This document shows, one piece after another, positions 1 to 64,000 of a DNA stretch of 64,000 bases (positions are counted from its first letter, which is position 1; every line of letters begins with the position of its first letter). The stretch lies in assembly GCA_013178305.1 (NCBI GenBank), contig JABLXB010000002.1, positions 124,001-188,000 on the forward strand, in the 5' to 3' direction. A program made the position numbers and the translations under genes. This DNA comes from Bacillota bacterium. GTDB taxonomy: Bacteria > Bacillota > Sulfobacillia > JABLXB01. Below the pieces are notes generated by a model. That model was not told the DNA's origin. It saw only the letters and a list, made by a program, of their open reading frames with translations, and did no database searches.

Positions 1-221
1 CCGGCGCTGTCGGCGGCCATCCCCACGAACAACGCGGAGATACCCGAGCTGATGGTGTAGGCTGTAATCAGCATCCCGACCACGGGTCGCGTGACGCCGA
101 GGCCGGTTGCCACCAGGGGCAATCCGGGGACGATTATGGAGTTCGGCGTCATCGCCACCACGGTGACGAAGAGGAGCGCCGGGACGAGAAGTGCGTTCGA
201 AATGTCCAACGGAACCACCAA
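1..221 (-). CDS. MFS transporter, N-terminal fragment (runs off window)
   Basis: Only the first ~73 codons are inside the window. The translation has two hydrophobic segments, the first containing LLFVTVVAMTPNSIIVPGLP, then a polar loop and a second helix ending GMAAD. This is the usual start of a major facilitator superfamily permease (TM1, cytoplasmic loop, TM2). An AAGGAG ribosome site at 231-236 lies 9 bases before a TTG at 221 and 12 before a GTG at 218; either could be the start. The substrate cannot be inferred. It is divergent from the homoserine dehydrogenase gene. Confidence 0.7.
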   Translation of the reverse strand, partial: MVVPLDISNALLVPALLFVTVVAMTPNSIIVPGLPLVATGLGVTRPVVGMLITAYTISSGISALFVGMAADSA

Positions 222-352
222 GAGCGAATTCTCCTTGGCTTCGCGGTTTCCTGCCCGGGCCGGAGGCTGCCGTCGCGCACGGCGAGAAGGCCGCGGAGGT
301 CCCGGCGTAGAACTCACATGCTCCACGACGGTTTCCCCGGGAGGTGTCGATA

Positions 353-1375
353 GTGTCAGGAGTGGCTCGAAACATCGCGGAGGGGCGGTTCCGGATCGGG
401 ATGGTGGGGTTCGGGAACGCCGGAAGGGAATTCGCGCGAATCCTCCTCGAGCGGGGAGACGAGCTGGGGCGTCAGGCCGGCGTCAGGCTGCTCGTCACCG
501 GGATCCACACCCGCACCAGGGGAACGGTGTCCGACGGGGAAGGGATCGACCTCGCGGCCGCGCTCGAGCACCTCGACGAGACGGGCCGCCTGCCGTCCGC
601 CGGGGAACACGCGCCGGAAACGAGGGATTCCGTCTCTTTCATCCGCTCGTGCCCCGCGGACGCGATAGTCGAAGTTACTACGCTGGACGTCATGAGCGGC
701 GAGCCCGCTACCACCCACATCGAGACCGCCTTCCGCGTGGGGATGCACGTCGTCACGGCCAACAAGGGGCCAATCGCGTGGCATTACCGGCGCCTTGATG
801 CCCTCGCCCGCGAGGCCGGGAGGCGGCTCCTGTTCGAGTCGACGGTCATGGACGGTGCGCCCGTCTTCAACCTGGTGAGGCGATGTCTCAAGGGGTGCTC
901 CATAAGCGGTTTCACCGGCATCCTGAACTCGACGACGAACTTCATCCTGGACCGCGTCAACGCGGGGGAATCGTTCGATTCGGCCTTGAGGCGGGCGCAG
1001 GCAATGGGCATCGCCGAAGCGGACCCGAGTCTCGACATCGACGGGTGGGACTCGGCGGCCAAGACCGCGGCCCTGATGAACGTACTAATGGACGCCGGTG
1101 TGACCCCCCTCGACATCCGGCGGGAGGGCATACGGGGCGTCACCCGCCCCCGAGGCCCGCTCAGGCTGGTGTGTCGCGGCGGTCGCCAGGGCGGCAGCGT
1201 CCGGCTCGAGACCGTCCCCGAGGGGCACCTGTTCACGACCGTCGCGGGGACCTCATCAGTTCTCGTGCTCCATACCGACCTGATGGGTGATCTCGTGATC
1301 GTCGAGAACGAGCCGGGCGTCACGCAAACTGCCTACGGAATACTGAGCGACATACTGGAACTCACAGGCAATTAA
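353..1375 (+). CDS. hom: Homoserine dehydrogenase (short form, no ACT domain)
   Basis: Reduces aspartate semialdehyde to homoserine with NAD(P)H, the branch point to threonine and methionine. The N-terminus has a Rossmann motif GMVGFGNAGREFA, the middle has TANKGPIAWHYRRL, and the catalytic region reads DPSLDIDGWDSAAKTAAL with the conserved Asp and Lys. At 340 residues it lacks the regulatory ACT domain of the ~430-residue forms. A GTG at 344 is in frame but lies inside the GGGAGGTG ribosome site; the GTG at 353 is spaced correctly and was chosen. It stands alone, with no thrB or thrC beside it. Confidence 0.85.
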   Translation: MSGVARNIAEGRFRIGMVGFGNAGREFARILLERGDELGRQAGVRLLVTGIHTRTRGTVSDGEGIDLAAALEHLDETGRLPSAGEHAPETRDSVSFIRSCPADAIVEVTTLDVMSGEPATTHIETAFRVGMHVVTANKGPIAWHYRRLDALAREAGRRLLFESTVMDGAPVFNLVRRCLKGCSISGFTGILNSTTNFILDRVNAGESFDSALRRAQAMGIAEADPSLDIDGWDSAAKTAALMNVLMDAGVTPLDIRREGIRGVTRPRGPLRLVCRGGRQGGSVRLETVPEGHLFTTVAGTSSVLVLHTDLMGDLVIVENEPGVTQTAYGILSDILELTGN

Positions 1376-1432
1376 CGTCGCACCAACCCCCTGCATATTA
1401 TGTAATGCTTAAACGGAATCAGGGGGGTTTGC

Positions 1433-1990
1433 ATGATGAGAGGCACAACGAGAGCGCCGGCGACTCTTCCGGTAACGTCGCCGATCACTTCACCGTTGCC
1501 GTCGCCCGCTCCGACACCCGGCTTCCCGCCGGTAGTTTCGCCAATAGTCTCTCCCATCACCGAACCGATCGGGTCGTTCCCGCCTACCTGCCCGCCGATG
1601 TTCCCGGTCGCGCCGATAACACCGCCGATGTATCCACCAAGTCCGCTAATGCCGCCCGTATGCCCCCCAATGGGGCCTCTTTACCCTCCGGGCTACGGGT
1701 GGGCCGGCATGCCGGGGTATCCTTGTATGCCCGGGATGATCGGCGGGGAATACGCTGAGGCCTGCCCGCCCATGGGTGGCTACGGCGGAATGCCTGGCGG
1801 GATGATGCCGTACGGCGGGATGATGCCGTATGGCGGGATGATGCCGTATGGCGGGATGATGCCGTACGGCGGGATGCCGGGTGGAATGTACGGTGACATG
1901 TACGGCGGAGCACCCTGCATGTGCCCGAGGTGCGGGTACATGCACAGGTACGGCGAAGCACCGTGCGGCACGCCAGGCGGGTGCGGTTGA
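1433..1990 (+). CDS. Pro/Gly/Met-rich repetitive protein, probable spore-coat component
   Basis: No enzyme family is recognisable. The 185-residue product has a Thr/Pro/Ser-rich N-terminal half of TxPITSPxPSP type, a Pro/Met/Tyr middle, four tandem GGMMPY units (about residues 122-145), and a Cys-rich end with PCMCPRCGYMHRYGEAPCGTP. Extended low-complexity chains with Gly, Tyr and Cys are typical of spore-coat and exosporium proteins, and this genome has other coat genes. The AGGGGGG site immediately before ATGATG supports the start. A CATATTAT element at 1394-1401 resembles a sporulation sigma -10 box, but no matching -35 is clear. Function is inference. Confidence 0.6.
   Translation: MMRGTTRAPATLPVTSPITSPLPSPAPTPGFPPVVSPIVSPITEPIGSFPPTCPPMFPVAPITPPMYPPSPLMPPVCPPMGPLYPPGYGWAGMPGYPCMPGMIGGEYAEACPPMGGYGGMPGGMMPYGGMMPYGGMMPYGGMMPYGGMPGGMYGDMYGGAPCMCPRCGYMHRYGEAPCGTPGGCG
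1796..1867 (+). repeat. Four tandem 18-bp units encoding GGMMPY
   Basis: The 18-mer GGCGGGATGATGCCGTAY occurs four times head to tail in frame, followed by a partial fifth unit (GGCGGGATGCCG) from 1868. Units differ only at the final codon position (TAC or TAT), so the array is recently expanded or being homogenised. It would be prone to slippage, and copy number may vary between strains. Confidence 0.95.
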
Positions 1991-2042
1991 CGGCCGGCAA
2001 TGGCACTCGTGGTCCGAGAACACAACGCAAGGAGGGTAGAGC

Positions 2043-2240
2043 ATGGATAGCTGGGACTACTACGGAGATGACCCGGTGGCCTCGCAGCAGATGGGCTTCC
2101 CGTTCGGTTTCGGGTTCAGGAGGCCTTTCTTCCCTTTCTTCCGCTTCTTTCCGTTCTTCTTCTTCCCGTTCTTCTTCTTCCCACGGCGCCGTCGCTGGGG
2201 GTGGGGCAGCCCATGGTGGGGTGGCGGATGGGGTTGGTGA
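2043..2240 (+). CDS. Small Phe/Trp-rich protein, probable spore-coat component
   Basis: A 65-residue product with a short acidic N-terminus (MDSWDYYGDDP), then a block built almost entirely of Phe, Pro and Arg (FFPFFRFFPFFFFP), an RRRR patch, and a Trp/Gly tail (WGWGSPWWGGGWGW). A perfect AAGGAGG lies 9 bases before the ATG and a terminator follows, so it is a genuine short gene. It lies 52 bases after the Pro/Met-rich gene and is probably co-transcribed. The strong aromatic bias fits a self-assembling or cross-linked coat protein; the function is not known. Confidence 0.65.
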   Translation: MDSWDYYGDDPVASQQMGFPFGFGFRRPFFPFFRFFPFFFFPFFFFPRRRRWGWGSPWWGGGWGW

Positions 2241-2257
2241 TTGCGCCTTAAACTTGA

Positions 2258-2284
2258 GGGCCGGCATTGGCCGGCCCTTTCAAT
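2258..2284 (+). terminator. Intrinsic terminator between converging genes
   Basis: GGGCCGG (2258-2264) pairs with CCGGCCC (2271-2277) across a short loop, followed by TTTCAATT. It lies just after the Phe/Trp-rich gene and before the end of the oppositely oriented pyrophosphatase gene. The U tract is weak. Confidence 0.65.
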
Positions 2285-2331
2285 TCAACCACCCCGCGCT
2301 GCTAGTCGCCTCGCGCGTGTGCGGCGCTCCA

Positions 2332-2820
2332 TCAGCCCTTCCCATGCGCGGCGTACCTCGCGCACGCGTCATCGATCTCCTTCTCCGCGAATTCCCTGTC
2401 GCGCCAGCCCTCGACGCGCGTGACCTTTCCTTCGAGGCTCTTGTAAGTGGCGAAGAAGTCTTCGATCTCCCTTCTGACGTGGGAACCAAGATGCCCAAGT
2501 TCCCGTAGCTCGTCGTTCCGCGGGTCGCGCACCGCGACCGAGATGATCTTGACGTCCCTGCCCTTTTCGTCCTCCATCAGCAGGGCGCCGACCACCCTCG
2601 CGCGCACGAGACACCCTGGGAACGTCGGCACTGCCAGGACCACCATAATGTCAATGGGATCGCCGTCCTCCGCCAACGTTCCAGGGATGTATCCGTAATC
2701 GGTGGGGTAATGCACGGAGGAATAGAGCACCCTGTCGAGCACGAACATCCGCCTCGACTCGTCGTATTCATACTTGTTGACGCTGAACTTGGGTATCTCG
2801 ACTACCACGTCGACGTCCAC
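2332..2820 (-). CDS. ppa: Inorganic pyrophosphatase, family I
   Basis: Hydrolyses pyrophosphate to drive biosynthetic reactions; soluble and Mg-dependent. The 162-residue length is typical of bacterial family I enzymes. Signature pieces are NKYEYDE near the N-terminus, YPTDYGYIPGT, the metal-binding AEDGDPIDIMVV, and EDEKGRDVKIISV. The start is a GTG at 2820 with an AGGAG/GGGTG site upstream. It converges on the coat-like genes and is followed upstream by the metallo-hydrolase gene on the same strand. Confidence 0.92.
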   Translation of the reverse strand: MDVDVVVEIPKFSVNKYEYDESRRMFVLDRVLYSSVHYPTDYGYIPGTLAEDGDPIDIMVVLAVPTFPGCLVRARVVGALLMEDEKGRDVKIISVAVRDPRNDELRELGHLGSHVRREIEDFFATYKSLEGKVTRVEGWRDREFAEKEIDDACARYAAHGKG

Positions 2821-2844
2821 TGTTTCACCCGCTCCTAGTATGTC

Positions 2845-3642
2845 TCACGCGAGGAACATCCTGCTGGGCCTGTCGGCCGGGGCCACCTCGACGTCCACGT
2901 CGAACCTGCGCGCGAGGGCGGAGTTCGCTGCGCGGAGCGCCAGTTGGGGGCGGTTGCAGTCGAGGCTCAAGTGCGACAGGAGAATCACCCTCGTCTCGTG
3001 CGTGACTACCTCGGACAGCGCCCGGGCCGCCTGATCGTTGGACAGGTGCCCGACGTCGCTCAGCACGCGGTATATCAGCCTCGCCGCCCTGCCGGAACTA
3101 AGTTCCATCGCCCTGTCGTGGTTGCTCTCGAAGATGAGGTGCGTCGAATCGCGCACGGCGTCCGCCACTTCCGGAGGGACGCACCCGAGGTCGGTTACTA
3201 TCGATAGCGCCCTCCCGTCGCAGCAGACGGTGTAGCCCACGGGCTCGATGGAGTCGTGCGGCTTGAGAAACGCCTTCACGCGGCAGTCCCCGAGATCCAC
3301 GCCCGACCCCGGCGTTATGGTTCTTTTCAGGTCACTGTCGATGCGGTCACGATTGACCCAGCGCTGCCAGAAACCGCGCGTGGCGTACACCGGAATGCGA
3401 TACCGCGCCGCGAACGGGTTCCTGATCTCGAGCGCCGCGGTGTGGTCGCCGTGGTCGTGAGTGACGAAGATGGCTGAGATGCTCTCCGGCGCCACCCCCA
3501 TTTCGGCGAGGTAGCGCTCGAGTCTCCGGAGAGTGACGCCGCAGTCGATGAGTATCCTCATCCCACCGGGCGATTCGACGAAGTAACAGTTACCATACAC
3601 ACTGGAACTGCTTATTGAGCAGAACCTGATGAATCCGGACAC
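2845..3642 (-). CDS. MBL-fold metallo-hydrolase, YycJ/WalJ-like
   Basis: A 265-residue single-domain metallo-beta-lactamase-fold protein. It opens with FCSISSSSVYGNCYFVE, carries the metal-binding THDHGDH, then VTDLG, FESNHD, GHLSNDQAA and LLSHLS, the pattern of the YycJ (WalJ) family, which has been linked to DNA nuclease or cell-wall regulatory roles in low-GC relatives. A longer in-frame reading begins at 3678, but GGAGG (3649-3653) six bases before a GTG at 3642 marks the likely start. There is no yycFGHI operon here, so the cellular role is unresolved. Confidence 0.8.
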   Translation of the reverse strand: MSGFIRFCSISSSSVYGNCYFVESPGGMRILIDCGVTLRRLERYLAEMGVAPESISAIFVTHDHGDHTAALEIRNPFAARYRIPVYATRGFWQRWVNRDRIDSDLKRTITPGSGVDLGDCRVKAFLKPHDSIEPVGYTVCCDGRALSIVTDLGCVPPEVADAVRDSTHLIFESNHDRAMELSSGRAARLIYRVLSDVGHLSNDQAARALSEVVTHETRVILLSHLSLDCNRPQLALRAANSALARRFDVDVEVAPADRPSRMFLA

Positions 3643-3762
3643 CGGCCGCCTCCGGGCTGCTGCGTCGGCCGGAGCCACAAGCCGTGCCCCCGGCGCTACA
3701 CGGAAATGATTCCCCCAGCAACGCCGGATTCCTGCCTGCCGACCGGTCTGGCCGGTCGCCCG

Positions 3763-4251
3763 TCAGGAGCCCGAACCGCGGTGGAACGCCCTCTCCACCG
3801 CAGAGACGAGTGCGATCGCGCCGAGAACACCAACGCCGCTCTGCAGGAGGTTCCCCGCCGTCTCGGCCACGGCCGCAGCAGGGTCGAACATGACGGCGGT
3901 GGCGACTGCGTACCCGGCGGTGATTATGAGGGCGCCTGCGATCATGGACGGTACCCGGTAGCGCCTGCCGTATCTCGTGGGGACCGCTCCCGCGACGTAT
4001 CCCGCGACCCCCTTGATCACGAGTGTCCACGGCGCGAACGTCGCGTATCCCGCCCACACGTCCGCCAGCGCCGAACCGACGGAGGCGGTCGCCGCCGCGA
4101 ACGGGCCGCCCATCACCGCGGCGGCCGTGTAGATGAACACGTCCCCGAGGTGGTAGAAACCTGTCGGGCCCGGTACCTTCAGGAAAGTGGTAGCCAGCGT
4201 GATGAGTGCGGTGAAGACCCCGTAGAGCGACAACCTTTGAGCGCTGCTCAT
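3763..4251 (-). CDS. ribU: ECF transporter S component, riboflavin-type
   Basis: The membrane substrate-binding subunit of an energy-coupling-factor importer: 162 residues with about five to six hydrophobic segments and the motifs GPTGFYHLGDVFIY, ASVGSALADVWAGY and FAPWTLVIKGVAGY found in ECF S subunits. The S-component fold alone does not define the vitamin. The upstream FMN riboswitch makes riboflavin the best call. The ATG at 4251 is preceded by GGGGGAG at 5 bases. The energising EcfA/EcfT genes are not nearby, as is usual for group II ECF systems. Confidence 0.78.
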   Translation of the reverse strand: MSSAQRLSLYGVFTALITLATTFLKVPGPTGFYHLGDVFIYTAAAVMGGPFAAATASVGSALADVWAGYATFAPWTLVIKGVAGYVAGAVPTRYGRRYRVPSMIAGALIITAGYAVATAVMFDPAAAVAETAGNLLQSGVGVLGAIALVSAVERAFHRGSGS

Positions 4252-4261
4252 TGCGACTCCC

Positions 4262-4295
4262 CCAAAAACATGATGCCCCGGGACCAGCCCGGGGC
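4262..4295 (-). terminator. Riboswitch expression-platform terminator
   Basis: Read leftward, CCCCGGG (4288-4294 complement) pairs with 4276-4282 around a 5-base loop and is followed by ATCATGTTTTTGGGG. It lies between the FMN aptamer and the ribU ribosome site, the expected position for termination when FMN is bound. The G-rich tail overlaps the ribosome site, so translation could also be affected. Confidence 0.7.
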
Positions 4296-4343
4296 TCGCG
4301 GGGATGCGCCTGTTAGCGCGCCGCTTACAACGAGCGCGCTGCA

Positions 4344-4498
4344 AGGCCCTCTCCCATTCAGACTTTACTGTCGGCCCCGGATTCTCACCGGGTCAATCGC
4401 TGAGGCTGATGGGCTCGTCCCCTGAGGGCATCACCACCGGTTGGGAATCGGGACGGACCGGTTGAAACGGTCCCCCTAACCCTACCCCGAAGGCTCTC
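4344..4498 (-). promoter_or_regulatory. FMN riboswitch (RFN element)
   Basis: On the minus strand the leader has the RFN hallmarks in order: a P1 strand GCCUUC, CGGGGUAGGGU, a GC-rich variable stem, CGAUUCCCAACCGGUGGUGAUG, a GACGAGCCCAUCAGCC arm, GACCCGGUGAGAAUCCGG, and the strongly conserved CCGACAGUAAAGUCUGAAUG ending in GGGAGAGGGC, which pairs with P1. It would bind FMN and switch off ribU when flavin is sufficient. Confidence 0.93.
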
Positions 4499-4506
4499 TC
4501 ACCTTG

Positions 4507-4535
4507 AATATACACCTGTTACCGGGCGCGGGCAA
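4507..4535 (-). promoter_or_regulatory. Sigma-A-type promoter of the FMN-riboswitch transcript
   Basis: On the minus strand TTGCCC (4530-4535) and TATATT (4507-4512) are exactly 17 bases apart. Transcription would begin a few bases before the 5' end of the RFN element, so promoter, aptamer, terminator and gene are in register. Confidence 0.7.
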
Positions 4536-4618
4536 CAGGGACTAGATCATTTTGAGCGTCGCAGTCCTCTTGACGACGACTCCTCCGCCCCCTTGAACGT
4601 CGTCGCCTCGATCTGTAC

Positions 4619-5389
4619 TCATTTCTTGTTTCTCCTCTGCAAGAAGGCCCTGGTGCCCGATTCAAATCCCTTGGTCGTGGCCACCTGCGTATTGCCAAGT
4701 GACTCAAGGAGCATGCCAACCTCCCAGTCGATTTCGAAGCTCTTGTTCGCAAGGAACTTCAAAAGCCAGAGGGACGTGGGGCTCTTGCCGGCGAGGTCCA
4801 GTGCAAGCGCCCTGCATTCTTCCAACACTCTGCCATCGTCCACAACCCGGTTCACCAGGGTCAGCCTGTAGGCTTCTTCGGCGTCGACGAGCCTGCCGGT
4901 GAACAGCAGTTCCTTGGCAACCCCGCTCCCAACCACCCTGGTTATCCTGAATGAGCCACCGGCCCCCGTTATGCTCCCCAGCGTCACCTCGGGGAGTCCC
5001 ACCCTGGCCGACCTGGCCGCAATACGTATGTCGCAGGCCAGCGCCATTTCGAAACCCCCGCCAACGGCGGGACCGTTGATGGCGGCGATTACGGGCTTGG
5101 GCATCGTCTCTATCACGGCGTTGATCTCGGCCCCCATCGCGGCATGGTGTCTCGCCGCATCGGGACTATACGTTGCAAGCTCCTCGATGTCCGATCCGGC
5201 GCAGAACCCGCGGCCCATACCCGTTATGATCACGACTCGGGCGCGATCATCCGCTTTGACTTCCTGGACTTTCTTCAGAAGCATCTCCATCATGGCGTCC
5301 GTCATGGCGTTGAGCACGTGCGGCCGGTTCAGCTTGATGATAGCTATCGGTTCCTCCACCTCGACAATTACCTCGGGCTCGGAGCCCAT
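4619..5389 (-). CDS. Enoyl-CoA hydratase/isomerase (crotonase family)
   Basis: A 256-residue crotonase-fold enzyme, likely hydrating a 2-enoyl-CoA. Visible features are IKLNRPHVLNAM at the N-terminus, the oxyanion-hole segments GFCAGSDIEEL and INGPAVGGGFEMALACD, and GLPEVTLGSITGAGG. The second crotonase catalytic Glu position falls in PEVTLGS; the first is less certain, so isomerase or hydrolase activity is possible. The ATG follows GAGGTGG by 7 bases. It is last in the CoA-transferase, acyl-CoA dehydrogenase, hydratase operon driven by the sigma-54 promoter at 7831-7844. Confidence 0.85.
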   Translation of the reverse strand: MGSEPEVIVEVEEPIAIIKLNRPHVLNAMTDAMMEMLLKKVQEVKADDRARVVIITGMGRGFCAGSDIEELATYSPDAARHHAAMGAEINAVIETMPKPVIAAINGPAVGGGFEMALACDIRIAARSARVGLPEVTLGSITGAGGSFRITRVVGSGVAKELLFTGRLVDAEEAYRLTLVNRVVDDGRVLEECRALALDLAGKSPTSLWLLKFLANKSFEIDWEVGMLLESLGNTQVATTKGFESGTRAFLQRRNKK

Positions 5390-5433
5390 CGCTCAGCCAC
5401 CTCACTCTGCGTTTGAGTGTCGCACCGCTCAGA

Positions 5434-6579
5434 TCACTTGATCGCTTCGAGGACTTGCCTGGCAATGACCAGCCGCTGGATCTCGTTCGTCCCATCGTAG
5501 ATCTGGGTGATCTTGGTGTCTCTGAAGTACCGCTCCACCGGGTAATCCTTCATGTACCCATACCCGCCGTGTATCTGGACCGCGTTGGAGACGTGCTTCA
5601 TGCATTCATCGGTCGCGAACAGCTTCGCCATCGCCGCTTCGAGGGTATAGCGACGCCCAGTTGTCATGAGAAAGGCAGCCTGATAAGTCAGGAGGCGTGC
5701 GGCTTCCAGGGACGTACGCATATCCGCAATCATCCACTGGATCGCCTGGAATTCGGCTATGGGTTGGCCGAACTGAACACGCTGCTTGGCATATTTGACG
5801 GACGCTTCGAGGGAGGCCTGCATGATGCCGAGTGCGAGGGCCGCAACATAAATCCTCGCGGGGTCAAGTGAGGACAGGGCTATCTTGAACCCCTCGCCCT
5901 CCTTGCCGACCAGGTTCTCTCGGGGAACCCGCACATTCTCGAAGTGGATCTCGGCGACGGGGTTCCCCCTCTGGCCCATCTTCCTCTCGTGCTTCCCGAC
6001 CATGTAACCGGGCCTGTCAGACTCCACGATTATACAGCTCAGGCTTTTCTTGCCCTTCGAGCGGTCCGTCAGCGCCACAACGTGCGTAAAATCAGCAACG
6101 GGCGCCAGGGTGCAGAACGTTTTCGTGCCATTGATTACGTACTCGTCTCCCTCGAGCTCTGCAGTCGTGGTAACCCCGCCGGCATCAGAACCGGCATTAG
6201 GTTCGGTAAGCGCGAAACTCGGAATGATATCGCCGCTGGCCATGCCTGGAATCCACTTCTCCTGCTGCGCCGGGGTCCCAAACTTCTCCAGAATCCACAT
6301 GTTCTGCCTGAACGAGGTGAGGAGGCCGGACATCGCCGCGCTTCCTCGCGCGACTTCCTCGGCCGTTATCGCCGCAGGGACACCCGCCATGCCTAGCCCT
6401 CCCAGTTCGGGCGACAGCTCGAGATCGAGCAAATTGACTTCAGCAATCTTCTTCAGGATGTCCCTCGGGAACTCGTCTGTCTCGTCGATCTCCGCGGCCC
6501 GGGGCACGATTACCTTGTCGACGAACTCACGCGTTGCTTTTTGAATCGATACCTCTTCCTCCGAAAGCTGGAAGTCCAT
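5434..6579 (-). CDS. Acyl-CoA dehydrogenase (Glu-to-Asp at the usual catalytic position)
   Basis: A flavoprotein of the acyl-CoA dehydrogenase family, 381 residues, the usual length of short/branched-chain members. It shows the N-terminal helical domain, FALTEPNAGSDAGG and the GTKTFCTLAP beta domain, and the C-terminal VQIHGGYGYMKDYPVERYFRD. The segment that normally reads IYEGTxEIQ is IYDGTNEIQ, so the base that abstracts the alpha-proton would be Asp, not Glu. Electron-transfer flavoprotein genes are not in the window. Its neighbours suggest oxidation of a CoA-activated short or branched carboxylate. Confidence 0.9.
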   Translation of the reverse strand: MDFQLSEEEVSIQKATREFVDKVIVPRAAEIDETDEFPRDILKKIAEVNLLDLELSPELGGLGMAGVPAAITAEEVARGSAAMSGLLTSFRQNMWILEKFGTPAQQEKWIPGMASGDIIPSFALTEPNAGSDAGGVTTTAELEGDEYVINGTKTFCTLAPVADFTHVVALTDRSKGKKSLSCIIVESDRPGYMVGKHERKMGQRGNPVAEIHFENVRVPRENLVGKEGEGFKIALSSLDPARIYVAALALGIMQASLEASVKYAKQRVQFGQPIAEFQAIQWMIADMRTSLEAARLLTYQAAFLMTTGRRYTLEAAMAKLFATDECMKHVSNAVQIHGGYGYMKDYPVERYFRDTKITQIYDGTNEIQRLVIARQVLEAIK

Positions 6580-6595
6580 GGTTTTTCGCCCCCCT

Positions 6596-7804
6596 CTAGA
6601 TCACTTTTCTGTCGTGCAAGTCTTTGATGTAGTTCCGGTCGAAGCCAAGCAGTTTACCGTAAACCTCCTCATTGTGCTGGCCCAGCGTGGGAGGTGGAGC
6701 GTAGACCGCACCCGGCGTCGCCGAAAGCTTCGGGCACACACCGCTTAACCACACCGGACCAGCCCCGGGATAGTCCACCTTCTCCACCATACGGCGTGCC
6801 TTGACCTGCGGGTCATCGGGGACCTGATCTACCGAGAGTACGGGCCCACAGGGAACGCCGGCTTCGTCGCATATCGCGATGACTTCGGCAACGGTGTGCG
6901 TTTTGACCCACCCGCTCACGACTTCATCCACGAGGTTGACGTTCTGGCGACGCGCAGTGTCCGACCCAAACCCCGGGTCCGATGCCAGTTCTTCACGCCC
7001 CATCGCCTTCGCGAATCTGGCCCACAGCACATTTCCGGTAACGCCTATGACCAACCAACCGTCCTTGGCCTCGTAAGCGTTATAGGGAGCGTTGCCACGG
7101 GTGCGACTGCCATCTCGCTGCCACACCTCTCCCAGCGCCATGTAGTTGGTTACCGCGTTCTCCAGCACCGCAACGACCGCATCGTGCATGCTGGAGTCGA
7201 CCCACTGACCCTTCCCTGTGCGTTCGCGATAATGCAGCGCGGCCAGCGTCCCATACGCACCGAACAGGCCGCCGAGGAAGTCCCCCATGGCATTCCCCGT
7301 GCGCGTAGGCGGCCCATCGGGGTAGCCGGTGTAGCTCATGAGTCCCCCCATCGCCTGGGCTACTATGTCAAGGGCTGTTCTGTGGGAGTAAGGGCCATAT
7401 TGTCCGAACCCGCTAACGGACGTCATAATAATCCCGGGGTTCACCCTGGACAACTCATCGTACGAGATCCCCAACCTGGCAAATGTTCCGGGCCGGAAGT
7501 TCTCGACAACCACATCCGATACCTTAACGAGGCGCTTGAAGATGTCCGCGCCCTCGGCTGTGGCGAGGTTCAGTGTAATGCCTTTCTTGTTTCGGTTGGA
7601 GGCGAGGAAACACGTTCCTATCACGTCCGATATAATCGGCGCGATCTTGCGTGATTCGTCACCTTCGGGCCGTTCGACCTTGATAACCTCCGCTCCCATA
7701 TCAGCCAGGAGCATACTGACGTACGGTCCAGCCAGGAAATGCGTAACGTCGAGCACGCGTACCCCTTCGAGAGCCATTTCCACAGCAATCATCCCTCCAC
7801 TCAT
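6596..7804 (-). CDS. CoA transferase, family III (CaiB/BaiF/Frc type)
   Basis: Transfers CoA between carboxylates. The ~402-residue product has GVRVLDVTHFLAGPYVSMLL, GAEVIKVERPEGDESR, NRNKKGITLNL, VVVENFRPGTFARLG, and GNAMGDFLGG carrying the conserved catalytic Asp of the family. A longer in-frame reading starts at 7834, but that codon lies inside the sigma-54 promoter, so the first usable start is the ATG at 7804 (GAGG 8 bases upstream). A GTG at 7783 behind GGAGGG is an alternative and gives the usual MALEGVRVLD start. It is first in the leftward operon. Confidence 0.88.
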   Translation of the reverse strand: MSGGMIAVEMALEGVRVLDVTHFLAGPYVSMLLADMGAEVIKVERPEGDESRKIAPIISDVIGTCFLASNRNKKGITLNLATAEGADIFKRLVKVSDVVVENFRPGTFARLGISYDELSRVNPGIIMTSVSGFGQYGPYSHRTALDIVAQAMGGLMSYTGYPDGPPTRTGNAMGDFLGGLFGAYGTLAALHYRERTGKGQWVDSSMHDAVVAVLENAVTNYMALGEVWQRDGSRTRGNAPYNAYEAKDGWLVIGVTGNVLWARFAKAMGREELASDPGFGSDTARRQNVNLVDEVVSGWVKTHTVAEVIAICDEAGVPCGPVLSVDQVPDDPQVKARRMVEKVDYPGAGPVWLSGVCPKLSATPGAVYAPPPTLGQHNEEVYGKLLGFDRNYIKDLHDRKVI

Positions 7805-7830
7805 GAGGTCATCCTCGCTTGTAATGGATT

Positions 7831-7844
7831 GCAAGAAACGTGCC
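7831..7844 (-). promoter_or_regulatory. Sigma-54 (-24/-12) promoter of the acyl-CoA operon
   Basis: The minus strand reads GGCACGTTTCTTGC, followed by AAT: GG at -24 and GC at -12, ten bases between, matching the TGGCACG-N4-TTGCA consensus at nearly every position. The predicted start is near 7819, leaving a leader of about 15 bases that holds the ribosome site for the ATG at 7804. It lies 230 bases from the divergent sigma-54 activator gene. Confidence 0.85.
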
Positions 7845-7991
7845 GCATGCCGGTGGCCTATCCGGCCGGGGATGCCCGCGGCTGCCCTGACCAGGTTAAC
7901 GCGCTTTTCGACCCCATGAGGAACACTCGAGCGCGTACTCAGTTATCGAAAGGCGCAAGAGGGAGAAACGCATTTCAGTCCGAATCTTGTA

Positions 7992-8011
7992 TTGCAGTAA
8001 ACGCGTTGCAG
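7992..8011 (+). promoter_or_regulatory. Possible activator-binding repeats upstream of the acyl-CoA operon
   Basis: TTGCAG occurs at 7992-7997 and again at 8006-8011; the second runs into TTGCAGAACATTTCAGCATGCAA, an imperfect inverted repeat. They lie about 150-165 bases upstream of the -24/-12 promoter, a typical enhancer distance. Similar TGCAA-containing boxes occur beside the second sigma-54 promoter. The link to the adjacent activator is inference. Confidence 0.4.
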
Positions 8012-8071
8012 AACATTTCAGCATGCAATTCCGGCAGGCGCGAGCCATGCGCCTCAGGTCAGGTGACACAG

Positions 8072-9988
8072 TTGGACTCTTCAAAGATCCTGGTGGTGCT
8101 GCCGGACAGTGAGACGGCAGCGGTAGTGCACGAGGCCGCGAACGAGATGAATCAAAGCCTCAGGGTGATCGTGGGCGTCCTGGAGAAGGGCGTGGAAGCC
8201 GCCTGGGATGGAAAACGGAGCGGTTTCGAGGTGATCATCAGCAGGGGCGGCACGGCGCTGCTCATCCAGAAAAGTGGGCCCGGCCTGCCGGTCGTCGAGA
8301 TACCGGTGACTCCTTACGACATCATCACGAGCCTGTACGAGGCCAGGGTCTACGGGCGGAACATCGCGCTCGTTGGGTTCTCAAATATTGTGTTCGGCGC
8401 CAAGGGAATCGTGGGCATTCTGGAAGAGGTGTTCGGCGTGCGCCTCACCCTGACTTGCGCAGAGAGCTCCGAGGACATTGAAAGCCAGGCGTCGCTTTTG
8501 AAAACGCAGGGTATCGAGGTGATGATCGGCGGCATTCTCGTCGTTGAGGCAGCGCGCAGGCACGGGATATCGGGCGTTATCCTCAGATCGGGTAAAGACG
8601 CCGTAATAACCGCCATTCAGGAGGCCAACAGGGTCGCGAGGGCTACCAGAGACGCCCAGCACCGCGCGAATCAGCTGAGGACCATCATCGACTTCACTTA
8701 CGACGGGATCATCGCCGTGGACAGGGACGGGGTGATCACGGTGTTCAACCCCGTTGCCGAGCGCATCATGGGGGTCAAGGCATCGAAGGCGATCGGAAAA
8801 CCCGTGAAAGATGTGGTCCCTACGACCCGGCTGACCGAGGTGCTGAAGAGCGGCAGCGCCGAGCTCGGGCACCTGCAGAAGGTGGGCAACACTCAGATAC
8901 TGACCAACCGTGTCCCGATAGTAGTGGGTTCGGAGACCGTAGGAGTAGTCGCCACCTTCCAGGAGATCGGCAAGATCCAGACTGATGAGCAGAAGATACG
9001 CCGCGCACTCGCGAAGCGCGGCTACGTAAGCAAGTACACATTTGACGACGTCGTGGCTTCGACGCCCATCATGCGGGAGACCATTGAAAGGGCGCGGAGG
9101 TTCGCCCAGACGGACAGCACCATCCTTCTGGCCGGCGAAACCGGGACCGGAAAGGAGTTGTTCGCGCAAAGCATTCACGCGGCCAGCCGTCGAGCCAGCC
9201 AGCCGTTCGTCGCCGTCAGCTGCGCCGCGCTACCCGAGAGCCTGCTGGAAAGCGAGTTGTTCGGCTACGTTGAGGGCGCTTTCACAGACGCAAGGCGCGG
9301 CGGTAAAGAGGGCCTGTTTGAAATCGCCCATAAAGGCACGCTCTTTCTCGACGAGGTCGGAGAGATGTCGGACCGGCTTCAGGCCAGGCTGCTCCGGGTG
9401 CTCCAGGAGAAGGAAGTCATGCGTGTCGGCGACGACAAGATCATCCCGGTGGATGTGAGGATCATAGCGGCGACGAACCGCGATCTGGGCCGCCTCGTCC
9501 GGGAGGGGCGCTTCAGGGCCGACCTGTTCTACCGGTTCAATGTGCTCAACATACGCATCCCTCCACTCCGGGAAAGGGTGGAAGACATCCCCCTGCTGGC
9601 GGATTCTCTCATGCTTCGCTGCAGCCAGCGACTGGGCAAGTCGGTGTCTTCGATCACCCCCCACGCCGTCAGGGCGCTGCAGCTTTACGACTGGCCGGGA
9701 AACGTGCGCGAGATGGAGAACGTCATCGAAGGCCTCTGCGTACTGGCGACTGGACCGGTCATTCACGAGCGCGATGTCGTCCGGATCCTCAATACGGCGC
9801 CTCATGGGGAACCCGTTCAGCCGGGAGACGACGAACAGGGGGTGCTGAAAACCCTGGAGGCCTCGGCGATAATCAAAGTGCTCCGCGATTCAGGCAACAA
9901 CCGGAAAGAGGCCGCAAGGCGACTTGGGATAAGCACGACCACACTGTGGAGGCGAATGAAAAAGCTGAGACTACGCACCGGCGACTGA
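8072..9988 (+). CDS. Sigma-54-dependent activator with PrpR_N and PAS domains
   Basis: A bacterial enhancer-binding protein of ~638 residues. Residues ~5-170 resemble the PrpR_N ligand-sensing domain (SKILVVLPDSETAA, FEVIISRGGTALLI). A PAS domain follows near 200-300 (YDGIIAVDRDGVITVFNP). The AAA+ domain has Walker A GETGTGKE (~353), FLDEVGEMS as Walker B, and arginine-finger regions; the sigma-54 contact loop reads GAFTDA instead of GAFTGA. A Fis-type HTH ends the protein (NNRKEAARRLGISTTTLWRR). The TTG at 8072 follows AGGTGA by 5 bases; GTG 8063 is an alternative. It probably activates both flanking sigma-54 operons in response to a pathway acid or CoA ester. Confidence 0.9.
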   Translation: MDSSKILVVLPDSETAAVVHEAANEMNQSLRVIVGVLEKGVEAAWDGKRSGFEVIISRGGTALLIQKSGPGLPVVEIPVTPYDIITSLYEARVYGRNIALVGFSNIVFGAKGIVGILEEVFGVRLTLTCAESSEDIESQASLLKTQGIEVMIGGILVVEAARRHGISGVILRSGKDAVITAIQEANRVARATRDAQHRANQLRTIIDFTYDGIIAVDRDGVITVFNPVAERIMGVKASKAIGKPVKDVVPTTRLTEVLKSGSAELGHLQKVGNTQILTNRVPIVVGSETVGVVATFQEIGKIQTDEQKIRRALAKRGYVSKYTFDDVVASTPIMRETIERARRFAQTDSTILLAGETGTGKELFAQSIHAASRRASQPFVAVSCAALPESLLESELFGYVEGAFTDARRGGKEGLFEIAHKGTLFLDEVGEMSDRLQARLLRVLQEKEVMRVGDDKIIPVDVRIIAATNRDLGRLVREGRFRADLFYRFNVLNIRIPPLRERVEDIPLLADSLMLRCSQRLGKSVSSITPHAVRALQLYDWPGNVREMENVIEGLCVLATGPVIHERDVVRILNTAPHGEPVQPGDDEQGVLKTLEASAIIKVLRDSGNNRKEAARRLGISTTTLWRRMKKLRLRTGD

Positions 9989-10011
9989 CGGAAGCGGTCG
10001 GACGGAACACG

Positions 10012-10058
10012 TTGCATTCTGCAAATCCCCGGTCATGCGATCAGTTTTCATCCTGCAA
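10012..10058 (+). promoter_or_regulatory. Two related activator-box candidates before the catabolic operon
   Basis: TTGCATTCTGCAA (10012-10024) is a perfect 5+3+5 inverted repeat, and TTTCATCCTGCAA (10046-10058) matches it at 11 of 13 positions. Their starts are 34 bases apart, close to three helical turns. They lie 100-146 bases upstream of the -24/-12 promoter, where an enhancer-binding protein would sit. No gene is seen in the rest of 9989-10229. Confidence 0.5.
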
Positions 10059-10157
10059 TACCCCTGGCGCATACTCCAGGACGGCGGTCGAGCGTCGATG
10101 GGCCATGAGTAGGCACAGCAGCATCTCCGTACTGCTCCAGCCCACTCCCCGTCAGTA

Positions 10158-10171
10158 GGCATGGAACTTGC
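10158..10171 (+). promoter_or_regulatory. Sigma-54 (-24/-12) promoter of the catabolic operon
   Basis: The sequence AGGCATGGAACTTGCTAT has GG (10158-10159) and GC (10170-10171) separated by ten bases and keeps the TTGCT -12 block; the -24 block differs from TGGCACG at two positions. The predicted start is near 10183, about 47 bases before the first gene. Confidence 0.72.
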
Positions 10172-10229
10172 TATATGTATGAGCCGAAAGCGAATTGCCT
10201 TCGCCGAGACGGACTGAGGAGTGTGACTC

Positions 10230-11285
10230 GTGGCCGCAGGTGTCAGGATTCCCCACGCTACTCTCACTACGTTTTGCTCCAGGGTACTGGAGATGTGTGG
10301 CCTGCCGGAGCCCGATGCGGCGCTGGTCGCCGGCTCTATGGTGGCAGCCGATCTCCGCGGTGTTTCATCGCACGGCGTCGCCAGGTTGGGTACATATGTC
10401 AAGAGGGTCAACAGTGGTCTGATGGAGCCACGGGGTAGGGTGACCGTGGTTTCTGAGACCCCATCCACAGTACTTGTCGACGGCGGAAACGGGTTCGGGC
10501 AAGTGGCAGCCGCGTTCGCCATGTCACTGCTCCTGGACAAAGCGAGAACAACCGGAATTGCCTCGGCAGGCATCAGGAATATGAACCATTACGGCATGGG
10601 TGCCTACTTCGCGATGATGGCCCTGCCGCACGACATGATCGGAATCGCGGTGAGTAACGCCCCGCCCGCGATGGCCCCCGTCGGCGGCGCCACCGCGATG
10701 CTGGGCACCAACCCGATTACCATAGCGGTCCCGACCGCGACGGAGCCACCGCTGGTGCTCGATATGGCGACGAGCCTGGTTTCAAGGGGGAAGGTACGGC
10801 TCGCCGCTAAGGAAGGCAAGAAGATCCCGGTCGGGTGGGGATTGGATTCAAGTGGCAGCCCCACCGACGATCCTGTCAGGGTCCTGAACGGCGGGAGTCT
10901 TACCCCGATCGCCGGGCCCAAGGGTTATGGCCTCGCCCTGATGATAGACGTCCTTTCCGGAGTGCTCACAGGGTCGGCTTTTGGAACGGCGATCAAGGCC
11001 GTCGACGACCTGTCGGGGAAATCCGGCACAGGCAGTCTCCTCACCGCAATCAATGTCAGCGCGTTCATGGACCCGCACGAGTTCAGATCCCGCCTGGATG
11101 AGATGGCGCAGGCCATCCGGCAGTCCCCTCGCGCCACGGGCGTCGATAGGATATACCTGCCGGGCGAGATCGAATGGGAGTGCGAGAAAGATAGGCGGAA
11201 GAACGGCATTCCGCTTTCGGGCGCAGTGGTGGATGATCTAAACGCGCTTGGGACCAGCAACGGCATAGATTTTGAGGTCGCGTGA
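10230..11285 (+). CDS. Malate/L-lactate dehydrogenase family (Ldh2/YlbC type)
   Basis: An NAD(P)-dependent 2-hydroxyacid/2-oxoacid reductase of the Ldh2 fold, which also includes ureidoglycolate and sulfolactate dehydrogenases; 351 residues. Diagnostic parts are ADLRGVSSHGVARL, NHYGMGAYFAMMAL, VSNAPPAMAPVGGATAMLGTN and GPKGYGLALMIDVLSG. The GTG start follows a GAGGAG site. It is the first gene behind the sigma-54 promoter and stops 16 bases before the AOR start. Substrate specificity cannot be read from sequence; context suggests a hydroxyacid on the pathway. Confidence 0.85.
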   Translation: MAAGVRIPHATLTTFCSRVLEMCGLPEPDAALVAGSMVAADLRGVSSHGVARLGTYVKRVNSGLMEPRGRVTVVSETPSTVLVDGGNGFGQVAAAFAMSLLLDKARTTGIASAGIRNMNHYGMGAYFAMMALPHDMIGIAVSNAPPAMAPVGGATAMLGTNPITIAVPTATEPPLVLDMATSLVSRGKVRLAAKEGKKIPVGWGLDSSGSPTDDPVRVLNGGSLTPIAGPKGYGLALMIDVLSGVLTGSAFGTAIKAVDDLSGKSGTGSLLTAINVSAFMDPHEFRSRLDEMAQAIRQSPRATGVDRIYLPGEIEWECEKDRRKNGIPLSGAVVDDLNALGTSNGIDFEVA

Positions 11286-11301
11286 CCCGGGGGGTATAGG
11301 G

Positions 11302-13017
11302 ATGGGACGAACAATGAGAGTAAACATGCAGGCGTTGTCGGTAACCGAGGACGTCAACAACGGTGGGCACAGCGGTCTCGGAGGCAGGGGCCTGACGTCC
11401 AGGATCGTGCTTGACGAAGTCAGGGCGACCTGTGACCCGCTGGGTCCCGACAACAAGATGGTCTTCGCGCCCGGACTGTTGGGGGGCATCGCCCTCACCA
11501 GCGCCGGCCGGCTCTCGGTGGGCGGGAAAAGCCCCCTGACTGGGGGTATAAAGGAGGCCAACGCCGGGGGCATTGTAGGCAACCAGCTCGCTCGTCTCGG
11601 GATCTCGGCCATCGTTGTTGAGGATAGGCCCTCGGGGAAAGACGACTGGTATCTCCTGAAGGTGGACCGTAACGGAGGCACTCTGTTGCCCGCCGGCGAC
11701 ATAGTTGGACTGGGCACCCACGCAACCGTGGCGAGATTGCAGGAGCGGTTCGGGAAAAAGGCCGGCATCTGCTGCATAGGTCAGGCCGGCGAGAAGCGCA
11801 TGAGGGCGGCCTCGGTGGCGGTCACGGATATCCTGAATCAGCCCAACCGCCATGCGGCGCGTGGCGGCCTCGGCGCCGTCATGGGCTCCAAGCAGCTGAA
11901 GGCCGTTGTCGTGGACGACTCGGGCGCTTCACGGAGGACGGGCGCCGACGACGAGGCCCTGAAACGGGAGGTCGCCGCGTTTGCCAAAGCGATAATCGAC
12001 AACCCGAAGACGAAGAACCAGGCGTTGTATGGCACGGCGTCAATCGTAAAAGCCTGCAACTCGATTGGCATATTCCCGACCAGGAACTTCAGCTCCGGGC
12101 AGTTCGAACACGCGCTCGAACTCACCGGCGAGAAGATTTACGAGATATGCACCGGGCGAGGCGGCGAGGGGAATCCCACCGTGTCGTGCATGAACCCTTG
12201 CGTGATCAAGTGCGGCAACATCTTCCCGGACGCGCTCGGGAAGCAGGTCGTATCGACGCTCCAGTATGAGACTATCGGCCTGATGGGCTCCAACCTCGGG
12301 ATGACCAATCTCGATGCGGTCGCGGTGCTCAACGCCCTATGCAACGATATCGGTCTCGACACCATTGAAATGGGCGCGGCGCTTGGAGTCGCGGCCGAGG
12401 CGGGGCTGCTCGAATGGGGCGACGTCCAGCAGGCCGCTCGCCTTCTGAAAGAGGTTGCCGAGGCAACTCCGGTGGGGCGAGTGCTGGGACAGGGAGCGGC
12501 GGTAACAGGCGCGGTTTTCGGGGTTGAACGGGCCCCGGTAGTTAAAGGGCAGGCGATGCCCGCATACGACCCGAGATCCCTCAAGGGCAATGGAGTCACC
12601 TACGCTACCTCTCCGATGGGCGCGGACCATACCGCCGGGAACGCGTTCGGTTCGCGCGACAAAGTCAACCAGCTGCAGGCGGCGGGTCAGGTCGACCTCT
12701 CGCGAGGCCTGCAGGTCTTCGCTGCGATGCTGGACAGCCTCGGCCTGTGCATCTTCGCCCGCCAGCCGGTCCTCGAGGACCCGACGATGCTGGTCAACAT
12801 GGTGAACTACCTTTACGGGTGGACGTGGACGAAGGAAACCCTCAGCGACCTGGGCAGGAAGACCGTGGGGTTCGAGCTCGAGTTCAACAGGCGGGCGGGG
12901 TTCACCCGGGCCGACGACAGGCTGCCCGACTACATGTACACTGAGAAACTCCCGCCGCACAACGTGGTGTTTGACGTGACCGACGAGGAGATGGCTCAGG
13001 TCTGGCCGGATCGATGA
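11302..13017 (+). CDS. Aldehyde:ferredoxin oxidoreductase family (tungstopterin enzyme) 1
   Basis: A 571-residue AOR-family protein that would oxidise an aldehyde (or run in reverse) with ferredoxin, using a bis-pterin tungsten site and one [4Fe-4S] cluster. Landmarks are GLGGRGLTSRIV near the N-terminus, SVGGKSPLTGGIKEANAGG, the ARGGLGAVMGSKQLKAV block, a cluster motif CMNPCVIKC, and a later single Cys in DSLGLCIFA as fourth ligand. The spacing CxxxCxxxC differs from the common CxxCxxxC. ATG 11302 follows a GGGGGG run. It overlaps the MoaD-like gene, consistent with shared cofactor assembly. Confidence 0.88.
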   Translation: MGRTMRVNMQALSVTEDVNNGGHSGLGGRGLTSRIVLDEVRATCDPLGPDNKMVFAPGLLGGIALTSAGRLSVGGKSPLTGGIKEANAGGIVGNQLARLGISAIVVEDRPSGKDDWYLLKVDRNGGTLLPAGDIVGLGTHATVARLQERFGKKAGICCIGQAGEKRMRAASVAVTDILNQPNRHAARGGLGAVMGSKQLKAVVVDDSGASRRTGADDEALKREVAAFAKAIIDNPKTKNQALYGTASIVKACNSIGIFPTRNFSSGQFEHALELTGEKIYEICTGRGGEGNPTVSCMNPCVIKCGNIFPDALGKQVVSTLQYETIGLMGSNLGMTNLDAVAVLNALCNDIGLDTIEMGAALGVAAEAGLLEWGDVQQAARLLKEVAEATPVGRVLGQGAAVTGAVFGVERAPVVKGQAMPAYDPRSLKGNGVTYATSPMGADHTAGNAFGSRDKVNQLQAAGQVDLSRGLQVFAAMLDSLGLCIFARQPVLEDPTMLVNMVNYLYGWTWTKETLSDLGRKTVGFELEFNRRAGFTRADDRLPDYMYTEKLPPHNVVFDVTDEEMAQVWPDR

Positions 13018-13241
13018 GAGTCCGCGTGGAGCTCCAACTGACGCTGGCGCTGGACCAGCCGGGGGGCGTATTCGAACTGCTCGTGGAGGACGACGCCACC
13101 GTTGAACACGTCCTCAAGCGGCTCGGGCTCGAGTATGACCAGGTCGGCCTCATCGTGAGGAATGGACTCTCGCTGGAGGCCGGCGATGTCCTCCGGGACG
13201 GCGATATACTGATGGTCTTCCCGCCACTCAGTGGCGGCTGA
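13014..13241 (+). CDS. MoaD/ThiS-family sulfur carrier, AOR-linked
   Basis: A 75-residue beta-grasp protein ending in the ...PPLSGG double glycine that is activated to a thiocarboxylate. Its ATG overlaps the AOR stop (ATGA), so it is translationally coupled. MoaD-like partners of AOR genes are a recognised pattern in tungsten users and probably supply dithiolene sulfur for pterin synthesis. No MoaE is adjacent. Confidence 0.82.
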   Translation: MRVRVELQLTLALDQPGGVFELLVEDDATVEHVLKRLGLEYDQVGLIVRNGLSLEAGDVLRDGDILMVFPPLSGG

Positions 13242-13325
13242 ACCCGGTTGTCTTCCCTGCGCCCGGCAGACAGGCCCAGCGCGCAGGGTGTGGCAATTCA
13301 TAACGACAGTCAGGGAGGTATGGTG

Positions 13326-13697
13326 ATGGCCCAACAGAGGATCGTCCGCGAACAGGACGTTCAGGGGGTTTCAAGGATCCCGCCAAGGGTGTCCAAACTC
13401 CTCATCTCCGAAATGAGCGTGGGGGCGAAAAACGTCTCGATGGGCGTTAACGTAACCGCCGTCGGCAGCATGATCCCCGAGCACGTTCACCAGGCCGAAG
13501 AGGAAGCGATGTTCATCATCAGCGGCCAGGGCAAGCTGGTCATTGAGGACGGGAAGGAGGAATACGAGGTCAAGGCGGGTACCGCGATATTCGCGCCCCC
13601 GGGTCTAAAGCACAAGATCATCAACACGGGTAACGAGGAACTGAAGCTGGTGTGGGCCTACTCCCCACCCCTTCCGGATCACCGCATCAAGAAGTAG
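13326..13697 (+). CDS. Cupin-domain protein
   Basis: A 123-residue single cupin. Motif 1 is PEHVHQAEEEAMFIISGQG, with the His-x-His and downstream Glu metal ligands; motif 2 is FAPPGLKHKIINTG, with the last His. Such proteins bind Fe, Mn or Ni and act as isomerases, dioxygenases or sensors, so the reaction is not assignable. The ATG at 13326 is 7 bases after GGGAGG; an upstream in-frame reading from 13248 has no ribosome site. It lies 84 bases after the MoaD gene in the same operon. Confidence 0.82.
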   Translation: MAQQRIVREQDVQGVSRIPPRVSKLLISEMSVGAKNVSMGVNVTAVGSMIPEHVHQAEEEAMFIISGQGKLVIEDGKEEYEVKAGTAIFAPPGLKHKIINTGNEELKLVWAYSPPLPDHRIKK

Positions 13698-13756
13698 CTG
13701 TCGAGGGTGATGCCTGGCGTTAGCGCTAAACCACCATCGTTTGAGGAGGTCAAATC

Positions 13757-14668
13757 GTGTTCGACAAGACGAGGAATCTCATGGTGAAGTTAGGCCTTCC
13801 TGCGGGAGACGCGCACGATCTCCCCACTTCGGGGAAGACGTTCCCCGACGGCGCCCATTACAGGCTCGAGGTCCCGACGATCAACTCCGCAGTGGCGATG
13901 CAGGCGCTTCTCGAGGCTTCGAAGGAGTACGGAATAACCATCAACCGCGTGGACGAGACGTACGGCGCGTTCCGGCATACGCTTTCGGAACTCCGTGATT
14001 TCGTCGCCCTGGCCAAGGAGTACAAGGTGGAGCTGAACCTCTCGGTCGGGCCGCGCGCAACCTACGACACGAGCGCGACGAGGCTGTCGACCCAGGGAGT
14101 AAGGATCGGGTACAGGCTCCGCGGCATGGACCAGGTGATCCGGGCGATAGAGGACGTCAACAGGATGGTGGAGCTCGGCTGCCGCGGCGTGCTGGTTTAC
14201 GACGAAGGGCTCCTCTGGGTGCTCAACGAGCTCCGCAAGCAGGGCGAGCTGCCCAAGAAGATGCATTTCAAGCTTTCCGCGCACTGCGGCCACGGTAACC
14301 CCGCGTCGTTCCAGCTTATGGAGAAGCTCGGCGCGGACTCGATCAACCCCGTCCGTGACATGACGCTCCCGATGATGGCGGCGCTGAGGCAGGCAGTCAA
14401 GGTCCCGCTCGACATCCACACCGACAACCCACCCGGGTCCGGTGGATTCATCAGGACGTACGAGGCTCCGGAGATGGTCAGGGTCGCTTCCCCCCTCCAC
14501 CTGAAGACCGGCAACTCGGTTGTAGGCGGTCACGGGGAGCTGACCTCGGCGAGCGACGGCCGCAACATGGCCGCCCAGGCCGCGATAATCAAGGAAATGA
14601 TGGAGCGGTACTGCCCTGAGGCCGTGCAGAGCGTCGCGGGCACGCCCGACATGGCGGTTCCCGAGTAG
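13757..14668 (+). CDS. Peptidase U32-like TIM-barrel protein of unknown function
   Basis: A 303-residue protein with alternating beta-alpha units and conserved polar blocks VDETYGAFRHTLSEL, SVGPRATYDTSATRL, GVLVYDEGLLWVL, SAHCGHGNPAS, NPVRDMTLPMMAA and PLDIHTDNPPGSGGF. It resembles proteins filed under peptidase family U32 that occur beside amidohydrolase or creatininase-type genes, although proteolysis has not been inferred for them. The GTG is preceded by GAGGAGG at 7 bases. Its position directly before the creatininase-like gene suggests consecutive steps on one substrate. Confidence 0.6.
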   Translation: MFDKTRNLMVKLGLPAGDAHDLPTSGKTFPDGAHYRLEVPTINSAVAMQALLEASKEYGITINRVDETYGAFRHTLSELRDFVALAKEYKVELNLSVGPRATYDTSATRLSTQGVRIGYRLRGMDQVIRAIEDVNRMVELGCRGVLVYDEGLLWVLNELRKQGELPKKMHFKLSAHCGHGNPASFQLMEKLGADSINPVRDMTLPMMAALRQAVKVPLDIHTDNPPGSGGFIRTYEAPEMVRVASPLHLKTGNSVVGGHGELTSASDGRNMAAQAAIIKEMMERYCPEAVQSVAGTPDMAVPE

Positions 14669-14699
14669 AATACTGAGACCGCCGAGGAGGTGACATCTC

Positions 14700-15671
14700 G
14701 TGGCGAACTGGGAGATCCCGCCCAGGGGTGGTCACATGGACCTGGCCGACGGGGTTTATTTTCAGAACATGACGGGGAAGCAGGTCGAGGAGAGACTCAA
14801 GAAGAATGATATCATCCTCATCCCTATCGGGAGCACGGAGAATCATGGAGCCGGCGCCCCGTACGGCGAGGACACCTTCCTCGTCACGAGGATGGCAGAG
14901 CAGATCGCACTCAAGACGGGGTGTACAGTCGCGCAGCCTCTCTGGTATGGTTCGCATCCCTGGGGGCATCTCGGGATGCCGGGCACTGTGGTCGTGCCCG
15001 AGGACATATTCCTCGGGATGATCAGGGCAATGATTGCAGGGTTCTGGAATGCCGGGTTCCGCAAACAGATCCTGCTCAACGGTCACGGGCAGGAATACGT
15101 GATTCCCACGGCTATTCACGAGTTCATGAAAAAATACCAGGTCCCGGCGATACTCGTGTTCCTGAACTGGCCGACGGTGATCCCCAACTATCTCAAGGAC
15201 AAGGCAAACGGCGGCGCCGTATTCGAGACGCCGTTCCGGCACGCCGACGAGGCTGAGACATCGTACTCCATGGCCCTGTTCCCCGAGATGGTGCACCTCG
15301 AGGACGCGGTGGATACCCATCCCCACGGTTTCTTCCCTGAGGGCCACATCGACAAGGGCGGCGATATATTCCAGAGGCCCATCCCCGGCCACGGCCAGGC
15401 GGGGCTCAGCCACCTGGAAGTTATCGCCTATCCCGAGGGGGTCATAGGCAGGCCGACTCTGGCCTCAGGCGAAAAGGCGCGGGAAGGGCTGAGGGTGCTT
15501 CTCGATTACGCAGTGAAGCTGATCGAGGACATCAAAGAGAGGTTCCCACCAGGGGTGTTGCCGCCGGCGTCGGACATAACGCAGAGGCCTGCGGAAGACA
15601 TCGACGCAGTGCTGAAGGGACCGTTCAAGCGGGGCGGTCGCCACATCTACACGATCCACTATCCGCCGTGA
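14700..15671 (+). CDS. Creatininase-family amidohydrolase
   Basis: A metal-dependent hydrolase of 323 residues with the creatininase signatures: IPIGSTENHGAGAPYGEDT (Glu, His and Asp ligands), LLNGHGQEY, and a HADEAETSYS segment with the later Glu. The family includes creatinine amidohydrolase, formamidopyrimidine deformylase and MftE, all acting on amide or lactam C-N bonds. No mycofactocin genes are present, which argues against MftE. A good GGAGGTGA site precedes the GTG start. It probably opens a cyclic or linear amide in this pathway. Confidence 0.82.
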   Translation: MANWEIPPRGGHMDLADGVYFQNMTGKQVEERLKKNDIILIPIGSTENHGAGAPYGEDTFLVTRMAEQIALKTGCTVAQPLWYGSHPWGHLGMPGTVVVPEDIFLGMIRAMIAGFWNAGFRKQILLNGHGQEYVIPTAIHEFMKKYQVPAILVFLNWPTVIPNYLKDKANGGAVFETPFRHADEAETSYSMALFPEMVHLEDAVDTHPHGFFPEGHIDKGGDIFQRPIPGHGQAGLSHLEVIAYPEGVIGRPTLASGEKAREGLRVLLDYAVKLIEDIKERFPPGVLPPASDITQRPAEDIDAVLKGPFKRGGRHIYTIHYPP

Positions 15672-15792
15672 TCGTTGCCCGGCGCCGCCCTGCTCGCGCA
15701 CGGTGGCGCCGGATGGCAGTTTACGGTGCATGTCGAACTCGTAGCGTCCGGCCAACAGCAAGTCACCTAAATCAACAGAAGGGGGTAGAAAG

Positions 15793-16815
15793 ATGTCCTG
15801 GAAGAGCATCGGTTCCAAGTTGCTCCTCGGTCTAGTGTGCGTGAGTCTCGTGGCAACCCTCGCGGGGTGCGGCGGCACGACCGCGAAGTACCCGGAGAAA
15901 CCGATGACCCTCGTCCTTGGGTGGGCGGCAGGCGGCATGACGGACCGCGTTATGAGGTTCATCGGCCCCATCGCCGAGAAGGAACTCGGACAGCCGTTCG
16001 TCATAACCAACATGCCGGGCGCGACCAGCGCAATCGCAATGCAGCATGTCTTCTCCCAGAAGCCTGATGGATACACGATACTCGGCGGGTCGGAGAACCC
16101 CGCGCTGTTCCAGGTGCTCGACGTTTCGCCCAGGAACTACGACGAGTACGACCCGATCATGCTGCTGGCCATGTCGATACCGTGCATCGTCGTCGAGGCC
16201 AACGCACCGTGGAAGGATATCAAGGAGTTTATCGCAGCCGCGAAGGCCAAGCCCGGGGGGATCAAACTGGGCAACACGGGCATAGGCGGTCAACCGCACG
16301 TCACCGGGTCCATGATGAAGGCCGGTCTCGGAGTTGAGTTCGCCATGGTCCCGTACGACGGTGAGGGCCCGACGGTCACGGCGACCATAGGCAAGCATGT
16401 CGACTTCACGATAGCCGGCGCGACCGCGGCCGTGGAGAACATGAGGGCCGGCAAGATCAGGATCCTCGCCACGTTCACGAACGAGAAGGTCCCGCTGCTC
16501 CCCGGCGTCCCTGCTCTGGGCGAGGAATTCCCCGAGATGAAGAAGTATCTCCCCTGGGGCGCCTGGTACGGCGTCTTCGTCAAGAAAGGCACGCCGCAGA
16601 ACGTCAAGGACAGGCTGACCGCCGCGTTCAAGAAGGCGATCGAGGACCCCAAATGGAAGGAATTCACGACGCAGATGGTAGCGAACCCGCTCTCACTGTC
16701 GGGTGACGATGCCGTCAAGTTCATCAAGAAGTGGCAATCGGTGACCACCTGGACCCTGCATGAGGCGGGCGCCGCCAAGAAGTCGCCTGCCGACTTCAAC
16801 ATTCCCAAACCGTAG
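15793..16815 (+). CDS. tctC: Tripartite tricarboxylate transporter, solute-binding lipoprotein
   Basis: Extracytoplasmic receptor of a TTT-type carboxylate importer, 340 residues. The N-terminus is a lipoprotein signal: charged start, hydrophobic core LLLGLVCVSLVATLAGC, then the lipidated Cys. The mature part has YPEKPMTLVLGWAAGGMTD and later ITNMPGATSAIAM, as in Bug/TctC proteins, which bind dicarboxylates, tricarboxylates or aromatic acids. It is immediately upstream of tctB and the two tctA genes. The exact ligand is unknown. Confidence 0.9.
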   Translation: MSWKSIGSKLLLGLVCVSLVATLAGCGGTTAKYPEKPMTLVLGWAAGGMTDRVMRFIGPIAEKELGQPFVITNMPGATSAIAMQHVFSQKPDGYTILGGSENPALFQVLDVSPRNYDEYDPIMLLAMSIPCIVVEANAPWKDIKEFIAAAKAKPGGIKLGNTGIGGQPHVTGSMMKAGLGVEFAMVPYDGEGPTVTATIGKHVDFTIAGATAAVENMRAGKIRILATFTNEKVPLLPGVPALGEEFPEMKKYLPWGAWYGVFVKKGTPQNVKDRLTAAFKKAIEDPKWKEFTTQMVANPLSLSGDDAVKFIKKWQSVTTWTLHEAGAAKKSPADFNIPKP

Positions 16816-16933
16816 CGCATTTCGGGCCCGGTGGTGACGTGTTTCCCACCGGGCCCGGGTTTACGCACAGTGAGACCCGGCCGCCCGGGTGCCGCAACGC
16901 ACAGTACGCCGGCCGGGCAAAGGGGGTTTTAAG

Positions 16934-17395
16934 GTGGACAAGTCGCGAGCCACCTTGCTGGTTGCGCTGGGAAGCATCCTGTTCAGCCTGTTCATCCTGC
17001 ACGAATCGACAACAATGCCGGACTTCGGTGTCAGCTACAAGAGCCCCGCCACGATGCCGGTATTCATCGGGATCGTGATGGCCATATCGGCGATCCTGGT
17101 AGGGTTCGAAGGACACAAGTCCATGCCAAAGCGCGAGGCGGGCGCGCCGCTGTTCACCTGGCCGAAGCTGTCCGACCCGGGGTTCAGGCGTTTCCTTGTG
17201 ATTTTCGTCATGACAGTTCTGTATGTCGTGGCGGTTCCCTACCTCCATTTCACGATCACGTCCATCATATTCCTCGGGGTGACATTCTACCTGTACCGGA
17301 TAGGTTCACCGCTGAAAATGGCGGCGATCACGCTCGTGTCAGTGTTCGCGATACAGTTCATGTTCCAGAACGTTTTCCGCACGCTGCTTCCATGA
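16934..17395 (+). CDS. tctB: Tripartite tricarboxylate transporter, small membrane subunit
   Basis: A 153-residue protein with four hydrophobic segments (LLVALGSILFSLFIL, VFIGIVMAISAILVG, FLVIFVMTVLYVVAV and a C-terminal pair), the standard TctB topology. The GTG at 16934 is spaced 7 bases from AAGGGGG; an earlier in-frame start at 16889 has no ribosome site. It lies 16 bases before tctA. Confidence 0.87.
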   Translation: MDKSRATLLVALGSILFSLFILHESTTMPDFGVSYKSPATMPVFIGIVMAISAILVGFEGHKSMPKREAGAPLFTWPKLSDPGFRRFLVIFVMTVLYVVAVPYLHFTITSIIFLGVTFYLYRIGSPLKMAAITLVSVFAIQFMFQNVFRTLLP

Positions 17396-17411
17396 CTAGA
17401 GGTGAACCTCA

Positions 17412-18932
17412 ATGACTATGACCTTTACCGAGGTCATACTCGCGGTGCTCAGCCCGAAGAACCTATTCCTCATCGCCGCCGGAGTCTACTCCGGCATCAT
17501 CGTGGGCGCCATCCCGGGACTGACGGTGACGATGGCGGTGGCGCTGCTGGTTTCCCTCACGTACGGGTGGCCCATGGTGGAGGCCACCGCCTTGATGATG
17601 GGGATCTACGCTGGTGGCGTGTACGGCGGCTCGTGGTCGGCTATCCTGATGAACATACCCGGAGCCCCTGCCGCGGTATCAACGGGGTTTGACGGCTACC
17701 CGCTAGCCAAGCGTGGCGAAGCAGGCCAGGCCATAGGTCTCGCTACCACCCAATCGTTCGTGGGCGGGCTGCTCGGAATCGCGGCTCTGGCCTTCGGCGC
17801 CCCGGTGGTTGCCAACTTCGCCCTGGGATTCGGTCCGCAGGAGTATTTCCTCCTGACGATGTTTGGTATGGCTATACTGGGTTACCTCTCGGGGACCTCA
17901 CTCCCGAGGGGAATCCTGGCAGCGGCCTTCGGGGTGTTTTTCGGTCTGGTAGGAATGGACCCCGTGTACGGCACGGGGCGGTTTACGTTCCACAACGTGT
18001 ACCTCCTGGGTGGAGTCCACTTCATCCCCATCCTGATCGGCCTCTTCGGGCTTTCCGAAGTCTTTTACCAGATGAAACAGGACGTCCAGGGCGAAGTGAC
18101 CACGACGGTCGGTAGCGTCATCCCCAAGTTCTCGATGATGGTCAAGAACATGTGGCTGACACTCCGGTGTGCAGTAATCGGCGTATTCATCGGCGCGCTG
18201 CCTGGTGTGGGCGGGGATGTGGCGGCCCTCACGGCGTACGCCCACGCGAAACAGACGGTCAGGAACCCAAGCAGGCCATTCGGTGAGGGGGCCTACGAAG
18301 GCGTTATCGCGCCTGAGACAGCCAATAACGCCTGTATAGGCGGGGCGCTGATACCGATGATCACCCTCGGCATACCGGGTGACGCCGTTACCGCCGTGCT
18401 GCTCGGCGCGATGTATATTCATGGGCTTAAACCCGGTCCGATGGTGATGCTCGAATCGAGGAGCTTCTTCTGGCTGGTTGTGGCGAGTTCGTTCATCGCC
18501 AACATCTTCATGGTGCTGCTGGGGCTCGGCACGGTCGGGTACTGCTCGAGGATCATCATGGTCAAGAAAGAGATACTGATGCCCATCGTGGTGCTGTTCA
18601 GCCTGCTCGGATCGTTCGTCGTCGAAAACAACATCTTCCACGTCATCATCGCGATGGTGTTCGGTATACTCGGGTATTTCATGAAGACCCTGGACATCCC
18701 CGTCGGCCCAATGGTCCTCGGGGTCATCCTGGGACCCATGGCCGACGTGTCCCTGCGAAGGGCGCTCATCATCGCCGATGAAAGCATACCCCGCCTACTG
18801 TGGTCGTTCGTGACGCGGCCGATCAGCCTGGTGCTCGCCCTTGCGCTGGTATGGATACTCCTCGGGGAGACGCCCCTGTTCAGGATCATGAAGTCGAGGT
18901 TGTTCCCTGCCGCGGGCGGAGCACGCGGTTGA
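17412..18932 (+). CDS. tctA: Tripartite tricarboxylate transporter, large permease subunit (copy 1)
   Basis: The 506-residue permease that carries out transport, with about ten to twelve hydrophobic helices. It has the family's glycine-rich loops GAIPGLTVTMAVALL, GVYGGSWSAILMNIPGAPAA and GALPGVGGDVAALTAYAHAK, and NNACIGGALIPMITLGIPG. The ATG follows AGAGGTG by 7 bases. A second, closely similar tctA follows 64 bases downstream. Confidence 0.92.
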   Translation: MTMTFTEVILAVLSPKNLFLIAAGVYSGIIVGAIPGLTVTMAVALLVSLTYGWPMVEATALMMGIYAGGVYGGSWSAILMNIPGAPAAVSTGFDGYPLAKRGEAGQAIGLATTQSFVGGLLGIAALAFGAPVVANFALGFGPQEYFLLTMFGMAILGYLSGTSLPRGILAAAFGVFFGLVGMDPVYGTGRFTFHNVYLLGGVHFIPILIGLFGLSEVFYQMKQDVQGEVTTTVGSVIPKFSMMVKNMWLTLRCAVIGVFIGALPGVGGDVAALTAYAHAKQTVRNPSRPFGEGAYEGVIAPETANNACIGGALIPMITLGIPGDAVTAVLLGAMYIHGLKPGPMVMLESRSFFWLVVASSFIANIFMVLLGLGTVGYCSRIIMVKKEILMPIVVLFSLLGSFVVENNIFHVIIAMVFGILGYFMKTLDIPVGPMVLGVILGPMADVSLRRALIIADESIPRLLWSFVTRPISLVLALALVWILLGETPLFRIMKSRLFPAAGGARG

Positions 18933-18996
18933 TGGTGCGCACGACTGGCGTTGAAAGTCGCTGACGGGACTACTTGTTAAGGAAGGTGAGACGCCG

Positions 18997-20520
18997 GTGA
19001 CCATGACCTTGAGTGAGGTCATCCTCACCGTACTCAATCCAAAGATCGTGTTCCTCATCGCTTCGGGCGTGTATTCAGGCATCATCATCGGGGCGATCCC
19101 GGGTCTGACGGTGACAATGGCGGTGGCCCTGCTGGTGTCATTAACATACGGCTGGCCCATGGTCGAGGCGACCGCCTTGATGATGGGCATCTATGCCGGG
19201 GGAGTCTACGGGGGTTCGTGGTCGGCCATACTCATGAACATACCCGGAGCCCCCGCGGCAGTCTCAACCGGCTTCGATGGATACCCCCTGGCGCAAATGG
19301 GCGAGGCGGGGCCTGCGATAGGCCTGGCAACCACGCAGTCGTTCCTTGGCGGGATACTGGGTATAGCGGCGCTCGCTTTCGGCGCTCCAGTCGTGGCGGA
19401 ATTCGCGCTCAGGTTCGGACCTCAGGAGTATTTCCTGCTGACAATGTTCGGCATGGTCATCCTGGGGTATCTCTCCGGGGCGTCCCTGCAGAGGGGGATC
19501 CTCTCAGCTGCCTTCGGCGTGTTTTTCGGACTGGTCGGAATGGACCCGGTGTACGGCACCGGGCGCTTCACGTTCGGCAACGTTTACCTGCTCGCGGGCG
19601 TCCACTTCATCCCGATCCTCATCGGGCTGTTCGGGTTGTCCGAGGTTTTCTACCAGATGAAGCAGGACGTCAAGGGCGAGGTCGCCTCGGTTGCGGGCAG
19701 AGTTGTTCCAGGACTGTCCCAGATGATAAAGTACTTGGGCGTGACCGTAAGGTCCGCGATTACCGGTGTGTTCATCGGCGCGCTGCCGGGCGTCGGCGGG
19801 GACGTGGCAGCCCTGACCGCCTATGCGCAGGCGAAGCGCACGGTGAAGAACCCCAGCAGGCCCTTCGGACAGGGGGCGTACGAAGGCGTGATAGCGGCCG
19901 AGACGGCAAACAACGCATGTATTGGCGGCGCCCTGATCCCGATGATCACACTGGGAATACCGGGTGACGCCGTCACGGCGGTCATACTGGGCGCGATGTA
20001 CATTCACGGGCTCAAACCCGGTCCGATGGTTATGCTCGAGTCGAGGAGCTTCTTCTGGCTAATCGTCGCCAGTTCGCTCGTCGCCAACGTGTTCATGATT
20101 ATCCTCGGCCTGGCCACAGTCGGCTACTGCGCCAGGGTCATCATGATCCAGAGAGAAATCCTCATGCCTATCGTGGTCCTCTTTAGCCTGCTGGGTGCGT
20201 TCGTGGTCGAGAACAACATGTTCCACCTCATCCTGGCGCTCATCTTCGGAATCCTCGGGTATGTAATGAAGAGCCTCGATTTTCCTGTCGGTCCGATGGT
20301 GCTCGGGGTGATTCTGGGACCGCTCGCGGACGTTTCGCTGAGAAGGGCGCTGATCATCGTCGACGAAAGCATCCCTGCCTTGCTGCGGTCATTCCTGACG
20401 AGGCCGATCAGCCTCATCCTGGTAATCGCCCTGGTCTGGATGTTACTGGGCGAAACCCCGGTGTTCAGGTTGATCAAGGCGCGGCTCACGCGAGGCGGGA
20501 GCACCACGGCGGAGAGCTGA
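18997..20520 (+). CDS. tctA: Tripartite tricarboxylate transporter, large permease subunit (copy 2)
   Basis: A second TctA of 507 residues, nearly collinear with copy 1: the same MTMTxxEVIL start, GAIPGLTVTMAVALL loop and GALPGVGGDVAALTAY loop. Differences are scattered, mostly conservative, and concentrated in the loop near residues 230-250 and the C-terminus. GTG start behind GGAAGGTGAG. It has no tctB or tctC of its own, so it probably shares these or widens substrate range. It looks like a tandem duplication that has begun to diverge. Confidence 0.9.
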   Translation: MTMTLSEVILTVLNPKIVFLIASGVYSGIIIGAIPGLTVTMAVALLVSLTYGWPMVEATALMMGIYAGGVYGGSWSAILMNIPGAPAAVSTGFDGYPLAQMGEAGPAIGLATTQSFLGGILGIAALAFGAPVVAEFALRFGPQEYFLLTMFGMVILGYLSGASLQRGILSAAFGVFFGLVGMDPVYGTGRFTFGNVYLLAGVHFIPILIGLFGLSEVFYQMKQDVKGEVASVAGRVVPGLSQMIKYLGVTVRSAITGVFIGALPGVGGDVAALTAYAQAKRTVKNPSRPFGQGAYEGVIAAETANNACIGGALIPMITLGIPGDAVTAVILGAMYIHGLKPGPMVMLESRSFFWLIVASSLVANVFMIILGLATVGYCARVIMIQREILMPIVVLFSLLGAFVVENNMFHLILALIFGILGYVMKSLDFPVGPMVLGVILGPLADVSLRRALIIVDESIPALLRSFLTRPISLILVIALVWMLLGETPVFRLIKARLTRGGSTTAES

Positions 20521-20599
20521 TGGCGGAACGGGCGGCACGGCCTCACGTGAATCGTGCGAAGCCACGATTGCACTGCACCAAGATCGGAGGGATGTTTGA

Positions 20600-21652
20600 A
20601 TGTCCAAGCCTAAACTTGCAGTATTCGGCTTGCATCACGGTTTCAAGCACGCCAGCGACATCAGGTACGGCGATTTCGCGGAGCTCGTCGCAGCCTGCGG
20701 AGACACGGACCTGTCGAGGCAGAGGGCGGCGCAACTCGGAGTACCACTCCACGAGACAATTGATGGGTGCCTCGACGCCGTCGGCTCCAGGATAGACGGC
20801 GCGGTCCTCGCGCTTCCCAACGACCTCCACTGGCCGGTGACCCGCGAGTGCGCCAGGAGAGGCATAAACGTCCTCGTAGAGAAGCCCATTGCGGGCACGG
20901 TGGAGGATGCCAACAGGATGATCGAGGCGGCCGACAAGGCCGGCGTCAAGTTCCTCGTCGGCCACCACAGGCGGTTCTCGGCCAAGCTGCGCAGGGCCAG
21001 GCAGGAGATCACCGGAGGAGGCATCGGCCGCCTGGTCGGGGCGAACGTGATGTGGGTGGCCAAGAAGCCTGACCCCTATTTCCAGGCCGAGTGGCGGGTG
21101 ACCCCTGAAAAGGGTGGCGGACCGCTTCTGATCAACACGATCCACGATATCGACGATCTTCGCTTTGCAACCGGCCAGGACATATCGTGGGTATTCGCCA
21201 AGGCCGTCAACATCGTGAGGGGCAACAGGGTCGAGGATACGGTGAGCATCAGCTTCGGGACAACGGGTGGCGCGGTCGGCACCATATTCGTTTCGGACGG
21301 CGTGCCGTCCCCGTGGTTCTACGAGTCCAACGCCCGAGAGAACCTGGTTTTCGCAATGTCCTTCGACAACTCGTACTTCTTCTTCGGGACGACCGGCAGC
21401 CTGGCGTTCCCGAACTTGAGGAAGTACTGGTACGACGACCCCGCGATGGTGGGCTGGAACTACCAGATCAAGGATGAGGCCCTGCCTGTGCCCGCGGTGG
21501 ACCCGATGACGGAGGAGATCATCCACTTCTGCAAGGTCATCAAGGGTGAGGAGAAGCCGTTCGTGACCGGTCCGGATGCGACTGTCACCCTCAAGGCGAT
21601 CAATGCCGTAAAGAAGTCAATCGCCGAGGGAGTACCGGTGGAGGTCGAGTAG
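20600..21652 (+). CDS. Gfo/Idh/MocA-family oxidoreductase
   Basis: An NAD(P)-binding oxidoreductase of 350 residues. It has the N-terminal Rossmann region, the family EKPIAGTVEDANRMIEAA segment with its catalytic-pocket Lys, the GHHRRFSAKLRRA block, and TIHDIDDLRFATG. Members usually act on sugars, cyclitols or hydroxy acids. The ATG is 8 bases after GGAGGG. It is followed by a second alcohol dehydrogenase, suggesting two successive hydroxyl oxidations. The substrate cannot be read from sequence. Confidence 0.85.
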   Translation: MSKPKLAVFGLHHGFKHASDIRYGDFAELVAACGDTDLSRQRAAQLGVPLHETIDGCLDAVGSRIDGAVLALPNDLHWPVTRECARRGINVLVEKPIAGTVEDANRMIEAADKAGVKFLVGHHRRFSAKLRRARQEITGGGIGRLVGANVMWVAKKPDPYFQAEWRVTPEKGGGPLLINTIHDIDDLRFATGQDISWVFAKAVNIVRGNRVEDTVSISFGTTGGAVGTIFVSDGVPSPWFYESNARENLVFAMSFDNSYFFFGTTGSLAFPNLRKYWYDDPAMVGWNYQIKDEALPVPAVDPMTEEIIHFCKVIKGEEKPFVTGPDATVTLKAINAVKKSIAEGVPVEVE

Positions 21653-21734
21653 CCGGCGCGTCGATCACGGTATTCGAACCGCGAGCCCGGGACGGCTCGG
21701 ATCGACGACGCGCAGTGACGAGGGAGGTAGTCTC

Positions 21735-22715
21735 ATGAAGGCAGCTGTCATGCTGGAGCCCAACAAAATGGCAATACAAGAGGTGCCGGCACCGAAGGCA
21801 TCCGGGAACGAGGTGGTCGTCCGGGTACGCGCGTCCGGAGCGTGCGGGAGCGATATCACCATCTTCAGGGGACGCCGTGCGGGGATGAAGTACCCGCACA
21901 TCTCGGGGCACGAGGTGGCGGGAGAGGTCGTCGAGGTCGGCCCGAACGTCAAGAGGGTGAAGATGGGCGACAGGGTCGCGCTCGAGCCCAACATCCATGA
22001 CGGGACATGCCCGAACTGCAAGCGCGGGTTATCCATACTCTGCGACACCAAGGTAATCGTCGGCATCGACCTTCCGGGCTGTTTCTCCGAGTACGTCAAG
22101 GCGCCTGAGGACTACTGGTACAAGTTCCCGGACTCGCTGAGCTGGGAGGAAGGCGCCCTCATAGAGCCCGCCACCGTCGGTGTACACGCAGTCTACCGCT
22201 CCGACGTCAAGATTGGAGACCAGGTGTGCGTGTTCGGAGCGGGCCCCATCGGAATCCTCACGATGATGGCGGCAAAGCTCGCCGGCGCCGTCGTCACCAT
22301 GGTCGACGTCGTTCCCGACAGGATGGAGGCGGCGAAGGGCTTCGGAGCCGCGCACGCCTCGGATGGCCAAGACCTTCCGGAAAAGTACTTCGACAACGTG
22401 TTCGAGGCCACGGGCCAGCCAGACGCGTTTCTGTCCGCACTCAGGATAACACGCCGGGGAGGCACGATCGTGACGGTGGGTCTCGGTTCCAAACCCGTCA
22501 CGTTCGACCTGACCGCCATAACCAGGGGCGAGCTGAACGTAAAGGGGTCCGTCGCCTGCAACGGCTACGACTTCCAGAGGACGATCGACCTGATTGCTTC
22601 AGGGCAGATGCCCGTCAAGAAGATGATCGACACCGTGCTCCCACTGGAGGAGACCGAGAAAGGCCTCAAGATGATGGAAGACAGGATAGCACTCAAGCCG
22701 ATCTATGTCCTCTAA
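21735..22715 (+). CDS. Zinc-type (MDR) alcohol/polyol dehydrogenase
   Basis: A medium-chain dehydrogenase of 326 residues. The catalytic zinc ligands are seen in GACGSDITIF, GHEVAGEVVE and the Glu of EGALIEPATVGVHA; the NAD-binding motif is VFGAGPIGILTMMA. In the structural-zinc lobe the motif is DGTCPNCKRGLSILC, so the first of the four usual cysteines is Asp. That may weaken or alter structural zinc. ATG behind GGGAGGT. It resembles sorbitol/threonine-type dehydrogenases. Confidence 0.87.
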   Translation: MKAAVMLEPNKMAIQEVPAPKASGNEVVVRVRASGACGSDITIFRGRRAGMKYPHISGHEVAGEVVEVGPNVKRVKMGDRVALEPNIHDGTCPNCKRGLSILCDTKVIVGIDLPGCFSEYVKAPEDYWYKFPDSLSWEEGALIEPATVGVHAVYRSDVKIGDQVCVFGAGPIGILTMMAAKLAGAVVTMVDVVPDRMEAAKGFGAAHASDGQDLPEKYFDNVFEATGQPDAFLSALRITRRGGTIVTVGLGSKPVTFDLTAITRGELNVKGSVACNGYDFQRTIDLIASGQMPVKKMIDTVLPLEETEKGLKMMEDRIALKPIYVL

Positions 22716-22790
22716 ACAGTGACTCACTTGTGATGTGGCACGTTCCGGTATTCGCTTGAGGGCGCCGGCGCAGATTGTGGAGGGTCTCCC

Positions 22791-24797
22791 GTGAAAGGGA
22801 CAGCGTATCCAAACCTGTTCTCGGAGTTCACCGTTGGGTCTTTCTCAGCCAGGAACCGCGTCGTCATGGCTCCCATGGCCACGAACTTCGCCACGCCCGA
22901 CGGTGGAACGAGCGAAAGGCTCATCCAGTACTACGAGGCGAGGGCGAGGGGCGGGACGGGGACCATTATTGTCGAGAACACCAACGTCGATTACCCACAG
23001 GGGGCTAATGGCGCCGTCCAGCTGCGCCTCGACGAGGACAGGTTCATCCCCGGACTCTCGACGCTGGTAGAGCGCTTGCACATGTACGGCGCCAGGGTTG
23101 TGTTGCAGATCAACCACGCGGGGGCCTCGACCAGGAAGGAACTCGCTTGCGGGTTACAGCCGGTGGCCCCCTCCCCCATTCCCGCAAGCCGCGGCGGCGA
23201 AGTGCCGAGGGAAATCACCGGAGCCGAGATGGATGCGATCGTCGAGAGGTTCGCCCAGGCCGCTTATCGGGCCAAGCGAGCGGGATTCGATTCCGTCGAA
23301 ATCCACGGCGGGCATTCCTACCTGCTGGCGCAATTCATGTCACCCCTGACGAACACGAGGACCGACCAGTATGGTGGGTCCCTGGAAAACCGCATGAGGT
23401 TCCCGCTGGCGGTGGTACGGGCAGTGCGCCGCGCGGTGGGCGACGGCTACACCCTGTTCCTCCGGTTCAGCGCGGATGAGTTTGTCGAGGGCGGCAGGAC
23501 GGCCGAAGAGGCAGTGCCCATAGCAATTATGTTCCGCGACGCCGGGGTGGACATCCTCCACGTGAGCGCGGGCAACGGTTACTCCTTGCCCAAGCAGATA
23601 GAGCCTATGCCGTACGAGGAGGGCTGGCGGGTCTACCTGGCGGCTGAGATACGGAAGGCCACGGGGATGCCCGTTATCACCGTGGGCACGATCCGCAACC
23701 CTGAGTTCGCGGATCTCGTCATAAGGGAGGGTTCGGCGGACCTCGTCGCCATGGGCAGGGGACTGATCGCCGATCCGGAGTGGTGCAACAAGGCGGCGTC
23801 GGGTCGCCAATCCGACATATGCCCGTGCATCTCGTGTAACGTGGGATGCGCCGGCAGCAGGATATTCGGTGACGTGCCGCTCAAGTGCGCGGTCAACCCA
23901 CTTGCGGGCCGCGAGTGGCTGTTCCGCGACGCGGCCGGCGGTGCGGCCGGGGCGAGCGTCTCTGCAAAGCGGGTCGTAGTAGTAGGAGGCGGTCCCGCGG
24001 GCCTGACTGCCGCGATATACGCCAGGAAGGCAGGCCACGATGTGACGCTGCTCGAACAGGCTGAATCCACAGGCGGGCAGCTCAATTTGGCCGCGGTACC
24101 ACCGGGCAAATCCAAGATCGGATGGTTCACCGCCTACCTGAACAGGTCCGCTGAAAAGGCGGGAGTGGCCATAAGATGCGGGGCGCGGGTCACCGCAAAC
24201 ACGCTGGTCGATCTCGGCGCGGACGCAGTAGTAGTGGCGACCGGCTCGCGACCCGCGTGTCCCCCGGTACCGGGCCTGGCGTCGGCCTTATCGCGCAGCG
24301 TGGTGACGGCGCATGAGGTGTTGGCCGGGAAGGTCGACGTGTCGGGGCGTCGAGTTGTGGTCTGCGGCGGGGGACTGGTCGGATGCGAGACCGCCCTCTA
24401 CCTCGCAGGCATGAGGAACGTCGTTTCTGTGGTGGAGATGCTCCCCGAAATCGGGCGCGAAGTCGACCCGATCTACAAGGAGGAACTGCTCAATAAACTC
24501 GAGGACCTCGGCGTTACATTCTTTCCATCGCGAAAGATCGTGACTGTCCAGGACGGCCACCTCAGGGTGGAGCCGTGCGACAGACAGGCCGCGCCTGAAG
24601 AGATACCCTTCGACCTGGCGGTGCTGGCGCTTGGCGCTGTACCGGCCCACGAGCTGTACTACGAGATTCAGGGACTTTTTCCCGTGGTCGTCCGGGCCGG
24701 CGACTGTGACAGGCCAGGGAAGATCATCGATGCCGTCTGGCAGGGGTTCGTGGCCGCCCGTTCAGTAACCGAGGCTTTCCTGTCACAGAAGTCTTGA
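22791..24797 (+). CDS. NADH:flavin oxidoreductase / dienoyl-CoA reductase-like (OYE + FeS + FAD)
   Basis: A 668-residue multi-cofactor enzyme. The N-terminal ~370 residues form an old-yellow-enzyme TIM barrel binding FMN (RNRVVMAPMATNFA, QINHAGAS, HGGHSYLLAQFMSP). A [4Fe-4S] motif CPCISCNVGC plus a later Cys follows. The C-terminal half has two dinucleotide motifs (VVVVGGGPAGLTAA, VVVCGGGLVGCETA) for FAD and NAD. The layout is that of 2,4-dienoyl-CoA reductase, enoate reductase, BaiCD and trimethylamine dehydrogenase. It would reduce an activated C=C bond, or act in reverse. GTG start behind GGAGGG. Confidence 0.88.
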   Translation: MKGTAYPNLFSEFTVGSFSARNRVVMAPMATNFATPDGGTSERLIQYYEARARGGTGTIIVENTNVDYPQGANGAVQLRLDEDRFIPGLSTLVERLHMYGARVVLQINHAGASTRKELACGLQPVAPSPIPASRGGEVPREITGAEMDAIVERFAQAAYRAKRAGFDSVEIHGGHSYLLAQFMSPLTNTRTDQYGGSLENRMRFPLAVVRAVRRAVGDGYTLFLRFSADEFVEGGRTAEEAVPIAIMFRDAGVDILHVSAGNGYSLPKQIEPMPYEEGWRVYLAAEIRKATGMPVITVGTIRNPEFADLVIREGSADLVAMGRGLIADPEWCNKAASGRQSDICPCISCNVGCAGSRIFGDVPLKCAVNPLAGREWLFRDAAGGAAGASVSAKRVVVVGGGPAGLTAAIYARKAGHDVTLLEQAESTGGQLNLAAVPPGKSKIGWFTAYLNRSAEKAGVAIRCGARVTANTLVDLGADAVVVATGSRPACPPVPGLASALSRSVVTAHEVLAGKVDVSGRRVVVCGGGLVGCETALYLAGMRNVVSVVEMLPEIGREVDPIYKEELLNKLEDLGVTFFPSRKIVTVQDGHLRVEPCDRQAAPEEIPFDLAVLALGAVPAHELYYEIQGLFPVVVRAGDCDRPGKIIDAVWQGFVAARSVTEAFLSQKS

Positions 24798-24811
24798 AAG
24801 GATGATGCTCA

Positions 24812-25657
24812 TTGAAGGAGATCCATGTCGATCGGATCGTTGAGACCGTCAGGAATCTCTGCATCCAGGCGTGCTACGACCTGCCGGAGGACGTCCTCTC
24901 TGCCCTGGAGAACGCCATCAAACTCGAGGAGTCGGACGTCGGCAAGGAGCTCCTCGCGCAACTCGTGGACAACGCCCGGATGGCCGGGAGGGAACGCATC
25001 CCGATCTGCCAGGACACGGGCGTCACCATTGTGTTCGTCGAGATGGGGCAGGACGTGCGAATCGCCGGGGGCAGCTTCACCGATGCGGTGAACGAGGGTG
25101 TCAGCAGGGGTTATCGCGAGGGTTATCTCAGAAAATCGGTGGTCGACGACCCGATCTTCGTGAGGAAGAACTCGGGCGACAACACCCCCGCTTCAATCTA
25201 CACGGACATCGTACCAGGGGACAGCCTCAGGATTATTGTGATGCCGAAGGGCACGGGAAGCGAAAACATGGGTGCCATCAAGATGCTGGTGCCCGCCGAC
25301 GGCCCGGACGGGATCCGGAAATTCGTGGTTGAGACAGTGGACAAGGCCCAATCGAACCCATGTCCCCCCATCATTGTGGGGGTCGGGGTCGGGGGCATGA
25401 TGGAACGTGCGCCCCTGATGGCCAAGAAGGCACTACTTAGAAAGGTTGGGACGCCGCACCCCAACCCGGAGATCGCGGCTCTCGAACGCAAGATCCTTGA
25501 AGACATCAACAACCTCGGTATCGGTCCCCAGGGGCTCGGAGGACGCGTGACCGCACTCGCCGTCCATATCGAAACCTGGGCCACACATATCGGCGCCATG
25601 CCTGTGGCCGTGAACATACAGTGCCACGCAGCAAGGCACGCCGAGACAGTATTGTGA
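24812..25657 (+). CDS. Fumarase class I / tartrate dehydratase-type, alpha subunit
   Basis: N-terminal catalytic subunit of a two-part [4Fe-4S] hydro-lyase, 281 residues. Conserved cluster and active-site pieces are PICQDTGVTIVFVEMG, VRKNSGDNTPASIYTDIVPGD, PKGTGSENMGAIKMLVPADG and GVGVGGMMERAPLMAKKALLR. The start is TTG at 24812 after AAAGGATG. The beta subunit follows directly. Sequence alone does not separate fumarate from L-tartrate or mesaconate specificity. Confidence 0.88.
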   Translation: MKEIHVDRIVETVRNLCIQACYDLPEDVLSALENAIKLEESDVGKELLAQLVDNARMAGRERIPICQDTGVTIVFVEMGQDVRIAGGSFTDAVNEGVSRGYREGYLRKSVVDDPIFVRKNSGDNTPASIYTDIVPGDSLRIIVMPKGTGSENMGAIKMLVPADGPDGIRKFVVETVDKAQSNPCPPIIVGVGVGGMMERAPLMAKKALLRKVGTPHPNPEIAALERKILEDINNLGIGPQGLGGRVTALAVHIETWATHIGAMPVAVNIQCHAARHAETVL

Positions 25658-25668
25658 GGTGAATGTTA

Positions 25669-26223
25669 ATGCGAAAGCTGACGACACCGCTTACGGATTC
25701 CGTGGCTCGCGATCTCCGCTCCGGTGAGAGCGTTCTCATATCCGGCGTGATATACACCGCCAGGGATGCGGCTCACAAACGACTCGTGGACATGCTGGAC
25801 GCTGGTAAGGACCTTCCCATGGATATCCGCGGGCAGATCATCTACTACGTCGGTCCGTGTCCGCCGAAGCCCGGGCAGGCCATAGGTTCGTGCGGGCCGA
25901 CAACCAGCGGCCGTATGGACGCGTACACGCCCAGGCTGCTCGAGGCCGGCCTCAAAGGCATGATCGGGAAAGGTCTTAGGAAGCAACCCGTCGTGGACGC
26001 CATGAAGAAGCACGGCGCCGTTTACTTCATCGCCCTCGGCGGCGCGGGGGCGTTGCTGGCGAAGCGCGTCACGAAAGCCGACGTAATCGCATTCCCCGAC
26101 CTTGGACCCGAGGCCATATACAGGCTCGAGGTAAGCGACTTTCCCGTCGTCGTCGGCATTGACTCGCTGGGGAACAATCTCTACGTCGAGGGGACCAGCC
26201 GTTACAGGATCGCTCCCGTTTAG
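25669..26223 (+). CDS. Fumarase class I / tartrate dehydratase-type, beta subunit
   Basis: A 184-residue C-terminal-type subunit with LTTPLTDSVARDLRSGESV, YTARDAAHKRLVDML, YVGPCPPKPGQAIGSCGPTTSGRMD and GKGLRKQPVVDAMKKH. Two ATGs compete: 25663 abuts the GAGGTGA site, while 25669 is 6 bases from it and was chosen. It is the last gene of the sigma-54 operon; a terminator follows 50 bases after the stop. Confidence 0.88.
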   Translation: MRKLTTPLTDSVARDLRSGESVLISGVIYTARDAAHKRLVDMLDAGKDLPMDIRGQIIYYVGPCPPKPGQAIGSCGPTTSGRMDAYTPRLLEAGLKGMIGKGLRKQPVVDAMKKHGAVYFIALGGAGALLAKRVTKADVIAFPDLGPEAIYRLEVSDFPVVVGIDSLGNNLYVEGTSRYRIAPV

Positions 26224-26274
26224 GGCCTCGGCCGCGTTGCCGCGCCGGCCGGCTGGATGATCGAAGTAAAGAAA

Positions 26275-26308
26275 AGCCAACCCCATCCGGTGGTTGGCTC
26301 TCTTTCTT
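26275..26308. terminator. Bidirectional terminator closing the catabolic operon and the SASP gene
   Basis: AGCCAACC (26275-26282) pairs with GGTTGGCT (26292-26299). Rightward it is followed by CTCTTTCTT; leftward by TTTTCTTTA. It sits between two converging transcripts. Confidence 0.85.
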
Positions 26309-26318
26309 GCTTCAGTCC

Positions 26319-26696
26319 TTACCGTGTCGCCCTTGCGGCGCCGCCTGCAACTCCGCCGCCTGCAACTCCGCCCCCGCCTGCAACTCCGCCGCCGGCCGCG
26401 ACGTTGGTTACTCCGACCTGGGCCGAGACTCCTGCGATGCCACCCTGGGCAGCGTCACCGGTCTGGCTGGCCGCCGGTGGGGTAGCGCCGTTCGCAATCT
26501 GCTGCTCGGCGAGCTGGAGCATTCTCCTGACCATGTACCCTCCGACATAGCCGTTCGTACGGGAGGGAAGGTCACCCAGATATCCCTGGTAGTTCTGAAT
26601 CCCGAGTTCGTTTGCTGTCTCGAACTTGATCTGCTCGAGACCCTGCCGAGCCTGGGGGAACAGCAGTCGATTCCTGCCTCCTCCGCCACGCGGCAT
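26319..26696 (-). CDS. Alpha/beta-type small acid-soluble spore protein with a Gly/Ala/Val tail
   Basis: Binds and protects DNA in dormant spores. Residues ~1-70 carry the family pattern: NRLLFPQARQGLEQIKFETA, the germination-protease region around FETANELGI, SRTNGYVGGYMVRRMLQLAE. A further ~55 residues follow, ending in alternating GGGVAGGGGVAGG, so the 125-residue product is well beyond the usual 60-75. The GTG at 26705 overlaps the AAGGAGGTG site; the ATG at 26696 is spaced 8 bases from it and was chosen. It proves the organism belongs to a sporulating lineage. Confidence 0.88.
   Translation of the reverse strand: MPRGGGGRNRLLFPQARQGLEQIKFETANELGIQNYQGYLGDLPSRTNGYVGGYMVRRMLQLAEQQIANGATPPAASQTGDAAQGGIAGVSAQVGVTNVAAGGGVAGGGGVAGGGVAGGAARATR
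26341..26390 (-). repeat. 15-bp repeats encoding the SASP tail
   Basis: On the plus strand CCGCCTGCAACTCCG occurs at 26341-26355 and 26356-26370 and again, after a few extra C residues, by about 26388. Read leftward these encode GGVAGG-like units of the SASP extension. The expansion looks recent and slippage-prone. Confidence 0.85.
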
Positions 26697-26888
26697 ATTA
26701 GTCACCTCCTTGTTTTCGTCCCGTTTGTATTTTGCTCTTGTGATTCGTTATTATGTAGTCATTTTTTGGTATGCCGAAAACGCTTATTATACTGCGATTT
26801 TGGCAACCTGTGCCTCGGGACGAGGGGAGGGTGACCCCTATGTTTACGTCAACAAATGGAAAATCCGCACGAGACTGGACAGCGATGT

Positions 26889-27644
26889 TCATACCCTCAC
26901 AACCGGGTTCCTCAGGGTGCCGATCCTCTCCACAGTCACCTCAACTACGTCTCCATGGCTGAGCCTCCCGATTCCGGAGGTAGTACCGGTCGCGATGACG
27001 TCGCCAGGCATGAGAGTCATGAATCCGGAACAGAAACTCACCAGATGCGCGGGGCCGAACACCATCTGGGACGTGCGCGAGGATTGTCTTACCTCGCCGT
27101 TGACGGTCGTCGTGATGGCCAGGTCGCTCGCGTCAATACCTGTGGCGATATACGGCCCTAGCGGGCAGAACGTGTCGAATGACTTGGCGCGGCACCACTG
27201 GCCGTCCTTCTTCTGGAGTATCCTGTCGCTGACGTCGTTCAGGCAGGAGTACCCGAGAATGTAGCGGCCGGCCTCCTCCACGGGGACGTTGCGAGCGGCA
27301 CTCTTGATGATTATGGCCAGTTCGCCTTCGTAATCCGTCCTCCGGTCCGAGGTTAGCACGATCGGTTCATCGTGCGCGATTATCGAGCTCGGTGCCTTGA
27401 AGAAAACGATCGGCTCGTCGGGGACATCGAGTTTGAACTCACGCGCGTGATCCAGGTAGTTCAAACCGATCCCGATGACTTTGCCCGGGTCCACCGGCGC
27501 GAGTACCCGCGCCGATTCGAGCGGAACAGCGCGCCCGGTGGCCGCGAACGAGCCGAACACATCCCCCTCGATTTCGTAGAGTAAACCATCGCGGACCTCA
27601 GCGTAAAACCTCCTCCCGCCGGCCTCGCACCGCGCGATAAGCAT
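26889..27644 (-). CDS. Fumarylacetoacetate hydrolase (FAH) family protein
   Basis: A 251-residue FAH-fold enzyme. It has IGIGLNYLDHAREFK, then KAPSSIIAHDEPIVL, DYEGELAIIIKSAARNV (metal-binding acidic residues), YSCLNDVSDRILQ and MPGDVIATGTTSGIG. The family covers fumarylacetoacetase, oxaloacetate decarboxylases, and isomerases/decarboxylases of homoprotocatechuate-type dienoates. A smaller bacterial enzyme of this length is most often an acylpyruvase or oxaloacetate decarboxylase; substrate is open. AGGAGG lies upstream of the ATG. It stands alone between the SASP gene and a divergent membrane-protein gene. Confidence 0.87.
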   Translation of the reverse strand: MLIARCEAGGRRFYAEVRDGLLYEIEGDVFGSFAATGRAVPLESARVLAPVDPGKVIGIGLNYLDHAREFKLDVPDEPIVFFKAPSSIIAHDEPIVLTSDRRTDYEGELAIIIKSAARNVPVEEAGRYILGYSCLNDVSDRILQKKDGQWCRAKSFDTFCPLGPYIATGIDASDLAITTTVNGEVRQSSRTSQMVFGPAHLVSFCSGFMTLMPGDVIATGTTSGIGRLSHGDVVEVTVERIGTLRNPVVRV

Positions 27645-27765
27645 ATAGCGGTCGACCTCCTATCGTGTGGCCTGATGCCAGCGCATTTCAACCGGAGGGA
27701 ATCCAATTCCTGCGATGCATATTCCAGCCAGCCGCGGGGGATAACCAGTCTAAGGGGGTATGACG

Positions 27766-28233
27766 ATGACTCTTTCGACAGTATGGCCGATCATCGCCAT
27801 CGTAATGCTGGCTCTCAGCATCATTCTCATCCCGAGGCACAGGTGGATCGAGCTGATACCCGCTGCGGTGCTGGGCGGGTTCGTGCTGTCATACGCGGTA
27901 CAGGCGATCGGCGGAAGCGTCCTGGGATTGTGGACGTACAGTCACCAGCACATCCCCGTGCTGGGTATGCCAGTCTGGCTAGGAATCGCCTTTGCGGCCG
28001 AGGTGATGATTTTCCTGCACTTCCTGCCGCAGTCGCCAGGGTCCAGGCTTGCCTACGTCCTTGTGTTCTCGGCCGCGCTTGGACTGGCCGATTTCGCGCT
28101 GGCGCGGTACGGCCTCAAGACATTCAGCAGGTGGAATCCGTACTACTCGGCTCTCCTGTTCGTGGTAATCCACTATATCGTCATCTTCATTGAGTCTTAC
28201 CTGCGCCAGCAGCAGCGGGCGAGAGCGTCCTGA
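27766..28233 (+). CDS. Small integral membrane protein, possibly CBO0543-like
   Basis: A 155-residue protein with about five hydrophobic segments and a basic C-terminus (RQQQRARAS). The pattern RHRWIELIPAAVLGG early and FSRWNPYYSALLFVVIHY late recalls the CBO0543 family of clostridial membrane proteins of unknown function; this is a tentative match by eye. The ATG at 27766 is 7 bases from AAGGGGG, better than ATG 27760. Confidence 0.65.
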   Translation: MTLSTVWPIIAIVMLALSIILIPRHRWIELIPAAVLGGFVLSYAVQAIGGSVLGLWTYSHQHIPVLGMPVWLGIAFAAEVMIFLHFLPQSPGSRLAYVLVFSAALGLADFALARYGLKTFSRWNPYYSALLFVVIHYIVIFIESYLRQQQRARAS

Positions 28234-28280
28234 ACCCGTCCGCTTCCGGCCGGCGGCGGGCAAAGCGTGGTATGCGGGGT

Positions 28281-28385
28281 TCAGCCTGAAATAGGGCACG
28301 CTGCTGCCGGGGCGATCGCTGCCGCGAACGCGACCACCAGCAGCGCAACCCGGATTCGGCCAACATCTTTCGAATTGATAGGCAT
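28281..28385 (-). CDS. Possible 34-residue secreted or membrane peptide
   Basis: A short reading frame starting ATG at 28385 with GTGAGGT three bases upstream. The product is a basic start (MPINSKDVGRIR), a hydrophobic core (VALLVVAFAAAIAPAAA), then CPISG and stop. It looks like a signal peptide with almost no mature part. Spacing of the ribosome site is tight and no homologue is recognised; it may be spurious. Nothing else is seen between the membrane-protein gene and the cold-shock gene. Confidence 0.25.
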   Translation of the reverse strand: MPINSKDVGRIRVALLVVAFAAAIAPAAACPISG

Positions 28386-28507
28386 GAGACCTCACCGTCC
28401 CAGCCCTAAAGACGCCGCGCATTGGCCCGTGTTCCGTCGAGCCGAGATTAGCATGAGCGTCAATGGGGACAATAGTGACCAACACGGTGTTTCGGAGGGT
28501 TCGATGA

Positions 28508-28714
28508 ATGAGAGGGACTGTAAAATGGTTTGACCCCGAAAAGGGGTACGGTTTCATCACGAGAGACGACGGCGCCGGCGATGTTTTCGTGCACTACAGC
28601 GCAATACAACAGGAGGGATTCAAGACCCTCCGCGAGGGCGAGGCGGTAGAGTTCGAGATCGTCGACGGACCGAGGGGCCCACAGGCCGCCAGCGTCACAA
28701 GAAGCCTCACCTGA
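28508..28714 (+). CDS. csp: Cold-shock-domain protein (CspA family)
   Basis: A 68-residue single cold-shock domain that binds single-stranded RNA/DNA. It has [17 protein letters not shown] (RNP1 KGYGFI) and DVFVHYSAI (RNP2), and ends near the normal length. ATG at 28508, 8 bases after CGGAGGG. Confidence 0.95.
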
Positions 28715-28732
28715 AAAGTCTTACGCTGGTAA

Positions 28733-28750
28733 TCCCGGGGCCGCCCGGGA
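28733..28750 (+). terminator. Hairpin after the cold-shock gene
   Basis: TCCCGGG (28733-28739) pairs perfectly with CCCGGGA (28744-28750) over a 4-base loop. No T run follows, so it may be a weak or factor-dependent terminator. Confidence 0.4.
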
Positions 28751-28802
28751 CCCGGCGGCCTGCTTTGTCCTGCGTGCTCGCGCGATGTAGGTGTGGCTTT
28801 CT

Positions 28803-30407
28803 CTACGGTGTCCCACCGAATTCGACGGTATCCCCCATCCCCGGCACGACCAGGCGGTACCGCCCGCTGAAGTGCTCCGCGAAGAACCCGGGGGTCTCGG
28901 TGTGTACAGGTACCAGGACTCGCGGCTTCATCCGCTCGACGAGTTCCACGATGCCCTGCCCATGTATGTGCCCGGAGGCGTGGAAGCCACGCTCGCGCCC
29001 CACGCCTTCGCGGTCCCCCGGATCGCCCACGAGGTCGATATCGAAATGCGCCAACCAGTTGCGCAGTCTGTCCATGTCCATGTGCATTTCCTCGTTGAAC
29101 GCCTCGCTCGAGGAGTATATGTACGTGCCGCCGCGCGGCTGGATGTCGAGGAGTTCGTTTAGGTCGTAGTAGGAGAAGCACAGGATGAATTCCGACGGCG
29201 CGCGTGACACCGTTCCGCAGTCTACGAGCCTGCCGGGGGACGTGGCGTAGCATTCCAGGAGTCTTTTCTCCCAGGCCGCCTTGAGCGATTTGGTCTCGAC
29301 GTACACCGAGATTCGCTCGTCGGTGTAGGGGTCGGGGACGCCGTCCTCGCCCGTGAGGCTCAGTGCCCTGAGCAGGTATGCGTCTTTCGCGCTCACCACC
29401 AGGCGCCTGCCGCACTCGGTCGCCACCTGAAGGAACGCGAGCAGTCTCTCGACGTTCCTGGGCCCGAAGTCCGCGATTATCAGGCCGCCGGATCTCCGCA
29501 CCGCGTCCAACACATTTGCGTGGACCTCGTCTTCGGAAACCGGCTCGCGCGTGGACGGATGCGTCCCCTCGATGATGAGCGCCAGGGGTTGGAGCGCGGC
29601 CGCTTCCTCGATGAACCTCCTGGTCGCACCGGCGGAACGGCCGTGAAGGCGCAGGTCTCCCGTATAGACGACCCATCCGTCACCTGTGAGAATCCCAAAC
29701 GCGCACGCGCCTGGGATCGAATGGTCTACAGGCCAGTGCCGCACGATCAGGCTGCCGATCCGCACGGCGCCGTTGGAGCTGTCGCCGGCTCCCGCCGGGG
29801 GTTTTGGGTTCATGCCGCGAGTCGAGCCGGTCTGCCCCCAGAACTCCAGGAACTCTTCGGTCGCGGGCCCGCGATCCATGAATGCAAACTGCCGCTGTTC
29901 GGACGGGACCTTCTTCGCGTTGCTGGATGCCAGCAGCCCGGCCTTGAGTTCCCTGGGGTTGAGGTAGCAAACCTCGCGTCCCATCCCGGACGGGGCCACG
30001 TCCTGCATGGCCTTGACGATAGTCGCCGTTGTGGAGGTCGAGTAAATGGGAACGGAGCCCGAAAGGAATGAGGCGTAGCCGGTGTGGTCGACGTGCCCGT
30101 GGGTCAGTAGCAGCGCGTCGACGCGGACGTCCTCGCGGAAACCTTTCCTCGAGCGGGCGCGGTCCCACCAGCCCTTCCCGGGGATCTCGAGGTCATCCCT
30201 GTATACCCCCTTGAGCGGCGGCAGGAGGCCCAACTCGAGCAGGTCTCCTATGCCGTGGGTCGCCCTGGCGGTGAGAAACTCGTCGAAAAACAGCTTTTCG
30301 CCTGCAAAGCTCGTCCCGAAATCGAGAAGGAGGCGGGTGCCGTCCGCCTCGAGCAGGAACTTGTTGCCGCCAATCCTGTCGCACCCGTCGTAGAAGGTGA
30401 TCCGCAC
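28803..30407 (-). CDS. RNase J-like beta-CASP ribonuclease
   Basis: A 534-residue metallo-beta-lactamase/beta-CASP nuclease. The zinc motif is LLLTHGHVDHTGY, followed by RHWPVDHSIPGACAF, VVYTGDLRLHG, and a C-terminal RMMBL-type segment GHIHGQGIVELVERMKPRVLVPVHTE. These fit RNase J and archaeal CPSF-like exo/endonucleases that process mRNA 5' ends. It is close to the size of RNase J but diverges in the N-terminal insert, so a paralogue with a specialised RNA target is possible. GTG start, GGAGGG 8 bases upstream. Confidence 0.82.
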   Translation of the reverse strand: MRITFYDGCDRIGGNKFLLEADGTRLLLDFGTSFAGEKLFFDEFLTARATHGIGDLLELGLLPPLKGVYRDDLEIPGKGWWDRARSRKGFREDVRVDALLLTHGHVDHTGYASFLSGSVPIYSTSTTATIVKAMQDVAPSGMGREVCYLNPRELKAGLLASSNAKKVPSEQRQFAFMDRGPATEEFLEFWGQTGSTRGMNPKPPAGAGDSSNGAVRIGSLIVRHWPVDHSIPGACAFGILTGDGWVVYTGDLRLHGRSAGATRRFIEEAAALQPLALIIEGTHPSTREPVSEDEVHANVLDAVRRSGGLIIADFGPRNVERLLAFLQVATECGRRLVVSAKDAYLLRALSLTGEDGVPDPYTDERISVYVETKSLKAAWEKRLLECYATSPGRLVDCGTVSRAPSEFILCFSYYDLNELLDIQPRGGTYIYSSSEAFNEEMHMDMDRLRNWLAHFDIDLVGDPGDREGVGRERGFHASGHIHGQGIVELVERMKPRVLVPVHTETPGFFAEHFSGRYRLVVPGMGDTVEFGGTP

Positions 30408-30467
30408 GTTTCGAGCCCTCCGTCGAACAGCATTCTCCGGAGTGGCTGCGTATCCTTCAGCGCCCGT

Positions 30468-31418
30468 TCACCGCCCGCAGGGGAGTTCGCCGAGCCGGTG
30501 GATGACTGCTTCGGCTTCACTCATGACCCTCTTGACTATCTCTGCCGCCGGGATCTCCTCGCGCACGAGCCCCGCGATCTGCCCCGACAGTACCGAGCCC
30601 CACTCGACGTCGCCGTCGATGCACGCTGCCCTGTACCTGCCGGCGCCGAATTTGTCGAGTTCCTCCGCCCCGGCTCCGGAGAGTTCCAACCGCTCGAATT
30701 CCCGGGTGAAGCGGTTCTTCAGCGCCCGCACCGGGTGGCCCGTGGTCTTCCCTCCGACCACCGTGTCCCTGTCCCCCGCCTCGATAATCGCACGTTTGTA
30801 CGCGGGATGAGCGATGCACTCCGTCGCGCAAACAAACCTCGTTCCCATTTGCACGGCCCGCGCGCCCAACGCGAACGCGGCCGCCATGCCACGCCCGTCG
30901 GCTATGCCGCCTGCCGCGATTACCGGTATGCGCACGGCGTCGACAACCTGCGGTAAGAGCGCGAAGGTAGTCATCTCGCCGATGTGCCCGCCCGACTCCA
31001 TACCCTCGGCGATGACCGCGTCGGCCCCCGCCTTCTCCATCCGTTTGGCCAGGACAGCTGCGGGAACCACCGGTATCACCTTGATGCCGGCTTCCTTGAG
31101 CCTGGCCATGTACGGCCCGGGATTCCCCGCGCCGGTCGTCACCACGGGTACTCTCTCGGCAAGCACGAGGTCCACCATGGCGGCGGCGTACGGCGAGAGG
31201 AGCATCACGTTTACTCCGAAAGGCTTATTGGTCAGCCTTCGCACCTTGTCGATCTCGCCTTTCACCCATTCGGGCGGGCTGTTGCCCGCTCCGACTATAC
31301 CGAGCCCACCCGCCTCTGACACGGCGCCGGCGAGTTCACCTGTCCCCAGGTAAGCCATCCCACCCTGGAACAGCGGGTAATCGATGCCAAGCAAGTCACA
31401 GACTGGAGTCCTTATCAC
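30468..31418 (-). CDS. fabK: FabK-like enoyl-ACP reductase / nitronate monooxygenase family
   Basis: An FMN TIM-barrel protein of 316 residues. The start PVCDLLGIDYPLFQGGMAYL, then SEAGGLGIVGAG, KPFGVNVMLLSP, ADAVIAEGMESGGHIGEMTT and AAGGIADGRGMAAAFALGA, are shared by FabK and nitronate monooxygenases. GMESGGHIGE resembles FabK more than classical NMO. A longer reading to 31658 has no ribosome site; the GTG at 31418 follows GGGGGTG by 5 bases. No other fatty-acid synthesis gene is adjacent, so the role is less certain than the family. Confidence 0.75.
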   Translation of the reverse strand: MIRTPVCDLLGIDYPLFQGGMAYLGTGELAGAVSEAGGLGIVGAGNSPPEWVKGEIDKVRRLTNKPFGVNVMLLSPYAAAMVDLVLAERVPVVTTGAGNPGPYMARLKEAGIKVIPVVPAAVLAKRMEKAGADAVIAEGMESGGHIGEMTTFALLPQVVDAVRIPVIAAGGIADGRGMAAAFALGARAVQMGTRFVCATECIAHPAYKRAIIEAGDRDTVVGGKTTGHPVRALKNRFTREFERLELSGAGAEELDKFGAGRYRAACIDGDVEWGSVLSGQIAGLVREEIPAAEIVKRVMSEAEAVIHRLGELPCGR

Positions 31419-31605
31419 GCTAACACCCCCGCGCGGGATACGCCGATGCACCGGGATTGGTGGCCGCCGCGGCCGGGCCGTCCGCCCCGGCCTAGCAGTG
31501 AGTCTTAGGAGCAGGTCGTAATCCCTGGCGCTTCTTCCATTATAGCGGGAGCGCGCCGAGCGTACAAGCAAAGACCCCTGGGCCGAGATATACCTTAACG
31601 GGGGT

Positions 31606-32817
31606 TCACCTGATAGACGCAGGCTGGGCGGACAACCGCTTGATGAGCATGGTCCCATAGCTGCCGCGGGGAAGAAGGAAAGTCGCGCCGAGACGCAAAC
31701 GGCCGGGATTGAGTTCGTCCGGCTCGGGCTGTCCCACGGCGAATTCGCTGGGAAAGACTACCGCCTTCCTCGGGGTGGGTTTGAAGAACGCCTGCCTGAG
31801 CTTTCTCAGGTTGAAGCGGCCGGGGTGAATGCCTCGCTCATCCAGGACCTGGGCGTACAGCGCCGCCGTGGTCTGGTCCGGGAATTCCGCCCGCGCAGCC
31901 GGGAGCGGCATCTCGAGTGCCCTCAGGTACTCGAGATGGGATACGGTCAGCGTCCCAAAGAACAGGTACGGGCCGGCGTCGCCCGGGTGACTGGTGAACG
32001 ATACGCCCAGGCCGGCGAGCAGCCTCCTCAACACCTCGTTCCAGAGGTACGCCTGGTATGCGGCGAAGAACAGGGACATCTCCTCGGCGGGTATCATCTG
32101 CAGCGCCCTCACGTAGCCCCTGGGCTCCGCTGCCAGCAATCGCAGGATGGGCAGTTCCGCCCCATGGCCGGCGTGACCCGCCTGGATACCTTGCGCGCCC
32201 TCCCGCGCCGCGTCCAGCATCGCCGGCCAGTCCCCCCATGTCTCGCGCATCCGCGACTTGAGCCCGCGGACCGCCGGCGGGTCTTCGCGGCGTGATGACG
32301 TCAGGTATATCTCCAGGGCGCCCCGCCACTGCCCCTTGAGTATCCGCTCTGCAATGAATCCCCTCTCGGGGTCCATGCTGCCGAACCGCTGGTCATCGAA
32401 GTAGTTCGGGAAGCCACCCCGCTCGACCTCAGCAGCATTCTTGAGGAAGCGGACCGCTTCTTCAGCGTCAAACGAACGAAGGACGACCTGGAACCTGTTC
32501 CCGCGGATGAGGTCCGGACCCATCGGCCGGCCGGTGAAGCCGAGCCGCCTGAAGCGGTAGTCCGGCGCCTCCATTGTCAGGTCGCGCGACGACGCTACCG
32601 TGACGTACTGCAACGTGTGGGCGTGCCTGTCCTTCCGGCCCCCGTACGAGAACCGGCTGTAAGGCACGCCCGATCCGGCCGAGATGCGCCGGAGAAGGTC
32701 AACCGTGTTCCAGCCCTTCTTCTCCAGCAAATAGAGTCCGTAACGCCCGGAGGACTCCGCGCCGATATCCACAATCTCGACCACGACGAAGTCCTCCGGT
32801 ATCGACTTGACCTTCAT
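31606..32817 (-). CDS. truD: tRNA pseudouridine synthase D
   Basis: Forms pseudouridine 13 in tRNA. The 403-residue length fits. Catalytic motif YGGRKDRHAHTLQY contains the nucleophilic Asp of the TruD family, followed by NRFQVVLRS, NYFDDQRFGS and FFAAYQAYLWNEVLRR with its insertion domain. The ATG at 32817 is next to an AGGTGG-like site. The neighbours (malic enzyme upstream, FabK-like downstream) are unrelated. Confidence 0.93.
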   Translation of the reverse strand: MKVKSIPEDFVVVEIVDIGAESSGRYGLYLLEKKGWNTVDLLRRISAGSGVPYSRFSYGGRKDRHAHTLQYVTVASSRDLTMEAPDYRFRRLGFTGRPMGPDLIRGNRFQVVLRSFDAEEAVRFLKNAAEVERGGFPNYFDDQRFGSMDPERGFIAERILKGQWRGALEIYLTSSRREDPPAVRGLKSRMRETWGDWPAMLDAAREGAQGIQAGHAGHGAELPILRLLAAEPRGYVRALQMIPAEEMSLFFAAYQAYLWNEVLRRLLAGLGVSFTSHPGDAGPYLFFGTLTVSHLEYLRALEMPLPAARAEFPDQTTAALYAQVLDERGIHPGRFNLRKLRQAFFKPTPRKAVVFPSEFAVGQPEPDELNPGRLRLGATFLLPRGSYGTMLIKRLSAQPASIR

Positions 32818-32877
32818 CGATTGCTCACGCGGGCGACCACCTGGGCGCCTGGGCCTAGCGGGCTGCCAGACCGCGGG

Positions 32878-34224
32878 CTACAGCTCCGGCGCCGGGGGAA
32901 TGAGCCCTTTCTCCATCATTAACTTGGCCATCGCTATCGAGGACTTGATCATTTCCTCGGCATTCTTGTACAGCTCGTCGTACGTCAGGTTGACCCTCGC
33001 CACACCCTGCTCGACCGCCTTCGACCCGACGGCCGCAGCCTGCATGCAGTAGACTTCCCATTCGTCCATCTTCGGCAGGAGGTAGTCCTCCTTCAAGAGC
33101 CCCTTCGTCACAGCATAGTCGGCAAGCGCCTGCGCAGCCGCGATGCACATCTCGTCAGTGATGGTCTTCGCCCTTACGTCCAGGGCGCCGCGGAATATCG
33201 CGGGGAATCCGAGCGAGTTGTTCACCTGGTTCGGGAAGTCCGATCTTCCGGTGGCCACGACTTTCGCCCCGGCTTCCTTGGCCTCCCACGGCCATATCTC
33301 CGGCACGGGGTTGGCGCAGGCAAAGACGATCGCGTCCTTTGCCATGGCCTTTACCCATTCTTTCTGTATCGTTCCAGGCCCGGGTTTTGAGTATGCGATC
33401 ACCGCGTCGGCGCCCTTCATCGCCTCAGGGACGCCTCCAACGACGTTCGCGGCGTTCGTCTTCACGCACAGTTCCCGCGCTTCTTTTATGCCCTCGAGGT
33501 CCTTGCGCCCCTTGTGCAGCGTCCCATTTACGTCGCACATCACGATGTTGCCGGGTGTCGCCCCCGCCGCCATTAGCACCCTCGCCGTCGCGATCCCGGC
33601 CGCGCCGGCTCCTATCATCGCGATCTTCATGTCCCCTAGCTTCTTCCCGACCACCCTAGCCGCGTTGATCATTCCGGCCACGGTGACAGCCGCCGTTCCC
33701 TGCTGGTCATCGTGCCAGACTGGAATGGTCATTTCCTTGCGTAGCCTCTCGAGTATGCCAAAGCATTTCGGCTGCTCTATGTCCTCGAGGTTTATGCCGC
33801 CGAACGACGGCTGAAGGTACTTCACTGCCTTGATGAATTCCTCGGAGTCGGTGGTGTCCAGGCACACCGCGACGGCATCGACGCCGCCGAGGTATTTGAA
33901 CAGCAGCGCCTTCCCTTCCATTACAGGCATCGCGGCCTCCGGCCCGATGTTCCCGAGCCCCAGCACTCGAGTCCCATCCGAGACCACAGCGATCGTGTTC
34001 CACTTACACGTATAATCGTAGGCCAGGTCCTTGTCCTTCTGAATCGCCTTGCACGGCGCCGCAACACCGGGCGTGTACCAGATCGAGAAATCGTCCATGT
34101 TCCTGACGACGCACCTGGGAGCAGTCTGGATTTTACCCTTGTAGAACGGGTGCATTTTCATCGCGATTTCCGCGGGCTTGTTGGCCTTTGCCAGAAGCCC
34201 CTGAATCTCCTCAGGTGTTTTCAT
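32878..34224 (-). CDS. Malic enzyme (malate dehydrogenase, oxaloacetate-decarboxylating)
   Basis: Converts malate to pyruvate and CO2 with NAD(P) reduction; 448 residues, the size of the short bacterial/archaeal form. Landmarks: FSIWYTPGVAAPCKAIQKD, VSDGTRVLGLGNIGPEAAMPVMEGK, the EDIEQPKCF metal region, PVWHDDQQGTAAVTVAGM, the nucleotide-binding MIGAGAAGIATARVL, and RSDFPNQVNNSLGFPAIFRG. ATG with GGGAGGG 8 bases upstream. It could feed on malate produced by the fumarase-type enzyme of the catabolic operon. Confidence 0.93.
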   Translation of the reverse strand: MKTPEEIQGLLAKANKPAEIAMKMHPFYKGKIQTAPRCVVRNMDDFSIWYTPGVAAPCKAIQKDKDLAYDYTCKWNTIAVVSDGTRVLGLGNIGPEAAMPVMEGKALLFKYLGGVDAVAVCLDTTDSEEFIKAVKYLQPSFGGINLEDIEQPKCFGILERLRKEMTIPVWHDDQQGTAAVTVAGMINAARVVGKKLGDMKIAMIGAGAAGIATARVLMAAGATPGNIVMCDVNGTLHKGRKDLEGIKEARELCVKTNAANVVGGVPEAMKGADAVIAYSKPGPGTIQKEWVKAMAKDAIVFACANPVPEIWPWEAKEAGAKVVATGRSDFPNQVNNSLGFPAIFRGALDVRAKTITDEMCIAAAQALADYAVTKGLLKEDYLLPKMDEWEVYCMQAAAVGSKAVEQGVARVNLTYDELYKNAEEMIKSSIAMAKLMMEKGLIPPAPEL

Positions 34225-34382
34225 TCACGTTTCCCTCCCGGGTTTCCAGCATCGCGTCCGGGCCCGGTTTCCACGACTGGAACTGAGCGCCTGCGAATGC
34301 GTTTATTCATTCATTCGCACCGTGAGCAGACTTTCCTCCACGGAATTCCATAATCTCACTGCGATTGGCGTGGTTCGGGACC

Positions 34383-34634
34383 CTACGCGCTGCCGCGGAG
34401 CGAGAGCCCTGCCTGCAGCGCCTTCACGTTAAGGTCCTGGAGACGAGGCGGGACGTTTTACACCTTGTCACCGTACTTAATCTGTGTTGTGACGCTCCCA
34501 CCCCGCTGGGCCATTCCGTGGATCTCCGACATCTTCACGTCGAAACCCATCCTCACCAGCCCGGCAGACAATATCTTCGATGTCAGGATCGTCCCCTGAC
34601 CGCCTACCCCCACTAGAAGAACGCTCCTCGTCAT
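34383..34634 (-). pseudogene. iorB: Degraded indolepyruvate:ferredoxin oxidoreductase beta subunit
   Basis: The N-terminal 58 codons are clearly IorB (MTRSVLLVGVGGQGTILTSK, then MSEIHGMAQRGGSVTTQIK, KYGDKV) but end in TAA at 34458. The frame continues past the stop with VPPRLQDLNVKALQAGLSL, which resembles an IorB C-terminus, to a TAG at 34383. A full IorB has ~190 residues, so about two-thirds of the gene has been lost from the middle. The start overlaps the iorA stop as in intact iorAB operons. An inverted repeat GCGAATG/CATTCGC at 34293-34318 may be its old terminator. Confidence 0.8.
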
Positions 34635-34635
34635 C

Positions 34636-35605
34636 TCACTCGCCCACCTTCGCTATAGCATCAAACTTGCAGAGCTGCCGGCAAAGCGTACATCCATTGC
34701 ACGCCGAGGCGTCTATCACGACCTCTCCGGCCTTGAAGGCAATCGCGGGGCACCCCATCTTCATGCAGGCCTTGCATTTCCTGCACTTCTCCCGGTCGAC
34801 GAAACAGTAGACGTTCTCCCTTTTCTTCTGCGCGTCCTTGCGCAGCGCACACTCGCGCCGTGTGATGATGACGAAGGGCTCGGTCGCCTCGTACGCCTCC
34901 TTCACGGCCTTTTCAGTCTCGGCGAGGTTGTAGGGATCGACAATGCGGACGTGTTCGTCCTTGATCCCCACGGCCTTCACGATGCGCTCGATGTCTACCG
35001 GCATGGTCTCTTCGCCCATCAGCGTGACGCCGGTGCCCGGATTCTCCTGGTGGCCCGTCATGGCCGTTACCCGGTTGTCGAGTATGGCGATGACGATGTT
35101 GCTCTTGTTGTAGACTACGTCTATCAGGCCGTGCCTCTCACGAGCGTGGGCCGGCACGACGACGTACTTCCTGACATCCTTCCGGTATTCCCTGACACCG
35201 GCCTCCTGCCTTTCGCCCAGCTCCACCAGTCCCTTGCTGTGGCATATCCTGGTCGTCAGGCGGAGCAGTACGGGCGTGTCGAACCGCTCGCTCAGGGCGA
35301 ACGCTTCCTTCACGAAATCCCTGCATTCCTGGCTATCCGAGGGTTCCATCATCGCCACCTTGGCGAACGGCGCGTAGTGCCGGTTATCCTGCTCGTTCTG
35401 CGAGCTGTGGCACCCCGGGTCATCCGCCGACACCACCACGAGTCCCCCGTTCACACCCGTGTACGCCATGGTGAATAGCGGGTCGGCGGCCACGTTGAGC
35501 CCGACGTGTTTCATGGCGTCCAACTACCGGGCTCCCATGATAGCAGCCCCCGCGGCGACTTCCAGAGCGACCTTCTCGTTGGTCGCCCACTCCGAGTAGA
35601 CCTCC
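34636..35605 (-). pseudogene. iorA: Degraded indolepyruvate:ferredoxin oxidoreductase alpha subunit
   Basis: IorA is normally ~600 residues with thiamine-diphosphate domains and two [4Fe-4S] clusters. Here similarity begins at PEVYSEWATNEKVALEVAAG (near 35605), meets an in-frame TAG at 35524, continues as MKHVGLNVAADPLFTMAYTG to PAHARERH, then jumps in frame near 35130 to GLIDVVYNKSNIVIAILDNR, skipping over 200 expected residues including most of the second TPP domain. The ferredoxin end (CRKCKACMKMGCP, CNGCTLCRQLCK) survives. The N-terminal part is absent upstream. An open reading frame of 295 codons remains but cannot encode a working enzyme. Confidence 0.85.
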
Positions 35606-35738
35606 GGCGACAACAAATTCCCGTGGATGATGATTCTTGGTGATCCCGCCAAAACCTTGGCCCCTGGACCTGGGCAGACAACGCAACCCAGGCCCGCGGT
35701 GATAGTAGTGGCGGACGCGAGGAGTCAGGAGGATTCGC

Positions 35739-37010
35739 CTACCCGGCCACAACGTGAGAACACATTCGTTGCCATATCCCCTGACAGCGCATGAACTGTC
35801 GATAATGAGTCTGCACCAACCCGTGGTACTTCTCGAATTCCTCAATGACGTCAGAGAAATCGTGGTGAAGGATGCTGCTCAAAACAGGAACGGATGCATG
35901 TAAATTGTCGCGGATTCTGTGAATCTGTGTTTGGTATTGGTGTCTGTTTGTGATGTAAAGAAGTAGAGGCTTATACCTTATCCAGCCTATGCACGCTCGA
36001 TGAAATCTCTGCACCACCACACTGCTATCCGGTCTCACCGGCTGCAAACGTGGGGGGAGCACCCCGTGCAACAGGCCTTTGTATCTCAAGAAGCCGTCAT
36101 GGAACGTATAGCAGGGGACTTTGAGGACTGTGAAATCTGAAAGACAGGCGCTCAGGAATGTATCCTCCCCTCGGCCTCCTGGCGGGTTATAGAATGGGGG
36201 CAGAGAACTGTCCTGATAGAAAGTCTTGAGATTCAGGCCCAGGTTAGACCCGGAAATGAACTTCAACCCGTTGACCTCGTCAACGACGTGTCGTCCACCG
36301 GACAGTGTTCTAGACTTTGCGTATTCGATTCCACCTTGATTCAGCCGCTTCACGATGACCTGCCAACTGACAATGTCGTTACTCACAGCCTTGATGAAGC
36401 GGCGAAAGGCCTTCCTGGTCGAATCACTTTTCAGGTCAAAGAAGGGGATAGGTGAGATGTACCCGCAATGATGACCGTGGGTTATGTTCGCCGCGTCGAT
36501 GCTTTCAAGATGACTCCTGAGGGTATCCTGCCACGTCCAGAACACCCTGTCTTTCCTCTTAAACACCGCCAGAGGGTATTCATCATCATCCAAGAATAGC
36601 AGGTAATCCATCCTATGCTTCAGAGCGGTGTATAATACAACGTTTCTCCTCTTGGCATAACCCCTTCCAAATACAGCCTTGACCTCATCAAGTCCAAAGG
36701 TTCCTTGACTACTCAGACTGGTTATCTCACGTTCGATAGCTGCGTCGTCGATGAACGTCACCGAGTCAACTGTGTCAAGAACCTCCTCGTCGATCCTCCT
36801 GAAGACTTCCGGCCCGGCGCCAGCATAGTCAGTGTCGTAAGCTATGAAGAGGTTAAGACTGATTCGTGCTTTATCAAAGCATGGACTGTGCCGCCAACTA
36901 TGCACGTAAGTCTTCAAGACTTCAGGGAAATGCCGTCTGCCGGTGACAAAACCTATGCCTACCTTAACCCTATCGTGCTGACTTGGCGCACTCTCCGTAG
37001 AAACGAACAA
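35739..37010 (-). CDS. Glycosyltransferase-like protein (GT-A type), AT-richer than surroundings
   Basis: A ~423-residue protein with KVGIGFVTGRRHFPEVLKTY near the start, an acidic patch LLFLDDDEYPLAVF typical of a metal-binding DxD of GT-A glycosyltransferases, and FISGSNLGLNL plus GGRGEDTFLSACLSDF, as in nucleotide-sugar binding folds. Longer in-frame readings exist, but GAGGAGG lies 8 bases before a TTG at 37010. By eye its G+C is clearly lower than that of neighbours and its codon use is more mixed, suggesting acquisition. It sits exactly between degraded iorA and the PTS remnants. Acceptor and donor unknown. Confidence 0.65.
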   Translation of the reverse strand: MFVSTESAPSQHDRVKVGIGFVTGRRHFPEVLKTYVHSWRHSPCFDKARISLNLFIAYDTDYAGAGPEVFRRIDEEVLDTVDSVTFIDDAAIEREITSLSSQGTFGLDEVKAVFGRGYAKRRNVVLYTALKHRMDYLLFLDDDEYPLAVFKRKDRVFWTWQDTLRSHLESIDAANITHGHHCGYISPIPFFDLKSDSTRKAFRRFIKAVSNDIVSWQVIVKRLNQGGIEYAKSRTLSGGRHVVDEVNGLKFISGSNLGLNLKTFYQDSSLPPFYNPPGGRGEDTFLSACLSDFTVLKVPCYTFHDGFLRYKGLLHGVLPPRLQPVRPDSSVVVQRFHRACIGWIRYKPLLLYITNRHQYQTQIHRIRDNLHASVPVLSSILHHDFSDVIEEFEKYHGLVQTHYRQFMRCQGIWQRMCSHVVAG

Positions 37011-37425
37011 AATAGACTCCTCCTCAATTACGGTATTGGACAGATGTGACGATAACCTCCTGTTTTGGCTCCTCCAATACCATGCAGATGATCCATGTGG
37101 CGATAGGATAGCCCAAAGACGGAGCACAAAGACTTACCAGCAGGCAAGATTCTCCGTAACTTACTCGCAATCCGAGGACGTCAAAATTGCGGAATGGCGT
37201 TGCGGGATCTACGGCAGTTCACCGTTATTTCAAAAGCATACCAGATCCGGCGCTGCAATCCAAGTGCGGGTTCCGATTGACCCTGGCGCCTCTGAGGAAG
37301 CGGGCATTGTTTGACCTGGCTGAGGCCAAGACTGCCATTCTGGAGGAACTCGCTAATCTGGACGCAAGGCCATTACGGAAGATCAAGGGGAGCAGGAAAC
37401 CCCGCAGTGAGTGGACCTGCAGGCG
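37011..37425. other. Mostly non-coding stretch between glycosyltransferase and PTS remnants
   Basis: No complete gene is supported. A rightward reading frame from 37187 to 37450 contains LFDLAEAKTAILEELANLDA, a plausible charged helix with no ribosome site and no recognised family; it may be a remnant of another gene. The upstream control region of the leftward glycosyltransferase must lie here but no clear promoter was found. Confidence 0.5.
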
Positions 37426-37789
37426 GGACCGCTGGTCGGGGCCGGCGTAGTCGGGGTCTTCGTTTTCGGCCTCGTGAACAGGCTTCTCATCGTGCGCGGC
37501 CTTGACCTCGCTCCTCACGGGCATAACTGAACCGATCGAGCGCGCGTTCATGTTCCTCAGGCCGGTTCTTCAGGTGCTGCACGCCGTCCTGTCGGGCCTG
37601 TCATTGGCGGTGTGCACCAAACCACTACTCTTGATCCCGGTCGGCCTGGTCTTCGGCATCGTTTATTACGTGGTCTTCCGTGCCGCGATACGCGCCCTCA
37701 ATCTACCGACACCGGGACACCTGGATGAAGAAGGAGCAGACCTCAGCCCGGCAGAATTGAGGGGCACGACGACCGTCGCAGACCGGTAG
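37426..37789 (+). pseudogene. Remnant of PTS sugar permease domain EIIC
   Basis: Two out-of-frame pieces of a glucose/N-acetylglucosamine-family EIIC. The first frame reads GPLVGAGVVGVFVFGLVNRL to about 37490. After a deletion, a second frame reads ALTSLLTGITEPIERAFMFL, VLHAVLSGLSLAV, then directly CTKPLLLIPVGLVFGIVYY and RALNLPTPG to TAG at 37789. The intact domain has ~40 more residues between the last two pieces and several N-terminal helices that are missing here. The gene is dead. Confidence 0.8.
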
Positions 37790-37795
37790 TGTCCC

Positions 37796-37824
37796 GGGAG
37801 GGGAAACCGCGGGTTTCCCCTCCC
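37796..37824. repeat. Perfect 13-bp inverted repeat
   Basis: GGGAGGGGAAACC (37796-37808) and GGTTTCCCCTCCC (37812-37824) form a hairpin with a 3-base loop between the EIIC and EIIB remnants. No T run follows on the plus strand. It may be a relic regulatory hairpin or a mobile-repeat end. Confidence 0.7.
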
Positions 37825-37856
37825 ACGAGAGACTGGCAGGGGTGGGAAACAAGCCA

Positions 37857-37970
37857 ATGTCGGACAAAGCTATGCGAATGATCCAGGCCCTTGGCGGAAA
37901 GGCAAACATCGTAGCCCTGGACTCCTGCATCACGCGCCTCCGCCTCTCGCTGCGGGACACCGGAGTATGA
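37857..37970 (+). pseudogene. Truncated PTS EIIB domain
   Basis: 37 codons beginning ATGTCGGAC. The product matches the first part of an EIIB domain: MIQALGGKANIVALDSCITR, including the phosphorylated Cys in its DSCITRLRL context. It ends in TGA where the domain should run for another ~45 residues. The TGA overlaps the ATG of the EIIA frame. Confidence 0.75.
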
Positions 37971-38467
37971 CGGTGGGCAGCCTGCTACACACCATCTCAT
38001 TGAAGTCTCCGCTTACAGGCAAGGTGGTACCGCTGGACGCGGTGCCCGATCAGGTGTTCGCACAGAGAATGGTCGGTGACGGAGTAGCCGTCGACCCATC
38101 CGAGGGGCTGGTCGTGACCCCCGTCGACGCGCGGGTCGAAACCGTCTTCCCTTCGGGGCACGCCATTCTCCTGCGCACCCAATCGAACGTCACGATCCTC
38201 GTCCACATAGGCATCGGCTCGGTGAGGTTGGCATACGCATTCGAAAAGATGGTGGAGGCTGGGGCTGAGGTGAAGGAAGGGGACGTGCTGCTCAGGTTCG
38301 ACCTGGAAGCCATCCGCAGGGAAGCCGAGTCCACCATGTCACCGGTCATCATCCTTGACCCACCGCCGGGCCTTTCACTCCGCCACACTGCTCCGTGTTT
38401 CGTAGAGGCCGGCAAAGATCCCTTGTTCAGCGTCGTGTTACCCGGTTCTTCACACGGACTCACTTGA
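37967..38467 (+). pseudogene. PTS EIIA domain, partly eroded
   Basis: A 166-codon frame of the EIIA(Glc) type: SPLTGKVVPLDAVPDQVFAQ, GDGVAVDPSEGLVVTPVDA, and both active-site histidines in SGHAILL and ILVHIGIGSVRL. The segment after the second His is short by several residues (normal GIDTVxLxGxGF is replaced by GIGSVRLAYAF), and the tail beyond FDLEAIRREAE is not EIIA-like. It could still fold, but with EIIB and EIIC broken it is best treated as part of the dead permease. A general-system role cannot be excluded. Confidence 0.6.
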
Positions 38468-38507
38468 GCATGGCATACTCAATCGCGGTGAGGGGAAAAC
38501 GCCATAC

Positions 38508-38744
38508 CTACCGGAGGATGGCGCTGTCCCCCACGAGGTGAGTGGACGCATCCGCTGGCGCGAAAGGCTTCGTCCCGATGTCGTTCACAAGCTGCTGGTA
38601 CTTGGGCTCGACGATGTTCGCCGCGTGCTCCCTGCATTTCTTGGCCATGAGCAGTTCCCACGACAGGTGATTCCTGACGTAGTTCAACTCCCTGGTCGAG
38701 ATGGGCTGACGAGATTCCGCGGACGAGACTCCGCGCTCACTCAA
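38508..38744 (-). CDS. Small CotF-like spore-coat protein, C-terminus atypical
   Basis: A 78-residue frame. Residues ~16-56 (ISTRELNYVRNHLSWELLMA, KKCREHAANIVEPKYQQLV) match the helical repeat of CotF-like coat and ferritin-like proteins of Bacillota. The expected next helix with a paired His is replaced by KPFAPADASTHLVGDSAILR, so the 3' end may be frameshifted. The start is a TTG at 38744 with only a weak ribosome site. It lies downstream of the cotJ terminator, so it is a separate unit; it may be a decaying gene. Confidence 0.5.
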   Translation of the reverse strand: MSERGVSSAESRQPISTRELNYVRNHLSWELLMAKKCREHAANIVEPKYQQLVNDIGTKPFAPADASTHLVGDSAILR

Positions 38745-38804
38745 TACCGTTCCATCTTCCGGTGCTTAGTCTGCCCAGGGCGGATCTCACCTAGAGGGGT
38801 GAAC

Positions 38805-38838
38805 GAAAAAAGCGCCCGGCGTTATCGTTCCGCCGGGT
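38805..38838 (-). terminator. Intrinsic terminator of the cotJ operon
   Basis: On the minus strand CCCGGCG (38831-38837 complement) pairs with CGCCGGG (38815-38821 complement) and is followed by CGCTTTTTTCG. It lies 65 bases after the cotJC stop. Confidence 0.9.
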
Positions 38839-38902
38839 GTCTCGAGCCGCCTCAGATGCCACCGGTGGCGCCCGGCGATGTGGATTTCGCCTGGGCCATT
38901 CT

Positions 38903-39475
38903 TTAGAACACCTTTTTCCGCTCGCAGAATTCCTGAACGTTTACCAGCGCCTCTCCAAACCGTTGGAAGTGCACGACCTCCCGCTCACGGAGAAACTGCA
39001 GGCCCTGCATGAGGTCCACGTCGTCGGTCAGGCGGATCAGGTGCTCATAGGTTGCCCGCGCCTTCTGCTCGGCAGCCATGTCCTCGTGCAGGTCCGCTAC
39101 AGGGTCTCCATGGGCCTGGATGTACGCCGCGGTCCAGGGCACGCCGTTGGGGTCCGCAGGGAAGATGGCCTTATCGCGGATGGCGTAGTTCTTGTCGAGC
39201 CCCGCCGCCTTGATCTCGTCGATGCTGGCGTGCTCGAGTAGCTTGTAGACCATCGTGGCGATGACTTCGAGGTGGGCGAGCTCCTCGGTGCCGATGTCCG
39301 TGAGCAGACCGCGGGTCATCCCTGTGGGCATGGTGTAGCGCTGCGTCAGGTACCTCACGGCGGCCCCGAGCTCGCCGTCCGGCCCGCCGTATTGCGTTAT
39401 GAGGAGCGCTGCCATCCTTGGGTCCGGTATCGAAACCCTCACTGGAATCTCCAGTTTCTTTTCATATACCCACAT
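38903..39475 (-). CDS. cotJC: Spore-coat protein CotJC (manganese-catalase family)
   Basis: A 190-residue ferritin-like di-manganese protein. Conserved blocks: LEIPVRVSIPDPRMAALLIT, YGGPDGELGAAVRYLTQRY, the metal-binding TDIGTEELAHLEVIATMVYK, and LREREVVHFQRFGEAL with further Glu/His ligands. In Bacillus and clostridia CotJC sits in the coat of mother-cell origin. ATG with AGGAGGTG upstream. It is last in a cotJA-cotJB-cotJC operon. Confidence 0.95.
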   Translation of the reverse strand: MWVYEKKLEIPVRVSIPDPRMAALLITQYGGPDGELGAAVRYLTQRYTMPTGMTRGLLTDIGTEELAHLEVIATMVYKLLEHASIDEIKAAGLDKNYAIRDKAIFPADPNGVPWTAAYIQAHGDPVADLHEDMAAEQKARATYEHLIRLTDDVDLMQGLQFLREREVVHFQRFGEALVNVQEFCERKKVF

Positions 39476-39491
39476 GTTTGCGCCTCACCTC

Positions 39492-39764
39492 CTAGTAGCA
39501 GATTTCCCAGGGCCACGGGTCCTCGATCCACCGCCAGGGGAACTGACGGTCGTGGCCGTGCCCTGCTGCCATCAATGGGCCGTAACGGCGATCGTATTCC
39601 ATATGCAACATGTGAAGGGCGTGTGTCACCTCGTGGTAGTCGCACAGCGCCTTCTCGTCGCCGGGATGGGTGTCAAGGTAAAGGTTGAGGTCAATAGCGG
39701 TGAACTCGAGCTCCTGGATCCTCCTCAACATCTCCATGCGCTCGGGATTCAGCGGAATGCCCAC
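39492..39764 (-). CDS. cotJB: Spore-coat protein CotJB
   Basis: A 90-residue protein with MEMLRRIQELEFTAIDLNLY, LDTHPGDEKALCDYHE, YGPLMAAGHG and the C-terminal WRWIEDPWPWE typical of CotJB. The start is best placed at GTG 39764, 6 bases after AAGGGGG and overlapping the end of cotJA by 16 bases. Larger in-frame readings merely run through cotJA in another frame. Confidence 0.92.
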   Translation of the reverse strand: MGIPLNPERMEMLRRIQELEFTAIDLNLYLDTHPGDEKALCDYHEVTHALHMLHMEYDRRYGPLMAAGHGHDRQFPWRWIEDPWPWEICY

Positions 39765-39979
39765 GGCCATCCCCCTTCCATGCAAACGCTCTTCGCGTAA
39801 GGCCTGTACAACTCGGGAAAGATCGTTCCAGCGCACAGCGCTTCCGCAGGGCCGTAGGTGGGGCCGTAAACCTGGTACGGGACGTACGCTTCGCCAAGGC
39901 TTATCCTGCGCGGCAGCAGCTTCGGCACGCACTCGGGCGGGACCACCTCTACCTCCCCCGCCACGCGCCTCATATACAT
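39749..39979 (-). CDS. cotJA: Spore-coat protein CotJA
   Basis: A 76-residue protein whose second half is CotJA-like: ISLGEAYVPYQVYG, PAEALCAGTIFPELYRPYAK. ATG at 39979 with GGGGGAGG 5 bases upstream. First gene of the operon. Its control region would lie in 39980-40080, where an AT-rich stretch (ATATATGTAAACG, CTATTTATG on the minus strand) could hold a mother-cell sigma promoter, but spacing does not fit clearly. Confidence 0.88.
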   Translation of the reverse strand: MYMRRVAGEVEVVPPECVPKLLPRRISLGEAYVPYQVYGPTYGPAEALCAGTIFPELYRPYAKSVCMEGGWPWAFR

Positions 39980-40518
39980 GGAAACCTCCCCCTTAACATA
40001 AATAGGCTCGCTCGTTTACATATATTCCGGAGGCGGGGCAAAGGTCACTGAACGCAGCATCTTATGGCAAAGCCCTTCTAATTGAATGGTGTTAACGCCC
40101 ATCCTGGACGCAGCACGCAGACCTGCTACAGCCGTGGCAGGTTGGAGTTGTTGTGGCACAGACGCACGACTGGCGCGCTTCATATTGTGTAGGCTGAGGC
40201 GCGCTACTATCACATGCGCACGTTCCTACCGAGCTCACCTGGAACTGCTGGCGCCGGGGTTAAACTGATCCAGTAGCGCCGAGCGAAGAGCACCTTCGAT
40301 TCTGTCCTTTGCAGGAGACTAGCGCCAAACATGGAATACTCGACGTGCCCTGTCAGAAGCTAAGCGGTTGAAGAGGCTCTTCGACCCCATTTACGAAGAA
40401 TAGTGGTCGCTCGAGAAATTCCATGGATCAAACCTGCTACAAAAGTAGCAGGTTTCGCCTTCTCTAGGCCTACCGACAGTATTCGACGATTCGCGACACG
40501 AAAGGTGGCTCTCGAGCG
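39980..40518. other. Non-coding region with two related inverted repeats
   Basis: No gene is supported in these 539 bases between divergent cotJA and the MEDS-domain gene. It contains ACCTGCTAC-AGCC-GTGGCAGGT (40121-40142) and the related perfect AACCTGCTAC-AAAA-GTAGCAGGTT (40431-40454). Both have 9-10 bp arms and 4-base loops. The second is followed by TTTCGCCTTCT and may act as a terminator or attenuator in the leader of the MEDS gene. Confidence 0.7.
40431..40454 (+). promoter_or_regulatory. Perfect 10-bp inverted repeat upstream of the MEDS gene
   Basis: AACCTGCTAC and GTAGCAGGTT flank AAAA, 64 bases before the GTG of the MEDS-domain gene. A near copy with one mismatch lies at 40121-40142. 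Candidate roles are a leader hairpin/terminator or a protein operator. Confidence 0.6.
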
Positions 40519-41103
40519 GTGTCCGTAGTACTTGGAGTAAGAGATGTCGACGCCGGGGGAAGGCATGTCTGCGCGTTTCACTCGGGTAAGAACGACTTGC
40601 TGGAGCTTCTGGTGCCCTACTTCCTGGCCGGCCTCAGCAACGGAGAGCTCTGCATGTGGGTTATTTCGGAGGTGATCAATAGGGATGAGGCAATCAACTC
40701 GATCGAAAAGGCCGCGCTGAAGAAGGGCATCCGCATGGACAGGGACCAGATAGAAATACTCTCGTTTGAAGACTGGTACCTGCAGGATGGTGTCTTCCAG
40801 GCAGGCAGAGTGAAAAGGGCATGGAGAGAGAGGCTATCGCTCGCCTTGTCGAAGGGGTATCGTTGCCTCAGGATTACGGGTGATACCTCCTGGCTGGGCC
40901 CGGAAGACTGGGACAAATTCGTCAGGTATGAGGACGAGATCGGCCGCGAGTTCGCCACAGATCCACTCGTTGCCATGTGCACATACCCTCTTAACCGGGT
41001 CCCACGGCCGAATATCGATCAGGTGCTGGCAACCCATCAGTTTGGCGTCATCAAACGGTGCGGTGAATGGAACCTCCTGCGGGCGGCGGGTCCGGATCGT
41101 TGA
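40519..41103 (+). CDS. MEDS-domain sensory protein (DcmR-like)
   Basis: A 194-residue protein that is almost entirely a MEDS domain (methanogen/methylotroph, DcmR sensory domain): HVCAFHSGKNDLLELLVPYF, GLSNGELCMWVISE, EILSFEDWYLQDGVF, RITGDTSWLGPEDWDKFVRY and CTYPLNRV. These domains are thought to sense small hydrocarbon-like molecules and are often fused to kinases or DNA-binding domains. Here no output domain is present; a hybrid kinase follows on the same strand. GTG start, AAAGGTGG 10 bases upstream. Confidence 0.82.
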   Translation: MSVVLGVRDVDAGGRHVCAFHSGKNDLLELLVPYFLAGLSNGELCMWVISEVINRDEAINSIEKAALKKGIRMDRDQIEILSFEDWYLQDGVFQAGRVKRAWRERLSLALSKGYRCLRITGDTSWLGPEDWDKFVRYEDEIGREFATDPLVAMCTYPLNRVPRPNIDQVLATHQFGVIKRCGEWNLLRAAGPDR

Positions 41104-41230
41104 GAATAACCCTGAGGTGCAGGGGCCAAGTATGAACCCGCTACCATGAATGACGAGGGCAATGGGTGTAGCCGGGTTATTCGTGGCCAGCAGTGCATTG
41201 AGCAACGCTGCAACCAAGGAGGGGCTGGTC

Positions 41231-42574
41231 TTGGAAACAGGTCCCGACAACATTGGCCACATGCCACGAGACAGGTCGTGTGCTCCCCCGGGAGCAACAG
41301 CTTGCCTGCAGCAACCTACCAGGGTGCTGTCACAACAGATTCTGCAGGCTCAGAAAATGGAGACTATCGGCCAGTTGGCAGGGGGACTGGCTCACGACCT
41401 AAACAACCAGTTGCTTGTAATTCGCGGGTGCATTGAACTATGCCGCCTGGAAAACCCGGAGGACAGTGTCTCCGGCCACCTTCTGAAGCAGGCCCGCATG
41501 GCCGCCGACAGAGCAGCGGGCTTGACCCGGCAAATCTTGTTGTTCACGCGGCAACAACCACAAGACAAAAGGATCGTCGATTTGAATGGAAACGTCAGAG
41601 AACTCCAGGCTATGCTTTCACGGCTGATGGGAGAAGATATCAGCCTGGTCCTCGATCTCTCGGATAGTCTCTGGCCGGTCAACGCAGACGCCACCAACAT
41701 GGATCAAGTGATCACTAACCTGTTACTCAACGCGCGGGACGCCATGCCCCAGGGAGGCGTGATCACCGTGAAAACGGAGAACGTGACACTTGACGAGGTA
41801 CCCTGCAGGTCTTCGCCCTGCGCCCGGGCGGGCCGCTACGTGCGTCTTACAGTAAGCGACACCGGCATCGGAATCCCCGAGGACGTCATGCCGCACATTT
41901 TCGAGCCGTTCTTTACTACAAAACCGACCGGGACGGGGTTGGGCCTCTCGGTCACCTATGGAATAGTCACCGCCCATGACGGCTGGATAGTCGCCAGGAG
42001 CACTCCGGGTAGAGGGAGCACGTTCGAGGTGTACTTACCCGCAGTCACATTCCCGGCGAACTACGTGTTTCACGGCGGCGGAGAGAACGCTTCCCCCAAC
42101 ACGCCTCAAGGCCACGGCGAGCATATCATTCTCGTTGAGGATGAGCCGAACGTCAGGGCGTTGACCGAGAAGGTTCTGCAGAGTGGTGGCTACGTGGTTC
42201 ATTCGTGCGGGAGGATATCCGAAGCGGTTGAAGTCTCCAGGTCCCGGAACAGAGAGATCGATCTTGTCATAAGCGACGTCGTCTTGCCTGACGGCAACGG
42301 CCACGAATTCGCGTTGAGATTCGCCAGCGACTACCCGTCCGCCGCCATACTCCTCGTGAGTGGATATCCGGACAGCAGGGCGAAGTACGAGGAAATCGCC
42401 TGCTCGGGGTTGCCGTACCTCCAGAAGCCATACACGTTTGGCGATCTGTTGCGTAAGGTTGACGAGGTCCTCAAGAGAAGGCAAGGAGCCGGGCCCGGCG
42501 CGGAATTGCCGACAGCAGCCCGACCCGCGGGCCTTAAGGGATGCGCCGGAGAAGGTGATAAACAGGTCGGATAA
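41231..42574 (+). CDS. Hybrid histidine kinase (HisKA-HATPase-REC), soluble
   Basis: A ~447-residue kinase without membrane segments. Phospho-acceptor helix: [20 protein letters not shown] (His in the H-box); ATPase boxes [25 protein letters not shown] and [12 protein letters not shown]; then a C-terminal receiver with acidic VEDEP, phospho-Asp in [14 protein letters not shown], and a conserved Lys in LQKPYT. The first ATG in frame (41150) has no ribosome site; TTG 41231 is 6 bases after AAGGAGGGG. It lacks its own sensor domain, so the MEDS protein just upstream probably supplies the input. No output regulator lies beside it. Confidence 0.87.
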
Positions 42575-43367
42575 CGCTGGTGCCGATTGGCTCCGTAGAT
42601 TGGAGTGTTCACGCCAACTTTACCTTCTGGACGCGATCCTTGCAGACGACTTTTTCCGCAAAGACACCGGTCGCCTTTCTTATAATGAACGAGGCCGGCT
42701 CCCACAGTCGTTAGACGTAGGTTACACTGGGTGTGTCATGCACTCCGGTGCAGAGCTACAAACGAGAGGGGAGCCGACAGAAGGTGGCGGTCGCGGATAG
42801 TGGCAGGGAACCCGCGCGTTACTGGGGCGAGATACCGCACCGGGTCGAGTACATACGTAAGTTGATAGAGCTTAGCTCGGTATCGAGCTTAACATAAGTC
42901 GCCCCGCGCGGTTTACATACACTTTTGACTACGAGCAACCTGCAGGTGAAAACAACATTATCGCGTCCGGTCTGTCGGCGGAAGCCGCACTGCTCGCGTC
43001 CATCCGTGGGCAGAAACCGCACCACCCGCGTCTGTCTGTGGGCAGTGACTACCATTGCCGCTGATTCGCCGGCAATGGCAACGCTTCCGGCGCAGCTCTG
43101 TCGGCAGTATTCACGCTTGCGCGAGCAGCACGCCGGATTTCGCCACACTCAGCCCCCGGCGCCCGGCCACCGAATCCACGCCGCGCGAGTCGAGGGCATC
43201 CAGAATCGCCTGCGCGACCCCCCCGCCGCGCGAGGCGGCGCCAGCCATCGGCGATGCGCTACTTGGCCGCCTCGATCTGTGGTGGAGTTGCCTGAGAACC
43301 CTAGGGTTATTACGGCGGGTCTCTGCGAGCGAATGAGTTCGCTGCTGCAGGAATTCACGGCGTCCGG
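42575..43367. other. About 0.8 kb without a supported gene
   Basis: Several short overlapping frames exist but none has a ribosome site or recognisable product. One leftward frame holds AQAILDALDSRGVDSVAGRR near 43150-43240, which could be the end of a lost gene. No repeats of note beyond short GC-rich palindromes. The stretch lies between the hybrid kinase and the cotJC relic and reads like decayed sequence. Confidence 0.55.
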
Positions 43368-43490
43368 CTAAATATCGTACGAAATCTGCGTGAAGACATG
43401 ACCGCCGAAGGCGAGGGCCGCGAGTTTTTCCCCCTCCCACTTCCATGGAGTGTCCTCCAGGTTGACGAGCAGCACACCGGCAGCATACAT
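43368..43490 (-). CDS. Short hypothetical frame near the cotJC relic
   Basis: A 40-codon leftward frame giving MYAAGVLLVNLEDTPWKWEG, ending VFTQISYDI. Composition is protein-like, but no ribosome site or family is recognised. It lies between the relic and the empty stretch and may be part of the same degraded locus. Confidence 0.25.
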   Translation of the reverse strand: MYAAGVLLVNLEDTPWKWEGEKLAALAFGGHVFTQISYDI

Positions 43491-43554
43491 CCGGAACCGC
43501 AGGCTCGCTCACGCCGCACTTGACCTGGCTCTCTCGCACAAGCGGATCCTGGAC

Positions 43555-43617
43555 ATTGCGATCGAGTATCGCTTTGCCATCCGCGGGCCGGGATCGAGAC
43601 CCTCACGGGGATCTCCA
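43555..43617 (-). pseudogene. cotJC relic (N-terminal 63 bases)
   Basis: The segment aligns with 39391-39453, the part of cotJC that encodes EIPVRVSIPDPRMAALLITQ; 20 of the 23 bases nearest the gene start are identical. Translation gives EIPVRVSIP before the similarity fades. It overlaps the 3' end of hydF on the same strand. Confidence 0.65.
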
Positions 43618-44856
43618 CAGGTCCTCCTCAGCGTCCCCGAGAATGGCGAGAGCAGCCGGGAACGGAGACAGCGCGCGGCACAGGACGCCGTGCATGTGCG
43701 CCATGAGTATCCCGTAGTTTACTATGGGGACTCCGGCATTGCGCGCCTGCAGCAGCCGGTAGAGCATCTCCCGCCTGTTCAACATGCAGGCGCCGCAGTG
43801 GACTATCAGCCTGTAGTCGCGCAGGTTCTGCGGGAGCCCGCCACCGCCGCTGACCACGTCGAACCGGAGTTCTCCGCCCGCCACCTGTCTCAGCCACCGC
43901 GGTATCTTCACGCGCCCGATGTCGTCTTCAACTGCGTGATGCGTACACGCCTCCGCGATCAGCACCCTGTCGCCCGGCCTCAGGTCCTTCACCACCTTTG
44001 CGCCCGCGACCAGGGTGTTCAGGTCGCCCTTGTACCGCGCGAACAGGATGGAAAACGAGGTGAAAAGCACGTCGGGAGGCGTGTCGGCCACAGCCTTCAG
44101 GAAGGCCGACGAGTCGCAGACCACCAGCCTGGGCTGGAGCCGGACGTTATCGATCACGTGCCTGAGTTCCCGCTCCTTGACCATCACGGCTACCGAGTCG
44201 TGCTCGAGCACGTCGCGGATGACCTGTTGCTGCGGCAGGATGAGCCTCCCTTTCGGCGCGGCCTTGTCTATGGGGATTACCAGGATGACCACGTCTCCCG
44301 CGCCGATGAGGTCGCCCACGATGGTGGGCAGCGTCCAGTCTCTGGGAGCCGTCTGTACGACCTTCAGCTTCAGTTCGTCTATCCCCTGGCCGTTCAACGC
44401 GCTAACGACGACCGCAGGGACGCCGAGTTCCGCCGTCCAGTCGCGACCCTCCGCCTGCGGGTATGCGTCCACTTTGTTAACCACTGCCAGGACTGCGGCG
44501 CCCTGTTCCCGCACCTTCGCAAGCACTGTGCGCTCGTACTCTCCGATGTCGCCGGCCGGGTCTATCACGAGGAGAGCCAGGTCCGTCCTGTTCAGCACGG
44601 ACAGCGTCTTTTCGACGCGGAGCCTGCCCAGGTCGCCGGCGTCGTCCAGCCCGGCGGTGTCCACGATGGTAACGGGACCGAGGGGGTGCAGTTCCATGGC
44701 CTTCGCCACGGGGTCGGTAGTGGTGCCCGGGACATCGGACACGATGGCGACGTACTGGCCGGTAAGGGCGTTGATCAGGCTCGATTTGCCGGCGTTCCGC
44801 CGCCCGAATATGGATATATGCAGCCGCTCGCCTGCCGGCGTTGCGTTAAGACTCAC
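43603..44856 (-). CDS. hydF: [FeFe]-hydrogenase maturation GTPase HydF
   Basis: Scaffold that carries the diiron precursor of the H-cluster to the hydrogenase. The ~417-residue protein has a GTPase domain (GRRNAGKSSLINALTG, DVPGTTTDPV, DTAGLDD, NKVD), a dimerisation domain, and the C-terminal cluster ligands EACTHH and HCGAC. GTG at 44856 is 5 bases after GGAGGTGA; longer frames upstream lack a site. Its stop arises inside sequence derived from a cotJC relic, so the last residues (WRSP) may be recent. Overlaps the aspA end by 11 bases. Confidence 0.93.
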   Translation of the reverse strand: MSLNATPAGERLHISIFGRRNAGKSSLINALTGQYVAIVSDVPGTTTDPVAKAMELHPLGPVTIVDTAGLDDAGDLGRLRVEKTLSVLNRTDLALLVIDPAGDIGEYERTVLAKVREQGAAVLAVVNKVDAYPQAEGRDWTAELGVPAVVVSALNGQGIDELKLKVVQTAPRDWTLPTIVGDLIGAGDVVILVIPIDKAAPKGRLILPQQQVIRDVLEHDSVAVMVKERELRHVIDNVRLQPRLVVCDSSAFLKAVADTPPDVLFTSFSILFARYKGDLNTLVAGAKVVKDLRPGDRVLIAEACTHHAVEDDIGRVKIPRWLRQVAGGELRFDVVSGGGGLPQNLRDYRLIVHCGACMLNRREMLYRLLQARNAGVPIVNYGILMAHMHGVLCRALSPFPAALAILGDAEEDLWRSP

Positions 44857-46414
44857 GCGCGTCACCTCCGGTTTGACGCCCGCCACGAATTGTTGACTCC
44901 TGTCTGTCCTGCGGGGCTGCGGCGGAACCCGCAGGGATGCCGGGGCCGGTAGTCGCGCGACTCTCCCGGATGCGCTTTATATGCCGCGCCCCCGCAACAC
45001 CCGGCGTCGTCAACTCCTGGGGCTGAAGTATGGCGTCGAGTTCCTCGGGAGTGAAAAACCCCTCTTCGCGGATCACATCTGTGACAGTCCTGCCCTCGCT
45101 CAGGGCCCTCCGCACCACCCCTGTGGCCCTGTCGTACCCGAGGTACGGCGCGAACGCGGTTATGACCCCGTAGCTCCTGTTCAGCAGATCCCGGCACCTC
45201 GCCTCGTCGGCCTCTATGCCCGCGACGCACCTTTCCGCGAGGAGCCGCGCCGCCCTGGCCATCATCTCGAGAGACTGGAGGAGGTCATGGGCGATGAGCG
45301 GCAGGAAGGCGTTGAGCTCGAGCTGCCCCGAGGCCGCCGCAATGTTGATCGCCGCGTCGTTCGCCATCACCTGGAAGGCAACCTGTGTGACCATTTCGGC
45401 CATTACGGGGTTGACTTTCCCCGGCATTATGGAAGATCCAGCCTGGACCTCCGGAAGCCTGATCTCGCCGAACCCCGCGTGCGGGCCCGACGAAAGAAGC
45501 CGGAGGTCGGCCGCTATCTTGGCGAGGTTCACGGCCGCAGCCTTGACGAACCCCGAGACCTCGACGAACACGTCCGCGTTCTGGGTGGCCTCGACCATGT
45601 TCTCGGCGCGCGCAAGGCCGAAGCCGGTGAGCTCGCGGAGGATCTCGATCACACGGAATATATACCGCCGGTCGGCATTGAGGCCGGTGCCTATCGCTGT
45701 GCCGCCGAGGTTCACCTGCCTCAGCCGTTCCTCGGCCTTGTACAGGCGCCACCAGTCGCGGGCCACCGCCTCCGCGTAAGCGCCGAACTCCTGCCCGAGC
45801 GTGATGGGCACCGCGTCCTGCATCTCCGTCCGCCCGATCTTCAAGACGGCGGCGAACTGCTTTTCCTTCGCCTGCAGCGCCCCCTGCAGGCAGGCCATGG
45901 CCTGGGCCATTTCCCTGACCAGCCTGATTGCAGCCACGCGCAGCGCGGTCGGGTAGACGTCGTTCGTGGACTGCCCTAGGTTCACGTGGTCCAGGGGGTG
46001 TACAAGGGTGTAGTCGCCCCTCCTCCCGCCCAGTATCTCGATGGCGCGGTTCGCTATCACCTCGTTGACGTTCATGTTGGTCGACGTACCCGCGCCGCCC
46101 TGGAAGGCGTCGACGACTATCTGGTCGTGGAACCGGTCCCCGGCCAGCTCGTCCGCGGCAAGCGCTATCGCCTGTCCAATGGTTGGGTTGAGGAGCCCGA
46201 CCTCGACGTTGGCGATAGCCGCCGCCTTCTTCACCAGGGCCATCGCCCACACCAGCGCGGGGTGTGCGCGGATGCCGGAGACCGCGAAGTTGGCCATCGC
46301 CCGCGCTGTGTGGATGCCGTAATAGGCGTCCGCAGCCACAGGCATCTCCCCCAGCAGGTCCTTCTCGATCCTCGTCTCAACACAGTTTCCGGTTCTCATC
46401 TCGCCGTCGTTCAC
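44846..46414 (-). CDS. aspA: Aspartate ammonia-lyase, in the hydrogenase maturation operon
   Basis: Deaminates aspartate to fumarate and ammonia. The fumarase/aspartase signature GSSIMPGKVNP is present, with HTARAMANFAVSG, GGAGTSTNMNVNEVIANRA, LDHVNLGQSTND and IGRTEMQDAVPITLGQE. At 522 residues it is about 50 longer than usual because of an unstructured Pro/Gly/Arg-rich tail. It lies between hydG and hydF, an arrangement seen in other anaerobic Bacillota. HydG uses tyrosine and HydE methylthio-cysteine-type substrates, so why aspartase is linked is unclear; ammonia supply for the dithiomethylamine bridge is a possibility. GTG start behind GGGGGCG. Confidence 0.92.
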   Translation of the reverse strand: MNDGEMRTGNCVETRIEKDLLGEMPVAADAYYGIHTARAMANFAVSGIRAHPALVWAMALVKKAAAIANVEVGLLNPTIGQAIALAADELAGDRFHDQIVVDAFQGGAGTSTNMNVNEVIANRAIEILGGRRGDYTLVHPLDHVNLGQSTNDVYPTALRVAAIRLVREMAQAMACLQGALQAKEKQFAAVLKIGRTEMQDAVPITLGQEFGAYAEAVARDWWRLYKAEERLRQVNLGGTAIGTGLNADRRYIFRVIEILRELTGFGLARAENMVEATQNADVFVEVSGFVKAAAVNLAKIAADLRLLSSGPHAGFGEIRLPEVQAGSSIMPGKVNPVMAEMVTQVAFQVMANDAAINIAAASGQLELNAFLPLIAHDLLQSLEMMARAARLLAERCVAGIEADEARCRDLLNRSYGVITAFAPYLGYDRATGVVRRALSEGRTVTDVIREEGFFTPEELDAILQPQELTTPGVAGARHIKRIRESRATTGPGIPAGSAAAPQDRQESTIRGGRQTGGDARES

Positions 46415-46442
46415 GTGCTATTCGCCCCCGCCTGACTGGTCC

Positions 46443-47879
46443 TCAGAAGTACAGGTCCCGCCGGCCTGCCTCGATCAACTTGAGCCTGCGCTCCGTCTCC
46501 CGGCGGACGTTCTCGTTGGGGATGGCGGCCATGTGTTCCCTGATGGCCTGCTCCCCGACATTCTTCGTTTCCTCGGAAGCGTAGTCGATGAGGAATTCCT
46601 TGAAGGTGAGGATCGCGTTCGGCGCGCAGACGTTCTGGATCTCGCCGGTCCTGGCGAGCGCCATGAACCTGTCGCCGGTGCGCCCCTGGCGGTAGCAGGC
46701 AGTGCAGTAGCTCGGGATGTACCCTGACGCTGCCACGCTCCGGATTATCTCGTCCGGGCTCCGCCTGTCCTCCACGTTGAACTGGGCGGTCTGCGAACCG
46801 GCTTCGCTCCCGCCCGTGCGCCCGCCGGTTCGCCCGCACGTCTCCGCGCTGTAACCCCCCACCCCAGTGCAGGAACCCGCGCTGATCTGTGAGATGCCCG
46901 TGGCTATGACCTGGTCCCTGAACTCGGGCTTTTCACGCGTGGAGAGGATCATCCCTGTGTACGGCACCGCCAGGCGCAATACCGCGACGATCCGCCTGAA
47001 CTCATCGTCGCCCACGATGCAGGGGAACTCGGAGGCGTCGACCCCGAGGGCGGGCCTCAGCCTGGGCACCGAGATCGTGTGCGGGCCGACCCCGAATTCC
47101 TTCTCGAGGTGCGCCGCGTGTTCGAGCAGGCCGAGTACCTCGAAGCGGTAGTCGGACAGCCCGAACAGGACGCCAAGCCCCACATCGTCTATGCCCGCCT
47201 CCATAGCCCTGTCGTGCGCCGTTGTATGCCAATCGTAGTCCTGCTTGGGGCCGGAATGGACGTCGCGGTACGTGGCACGGTGGTAAGTCTCCTGGAACAG
47301 GACGTACGTCCCGATCTTCGCGTCCTTCAGGCGGCGGTAGTCGTCCACCGTGGTTGCCGCGATGTTGACGTTAACGCGCCTGATGTTGCCGTTCTCGTTC
47401 CAGGTCTCGTAGATGGTCCTGATGACGTCCACAACGTAGTCGATGGGGCAGTTCACGGGGTCTTCCCCGCACTCCAGCGCCAGCCGCTTGTGGCCCATGG
47501 CTTCGAGGATCCTGACCTCCTCCGTTACCTCTTCGAGGGTCAGCCGCCTGCGGGGGAAGCGGTTGTCGCGCCGGTACCCGCAGTACCTGCAATTGTTGAC
47601 GCAGAAGTCGCTGACGTAGAGTGGGGCAAAGAGGACGAGGCGCTTCCCGTATATCTTCTCCTTAATCTCGCGGGCGGCCGCGTACATCTCCCCCAGCCAC
47701 CCGGCGTCGGTCACCTGGAGGAGGGAGGCGGCGTCCTCTTCCGGAATGCCCTTCGCCTCCCTCGCCCTTGCGATTATCTCGTCGAACCTCCCCCTGGACG
47801 GGGCCTTCGCCGTCTCCAGAATGCGGTCTATTCTCTCCTCATCGATGAACTCAGCGGTCCTGGTAATCTTCCGGGACAT
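46443..47879 (-). CDS. hydG: [FeFe]-hydrogenase maturase HydG (radical SAM tyrosine lyase)
   Basis: Cleaves tyrosine to make the CO and CN ligands of the H-cluster. The ~478-residue protein has the radical-SAM motif DFCVNNCRYCGY, the ThiH-like core (ECGEDPVNCPIDYV, GTYVLFQETYHRATY), and the C-terminal auxiliary cluster SYCTACYRQG with a later Cys in IQNVC. ATG at 47879 follows GGAGGTG by 6 bases. It overlaps the end of hydE by 29 bases. The C-terminal third has a Gly-rich insertion near GGRTGGSEAG. Confidence 0.95.
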   Translation of the reverse strand: MSRKITRTAEFIDEERIDRILETAKAPSRGRFDEIIARAREAKGIPEEDAASLLQVTDAGWLGEMYAAAREIKEKIYGKRLVLFAPLYVSDFCVNNCRYCGYRRDNRFPRRRLTLEEVTEEVRILEAMGHKRLALECGEDPVNCPIDYVVDVIRTIYETWNENGNIRRVNVNIAATTVDDYRRLKDAKIGTYVLFQETYHRATYRDVHSGPKQDYDWHTTAHDRAMEAGIDDVGLGVLFGLSDYRFEVLGLLEHAAHLEKEFGVGPHTISVPRLRPALGVDASEFPCIVGDDEFRRIVAVLRLAVPYTGMILSTREKPEFRDQVIATGISQISAGSCTGVGGYSAETCGRTGGRTGGSEAGSQTAQFNVEDRRSPDEIIRSVAASGYIPSYCTACYRQGRTGDRFMALARTGEIQNVCAPNAILTFKEFLIDYASEETKNVGEQAIREHMAAIPNENVRRETERRLKLIEAGRRDLYF

Positions 47880-48921
47880 ACCGCGCACCTCCGGTTTTCT
47901 CTTCACGTCTTCTCCCACTCCAACCGTACCCGCCGGCCATGGTCAGCCCGATCCCTGCAACCAGCCGGTTGAGCCTGTTGAACGATTCCCGGGGTTCCTC
48001 CGTAGACCCGGCCTTGCCGGGGTAGATCTCGTAATCCGGCCTGTAGCGCTGTGGCGTGATGTTCGGCATGATCACGTTAGCGCCGCACCGTAGCGCCTCC
48101 GCCCGGTAAAGCGGCCCCAGGGTCCCGAGCGCGGTCGTCGCCGGGATGTTGGCCCACGGGAGGTACAGCCGCATGATAGCGATGACCTTGAGGCTCAGCT
48201 CGGCTGAGCCGGCCGGCAGACTGCCCAGAGGGGTATCACCGTGGGGTATGAAGGGGCCCGCCGACGCCATGTCGACTTCCAGGCCTCGAAGCAGCAGGAC
48301 GTCTCCGGCGATGGAGTCGAGCGTCTGCCCTGGAAGACCGACGATGATACCGGAGCCCACCTCGTAGCCGAGTCCGCGCAGCCATTCAAGGCACCTGAGC
48401 CTGTCCTTCAAAGCACAGCCGGGCTTCATCAAGGCGAACAGCGCGTCGTCCGAGGTCTCGAATTTGAGGAGGTACCTGTCTGCCCCCGCATCCCTCCATG
48501 CCCGGTACTCCCGTTTGGGCCTGACCCCAACGGACAATGTGATCGCCACGCCGGCCCTATGCTTAATTGACGAGATGATCCCTGCAAGAACGTCCGTTGT
48601 AAACCACGGGTCCTCGCCGCTCTGGAGCACCACGGTCCTGAGCCCGAGGCGCGACCCGGCGACAGCCGCCTCGACGATTTCCTCCGGCGTCATCCTGTAC
48701 CGCCTGACGCGTGTATTGCTGCGCCTCAGGCCGCAGTAGAGGCAGTCCTGCTGGCAGTGGTTCGAAAATTCTATGATCCCCCTGAAATGGACGACATCCC
48801 CTCTCTCCGAAGAACGGACCCGATCCGCTGCGGCCAACAGGCGGTCCCGCTCGTCCGCGGCGCCGGACAGCATCCGCATTACCTGAGCAAGTTCGGTAGG
48901 CAGGTCCAGTGCAGCCTCCAC
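47851..48921 (-). CDS. hydE: [FeFe]-hydrogenase maturase HydE (radical SAM)
   Basis: Radical SAM enzyme acting on the HydG product during assembly of the [2Fe] subcluster. The 356-residue protein has the motif SNHCQQDCLYCGLRRSN, then QSGEDPWFTTDVLAGII, KFETSDDALFALMKPG, GIIVGLPGQT and MPNITPQRYRPDYEIYPGK, as in HydE/PylB-type enzymes. GTG at 48921, 7 bases after GGAGGTGA. It follows the TM1266-like gene by about 100 bases. Confidence 0.94.
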   Translation of the reverse strand: MEAALDLPTELAQVMRMLSGAADERDRLLAAADRVRSSERGDVVHFRGIIEFSNHCQQDCLYCGLRRSNTRVRRYRMTPEEIVEAAVAGSRLGLRTVVLQSGEDPWFTTDVLAGIISSIKHRAGVAITLSVGVRPKREYRAWRDAGADRYLLKFETSDDALFALMKPGCALKDRLRCLEWLRGLGYEVGSGIIVGLPGQTLDSIAGDVLLLRGLEVDMASAGPFIPHGDTPLGSLPAGSAELSLKVIAIMRLYLPWANIPATTALGTLGPLYRAEALRCGANVIMPNITPQRYRPDYEIYPGKAGSTEEPRESFNRLNRLVAGIGLTMAGGYGWSGRRREEKTGGARYVPEDYQDR

Positions 48922-49024
48922 AACACAGTCACCTCCAGCGCGGCTTCGAGATTATCCCCGGGCGCAGAGCCCCACCGCGGGCCCCGGGCGCAGATCCCTA
49001 TTCCGGTCCCGGTGCAGGCGCCCA

Positions 49025-49300
49025 TCACTTGGCGGTCAGCGTGCTCCTCACCACGACGCCGGGAATGGACCCGAGCTTGCCGGTCAACGCCCCTACCTCG
49101 TCACTGGTCCCATCCACGATGAGGGCGATCACGGCGACGTCGCGCTCCTTGTACGGCAGGCCCATCCGCCCGACGATGATGTCACCGTGCTTGCTCAGGA
49201 TGTCCTGGACCCTGGAAGCCACCCTGACCCTGTCCTCGACCACGATCCCGACCACGCCTATCCGCTTGTCCTGCTGTCTCACCGCACCCGGTTCGCTCAT
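49025..49300 (-). CDS. TM1266-like iron-only hydrogenase system regulator
   Basis: A 91-residue ACT-like/NikR-C-like fold protein found next to hyd maturation genes: RIGVVGIVVEDRVRVASRVQ, DIIVGRMGLPYKERDVAVIA, GALTGKLGSIPGVVVRSTL. Its molecular role is not established; it is taken to regulate hydrogenase assembly. ATG 49300 follows GGGGGAAG by 4 bases; an in-frame reading from 49402 begins inside the leader terminator region. First gene of the hyd operon. Confidence 0.85.
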   Translation of the reverse strand: MSEPGAVRQQDKRIGVVGIVVEDRVRVASRVQDILSKHGDIIVGRMGLPYKERDVAVIALIVDGTSDEVGALTGKLGSIPGVVVRSTLTAK

Positions 49301-49614
49301 TGCGCTTCCCCCGTTCCTGCTGTTCTCGCCTGCAGGCGGCTCAGGCTTCATCCCGGCCGCAACAACCGACGGCCCCCTTTGGGACCGCAAAACGAAACCC
49401 ACCGGGAAATGCCCGGTGGGCGGTACTGTCGCCAGTGTTTCCTGGGCGTCGTCTCAAGTCCTGCCACAACGCCCCCGCTACCAGGTATTCCCCTCTCCTC
49501 AGGTATCCTTTCAGGCAACCCCTCGGTTCAGGTACCCCGGTATAACCCTCCCGTTCCCCTGCCTCCGCGGACTGAGTCGCGACGGCAAGCGCACGGTCAG
49601 GTATTTGTCGTTCC
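49301..49614 (-). promoter_or_regulatory. ~300-base leader of the hydrogenase maturation operon
   Basis: Between the predicted start of transcription and the TM1266-like gene. It holds repeats of TACCTGA and GGGG-type blocks, and an intrinsic terminator (49388-49420). It was compared by eye with common riboswitches and with T-box leaders; no convincing match was found. Nothing protein-coding is supported. Confidence 0.6.
49388..49420 (-). terminator. Intrinsic terminator within the hyd leader (attenuator candidate)
   Basis: On the minus strand CCCACCGGG (49412-49420 complement) pairs with CCCGGTGGG (49398-49406 complement) around a 5-base loop, followed by TTTCGTTTTG. It lies about 90 bases before the first gene of the operon and well downstream of the promoter, so read-through must occur or be controlled. 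Confidence 0.8.
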
Positions 49615-49621
49615 AGTTCTG

Positions 49622-49651
49622 ATTGTAGCACGTGATGCTCGTCACAATCAA
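49622..49651 (-). promoter_or_regulatory. Promoter of the hyd operon with Rex-like operator
   Basis: On the minus strand TTGATT (49646-49651) and TACAAT (49622-49627) are 18 bases apart. Between them lies TTGTGACGAGCATCACGT (49630-49647), which matches the TTGTGA-N6-TCACAA operator of the redox repressor Rex at all but the last two positions. Rex senses NADH/NAD and is known to control fermentation and hydrogenase genes in Gram-positives. CRP/FNR-type binding cannot be excluded. Confidence 0.72.
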
Positions 49652-49799
49652 CCGGTTGCGTCTCCCGTTGTGTCTCGCGTATCGTCGAGGCCGGCTTCAT
49701 TCCCCGCCCATTACAGGCAACTCTCCGGTGTCGAGGAAAATCACCCATGTATCGAGTACTCGCCGCTCAAGCGAGTGTATCCCGGCGTCATGTGAATTG

Positions 49800-51488
49800 T
49801 CAGAACCGCCCGGAACGGAATATGGCCAGCAGCAGCCACCCACCCATTACCACGGCCAGGACGAAACCGATTTCCAGGAAGGGCAGTCTTATCCATAAGA
49901 AACCCTCCCCGGTTCCCGCAGCCAGGGCGGACGCCACCACAAGCCCTGCGATGACGATGGAGAAACCAAGGAGTGCGACACTGAAGGACAACTTATTGCC
50001 GATCCGGTCGAGGCGGGAAAGGGTCTCCCTTAGCTCAGCGTGTTCCAGCCTTAGAGTCAACCGGCCATCCTCAATCTGCTCCAAAACGCGGTCCATCCGC
50101 CTGGGTAGCCCGAAAAAGATGTCGCCAACTTCCCAGGCGTACTCTCCGAACTCCTTCCACAGATGCTGTAACCTATCCCGCATCAGGCGGCGGCCGAAGG
50201 GCTCGGCCACCTCCACGATGCTGAAGGCCGGGTCTAGCTCCGCCACGATTCCTTCCAGGGTAATCAGCGCCTTGGCTACCAGGCCGAATTCGGTCGGGAT
50301 GCGGATGCGGTACTTGAAGGCGAGGTCCAGGATCTCCCCGACGGCCTCGCCCAGTTTCACCTGGCTCAGCGACACCTCGTAATAGCGCTCCCGGACGCGA
50401 TCAACGTCCCGGCGCAATCCCTCCATGTCCACTTCCCGGCCAATGACGCCCATCTCCGCCACCGCCCGGGCGATTTGCCCGCTGTTCCGCCTGACCAGTC
50501 CCAGCACCAGTCGGACCAATTGCCGCTGGCGCTCTTCGCTCAAGCGGCCCACCATACCGAAATCCATCAAAGCGATCGTTTCCCCCGGCAGCACAGCAAT
50601 GTTCCCGGGGTGGGGGTCAGCGTGAAAGTAGCCATCTACCAGGATTTGCTGCAAGATCACCCTGCTGAGGTTGTGGGCAATTCTCTTGAGGTCCTTACCT
50701 TGCTGCTTTAACCGGGCGATGTCCCCCACCTTCACCCCCGCCACGTACTCCATGGTGAGTACCCTGGACGTCGAATCTTCCCAGTACACCTTGGGAATGT
50801 ATACGGTATCTTCGCCCGCGAAGTTTTGCCGGAAGCGCTCGGCATTGCGTCCCTCCGCCAGGTAGTCCATTTCCTGTAAGAGCGTACGGTGGAATTCCTC
50901 TACCAGATCCCCCACCCTGTACAGTTGCCCCCAGGTCGTGCGTTTCTCCGCCAGTTGAGCAATCGCGTGAAGGATCTCCAAATCAACCGCGATGATCCCT
51001 TCGATCCCCGGGCGCTGGATCTTCACCACTGCCTCTTCGCCGGTGTGGAGCCGGGCACGATGCACCTGCCCGATGGAGGCCGCGGCCAGAGGCTCGGGAT
51101 CGAAATGAAGGAAGATCTCCGCCAGGGGCCGGCCCAATTCGTGCTCGATCACAGCCTGGACTTGCATGAAAGGAAAGGGGGGGACCTGGTCCAGCAGTTT
51201 GGCCAGTTCGCAGCGGATGTCCTTCGGCAGCAGGTCAGGCCGGGTGCTGAGCATCTGGCCCATCTTGACGAAAGTGGGTCCCAATTCCTCCAGCACCCGG
51301 CGTACACGCTCTCCGCGGGTAGGCGGCGGTTGGGCCTCCTCCAACCCCTGCGGCGATCTCCGCCTGTAGGAAGCAAGGTATTCAGTTAACCCCAGATGCC
51401 CCAGCAGGTAACCGAAACCGTGGTGAACCAGCACCCGTGCTACTGTCCGGAATCGCCGCGCATGCCGGTACCGTCTGGCGATGGCCAT
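49800..51488 (-). CDS. ABC1/AarF/UbiB-family atypical kinase
   Basis: A 562-residue membrane-tethered UbiB-type protein. It shows the signature KMGQ in GPTFVKMGQMLSTRPDLL, the Ala-rich loop PLAAASIGQVHRA, ExD-type EEFHRTLLQEMDYLAEG, the HADPHPGNI catalytic loop, DFG in ALMDFGMVGRL, and two C-terminal hydrophobic helices. The family supports isoprenoid-quinone synthesis or lipid transport, and its members have ATPase rather than protein-kinase activity. No quinone genes are near. AAGGAG precedes the ATG at 6 bases. Confidence 0.9.
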   Translation of the reverse strand: MAIARRYRHARRFRTVARVLVHHGFGYLLGHLGLTEYLASYRRRSPQGLEEAQPPPTRGERVRRVLEELGPTFVKMGQMLSTRPDLLPKDIRCELAKLLDQVPPFPFMQVQAVIEHELGRPLAEIFLHFDPEPLAAASIGQVHRARLHTGEEAVVKIQRPGIEGIIAVDLEILHAIAQLAEKRTTWGQLYRVGDLVEEFHRTLLQEMDYLAEGRNAERFRQNFAGEDTVYIPKVYWEDSTSRVLTMEYVAGVKVGDIARLKQQGKDLKRIAHNLSRVILQQILVDGYFHADPHPGNIAVLPGETIALMDFGMVGRLSEERQRQLVRLVLGLVRRNSGQIARAVAEMGVIGREVDMEGLRRDVDRVRERYYEVSLSQVKLGEAVGEILDLAFKYRIRIPTEFGLVAKALITLEGIVAELDPAFSIVEVAEPFGRRLMRDRLQHLWKEFGEYAWEVGDIFFGLPRRMDRVLEQIEDGRLTLRLEHAELRETLSRLDRIGNKLSFSVALLGFSIVIAGLVVASALAAGTGEGFLWIRLPFLEIGFVLAVVMGGWLLLAIFRSGRF

Positions 51489-51736
51489 GTTATGCTCCTT
51501 GGATTGGGTTTCCTATTCGTCCGCCAGTTTTTCCGCCGCTTCCGCGCTCATCCGCTATCTCCAACATCCCCAAATATCTCACAAAAACCCACGTTGTCTT
51601 CTCCAACGCTCGCGGCCGAGTTCTCAAGTATCAAAAGCCGCAGGATTATGTCCAGTAGTAATTGAATTCGTATGGCGCGAAGCACGCCCCGTCCAGGCGG
51701 GCCGGGCTCGACTATCAATGGGTGGTGGAAGCGGCG

Positions 51737-52030
51737 TTGCCTGATAAGGCAAGGATATCCCTCAAATTCTATAATCTGGTGCACGAGGTTGCCGGCACGG
51801 CCGGCGAAAGTCTCGAGGTGGACCAGGTCACCCCATGGGGAGAGGTCATCCACAGCGCCTGCGCCAAATTCGGGCCGGAATTCCGCAGCCTGGTGATGCC
51901 CTCGCCCGGCACGCTGGGTCCGCAGGTCCGCATCCTGTTGAATGGCCGCATCCTTCTGGATGATGACCTCGAGCGCCCGGTCGGCGACGGCGGGGAAGTC
52001 GTGTTCTTTTCGGCGATCTCCGGCGGATAG
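51737..52030 (+). CDS. MoaD/ThiS-family sulfur carrier, second copy
   Basis: About 97 residues with the beta-grasp pattern: ARISLKFYNLVHEVAGTAGE, then GPQVRILLNGRILLDDD and the C-terminal VVFFSAISGG with the reactive double glycine. The start is uncertain: TTG at 51737 with a weak GGTGG upstream, or alternative GTG codons at 51722 and 51725, or a TTG at 51662. It converges on the AOR gene at 52126, not in an operon with it. The 248 bases between ubiB and this gene hold no other supported gene. Confidence 0.7.
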   Translation: MPDKARISLKFYNLVHEVAGTAGESLEVDQVTPWGEVIHSACAKFGPEFRSLVMPSPGTLGPQVRILLNGRILLDDDLERPVGDGGEVVFFSAISGG

Positions 52031-52125
52031 GAGGGTCGCGGTGGTGAGACTGCAGCCAGATCCCCCTGAATCCGCACGCGCGCTGATAGCGAAAGGGGCC
52101 GCGTCCCGCAAGGGCTAGCCGGGAC

Positions 52126-54021
52126 TCATCCCCTACAGTGGGCCGGATGTCCAGTGATGCAGTCCAGCCCGAGTTCCTTGAGTTTATCCGGGGTGGGGAT
52201 TCCATTCCGGTCCCAGCCACGGAGCTCGTAGTATTCGTCGATCATCCGGTCAAGATCGATGACAAGGCCCTCCCTGACAACCGCGCCCTTCACAGGCTCG
52301 CCGTCCGGCCCGATATCGTATCTCACTACCTTTCCAGTTTCGTGAGTAAACCGCTTCGGCAGGGCGTCGTCCTTCCTATCCAGCCCGCACCTCACGTTGA
52401 ACATCCTCTCGATGTTCACTACCCGTTCCCCTGCCTTGAGAAGCTCTTTCTCCGTGAACTCCAGGCCCAGCGCGGTCAAGCCCGCCGCGACATCGTCCGG
52501 ATAAAGCGCGTAATTCTCGAGGGTGGAGAATTTGCACACTCCCACACAGTCAGTCACAGCGCTGTATTCTTCCGTGAACTTCACCAGGCGCGCCTTGTGT
52601 TTCTCGGAAATGAAATCCATGAGTTCCGGCATGATATCCGGGAACAGCCTCTCGCCCGCCTCGACGTTCCCCGCAAGGTCAATCGTCGGCAGCGCGTACA
52701 GGTGATCCGCCCCGCGGTTGGATACCGCGTGCCCCAGGCCGAACGCCTTGCACACCCTGGGTTCCTGCCTGGGTATCTCCACTCCCTTCACATGCATCGC
52801 CACTTCCACAGCCCTGCCACCAATCTCGGTGGCGGCGTCCCTCACCCCGTTCGCGAGGATGGCACCCAGCCCCCGCCTGTTCGCAATGTCGTGGATGAGT
52901 CCCACGATGCTGCGCCCGTCCCCCCAGCCCAGGCTGTAGTCCGGGGATTTGAGCAATCCGAGTTCGCCACACTCCATGGCGAAAGCGATTACCACGCCGG
53001 TGGATATCGTGTCGATCCCCAACAGGTTGCAGAGCTTGTTGGCGTATATCACGAGTTCGGGGTCATTATTCCAGATCATGGGGCCAAGCGCGTCCACACT
53101 CTCGTATTCAGGGCCTTCCAGCTCGCACTTGTACGGGCCGTCGCTCACCGCCGTCAGGCGCGAGCACTTTATCGGGCACGCGAAGCATCCCCTCGTCCCC
53201 GTCGTGTATTTCGCCAGCGCCTCGGCGTCAACACGATAGGACCACGGGAACTGCAGGAGCTGATGGTTCTTCGATGGGAGGTCGCCCTTGAGATTCTTAT
53301 ACTTGATGAGAATCGGGGTCCCCCACTCTGCGAGTCCCTTGGAGCCAGGGTGTCGCGACACCTTGTTGAAGGCCTCCCTGGCCACCTCCCTGAACGCGTG
53401 GCTCACCGGAGGGGATGCCCCCTTCACCGCAGCCACGGCTTTCAGCCGCTTGGATCCCATCACGGCGCCCATCCCGGTGCGGGCGGCTGCGCGGCCATAA
53501 TCGTTGATTACGGCCGCAAACCGGACGAGATTCTCCCCGGCGGGGCCTATGGACGCCACCCTGGAGCCCGGGTGACGCCCCCTGAGGATCATCTCGGCAC
53601 CCTCAGTGGTCGAACCCCAGATATCCGACGCGTCTTTCACCGTTACCCTTCCCGCCTCAACCAGTAGATACACCGGGTTCCTCGCCTTACCCGTCACGAA
53701 CAGCATGTCGAACCCGGCGCTCCTCAGGGCCGGCCCGAAATGCCCCGACGCATTTCCGTACCCGTAGGCCCCCGTCGCGGGAGACTTCGCCGTCACCACA
53801 TACCTGGCGGCAGTAGGCCACGGAGTTCCCGTCAGTGGCCCCACGCTGAAGATGAGCGGATTGTCCGGCCCCAGCGGGTCTGTCGCGGGGCCGGCCATTT
53901 CGTACAACGACGACGCAGCCATTCCCCGGGATCCGACGAACTGCCGGTATATCGCCTCGTCAATTTCCTCGTAGTCTATTGACCCGGAACCAAGGTCGAC
54001 GAACGCTACTCTCCCGATCAT
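52126..54021 (-). CDS. Aldehyde:ferredoxin oxidoreductase family 2
   Basis: A 631-residue AOR of full length. It starts GRVAFVDLGSGSIDYEEIDE, has AKSPATGAYGYGNASGHFGP, the AARTGMGAVMGSKRLKAV block, the cluster motif GCFACPIKCSRL, and the later TDCVGVCKFS. The spacing CxxCxxxC is the canonical AOR pattern. ATG 54021 with GGGGTG upstream. It follows the PreA-like flavoprotein gene by 53 bases and is last in that operon. Confidence 0.92.
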   Translation of the reverse strand: MIGRVAFVDLGSGSIDYEEIDEAIYRQFVGSRGMAASSLYEMAGPATDPLGPDNPLIFSVGPLTGTPWPTAARYVVTAKSPATGAYGYGNASGHFGPALRSAGFDMLFVTGKARNPVYLLVEAGRVTVKDASDIWGSTTEGAEMILRGRHPGSRVASIGPAGENLVRFAAVINDYGRAAARTGMGAVMGSKRLKAVAAVKGASPPVSHAFREVAREAFNKVSRHPGSKGLAEWGTPILIKYKNLKGDLPSKNHQLLQFPWSYRVDAEALAKYTTGTRGCFACPIKCSRLTAVSDGPYKCELEGPEYESVDALGPMIWNNDPELVIYANKLCNLLGIDTISTGVVIAFAMECGELGLLKSPDYSLGWGDGRSIVGLIHDIANRRGLGAILANGVRDAATEIGGRAVEVAMHVKGVEIPRQEPRVCKAFGLGHAVSNRGADHLYALPTIDLAGNVEAGERLFPDIMPELMDFISEKHKARLVKFTEEYSAVTDCVGVCKFSTLENYALYPDDVAAGLTALGLEFTEKELLKAGERVVNIERMFNVRCGLDRKDDALPKRFTHETGKVVRYDIGPDGEPVKGAVVREGLVIDLDRMIDEYYELRGWDRNGIPTPDKLKELGLDCITGHPAHCRG

Positions 54022-54074
54022 GCCTGTAGCACCCCGCAGTCCAAAATGTCCAGAGCGGTTATCAGGCCACGCAA

Positions 54075-55172
54075 TTACGGGCTTTCATGGTTATATCCCG
54101 CGAGTCGAAGGGCACCCGTGGGACAGACTGACGCGCACAGGCCGCAGTTACGGCAGAGAGCCTCGTTGACCCCGGTCACCTTGTTTTCGAGCGTCCTGGC
54201 CCTGTACGGGCACAGGACCACACAGCGCCTGCATTCTTTGCAGGCCGGGGCCGCGTACTCGAACGCCAGGGCCCCATACTTCGTCTCGCCGCGCAGGTGT
54301 GCCAGAGCAGCCCTCGAGGCGGCCGCGGGAGAACCGTATCCGAGTGTGTCCAGCAGGCTCGCGATGGCGGAATTCAACCTGCCGAAGACTTCCAGCCCGT
54401 GCATGATGGGCGCGGAACACACTCCCACAGCCGTGGCCCCCGCCATGAGCATCTCGACGGCGTCCTCGGCGGTCATCACCCCTCCTACCCCGACGATGTC
54501 CACTTCATTCTCGAGGGCAATCTCCGCCACCACGCGCAGCGCGATGGGCTTAATCGCTGCGCCAGACAGCCAGCCGCAGCCGCCCCGGCTTCCGAGCAGC
54601 GGCCTGCCACTCCTGATATCCACTCTCAGAGCGGGTCCCAGCGAGTCCGCCGCGGTGATGCCGCTCGCACCGGCTCTTATGCATTCTCGGGCCACTTCGG
54701 GAAGCCCGGTCCAGTTCGGGCTGAGTTTCGCCAGGACGGGAACACCCGATCCGGCCGCGATCCCCACCATGGGGACCATATCTTCTTTCTCATATGAGAC
54801 CAGCTCTATCATGTCGGCGCCCGCCCCGGCAGCCCTGCGGGCATAAGCCTGCGCCTCGCCAGTGGTGTGACCGATGCTGGCAATGAGCGTACACCCTGCG
54901 GACTTCGCCCTGGGGATTTCCTCGTCTATCCACGCCTCGGGAGGGAGGTCCGACCAGAGTTCGCAGTTGATCAGGCTCGTGGCAGAAGAACGAACCATGT
55001 GCGGGGTCGGATTCACGGCCCTGGCCGCCCTTATCGTCTTTGTCACGACAGCCCCGGCGCCGGCCTTCGTGGCCCTGACCAGCGCTTCGGCCGAAAAGGA
55101 CAGCGGCCCCGAAGCCAGCACGAACGGAGTGCTGAGCCTCACCCCGCACAGTGATGTCTCTATCGAAGACAA
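54075..55172 (-). CDS. Dihydroorotate/dihydropyrimidine dehydrogenase-like flavoprotein with ferredoxin tail (PreA-like)
   Basis: A ~365-residue FMN TIM-barrel of the DHOD superfamily, with SLCGVRLSTPFVLASGPLSF, VVTKTIRAARAVNPTPHMV, PVLAKLSPNW, and GGCGWLSGAAIKPIALRVV. The C-terminus has two [4Fe-4S] motifs (CKECRRCVVLCP and CRNCGLCASVCP), as in PreA of NAD-dependent dihydropyrimidine dehydrogenase. It lacks the PreT partner. TTG 55172, 8 bases from GGGGG, is preferred to GTG 55181 which overlaps that site. It would pass electrons between an NAD-type or aldehyde reaction and ferredoxin; substrate unknown. Confidence 0.82.
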   Translation of the reverse strand: MSSIETSLCGVRLSTPFVLASGPLSFSAEALVRATKAGAGAVVTKTIRAARAVNPTPHMVRSSATSLINCELWSDLPPEAWIDEEIPRAKSAGCTLIASIGHTTGEAQAYARRAAGAGADMIELVSYEKEDMVPMVGIAAGSGVPVLAKLSPNWTGLPEVARECIRAGASGITAADSLGPALRVDIRSGRPLLGSRGGCGWLSGAAIKPIALRVVAEIALENEVDIVGVGGVMTAEDAVEMLMAGATAVGVCSAPIMHGLEVFGRLNSAIASLLDTLGYGSPAAASRAALAHLRGETKYGALAFEYAAPACKECRRCVVLCPYRARTLENKVTGVNEALCRNCGLCASVCPTGALRLAGYNHESP

Positions 55173-55351
55173 CCCGGTCACCCCCAGAGTAGGGCATTGT
55201 GAGCGCCATCTTCTTTGAGTCTACAACCCACTGCGGATACCTGTCCATCAGCGCGATGCCTTTGGCGCATACGTCCACGTCTGGCAGGTTATCAGGTGTT
55301 TTTCTTTTAGACTACTCTTCAACACCCGTCCTTTCCTCAAAGTCGGGTATG

Positions 55352-56554
55352 TCACTCCAGCAGTCCGGCGACTGCCAGCGGCAACAACGTGTAGAATTGG
55401 TTGGCCCTCACCAGCTCGTCGACCCCCACCTGATCCTCTTTCGAATGGCAGTGTTTCGGGTTCCCCGGCCCCATTCCGATGGTCGGTATCCCGGCCACTC
55501 CCATCGTGTAAGCAGCGTCGGTGCTGAACGCCCAGCGGCCGACGCCCGGAGACAACCCCAGCGCCGCCGCCGCCCTGGAGCCCGCCCTCACAAGTTCGTG
55601 GTCCTCGGGCAGAAACCACGAGGGAAAGTATTCATCCGCAACGATCCTGGCCCCGGTATAGGCGGAGCCTTCGAACCGCATGATCTCGACGGTGGACCCG
55701 GGAGGCACGATCGACCCGAGCTCGGACAGTATCCGCTCCCTGTCTTCTCCAGCAGTCAGGCGCCTGTCGATATATACCCTGCACAGTTCAGGAACGGTAT
55801 TGATGGAAGCCGCGACGCATTCAACTCGCGTGGCCGCAATCGTCCCGCGACCGAGAAAATCGTGATACATGAGGGACGGCCCCATGGTTGACAGGGTCTC
55901 AATGAACCTGCCGGCCTTGTATAGCGGGTTGTCCCCAAGTTCGGGGGTGCTCGCGTGGACGGCCTTGCCGGGAACGGTGACTATTATCGTAGCGCGGCCT
56001 TTGTGTCCCCTTTTTACCTGCAACTCGCTGGACTCGGCTACCAGGACATAATCCGGCCGGATTCCGGTCTCCTGGAGAAGGCGGCCGGTTGCCAGGCCCT
56101 CGCAGTTCTCCTCCCCTACCGCCCCCGCGACATAGAGAGTCACCTGCTCACTCACGCCCAGCGACTTGAGGCCCGCCCCGGCTTTGACCATCGCGCCCAG
56201 TGAGCCCTTGTCATCGACTGCGCCAAGGCCGTATATGATCCCGTTCTCCACCTCAGCAGCCAGGGGTGGATGGCTCCAGGAACCGGGGTCCATCGCTTCC
56301 ACCGTGTCCATGTGGGCATCGTACAGTATCTTCACCGGACCCGAGCCGATCTTGCCGAGCACGCTACCAAGCTTGTCTACGTAAACCTCATCAAAACCAG
56401 ACGATTTCATTTCGGCTGCGACGAGCTCGGCGACCGCTCGCTCGTTACCGCTCGGGCTGGGAGTCCTGACCAGATCGCGGACAAACCTCACGAGGTCGGG
56501 TTCGAGGATCCCGCTGAGTTCCCTGACTCTTGCGACGATATTTCCAGTGATCAT
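55352..56554 (-). CDS. M20 family metallopeptidase/deacylase (YgeY-like)
   Basis: A 400-residue zinc hydrolase. Metal and catalytic positions are seen in ILYDAHMDTVEAMDPGSWSH, IIYGLGAVDDKGSLGAMVKA, VGEENCEGLATG and MGPGNPKHCHSKEDQV. The arrangement resembles YgeY and other M20 carboxypeptidase/deacetylase proteins that act on amides of amino acids or purine-derived compounds. ATG 56554 follows ACGGGGG by 6 bases; the in-frame start at 56638 has no site. Co-oriented with the ferredoxin, PreA-like and AOR genes. Confidence 0.85.
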   Translation of the reverse strand: MITGNIVARVRELSGILEPDLVRFVRDLVRTPSPSGNERAVAELVAAEMKSSGFDEVYVDKLGSVLGKIGSGPVKILYDAHMDTVEAMDPGSWSHPPLAAEVENGIIYGLGAVDDKGSLGAMVKAGAGLKSLGVSEQVTLYVAGAVGEENCEGLATGRLLQETGIRPDYVLVAESSELQVKRGHKGRATIIVTVPGKAVHASTPELGDNPLYKAGRFIETLSTMGPSLMYHDFLGRGTIAATRVECVAASINTVPELCRVYIDRRLTAGEDRERILSELGSIVPPGSTVEIMRFEGSAYTGARIVADEYFPSWFLPEDHELVRAGSRAAAALGLSPGVGRWAFSTDAAYTMGVAGIPTIGMGPGNPKHCHSKEDQVGVDELVRANQFYTLLPLAVAGLLE

Positions 56555-56674
56555 GATTATCCCCCGTAAAGTGCTGTCCGGCTTGCCGCCCAGTTCTTCC
56601 CGATTGGTAAGCGCGGCACTGCGCAGGAGTGACTTCATCGAGAAGATGGCGAGCAGAGGCCGATCCCGTCAGCA

Positions 56675-56818
56675 TCACCTGTACTGTTTGAGTACCGACA
56701 GCGGTGGGAACGTTATGGCTTCCACCGGACACCGCGGAGCGCAGTTGCTGCAGCCTACGACGCAGTTGTGCGGGTTCGCCACCACGAGCTTCTGATCTCT
56801 CGGCACCTTGAATGTCAT
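56675..56818 (-). CDS. 47-residue [4Fe-4S] ferredoxin-like protein
   Basis: Product begins MTFKVPRDQKLVVANPHNC and carries CVVGCSNCAPRCP (C-x3-C-x2-C-x3-C-P), a single [4Fe-4S] motif, then VEAITFPPL. ATG at 56818 has GGAGGGG 6 bases upstream. A four-cysteine set on one cluster with a short chain fits a minimal electron carrier or a subunit fragment of a larger complex. First gene behind the promoter/operator at 56900-56952. Confidence 0.7.
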   Translation of the reverse strand: MTFKVPRDQKLVVANPHNCVVGCSNCAPRCPVEAITFPPLSVLKQYR

Positions 56819-56899
56819 TATTCTCCCCTCCGCATCGGCTACTTCTTGAACCACGCCTTTATCTGGGCCTTCGTGGGGATCTTCCCCTCTATCACCGGG

Positions 56900-56952
56900 T
56901 TATATCGTTATTTGACGATATAAGCATATGACCAGGCGTAGGGGGATGTCAA
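56900..56952 (-). promoter_or_regulatory. Strong promoter with palindromic operator
   Basis: On the minus strand TTGACA (56947-56952) and TATGCT (56923-56928) are 18 bases apart. Immediately downstream, covering the predicted start of transcription, is TTATATCGT-TATTTG-ACGATATAA (56900-56923), a perfect 9-bp inverted repeat with a 6-base spacer. It would suit a dimeric repressor of the ferredoxin, M20, PreA-like, AOR operon. Confidence 0.7.
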
Positions 56953-56963
56953 TAAGGACCTTG

Positions 56964-57251
56964 CTATCCCCCGAGTATCGGGCTTGACACTTCCACGATG
57001 TCGCCGGCCTCGACACGGTCTGATTCCCCCGCCTTGACGCCGTTGATGGCGCAGATGAAGTACTTCCTCTGGACCGCGTCGCGGAAGAGTCGCCGCAGCA
57101 CTTCAACCCTGTCCCCCACCTCGTCCAGCAACCGTCCGAGCGTCATGCCTTCACCTGCAGCATGGGATCGGGGGATCTCGAGGGTTATCTCACCGGCCGA
57201 AGCAATCTCGTTGAAGGGACTACCCAGCCTCACTGTCACGGAATCCGGCAC
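56964..57251 (-). CDS. MoaD/ThiS-family sulfur carrier, third copy
   Basis: A 95-residue beta-grasp protein: SVTVRLGSPFNEIASAGEIT, GMTLGRLLDEVGDRVE, KYFICAINGVKAGESD and a C-terminal SSPILGG double glycine. GTG 57251 is 7 bases after AAAGGAGG. It overlaps the end of the H-cluster-like gene by 16 bases, so the two are translationally coupled. Confidence 0.8.
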   Translation of the reverse strand: MPDSVTVRLGSPFNEIASAGEITLEIPRSHAAGEGMTLGRLLDEVGDRVEVLRRLFRDAVQRKYFICAINGVKAGESDRVEAGDIVEVSSPILGG

Positions 57252-58066
57252 AGCGTTTCCTCCTTTGCGTAGCCGGGCGCATCCTCAGGCGCCCTCGAAC
57301 GAACCACGGGTGCGCTTGACTGTATGTGGTGGATCAGGATGGACCGGCGGTCCACGCCCGCCGTCTCGGCGAGCATTCCGTCACCGTACAGACACCCCCC
57401 AGGGCAGGCAAGGGCTTCAATGAACCGCGATTCGCGTGTACTGGGTGATAGAGAGGCCAGGAGACTGCGGCACTGGTCCAGTCCGGATACATCCAGAGCC
57501 AGGAGCGAGACGAGCACCCATCGGGGCGCGACTGCGTCCGGTTCGGTGGGTTCCAGGCGTGCGAGGTCAATCCCCTCGTTCGCAAACCACAACGCAAGTT
57601 CCGAGAAGGACAGCACACCATCAGCGGAACCGCACCGCTCTGCCTCGAAGGCCTTGGCGGTGCACGGCCCGATGAATACTACGGGGCCGCCCACCCTTTC
57701 TCGCATCCCCCGGCAATGGCAGCTCATCGGGGATGGCGCGTCAACCAGGTAAGTGGCGGCGTGCGGGAATTCGTCTTTGACCATGCTGACTACTCTCGGG
57801 CACGAATTCGATATGACAGGCGAACGATGCGACTCCAGGAGGCGGCGACGCCGTTCGAATATCTCCGGTAACACGCACGCCGTTTCTTCCACCCTGGAGA
57901 ACCCGAGAAGCCGGAGTGCGGACACAATTCGGCCCGCCTCCACACCCGGGAATGCGCAGACGTACGACGGGGCAAGACTCACGGCGGCCACGGGGCTTGC
58001 GGCAATGAGCTTCCTGATCTCCGATGGATCTCTGGCAATACGATGGCGTGTCAATACAGTCACCAT
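57236..58066 (-). CDS. Stand-alone [FeFe]-hydrogenase H-cluster-domain-like protein
   Basis: A ~276-residue protein matching only the large-subunit C-terminal domain of [FeFe]-hydrogenase, without its ferredoxin domains. Signature 1, normally TSCCPxW, reads SNSCPRV: the cluster-ligand Cys (~89) stays but the proton-relay Cys is Ser. Signature 2, normally MPCxxKxxE, is FIGPCTAKAFEAE (Cys ~135). Signature 3 is EALACPGGCLYGDG (Cys ~221 and ~225). All four [4Fe-4S] ligands are kept, the catalytic surroundings are changed. It resembles NarF/Nar1-type or sensory hydrogenase relatives more than a working hydrogenase. Coupled to the MoaD-like gene. ATG 58066, GTG 58069 possible. Confidence 0.78.
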   Translation of the reverse strand: MVTVLTRHRIARDPSEIRKLIAASPVAAVSLAPSYVCAFPGVEAGRIVSALRLLGFSRVEETACVLPEIFERRRRLLESHRSPVISNSCPRVVSMVKDEFPHAATYLVDAPSPMSCHCRGMRERVGGPVVFIGPCTAKAFEAERCGSADGVLSFSELALWFANEGIDLARLEPTEPDAVAPRWVLVSLLALDVSGLDQCRSLLASLSPSTRESRFIEALACPGGCLYGDGMLAETAGVDRRSILIHHIQSSAPVVRSRAPEDAPGYAKEETLCRIP

Positions 58067-58155
58067 CACTATCCTACCGCATAAAGGGTCGCGGAGCCAA
58101 GACCGTTGACATACCGTAAGCCGGCAGTCTACGATTTGACCAGGGGGTGACGGTC

Positions 58156-58617
58156 TTGACTGTGGAGAGTGGTCTCACCTTGTCACCGGCAACACCGTCC
58201 GACCTGGACTCCGTCGTAGGCCTCGTGCGGTCTGCGGGCCTTCCCACAGACGGCATCGCCGAGAACCTTCAGCACTTCAAGGTGGCCAGGGATCCCGCCG
58301 GCAGGCTGGCTGGGGTCGCGGGCGCGGAGATCTACGGCGACCAGGCCCTGCTGCGCTCGGTGTGCATCGCGCCTGAGTACCGTGGTAAGGCCCTGGGCTC
58401 GCGTTTGACCGGGGCCATTATGGATTACGTCCGCGACGCCGGCTGCAAAGAGGTCTACTTGCTGACGACCACCGCGGCCGGCTACTTTGCCAGGAAAGGG
58501 TTCGCGCGGGTGGACAGGTCCGCCGTGAGCGGGCCGGTGCTGAAGTCAGTGGAATTCGCGACCGCCTGTCCAAAGACGGCGACAGTAATGCTCGCGCAGA
58601 TGGACACCACCGGTTGA
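58156..58617 (+). CDS. arsN2: GNAT-family N-acetyltransferase, ArsN2-like
   Basis: A ~153-residue acetyltransferase with LTLSPATPSDLDSVVGLVRS, YGDQALLRSVCIAPEYRGKA, LGSRLTGAIMDYVRDAG, and YLLTTTAAGYFARKGFARVD. The LLTTTA-x-FFxxxGF pattern and length fit ArsN2, which acetylates arsinothricin-type amino compounds. No arsenic genes are near, so another amino substrate is possible. TTG 58156 is 8 bases from GGGGG; GTG 58147 overlaps the site. Divergent from the H-cluster-like gene. Confidence 0.75.
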   Translation: MTVESGLTLSPATPSDLDSVVGLVRSAGLPTDGIAENLQHFKVARDPAGRLAGVAGAEIYGDQALLRSVCIAPEYRGKALGSRLTGAIMDYVRDAGCKEVYLLTTTAAGYFARKGFARVDRSAVSGPVLKSVEFATACPKTATVMLAQMDTTG

Positions 58618-58684
58618 CCGTGGACTGGCCGTTTTCCGCAAGGTGCGGGACGAGATCGGGCAAAGGGTGACCGGCCTGCTGTCA

Positions 58685-61624
58685 TCAAACGTGTAGGCGT
58701 GACGGCGTTCCGGCGGCCGGTCGGCTCACGGGCTTGAACGTGAGGGCGCGCATTACGCACGCGGCCACGCACGCCGGCTGCTCTCCCGCAGCGAGGAGGT
58801 CGCTGCACAGGTCGCACTTCGCGGCCTTTCCGCGGCCCCCCAGCACCTGGACTCCGCCGTTCGGGCAGGCGTCCGCACAGGCGCCGCAGCCAGTACATAG
58901 CGCTTCGTCGATCAGGACCGCTCCGTCCGCCCTCCTACTGACCGCGCCGCTCGGACACGCCCCGGCGCAGGCGGGGCTCTCGCAATGGTCGCACGATAGC
59001 GACAAATGATAGACCTCGGGCCTCGGGTATTCGCCCCCCTCGAACGTGTCGACGCGCCGGATGAACTCCCCCACGCCGAGGTTGTTCCTGTCCTTGCATG
59101 CGATCTGGCAGGCCTTGCACCCGATGCACAGACTCGAATCGAACTGTATGGGGCCGCCCTGCGACGCCCCCTGGCTGCCGTCGCGTCGCACGCGCCGTCC
59201 GCCGTCCGCAGGGGGCCGGCCCGAACCTCTGTACCTCTCAACCTGGACATTGCACGAGTTCCACCCGGAATGCCCCTGTCCCGTGGGTATGGCGCCTACC
59301 AGCACGTTTGCCGACGCGCCCCTGTCGACGCACTCGTTCTCGTCCATGTCCGCCCACGCGCCCTCCGGGAGCGACACCACACCCGGCATGACCCGCGCCG
59401 TGACACGTACAGGGCAGATGATCCGGCCGTGCTTGCTCGAAACCACGACGGTGTCGCCGTCCGTTATGCCCCGACTAGAGGCATCGGCCGAACTCATGAG
59501 CAATTCCTGAGGAAACGCCTCGGTGAGCCAGGGTACGCCGGCAAGGCTGGAGTTGGTCCTTCCCCGCGCGTGCGGGGTAATCATCTGCAGCGGGTACCCA
59601 GCTCCACCCTCGGAGGCATCCTCGTACCCTTCGACCGGCCTCCGGTACTCGGGTAGCGGCGAAATGCGGTCCCACCCACACGACCGGACGAACTCGGCGA
59701 TGACCCTGCAGTGGATCTCGAGCCTGCCGCTCCGGGTGTCTAGCGGGTACCGGGCCGGGTCCGCGCGGAATCTCTCAAAGGCGATGTGCCCCAGGGAGTC
59801 GCAGGCGGCGCGCGGAACCTGATAGATGCCACGTTCCTTGAACTCACGGAACGGGATCCTCCCCCGTTGCGGCCGTCCCTCCACGCCGATCTCCTCGATG
59901 TCGGTGGCGCTGATATCGACCAGGGGCTCGAAGCCGGAGCCGTCCGCCCTGGCGACGACGGCGCCGGCCACCTGATTGAACACCTGCTGCTTGAGCGGTA
60001 CAGGGTCGATGGCCCCGGGGTCAAGGCCGAGACGCCTGCCGATCTCGACAGCAATCCAGGAGTCGTCCCTGGATTCAAACAAAGGCTCGACAACCTGACT
60101 CGCGAAGACGATTATCTCGCGGTTACCCGTCTTCACCAAGCCGAAACGCTCCCACGGCGTCGTTACCGGGAGCACGATGTCGGAGTACCGCGCCTGCGTG
60201 CTGAAAAACGGGTCCTGCGTCACGACGAACTCGACCCTGCGGTGAGCGTCGATCCCCTTCACCAGCCCGGTGAGCTGGTTGAGCTTCGCGGCGCCCGCAT
60301 GGTATATCAGCCGGATACCGGCTTCTCCCTCCACGCCATCCCCAAGGGTGTACCTTCCCGTGAGCACCGCGTCCCAGACCTCGTTGTTGTTTACGGCAAG
60401 TGAGGCCAGCGGGTTGGCGATGTCAGGCACCCCGGGGTCACCCGCCCGGACCAGCGCAGGCCCGCCGTTCCCGGCGGCGGCGTAGGCGCTGACCCCCGTC
60501 ATCCTACCCGGGAGCCCGAAGTGCCCGGTCATGCAGCCCAGCGCCATAAACACCTGCGGCCACGAGTCGGCGCTGTTGACCCGAGCCGGCGCCCAGCCGG
60601 TAAGAAGCGCGACCCGTTTGCGGCAGCCGATCTCCCTGGCCAGCCTGCGGATGGTTTCGGGTTCCACGCCGCAGATCCGCGATGCCCAGTCCGGAGTCTT
60701 CGGCTGCCCATCCCGCGTTCCGAGCAAGTAATCCTTGAAGTTGCTGCGCGGGTCCTCGCCGCCGGGCATGTGTTCCCTGTCGAACCCCACCGTGCAGCGG
60801 TACAGGAAGTCCCAGTCCATCAACGGATCGGACGAGGGGTCGTCTTCCGTCAGCAGGGTGTGCGCTATACCCAGCGCCAGCGCATGGTCGGTCGCGGGAC
60901 GGCAAGGGATCCAGTCCCCACCCAGCACGCGAACTGAATCAGTGTAGACGGGGTCGATGAAGATGAATCTCGCACCCGCCCTGGCAGCCTGGAGATAGTT
61001 GTAGGTCGGGTTTCCACCGCTCGACAGCGCGGGATTGGCCCCCCACACCACGACGACCTCGCTCCGGCGAAGGTCGAAGCGGTCGTTGATGTACATGCAG
61101 CCACTACCCCTGTCGAGGCCGATGGCGGGGCCTGTATTGAGCCACGTCCCCCAGGACGTTGAACCCCACGACGTCAGGTACCCGCCGTAAAGCGACAGCA
61201 TGCGGCCTATTTCAGCGCCCCACGCCAGGATCGAAGCGTTGCCGTAAGCGGTCTTCACGCGCTCTATCTCACCGGAGACCACATCGAGCGCCTCGTCCCA
61301 CGAGATCCGCTCCCACTCGTCCCGGCCGCGAAGGTCCTTCCTGCCGCCGGGCGCCCAGTGCTTGCGCTTCATAGGGTGCCTGACGCGGTTCGAACCGAAC
61401 ACAGCCTGCCGGTAGGCGCGTCCCCGAGCGCACGCCCTTTGCTGCGGGAAGTCGGGACTGTCTGAGTGAGTGTCGTCGGTCTTCTGACGGATCGGTACCT
61501 CGCCGGCAACGTACACCCTGTTCAGGCAGCGACCACCGCAGTCGCCCCAGCAGGCGGCGGTAACCCACCTGCCCCCTGCTGCAGTATTTCCGGTGCTATC
61601 AGTATTGCCGGTGTTATGCTCCAC
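58685..61624 (-). CDS. Fused molybdopterin oxidoreductase and ferredoxin subunit (DmsA-DmsB type)
   Basis: A 979-residue fusion. Residues ~20-75 hold the N-terminal [4Fe-4S] site (AACWGDCGGRC, later CARGRAY). The next ~700 residues are a DMSO-reductase-family catalytic domain (SILAWGAEIGRMLSLYGGYL, VVVWGANPALSSGGNPTYN, AKLNQLTGLVKG, PQMITPHARGRTN-like cofactor binding). After a Gly/Ser/Arg-rich linker (~800) comes a DmsB-type four-cluster domain (LCIGCKACQIACKDR, CDHCESPACAGACP, CTGCGACADACP). No membrane anchor (DmsC) or Tat RR motif is seen, so it is probably cytoplasmic. Oxidant or reductant unknown. GTG behind GGGGGTG. Confidence 0.85.
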   Translation of the reverse strand: MEHNTGNTDSTGNTAAGGRWVTAACWGDCGGRCLNRVYVAGEVPIRQKTDDTHSDSPDFPQQRACARGRAYRQAVFGSNRVRHPMKRKHWAPGGRKDLRGRDEWERISWDEALDVVSGEIERVKTAYGNASILAWGAEIGRMLSLYGGYLTSWGSTSWGTWLNTGPAIGLDRGSGCMYINDRFDLRRSEVVVVWGANPALSSGGNPTYNYLQAARAGARFIFIDPVYTDSVRVLGGDWIPCRPATDHALALGIAHTLLTEDDPSSDPLMDWDFLYRCTVGFDREHMPGGEDPRSNFKDYLLGTRDGQPKTPDWASRICGVEPETIRRLAREIGCRKRVALLTGWAPARVNSADSWPQVFMALGCMTGHFGLPGRMTGVSAYAAAGNGGPALVRAGDPGVPDIANPLASLAVNNNEVWDAVLTGRYTLGDGVEGEAGIRLIYHAGAAKLNQLTGLVKGIDAHRRVEFVVTQDPFFSTQARYSDIVLPVTTPWERFGLVKTGNREIIVFASQVVEPLFESRDDSWIAVEIGRRLGLDPGAIDPVPLKQQVFNQVAGAVVARADGSGFEPLVDISATDIEEIGVEGRPQRGRIPFREFKERGIYQVPRAACDSLGHIAFERFRADPARYPLDTRSGRLEIHCRVIAEFVRSCGWDRISPLPEYRRPVEGYEDASEGGAGYPLQMITPHARGRTNSSLAGVPWLTEAFPQELLMSSADASSRGITDGDTVVVSSKHGRIICPVRVTARVMPGVVSLPEGAWADMDENECVDRGASANVLVGAIPTGQGHSGWNSCNVQVERYRGSGRPPADGGRRVRRDGSQGASQGGPIQFDSSLCIGCKACQIACKDRNNLGVGEFIRRVDTFEGGEYPRPEVYHLSLSCDHCESPACAGACPSGAVSRRADGAVLIDEALCTGCGACADACPNGGVQVLGGRGKAAKCDLCSDLLAAGEQPACVAACVMRALTFKPVSRPAAGTPSRLHV

Positions 61625-61829
61625 TCAGCCGCACCCCCGCCCCGGTTTTCTGCACCGTACTCGTGTTCGCCCCCGCGGGCCCAATTCCTGCCCGGAGTTC
61701 GCGCTGTTTGACACGATCTAAAAGGGATTCCCGTCAGTGTAATTGAATGAAACACGCGTACAAAGGGTGGCGCCAGCGGCGAACTCGCCCTTTTCGGCGC
61801 CATTTCCGGGGGATGACAGGAGGCAGACC

Positions 61830-62306
61830 ATGAGATTACAGCCCAATCCGGAGAAATGCACAGGCTGCCAGATTTGCGAGGCGTTCTGCTCGTTCAAGAA
61901 AGAGAGGGCGGTGTGGCCCGCCAGATCGCGCATCAGCGTCCTGAAGTGGGAGAAGGAAGGGGTGTACATCCCCTTTACCTGCCAGCAGTGCGAGAGGCCG
62001 CTCTGCCAGGAGGCGTGCCCCGTCGGCGCCATAGGAAGGTGCGAGGCGACGGGCGCCCTTGAAGTCGACTCCAGGCGGTGCCTCGGCTGCAAGATGTGCG
62101 TCACCGCCTGTCCCTTCGGCGGTATGGCATACGACCCCGACCGCGGGCAGGCGATAAAGTGTGACCTCTGCGGCGGCGACCCCGAGTGCGTGCGGATGTG
62201 CCCATTCGGCGCCCTCACGTTCATCAGAGAAGAGAAATACGCGCAGGTCAAACGCCGTGAGGCGGCGCGTAAGCTCGCCGGCCTTCTCGACCTGGTGGGG
62301 AGGTGA
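61830..62306 (+). CDS. Four-cluster [4Fe-4S] ferredoxin subunit, AOR-linked
   Basis: A 158-residue DmsB/HycB-type protein with four [4Fe-4S] motifs: CTGCQICEAFCS, CQQCERPLCQEACP, CLGCKMCVTACP and CDLCGGDPECVRMCP. ATG 61830 is 6 bases after AGGAGG; a longer frame from 61743 has no site. Its stop overlaps the ribosome site of the AOR gene, so it is likely the electron-transfer subunit of that AOR, as in AorA-AorB type enzymes. Confidence 0.87.
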   Translation: MRLQPNPEKCTGCQICEAFCSFKKERAVWPARSRISVLKWEKEGVYIPFTCQQCERPLCQEACPVGAIGRCEATGALEVDSRRCLGCKMCVTACPFGGMAYDPDRGQAIKCDLCGGDPECVRMCPFGALTFIREEKYAQVKRREAARKLAGLLDLVGR

Positions 62307-62311
62307 CGGGC

Positions 62312-64000
62312 GTGTTCAGGTATAAGGGATACACCGGCAAGTACCTCGAAGTCGACCTGTCGACAGGCAGCGTGGAGGTGTTGCCCATCGACGAAGCCCT
62401 GGCGGAGGCTTTCCTCGGGGGCAGCGGCTTCGGGACGAATCTCCTGTGGCGCCGCGTGCCGGCCGCCGTCGACCCCCTTTCTCCGGACAACCTGCTGATA
62501 TTCGCCACCGGACCGCTCAACGGCACGCTCATGCCGAACAGCGGCCGGATGGAGATGATAAGCAAGTCCCCGCTCACCGGCATCTATGGCGACTCGAACA
62601 CGGGCGGGTTCCTCGGGCCCGAGTTGAAGTTCGCCGGCTTCGACATGGTGGTGATCCGCGGGAAAGCGCCGGAACCCGTGTACCTTTGGATAGAGGACGG
62701 AAAGGCGGAAATCCGTAGCGCGAAGCACCTGTGGGGCAAGGACACCGTCGAAACCGAGGACGCGCTGGTGGAGGAACTCCACGACCCCGGCGTCAAGGTG
62801 GCCTGCATCGGCCCGGCGGGCGAGAACCTCGTCCGGTACGCGTGCATACAGGCGACATCGTCACGCTCCTTCGGGCGCACCGGCGGCGGCGCGGTCATGG
62901 GGTCGAAGAACCTCAAGGCCATGGCCGTACGCGGGTTCGGGGCGGTGAGGATCGCCGACCCCGACGGATTCTACCGCGTGGCCGTGCGCTGCCACGAAGG
63001 CATCAAGTCTAACGAGATATACCCTGCGGTCCATCGCTACGGTACCCCCGGCATCGTCTCGCTGATGAACGTCATCGGGCGATTCCCCACGAAGAACTTC
63101 CAGCTCGGCGGATACGCGGACGCCGACAAGATCAACGCCGAAGCGCTGCGCGCCGGCTTCTTCGTGAAGGACATCGCCTGCTTCGGGTGTCCGGTCGCGT
63201 GCGACAAGATATACCGCGTGAATGAGGGCGAGTACGCCGGCACGACCGTCAGGAGCTTCGAATACGAGACCATCAACGCGTTCGGCGCGAACATCCTCAA
63301 CCCGAAGCTCGACGCGATACTCAAGGCCAGCGACATCTGCGACAGGCTCGGGCTCGACTCGATCACGACCGGACGGTGCATTTCGTTCGTAATGGAACTC
63401 CTCGACCGCGGGATCCTTACGCGCGCCGGCGTGGACGGTCTCGATCTGACCTGGGGCAACGTCGAGGCGGCGATGGAACTGGTGCGGAGGATCGCCTACA
63501 GGCAGGGGGTCGGGACGCTGCTCGCGGAGGGCGTGCGCCGCGCTGCAAAGGAGATCGGCAAGGGCGCCGCGGATTACGCGATGGATGTCAAGGGGCAGGA
63601 AATCGCCGCTCAGGACGGCCGCGCACAGCAATCGATGGGGCTCGCCCACGTCACCTCCAGCAGGGGCGCGGACCATCTGAAGGCGTTCCCCACCATTGAC
63701 GAGACGGGTTATCCCACCGAGGCGCGGCGCCGTTACGGCGACGCGTACCTGCCGGACATGGCCGACCCCCGTTCGACGAAGTACAAGGGTTTCCTCGTAA
63801 AGGACGGTGAGGATTACGCCGCCGTGGTTGACTCGACGGGGACCTGCAAGTCCGGCGGCAACTTCGTCCTCGCCCAGATCTACTGGGACGACGTGGCCGA
63901 GGCGGTCAGGTACGCGACGGGGATGGACATCGACGTAGTGGGACTGAAAGCCGCCGGAGAGCGCATCGTCAATCTGCAGCGGGCTTACAACGCCATTCAC
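62312..64000 (+). CDS. Aldehyde:ferredoxin oxidoreductase family 3 (C-terminus beyond window)
   Basis: 563 codons are present before the window ends. It begins FRYKGYTGKYLEVDLSTGSV, has GDSNTGGFLGPELKFAGFDM, RTGGGAVMGSKNLKAMAV, the cluster motif DIACFGCPVACDKIY (CxxCxxxC), and the later STGTCKSGG; all are AOR family marks. GTG 62312 follows GGGGAGGTGA by 5 bases. Coupled to the ferredoxin subunit gene upstream. Clearly distinct from the AORs at 11302 and 52126. Confidence 0.9.
   Translation, partial: MFRYKGYTGKYLEVDLSTGSVEVLPIDEALAEAFLGGSGFGTNLLWRRVPAAVDPLSPDNLLIFATGPLNGTLMPNSGRMEMISKSPLTGIYGDSNTGGFLGPELKFAGFDMVVIRGKAPEPVYLWIEDGKAEIRSAKHLWGKDTVETEDALVEELHDPGVKVACIGPAGENLVRYACIQATSSRSFGRTGGGAVMGSKNLKAMAVRGFGAVRIADPDGFYRVAVRCHEGIKSNEIYPAVHRYGTPGIVSLMNVIGRFPTKNFQLGGYADADKINAEALRAGFFVKDIACFGCPVACDKIYRVNEGEYAGTTVRSFEYETINAFGANILNPKLDAILKASDICDRLGLDSITTGRCISFVMELLDRGILTRAGVDGLDLTWGNVEAAMELVRRIAYRQGVGTLLAEGVRRAAKEIGKGAADYAMDVKGQEIAAQDGRAQQSMGLAHVTSSRGADHLKAFPTIDETGYPTEARRRYGDAYLPDMADPRSTKYKGFLVKDGEDYAAVVDSTGTCKSGGNFVLAQIYWDDVAEAVRYATGMDIDVVGLKAAGERIVNLQRAYNAIH

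Follow-up and report, generated by a model that had tools for sequence, protein, structure and literature searches.

The fold of the [FeFe]-hydrogenase H-domain is used without hydrogenase activity by Nar1/IOP1 in cytosolic Fe-S assembly. Nar1 retains an N-terminal cluster and a C-terminal region, both missing from the stand-alone H-domain described here, and to our knowledge it has no MoaD-like partner. In the hydrogenases, a plug, a lid and a lock shut the 2Fe site after insertion of the 2Fe unit, which F417 of CpI contacts (PMC5954619, PMC12933642), and in the known enzymes 2Fe coupling requires this stable closure (PMC12933642). Groups C and D, to which the sensory HydS proteins (M2f/M2e) belong, ordinarily lack the proton-relay Cys (PMC8163306, PMC11803613); in TamHydS Ala takes its place (PMC11803613). 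The closest working precedent for a ubiquitin-like carrier acting together with an Fe-S protein is TtuA/TtuB, in which the C-terminal thiocarboxylate of TtuB delivers sulfur to a [4Fe-4S] enzyme and the thiocarboxylated tail binds the TtuA cluster (PMC7138817). TtuA uses ATP, holds its cluster by three Cys with a free iron and has tRNA as substrate. The carriers MoaD, ThiS and SAMP1 share a beta-grasp fold, a flexible tail and a C-terminal GG.

The window, which is the whole stretch of 64,000 nucleotides analysed, carries an H-domain gene that overlaps a gene for a MoaD/ThiS-like protein (table 1), and both are confirmed as real genes. We know of no description of an H-cluster fold cooperating with a ubiquitin-like sulfur carrier. 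The preliminary description had reported four cluster cysteines, a relay Cys changed to Ser and the overlap of the two genes, and the ORFs and alignments agree with it. The larger ORF has no profile match besides the [FeFe]-hydrogenase H-domain, and the match of the smaller to the ThiS profile is weak (E=2e-4, 0.5 bit under the curated cut-off). A 47-aa mini-ferredoxin-like ORF (including NCVVGCSNCAPRCPVEAITF) closely follows the MoaD-like gene on its strand and is preceded in another frame by a short IPTKAQIKAWFKK ORF; the two are possibly a single broken gene.

Table 1. Features of the H-domain/MoaD-like gene pair and its surroundings, in window positions; CpI equivalents are from alignment to CpI and the family.
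Feature	Position	Strand	Remarks
H-domain ORF	57236..58069	-	277 aa from GTG58069; likelier start ATG58066, 6 nt after TAGGA; Fe_hyd_lg_C (Pfam) E=1e-35
MoaD/ThiS-like ubiquitin-fold ORF	56964..57251	-	95 aa, GTG start, C-terminus SPILGG
Overlap of the two genes	57236..57251	-	16 nt, from ORF coordinates
AAGGAGG ribosome-binding site of MoaD-like gene	57259..57265	-	within H-domain gene; 7 nt before GTG
Codon S89	57803-57805	-	at group-A proton-relay position, CpI C299
Codon C90 (NSCP)	57800..57802	-	cubane ligand, CpI C300
Codon C136 (GPCTAK)	57662..57664	-	cubane ligand, CpI C355
Codon K139	57653-57655	-	CpI K358
Codon C222 (ACPGGC)	57404..57406	-	cubane ligand, CpI C499
Codon C226 (ACPGGC)	57392..57394	-	bridging-ligand position, CpI C503
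Mini-ferredoxin-like ORF	56675-56818	-	47 aa
ArsN2 arsenic-resistance N-acetyltransferase	58147..58617	+	divergent, 77 nt off; NCBIfam NF040501 141.8 bits, cut-off 125
Molybdoenzyme, DMSO-reductase family	58685-61624	-	single 979-aa ORF
AOR gene	52126-54021	-	
MoaD-like gene of AOR	51662-52030	+	convergent; C-terminus SAISGG
hydE	47851-48921	-	H-cluster maturase, over profile cut-off
hydG	46443-47918	-	H-cluster maturase, over profile cut-off
hydF	43669-44841	-	556 bits; G000:C2:167669-168841

The AlphaFold2 model of the window H-domain (pLDDT 87, pTM 0.84; confident up to residue 254) has its best PDB fold matches among [FeFe] hydrogenases (E 1e-11 to 1e-13). C90, C136, C222 and C226, the ligand cysteines, are invariant in 13/13 homologues, and the homologue of genome G019 contains these four cysteines and no others. 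By alignment, the CN-binding positions are kept as well, namely Ser35 (in A-P-S, CpI 230-232) and Lys139 (in PCxxK, CpI 358). The relay position is occupied by Ser in 12 of the 13 proteins and by Cys in G015, while the positions of CpI Met353 and Met497 hold Gly/Ser/Thr and Leu (Thr in one), and the group-A combination of relay Cys (CpI C299) and Met353/Met497 is found in none of the stand-alone H-domains. The Ser emphasised earlier is present, but it is ordinary for H-domains outside group A.

The protein begins at the H-domain, with neither the N-terminal two-[4Fe-4S] domain nor any ferredoxin-type Cys motif, and past C226 only about 25 ordered residues remain, the C-terminal Cx2Cx4Cx16C cluster and the PAS domain being absent. 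Compared with HydS, it has also lost an 18-21-residue FPLxGGLLKTA segment, which aligns with the plug of CpI (405-423, including F417/GG). This loop is missing in 12/12 stand-alone proteins, whereas every A-type protein and the majority of the HydS-type have it, and the spacing from PCxxK to ExxAC is 79-110 (median 82) in the stand-alone proteins versus 137 in the A-type. Because the plug is lost, the sequence predicts an open diiron site like that of apo-HydA1. Read at the level of sequence, the protein is an H-domain without electron-input clusters, signalling tail or plug, in which the four [4Fe-4S] ligands and the CN-binding Ser and Lys positions have been kept.

Relatives were searched by profile with the H-domain sequence alone. 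Twelve further stand-alone genes were found in other genomes of a single phylum, giving 13 loci, mostly in draft assemblies: six members (window counted) among 154 genomes of the class, six more in a phylum sample of 398, and a thirteenth, G549, found later and independently with the finished profile. The homologues are 236-303 aa long and score 304-375 bits versus at most 235 for full-length proteins, with a profile that was built from the stand-alone members themselves. A 65-sequence tree places the first 12 stand-alone proteins in one clade of common descent (support 100/99), nested in the HydS-type (sensory) part and outside group A. The clade is scattered in its distribution, and its long internal branches suggest that the group is probably old. 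HydS proteins are its nearest relatives in the tree and share with it the motifs APS, (S/A)CP, SPM, GPCxAK and ELLACxGGC, as well as the replacement of the relay Cys; they differ in having the N-terminal [4Fe-4S] clusters, the Cx2Cx4Cx16C cluster/PAS and the FPLxGGLL plug loop, and in the absence of a MoaD-like partner and a context of hydrogenase rather than arsenic genes. Identity as a group C/D sensor was rejected, since neither the N-terminal clusters nor the C-terminal cluster/PAS domain is present, and the earlier view, by which the protein is something other than an ordinary sensory hydrogenase, holds. A viral or plasmid element was likewise rejected: the viral contigs searched contain no match, and the plasmids searched only hydrogenase matches of at most 35% identity.

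Two control sets were used for the gene neighbourhoods. A single scan of genome contigs, which recovered two stand-alone members, also yielded 78 full-length H-domain loci; because this set is biased to gut Clostridia, the 42 other H-domain loci of the same 12 genomes served as a second control. The MoaD-like gene adjoins the H-domain gene in 12/13 loci, whereas it stands beside a full-length H-domain in 0/78 and 3/42 control loci. In the thirteenth locus, G239, the contig breaks off on the flank that carries the partner in its sister, G264. Ten of the partners are downstream of the H-domain gene and two, those of G015 and G264, upstream; about -16 to 206 nt separate the two genes, and a second MoaD-like copy is found beside ACR3 in G324. 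The three same-genome cases are one orthologous AOR-MoaD-hydrogenase cluster of three related genomes, with no linkage to ars genes. Genes for AOR, a small MoaD-like protein and a full-length-type H-domain protein of ~430 aa were seen together in L217 (G324, 2940-6871), L218 (G520) and L219 (G482). The supposition that the pairing is meaningful is upheld by the search for conserved pairing, which extends well beyond the genome of the window, and chance is excluded because the pair is conserved in 12 of the 13 loci.

The partner has sequence and fold characteristics of a sulfur carrier, although it is highly diverged from MoaD, ThiS and SAMP1 and is paired with an H-domain protein. Six partner homologues exceed the ThiS cut-off, and the AlphaFold2 model of the G482 partner matches the MoaD/SAMP1 fold (TM 0.75-0.84). 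The C-terminus is GG in 11/13 copies, that of the window included; the two copies without a free GG end are those of G053 (GGQML) and G502 (AG). Distances of the H-domain and carrier proteins correlate (rho 0.52, p=0.0006; 0.44, p=0.004 with near-copies removed), a signal that vanishes without the whole G482/G502 group (p=0.16). In the neighbourhoods of the pair no E1-like activating gene was seen, and no MoaE or ThiG partner was noticed beside the carrier.

The context that is conserved around the pair is arsenic resistance. Counting ACR3, ArsA, ArsD, ArsC, ArsP, ArsE and ArsN2, arsenic-type genes lie within 6 kb of 10/12 stand-alone loci (11/13 with G549) versus 0/78 of the full-length controls (Fisher p=2e-12), and near 0/42 of the other H-domain loci of the same 12 genomes. 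PF03773 permeases and ArsE-like thioredoxins also occur outside arsenic systems; the strict count of ACR3, ArsA, ArsD and ArsC is 8/13 versus 0/78 (p=2e-8). In an unbiased census of 118 neighbouring proteins, ArsP_1, ThiS, ArsR, ACR3, ArsE-type thioredoxin and ArsA ranked highest. The operons read ArsR-ArsD-ArsA-ArsA-(110 aa)-H-domain-carrier, then ArsC, in G482 and G520; ArsA-ArsD-ACR3-carrier-H-domain in G015; ACR3-CcdA-thioredoxin-carrier-H-domain-cupin in G264; ArsR-ACR3 fragment-H-domain-carrier-ArsP-like permeases in G502; ArsP-like permease-ArsE-H-domain-carrier in G019; and, inside an ACR3/ArsP island, cysteine desulfurase-FeS protein-H-domain-carrier-ArsE in G046. Minimal SufB/SufC genes occur near the pair in three genomes (L166 11097-12114, L167 2231-3866, L191 2970-4620). 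In G002 the pair is present with no ars gene on its 13.7-kb contig, and the contig of G053 is too short to judge. It is strongly supported by these gene neighbourhoods that the pair is a module usually placed within arsenic-resistance gene clusters of many unrelated anaerobic bacteria. Two surveys of ars genes (PMC6205960, PMC4435449) leave hydrogenase-like and MoaD-like proteins unmentioned, and a search of the open-access literature found nothing relevant that links hydrogenase or MoaD to arsenic operons.

Details of some operons can be added. The 110-aa protein between ArsA and the H-domain gene (L166 7881-8213, L167 6489-6821) contains a GGGCSCGGGC motif and has no Pfam or NCBIfam match. 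The ACR3 gene beside the pair of G502 is a 5' fragment only (L169 6598-6996), which abuts the H-domain gene directly; another partial ACR3 is located elsewhere in that genome.

The pair had at first been placed in an AOR/molybdopterin island. As AOR is near only two of the 13 pairs (the window copy and G502), this island was rejected as the functional context in favour of arsenic resistance, which the first reading had missed although the ArsN2 gene is adjacent. ArsN2 is the sole arsenic neighbour of the window pair, and a search of the window's genome revealed no ACR3. The AOR gene of the window has a MoaD-like gene of its own, distinct from the carrier of the pair, and the nearby DMSO-reductase-family enzyme has a DmsB-like ferredoxin domain fused C-terminally. 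The maturase genes hydE, hydG and hydF are grouped on the minus strand with a putative aspartate-ammonia-lyase-like gene (43669-48921), and no full-length hydrogenase gene lies between this group and the stand-alone H-domain gene; the genome holds five further H-domain genes, all full-length. These maturase genes, 8-14 kb from the pair, are context, and an action on the H-domain protein is conceivable.

What could such a pair contribute to arsenic resistance? Its position in these clusters points to a previously undescribed, sulfur-based handling of arsenic. We tentatively favour, at less than even confidence, an accessory module of the arsenic-resistance operons of anaerobes, in which sulfur from the carrier is released at the open [4Fe-4S] H-domain for an arsenic or arsenic-linked step. 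A cellular E1-like enzyme would charge the C-terminal Gly of the carrier with a thiocarboxylate; the extended tail could then enter the open channel above the [4Fe-4S] cluster, where hydrogenases hold the 2Fe unit. Sulfur freed at the cluster would pass to a trivalent arsenical, or serve an arsenic-linked sulfur or cofactor step, and the product would be exported via ACR3/ArsP or be less toxic. The presence of an Fe-S cluster, the charging of the carrier, the transfer of sulfur and arsenic as the substrate are what we infer here. The working mode proposed resembles tRNA thiolation by TtuA/TtuB in another fold, and the cysteine desulfurase of G046 and the SufBC genes of three loci fit the theme of sulfur and Fe-S. 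On the other hand, the window protein does not show the TtuA fold with its three-Cys [4Fe-4S] cluster: it has the H-domain fold and no known ATP site. It has four Cys ligands, so that no iron is obviously free, which counts against the model, and the evidence is computational throughout. The missing E1-like neighbour, the tails of G053 and G502, the G002 contig, the lack of ACR3 in the window's genome and the dependence of the distance correlation on the G482/G502 group were weighed against it too. Of the new roles suggested earlier, cluster delivery and molybdopterin sulfuration find no specific support, whereas the meaningful pairing stands, and transfer of sulfur to or through the Fe-S site is plausible.

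Thioarsenicals form in anoxic, sulfidic settings, and we know of no dedicated enzyme that makes them. A narrower version is enzymatic arsenic thiolation, in which the opened H-domain and the thiocarboxylated carrier sulfurate trivalent arsenicals in anoxic cells and the thioarsenicals are exported; we hold this specific version to be unlikely, though far from negligible.

Were HydEFG to install a 2Fe unit, the protein could instead be a redox enzyme that reduces an arsenical (or uses H2 to do so), and the MoaD-like protein would take the place of the plug as a structural or sealing subunit. Ser35 and Lys139 are kept, canonical [FeFe] hydrogenases were present in 12/12 genomes tested, and full HydF is found in 9/12 of these genomes versus 35/154 in the class (4/6 versus 31/148 within the class, p=0.02), besides the hydEGF group of the window. 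We nevertheless consider it rather improbable, given that the protein is without electron-transfer clusters, that the plug loop is lost, known enzymes requiring a stably closed site to couple 2Fe (PMC12933642), and that the co-occurrence of maturases is expected from anaerobic hydrogen metabolism alone.

Two further explanations are assigned little probability. Nesting among HydS-type proteins and the frequent ArsR neighbours would suit a HydS-derived sensor informing the ars operon of H2, redox state or Fe-S damage, but output domains such as PAS or a DNA-binding domain are lacking, the C-terminal cluster of groups C/D is absent, ArsR is already there as a sensor and the MoaD partner is left unexplained. 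Equally doubtful is a role of the pair in protecting or rebuilding an Fe-S or sulfur cofactor sensitive to arsenic, with ars genes as neighbours because arsenic causes the damage. Carrier proteins do serve cofactor sulfuration in known pathways, and SufBC beside three loci and cysteine desulfurase beside one accord with it; the neighbours, however, include no conserved target enzyme, and conservation does not extend to the AOR and molybdoenzyme genes close to the window copy.

The cysteine pocket could also bind As(III) in place of an Fe-S cluster and hand it to efflux pumps, as ArsD does. No cysteines besides the four invariant ones are conserved, and ArsA, ArsD and ACR3 co-occur with the pair. 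Other parts of the Fe-S/CN pocket (APS, SPMxxH, PCxxK) are conserved beyond the needs of a thiol trap, several operons already have an ArsD and the MoaD partner again has no role; the chances of this explanation are slim. A decayed sensory hydrogenase lying by coincidence beside an AOR-type MoaD gene is scarcely credible, even though the window AOR has its own MoaD-like gene and AOR-MoaD-hydrogenase neighbours exist elsewhere (L217, L219), since one clade with conserved motifs, pairing in 12/13 loci and an arsenic context in 11/13 contradict it.

If the favoured sulfur-releasing module does act on arsenic, it would add a new step to the arsenic chemistry of anoxic, sulfidic settings. If true, this would be a case of the hydrogenase fold redirected to sulfur chemistry via an opened cofactor site, and it would give a testable function to genes that are annotated merely as '[Fe-Fe] hydrogenase C-terminal domain' and 'MoaD/ThiS'.
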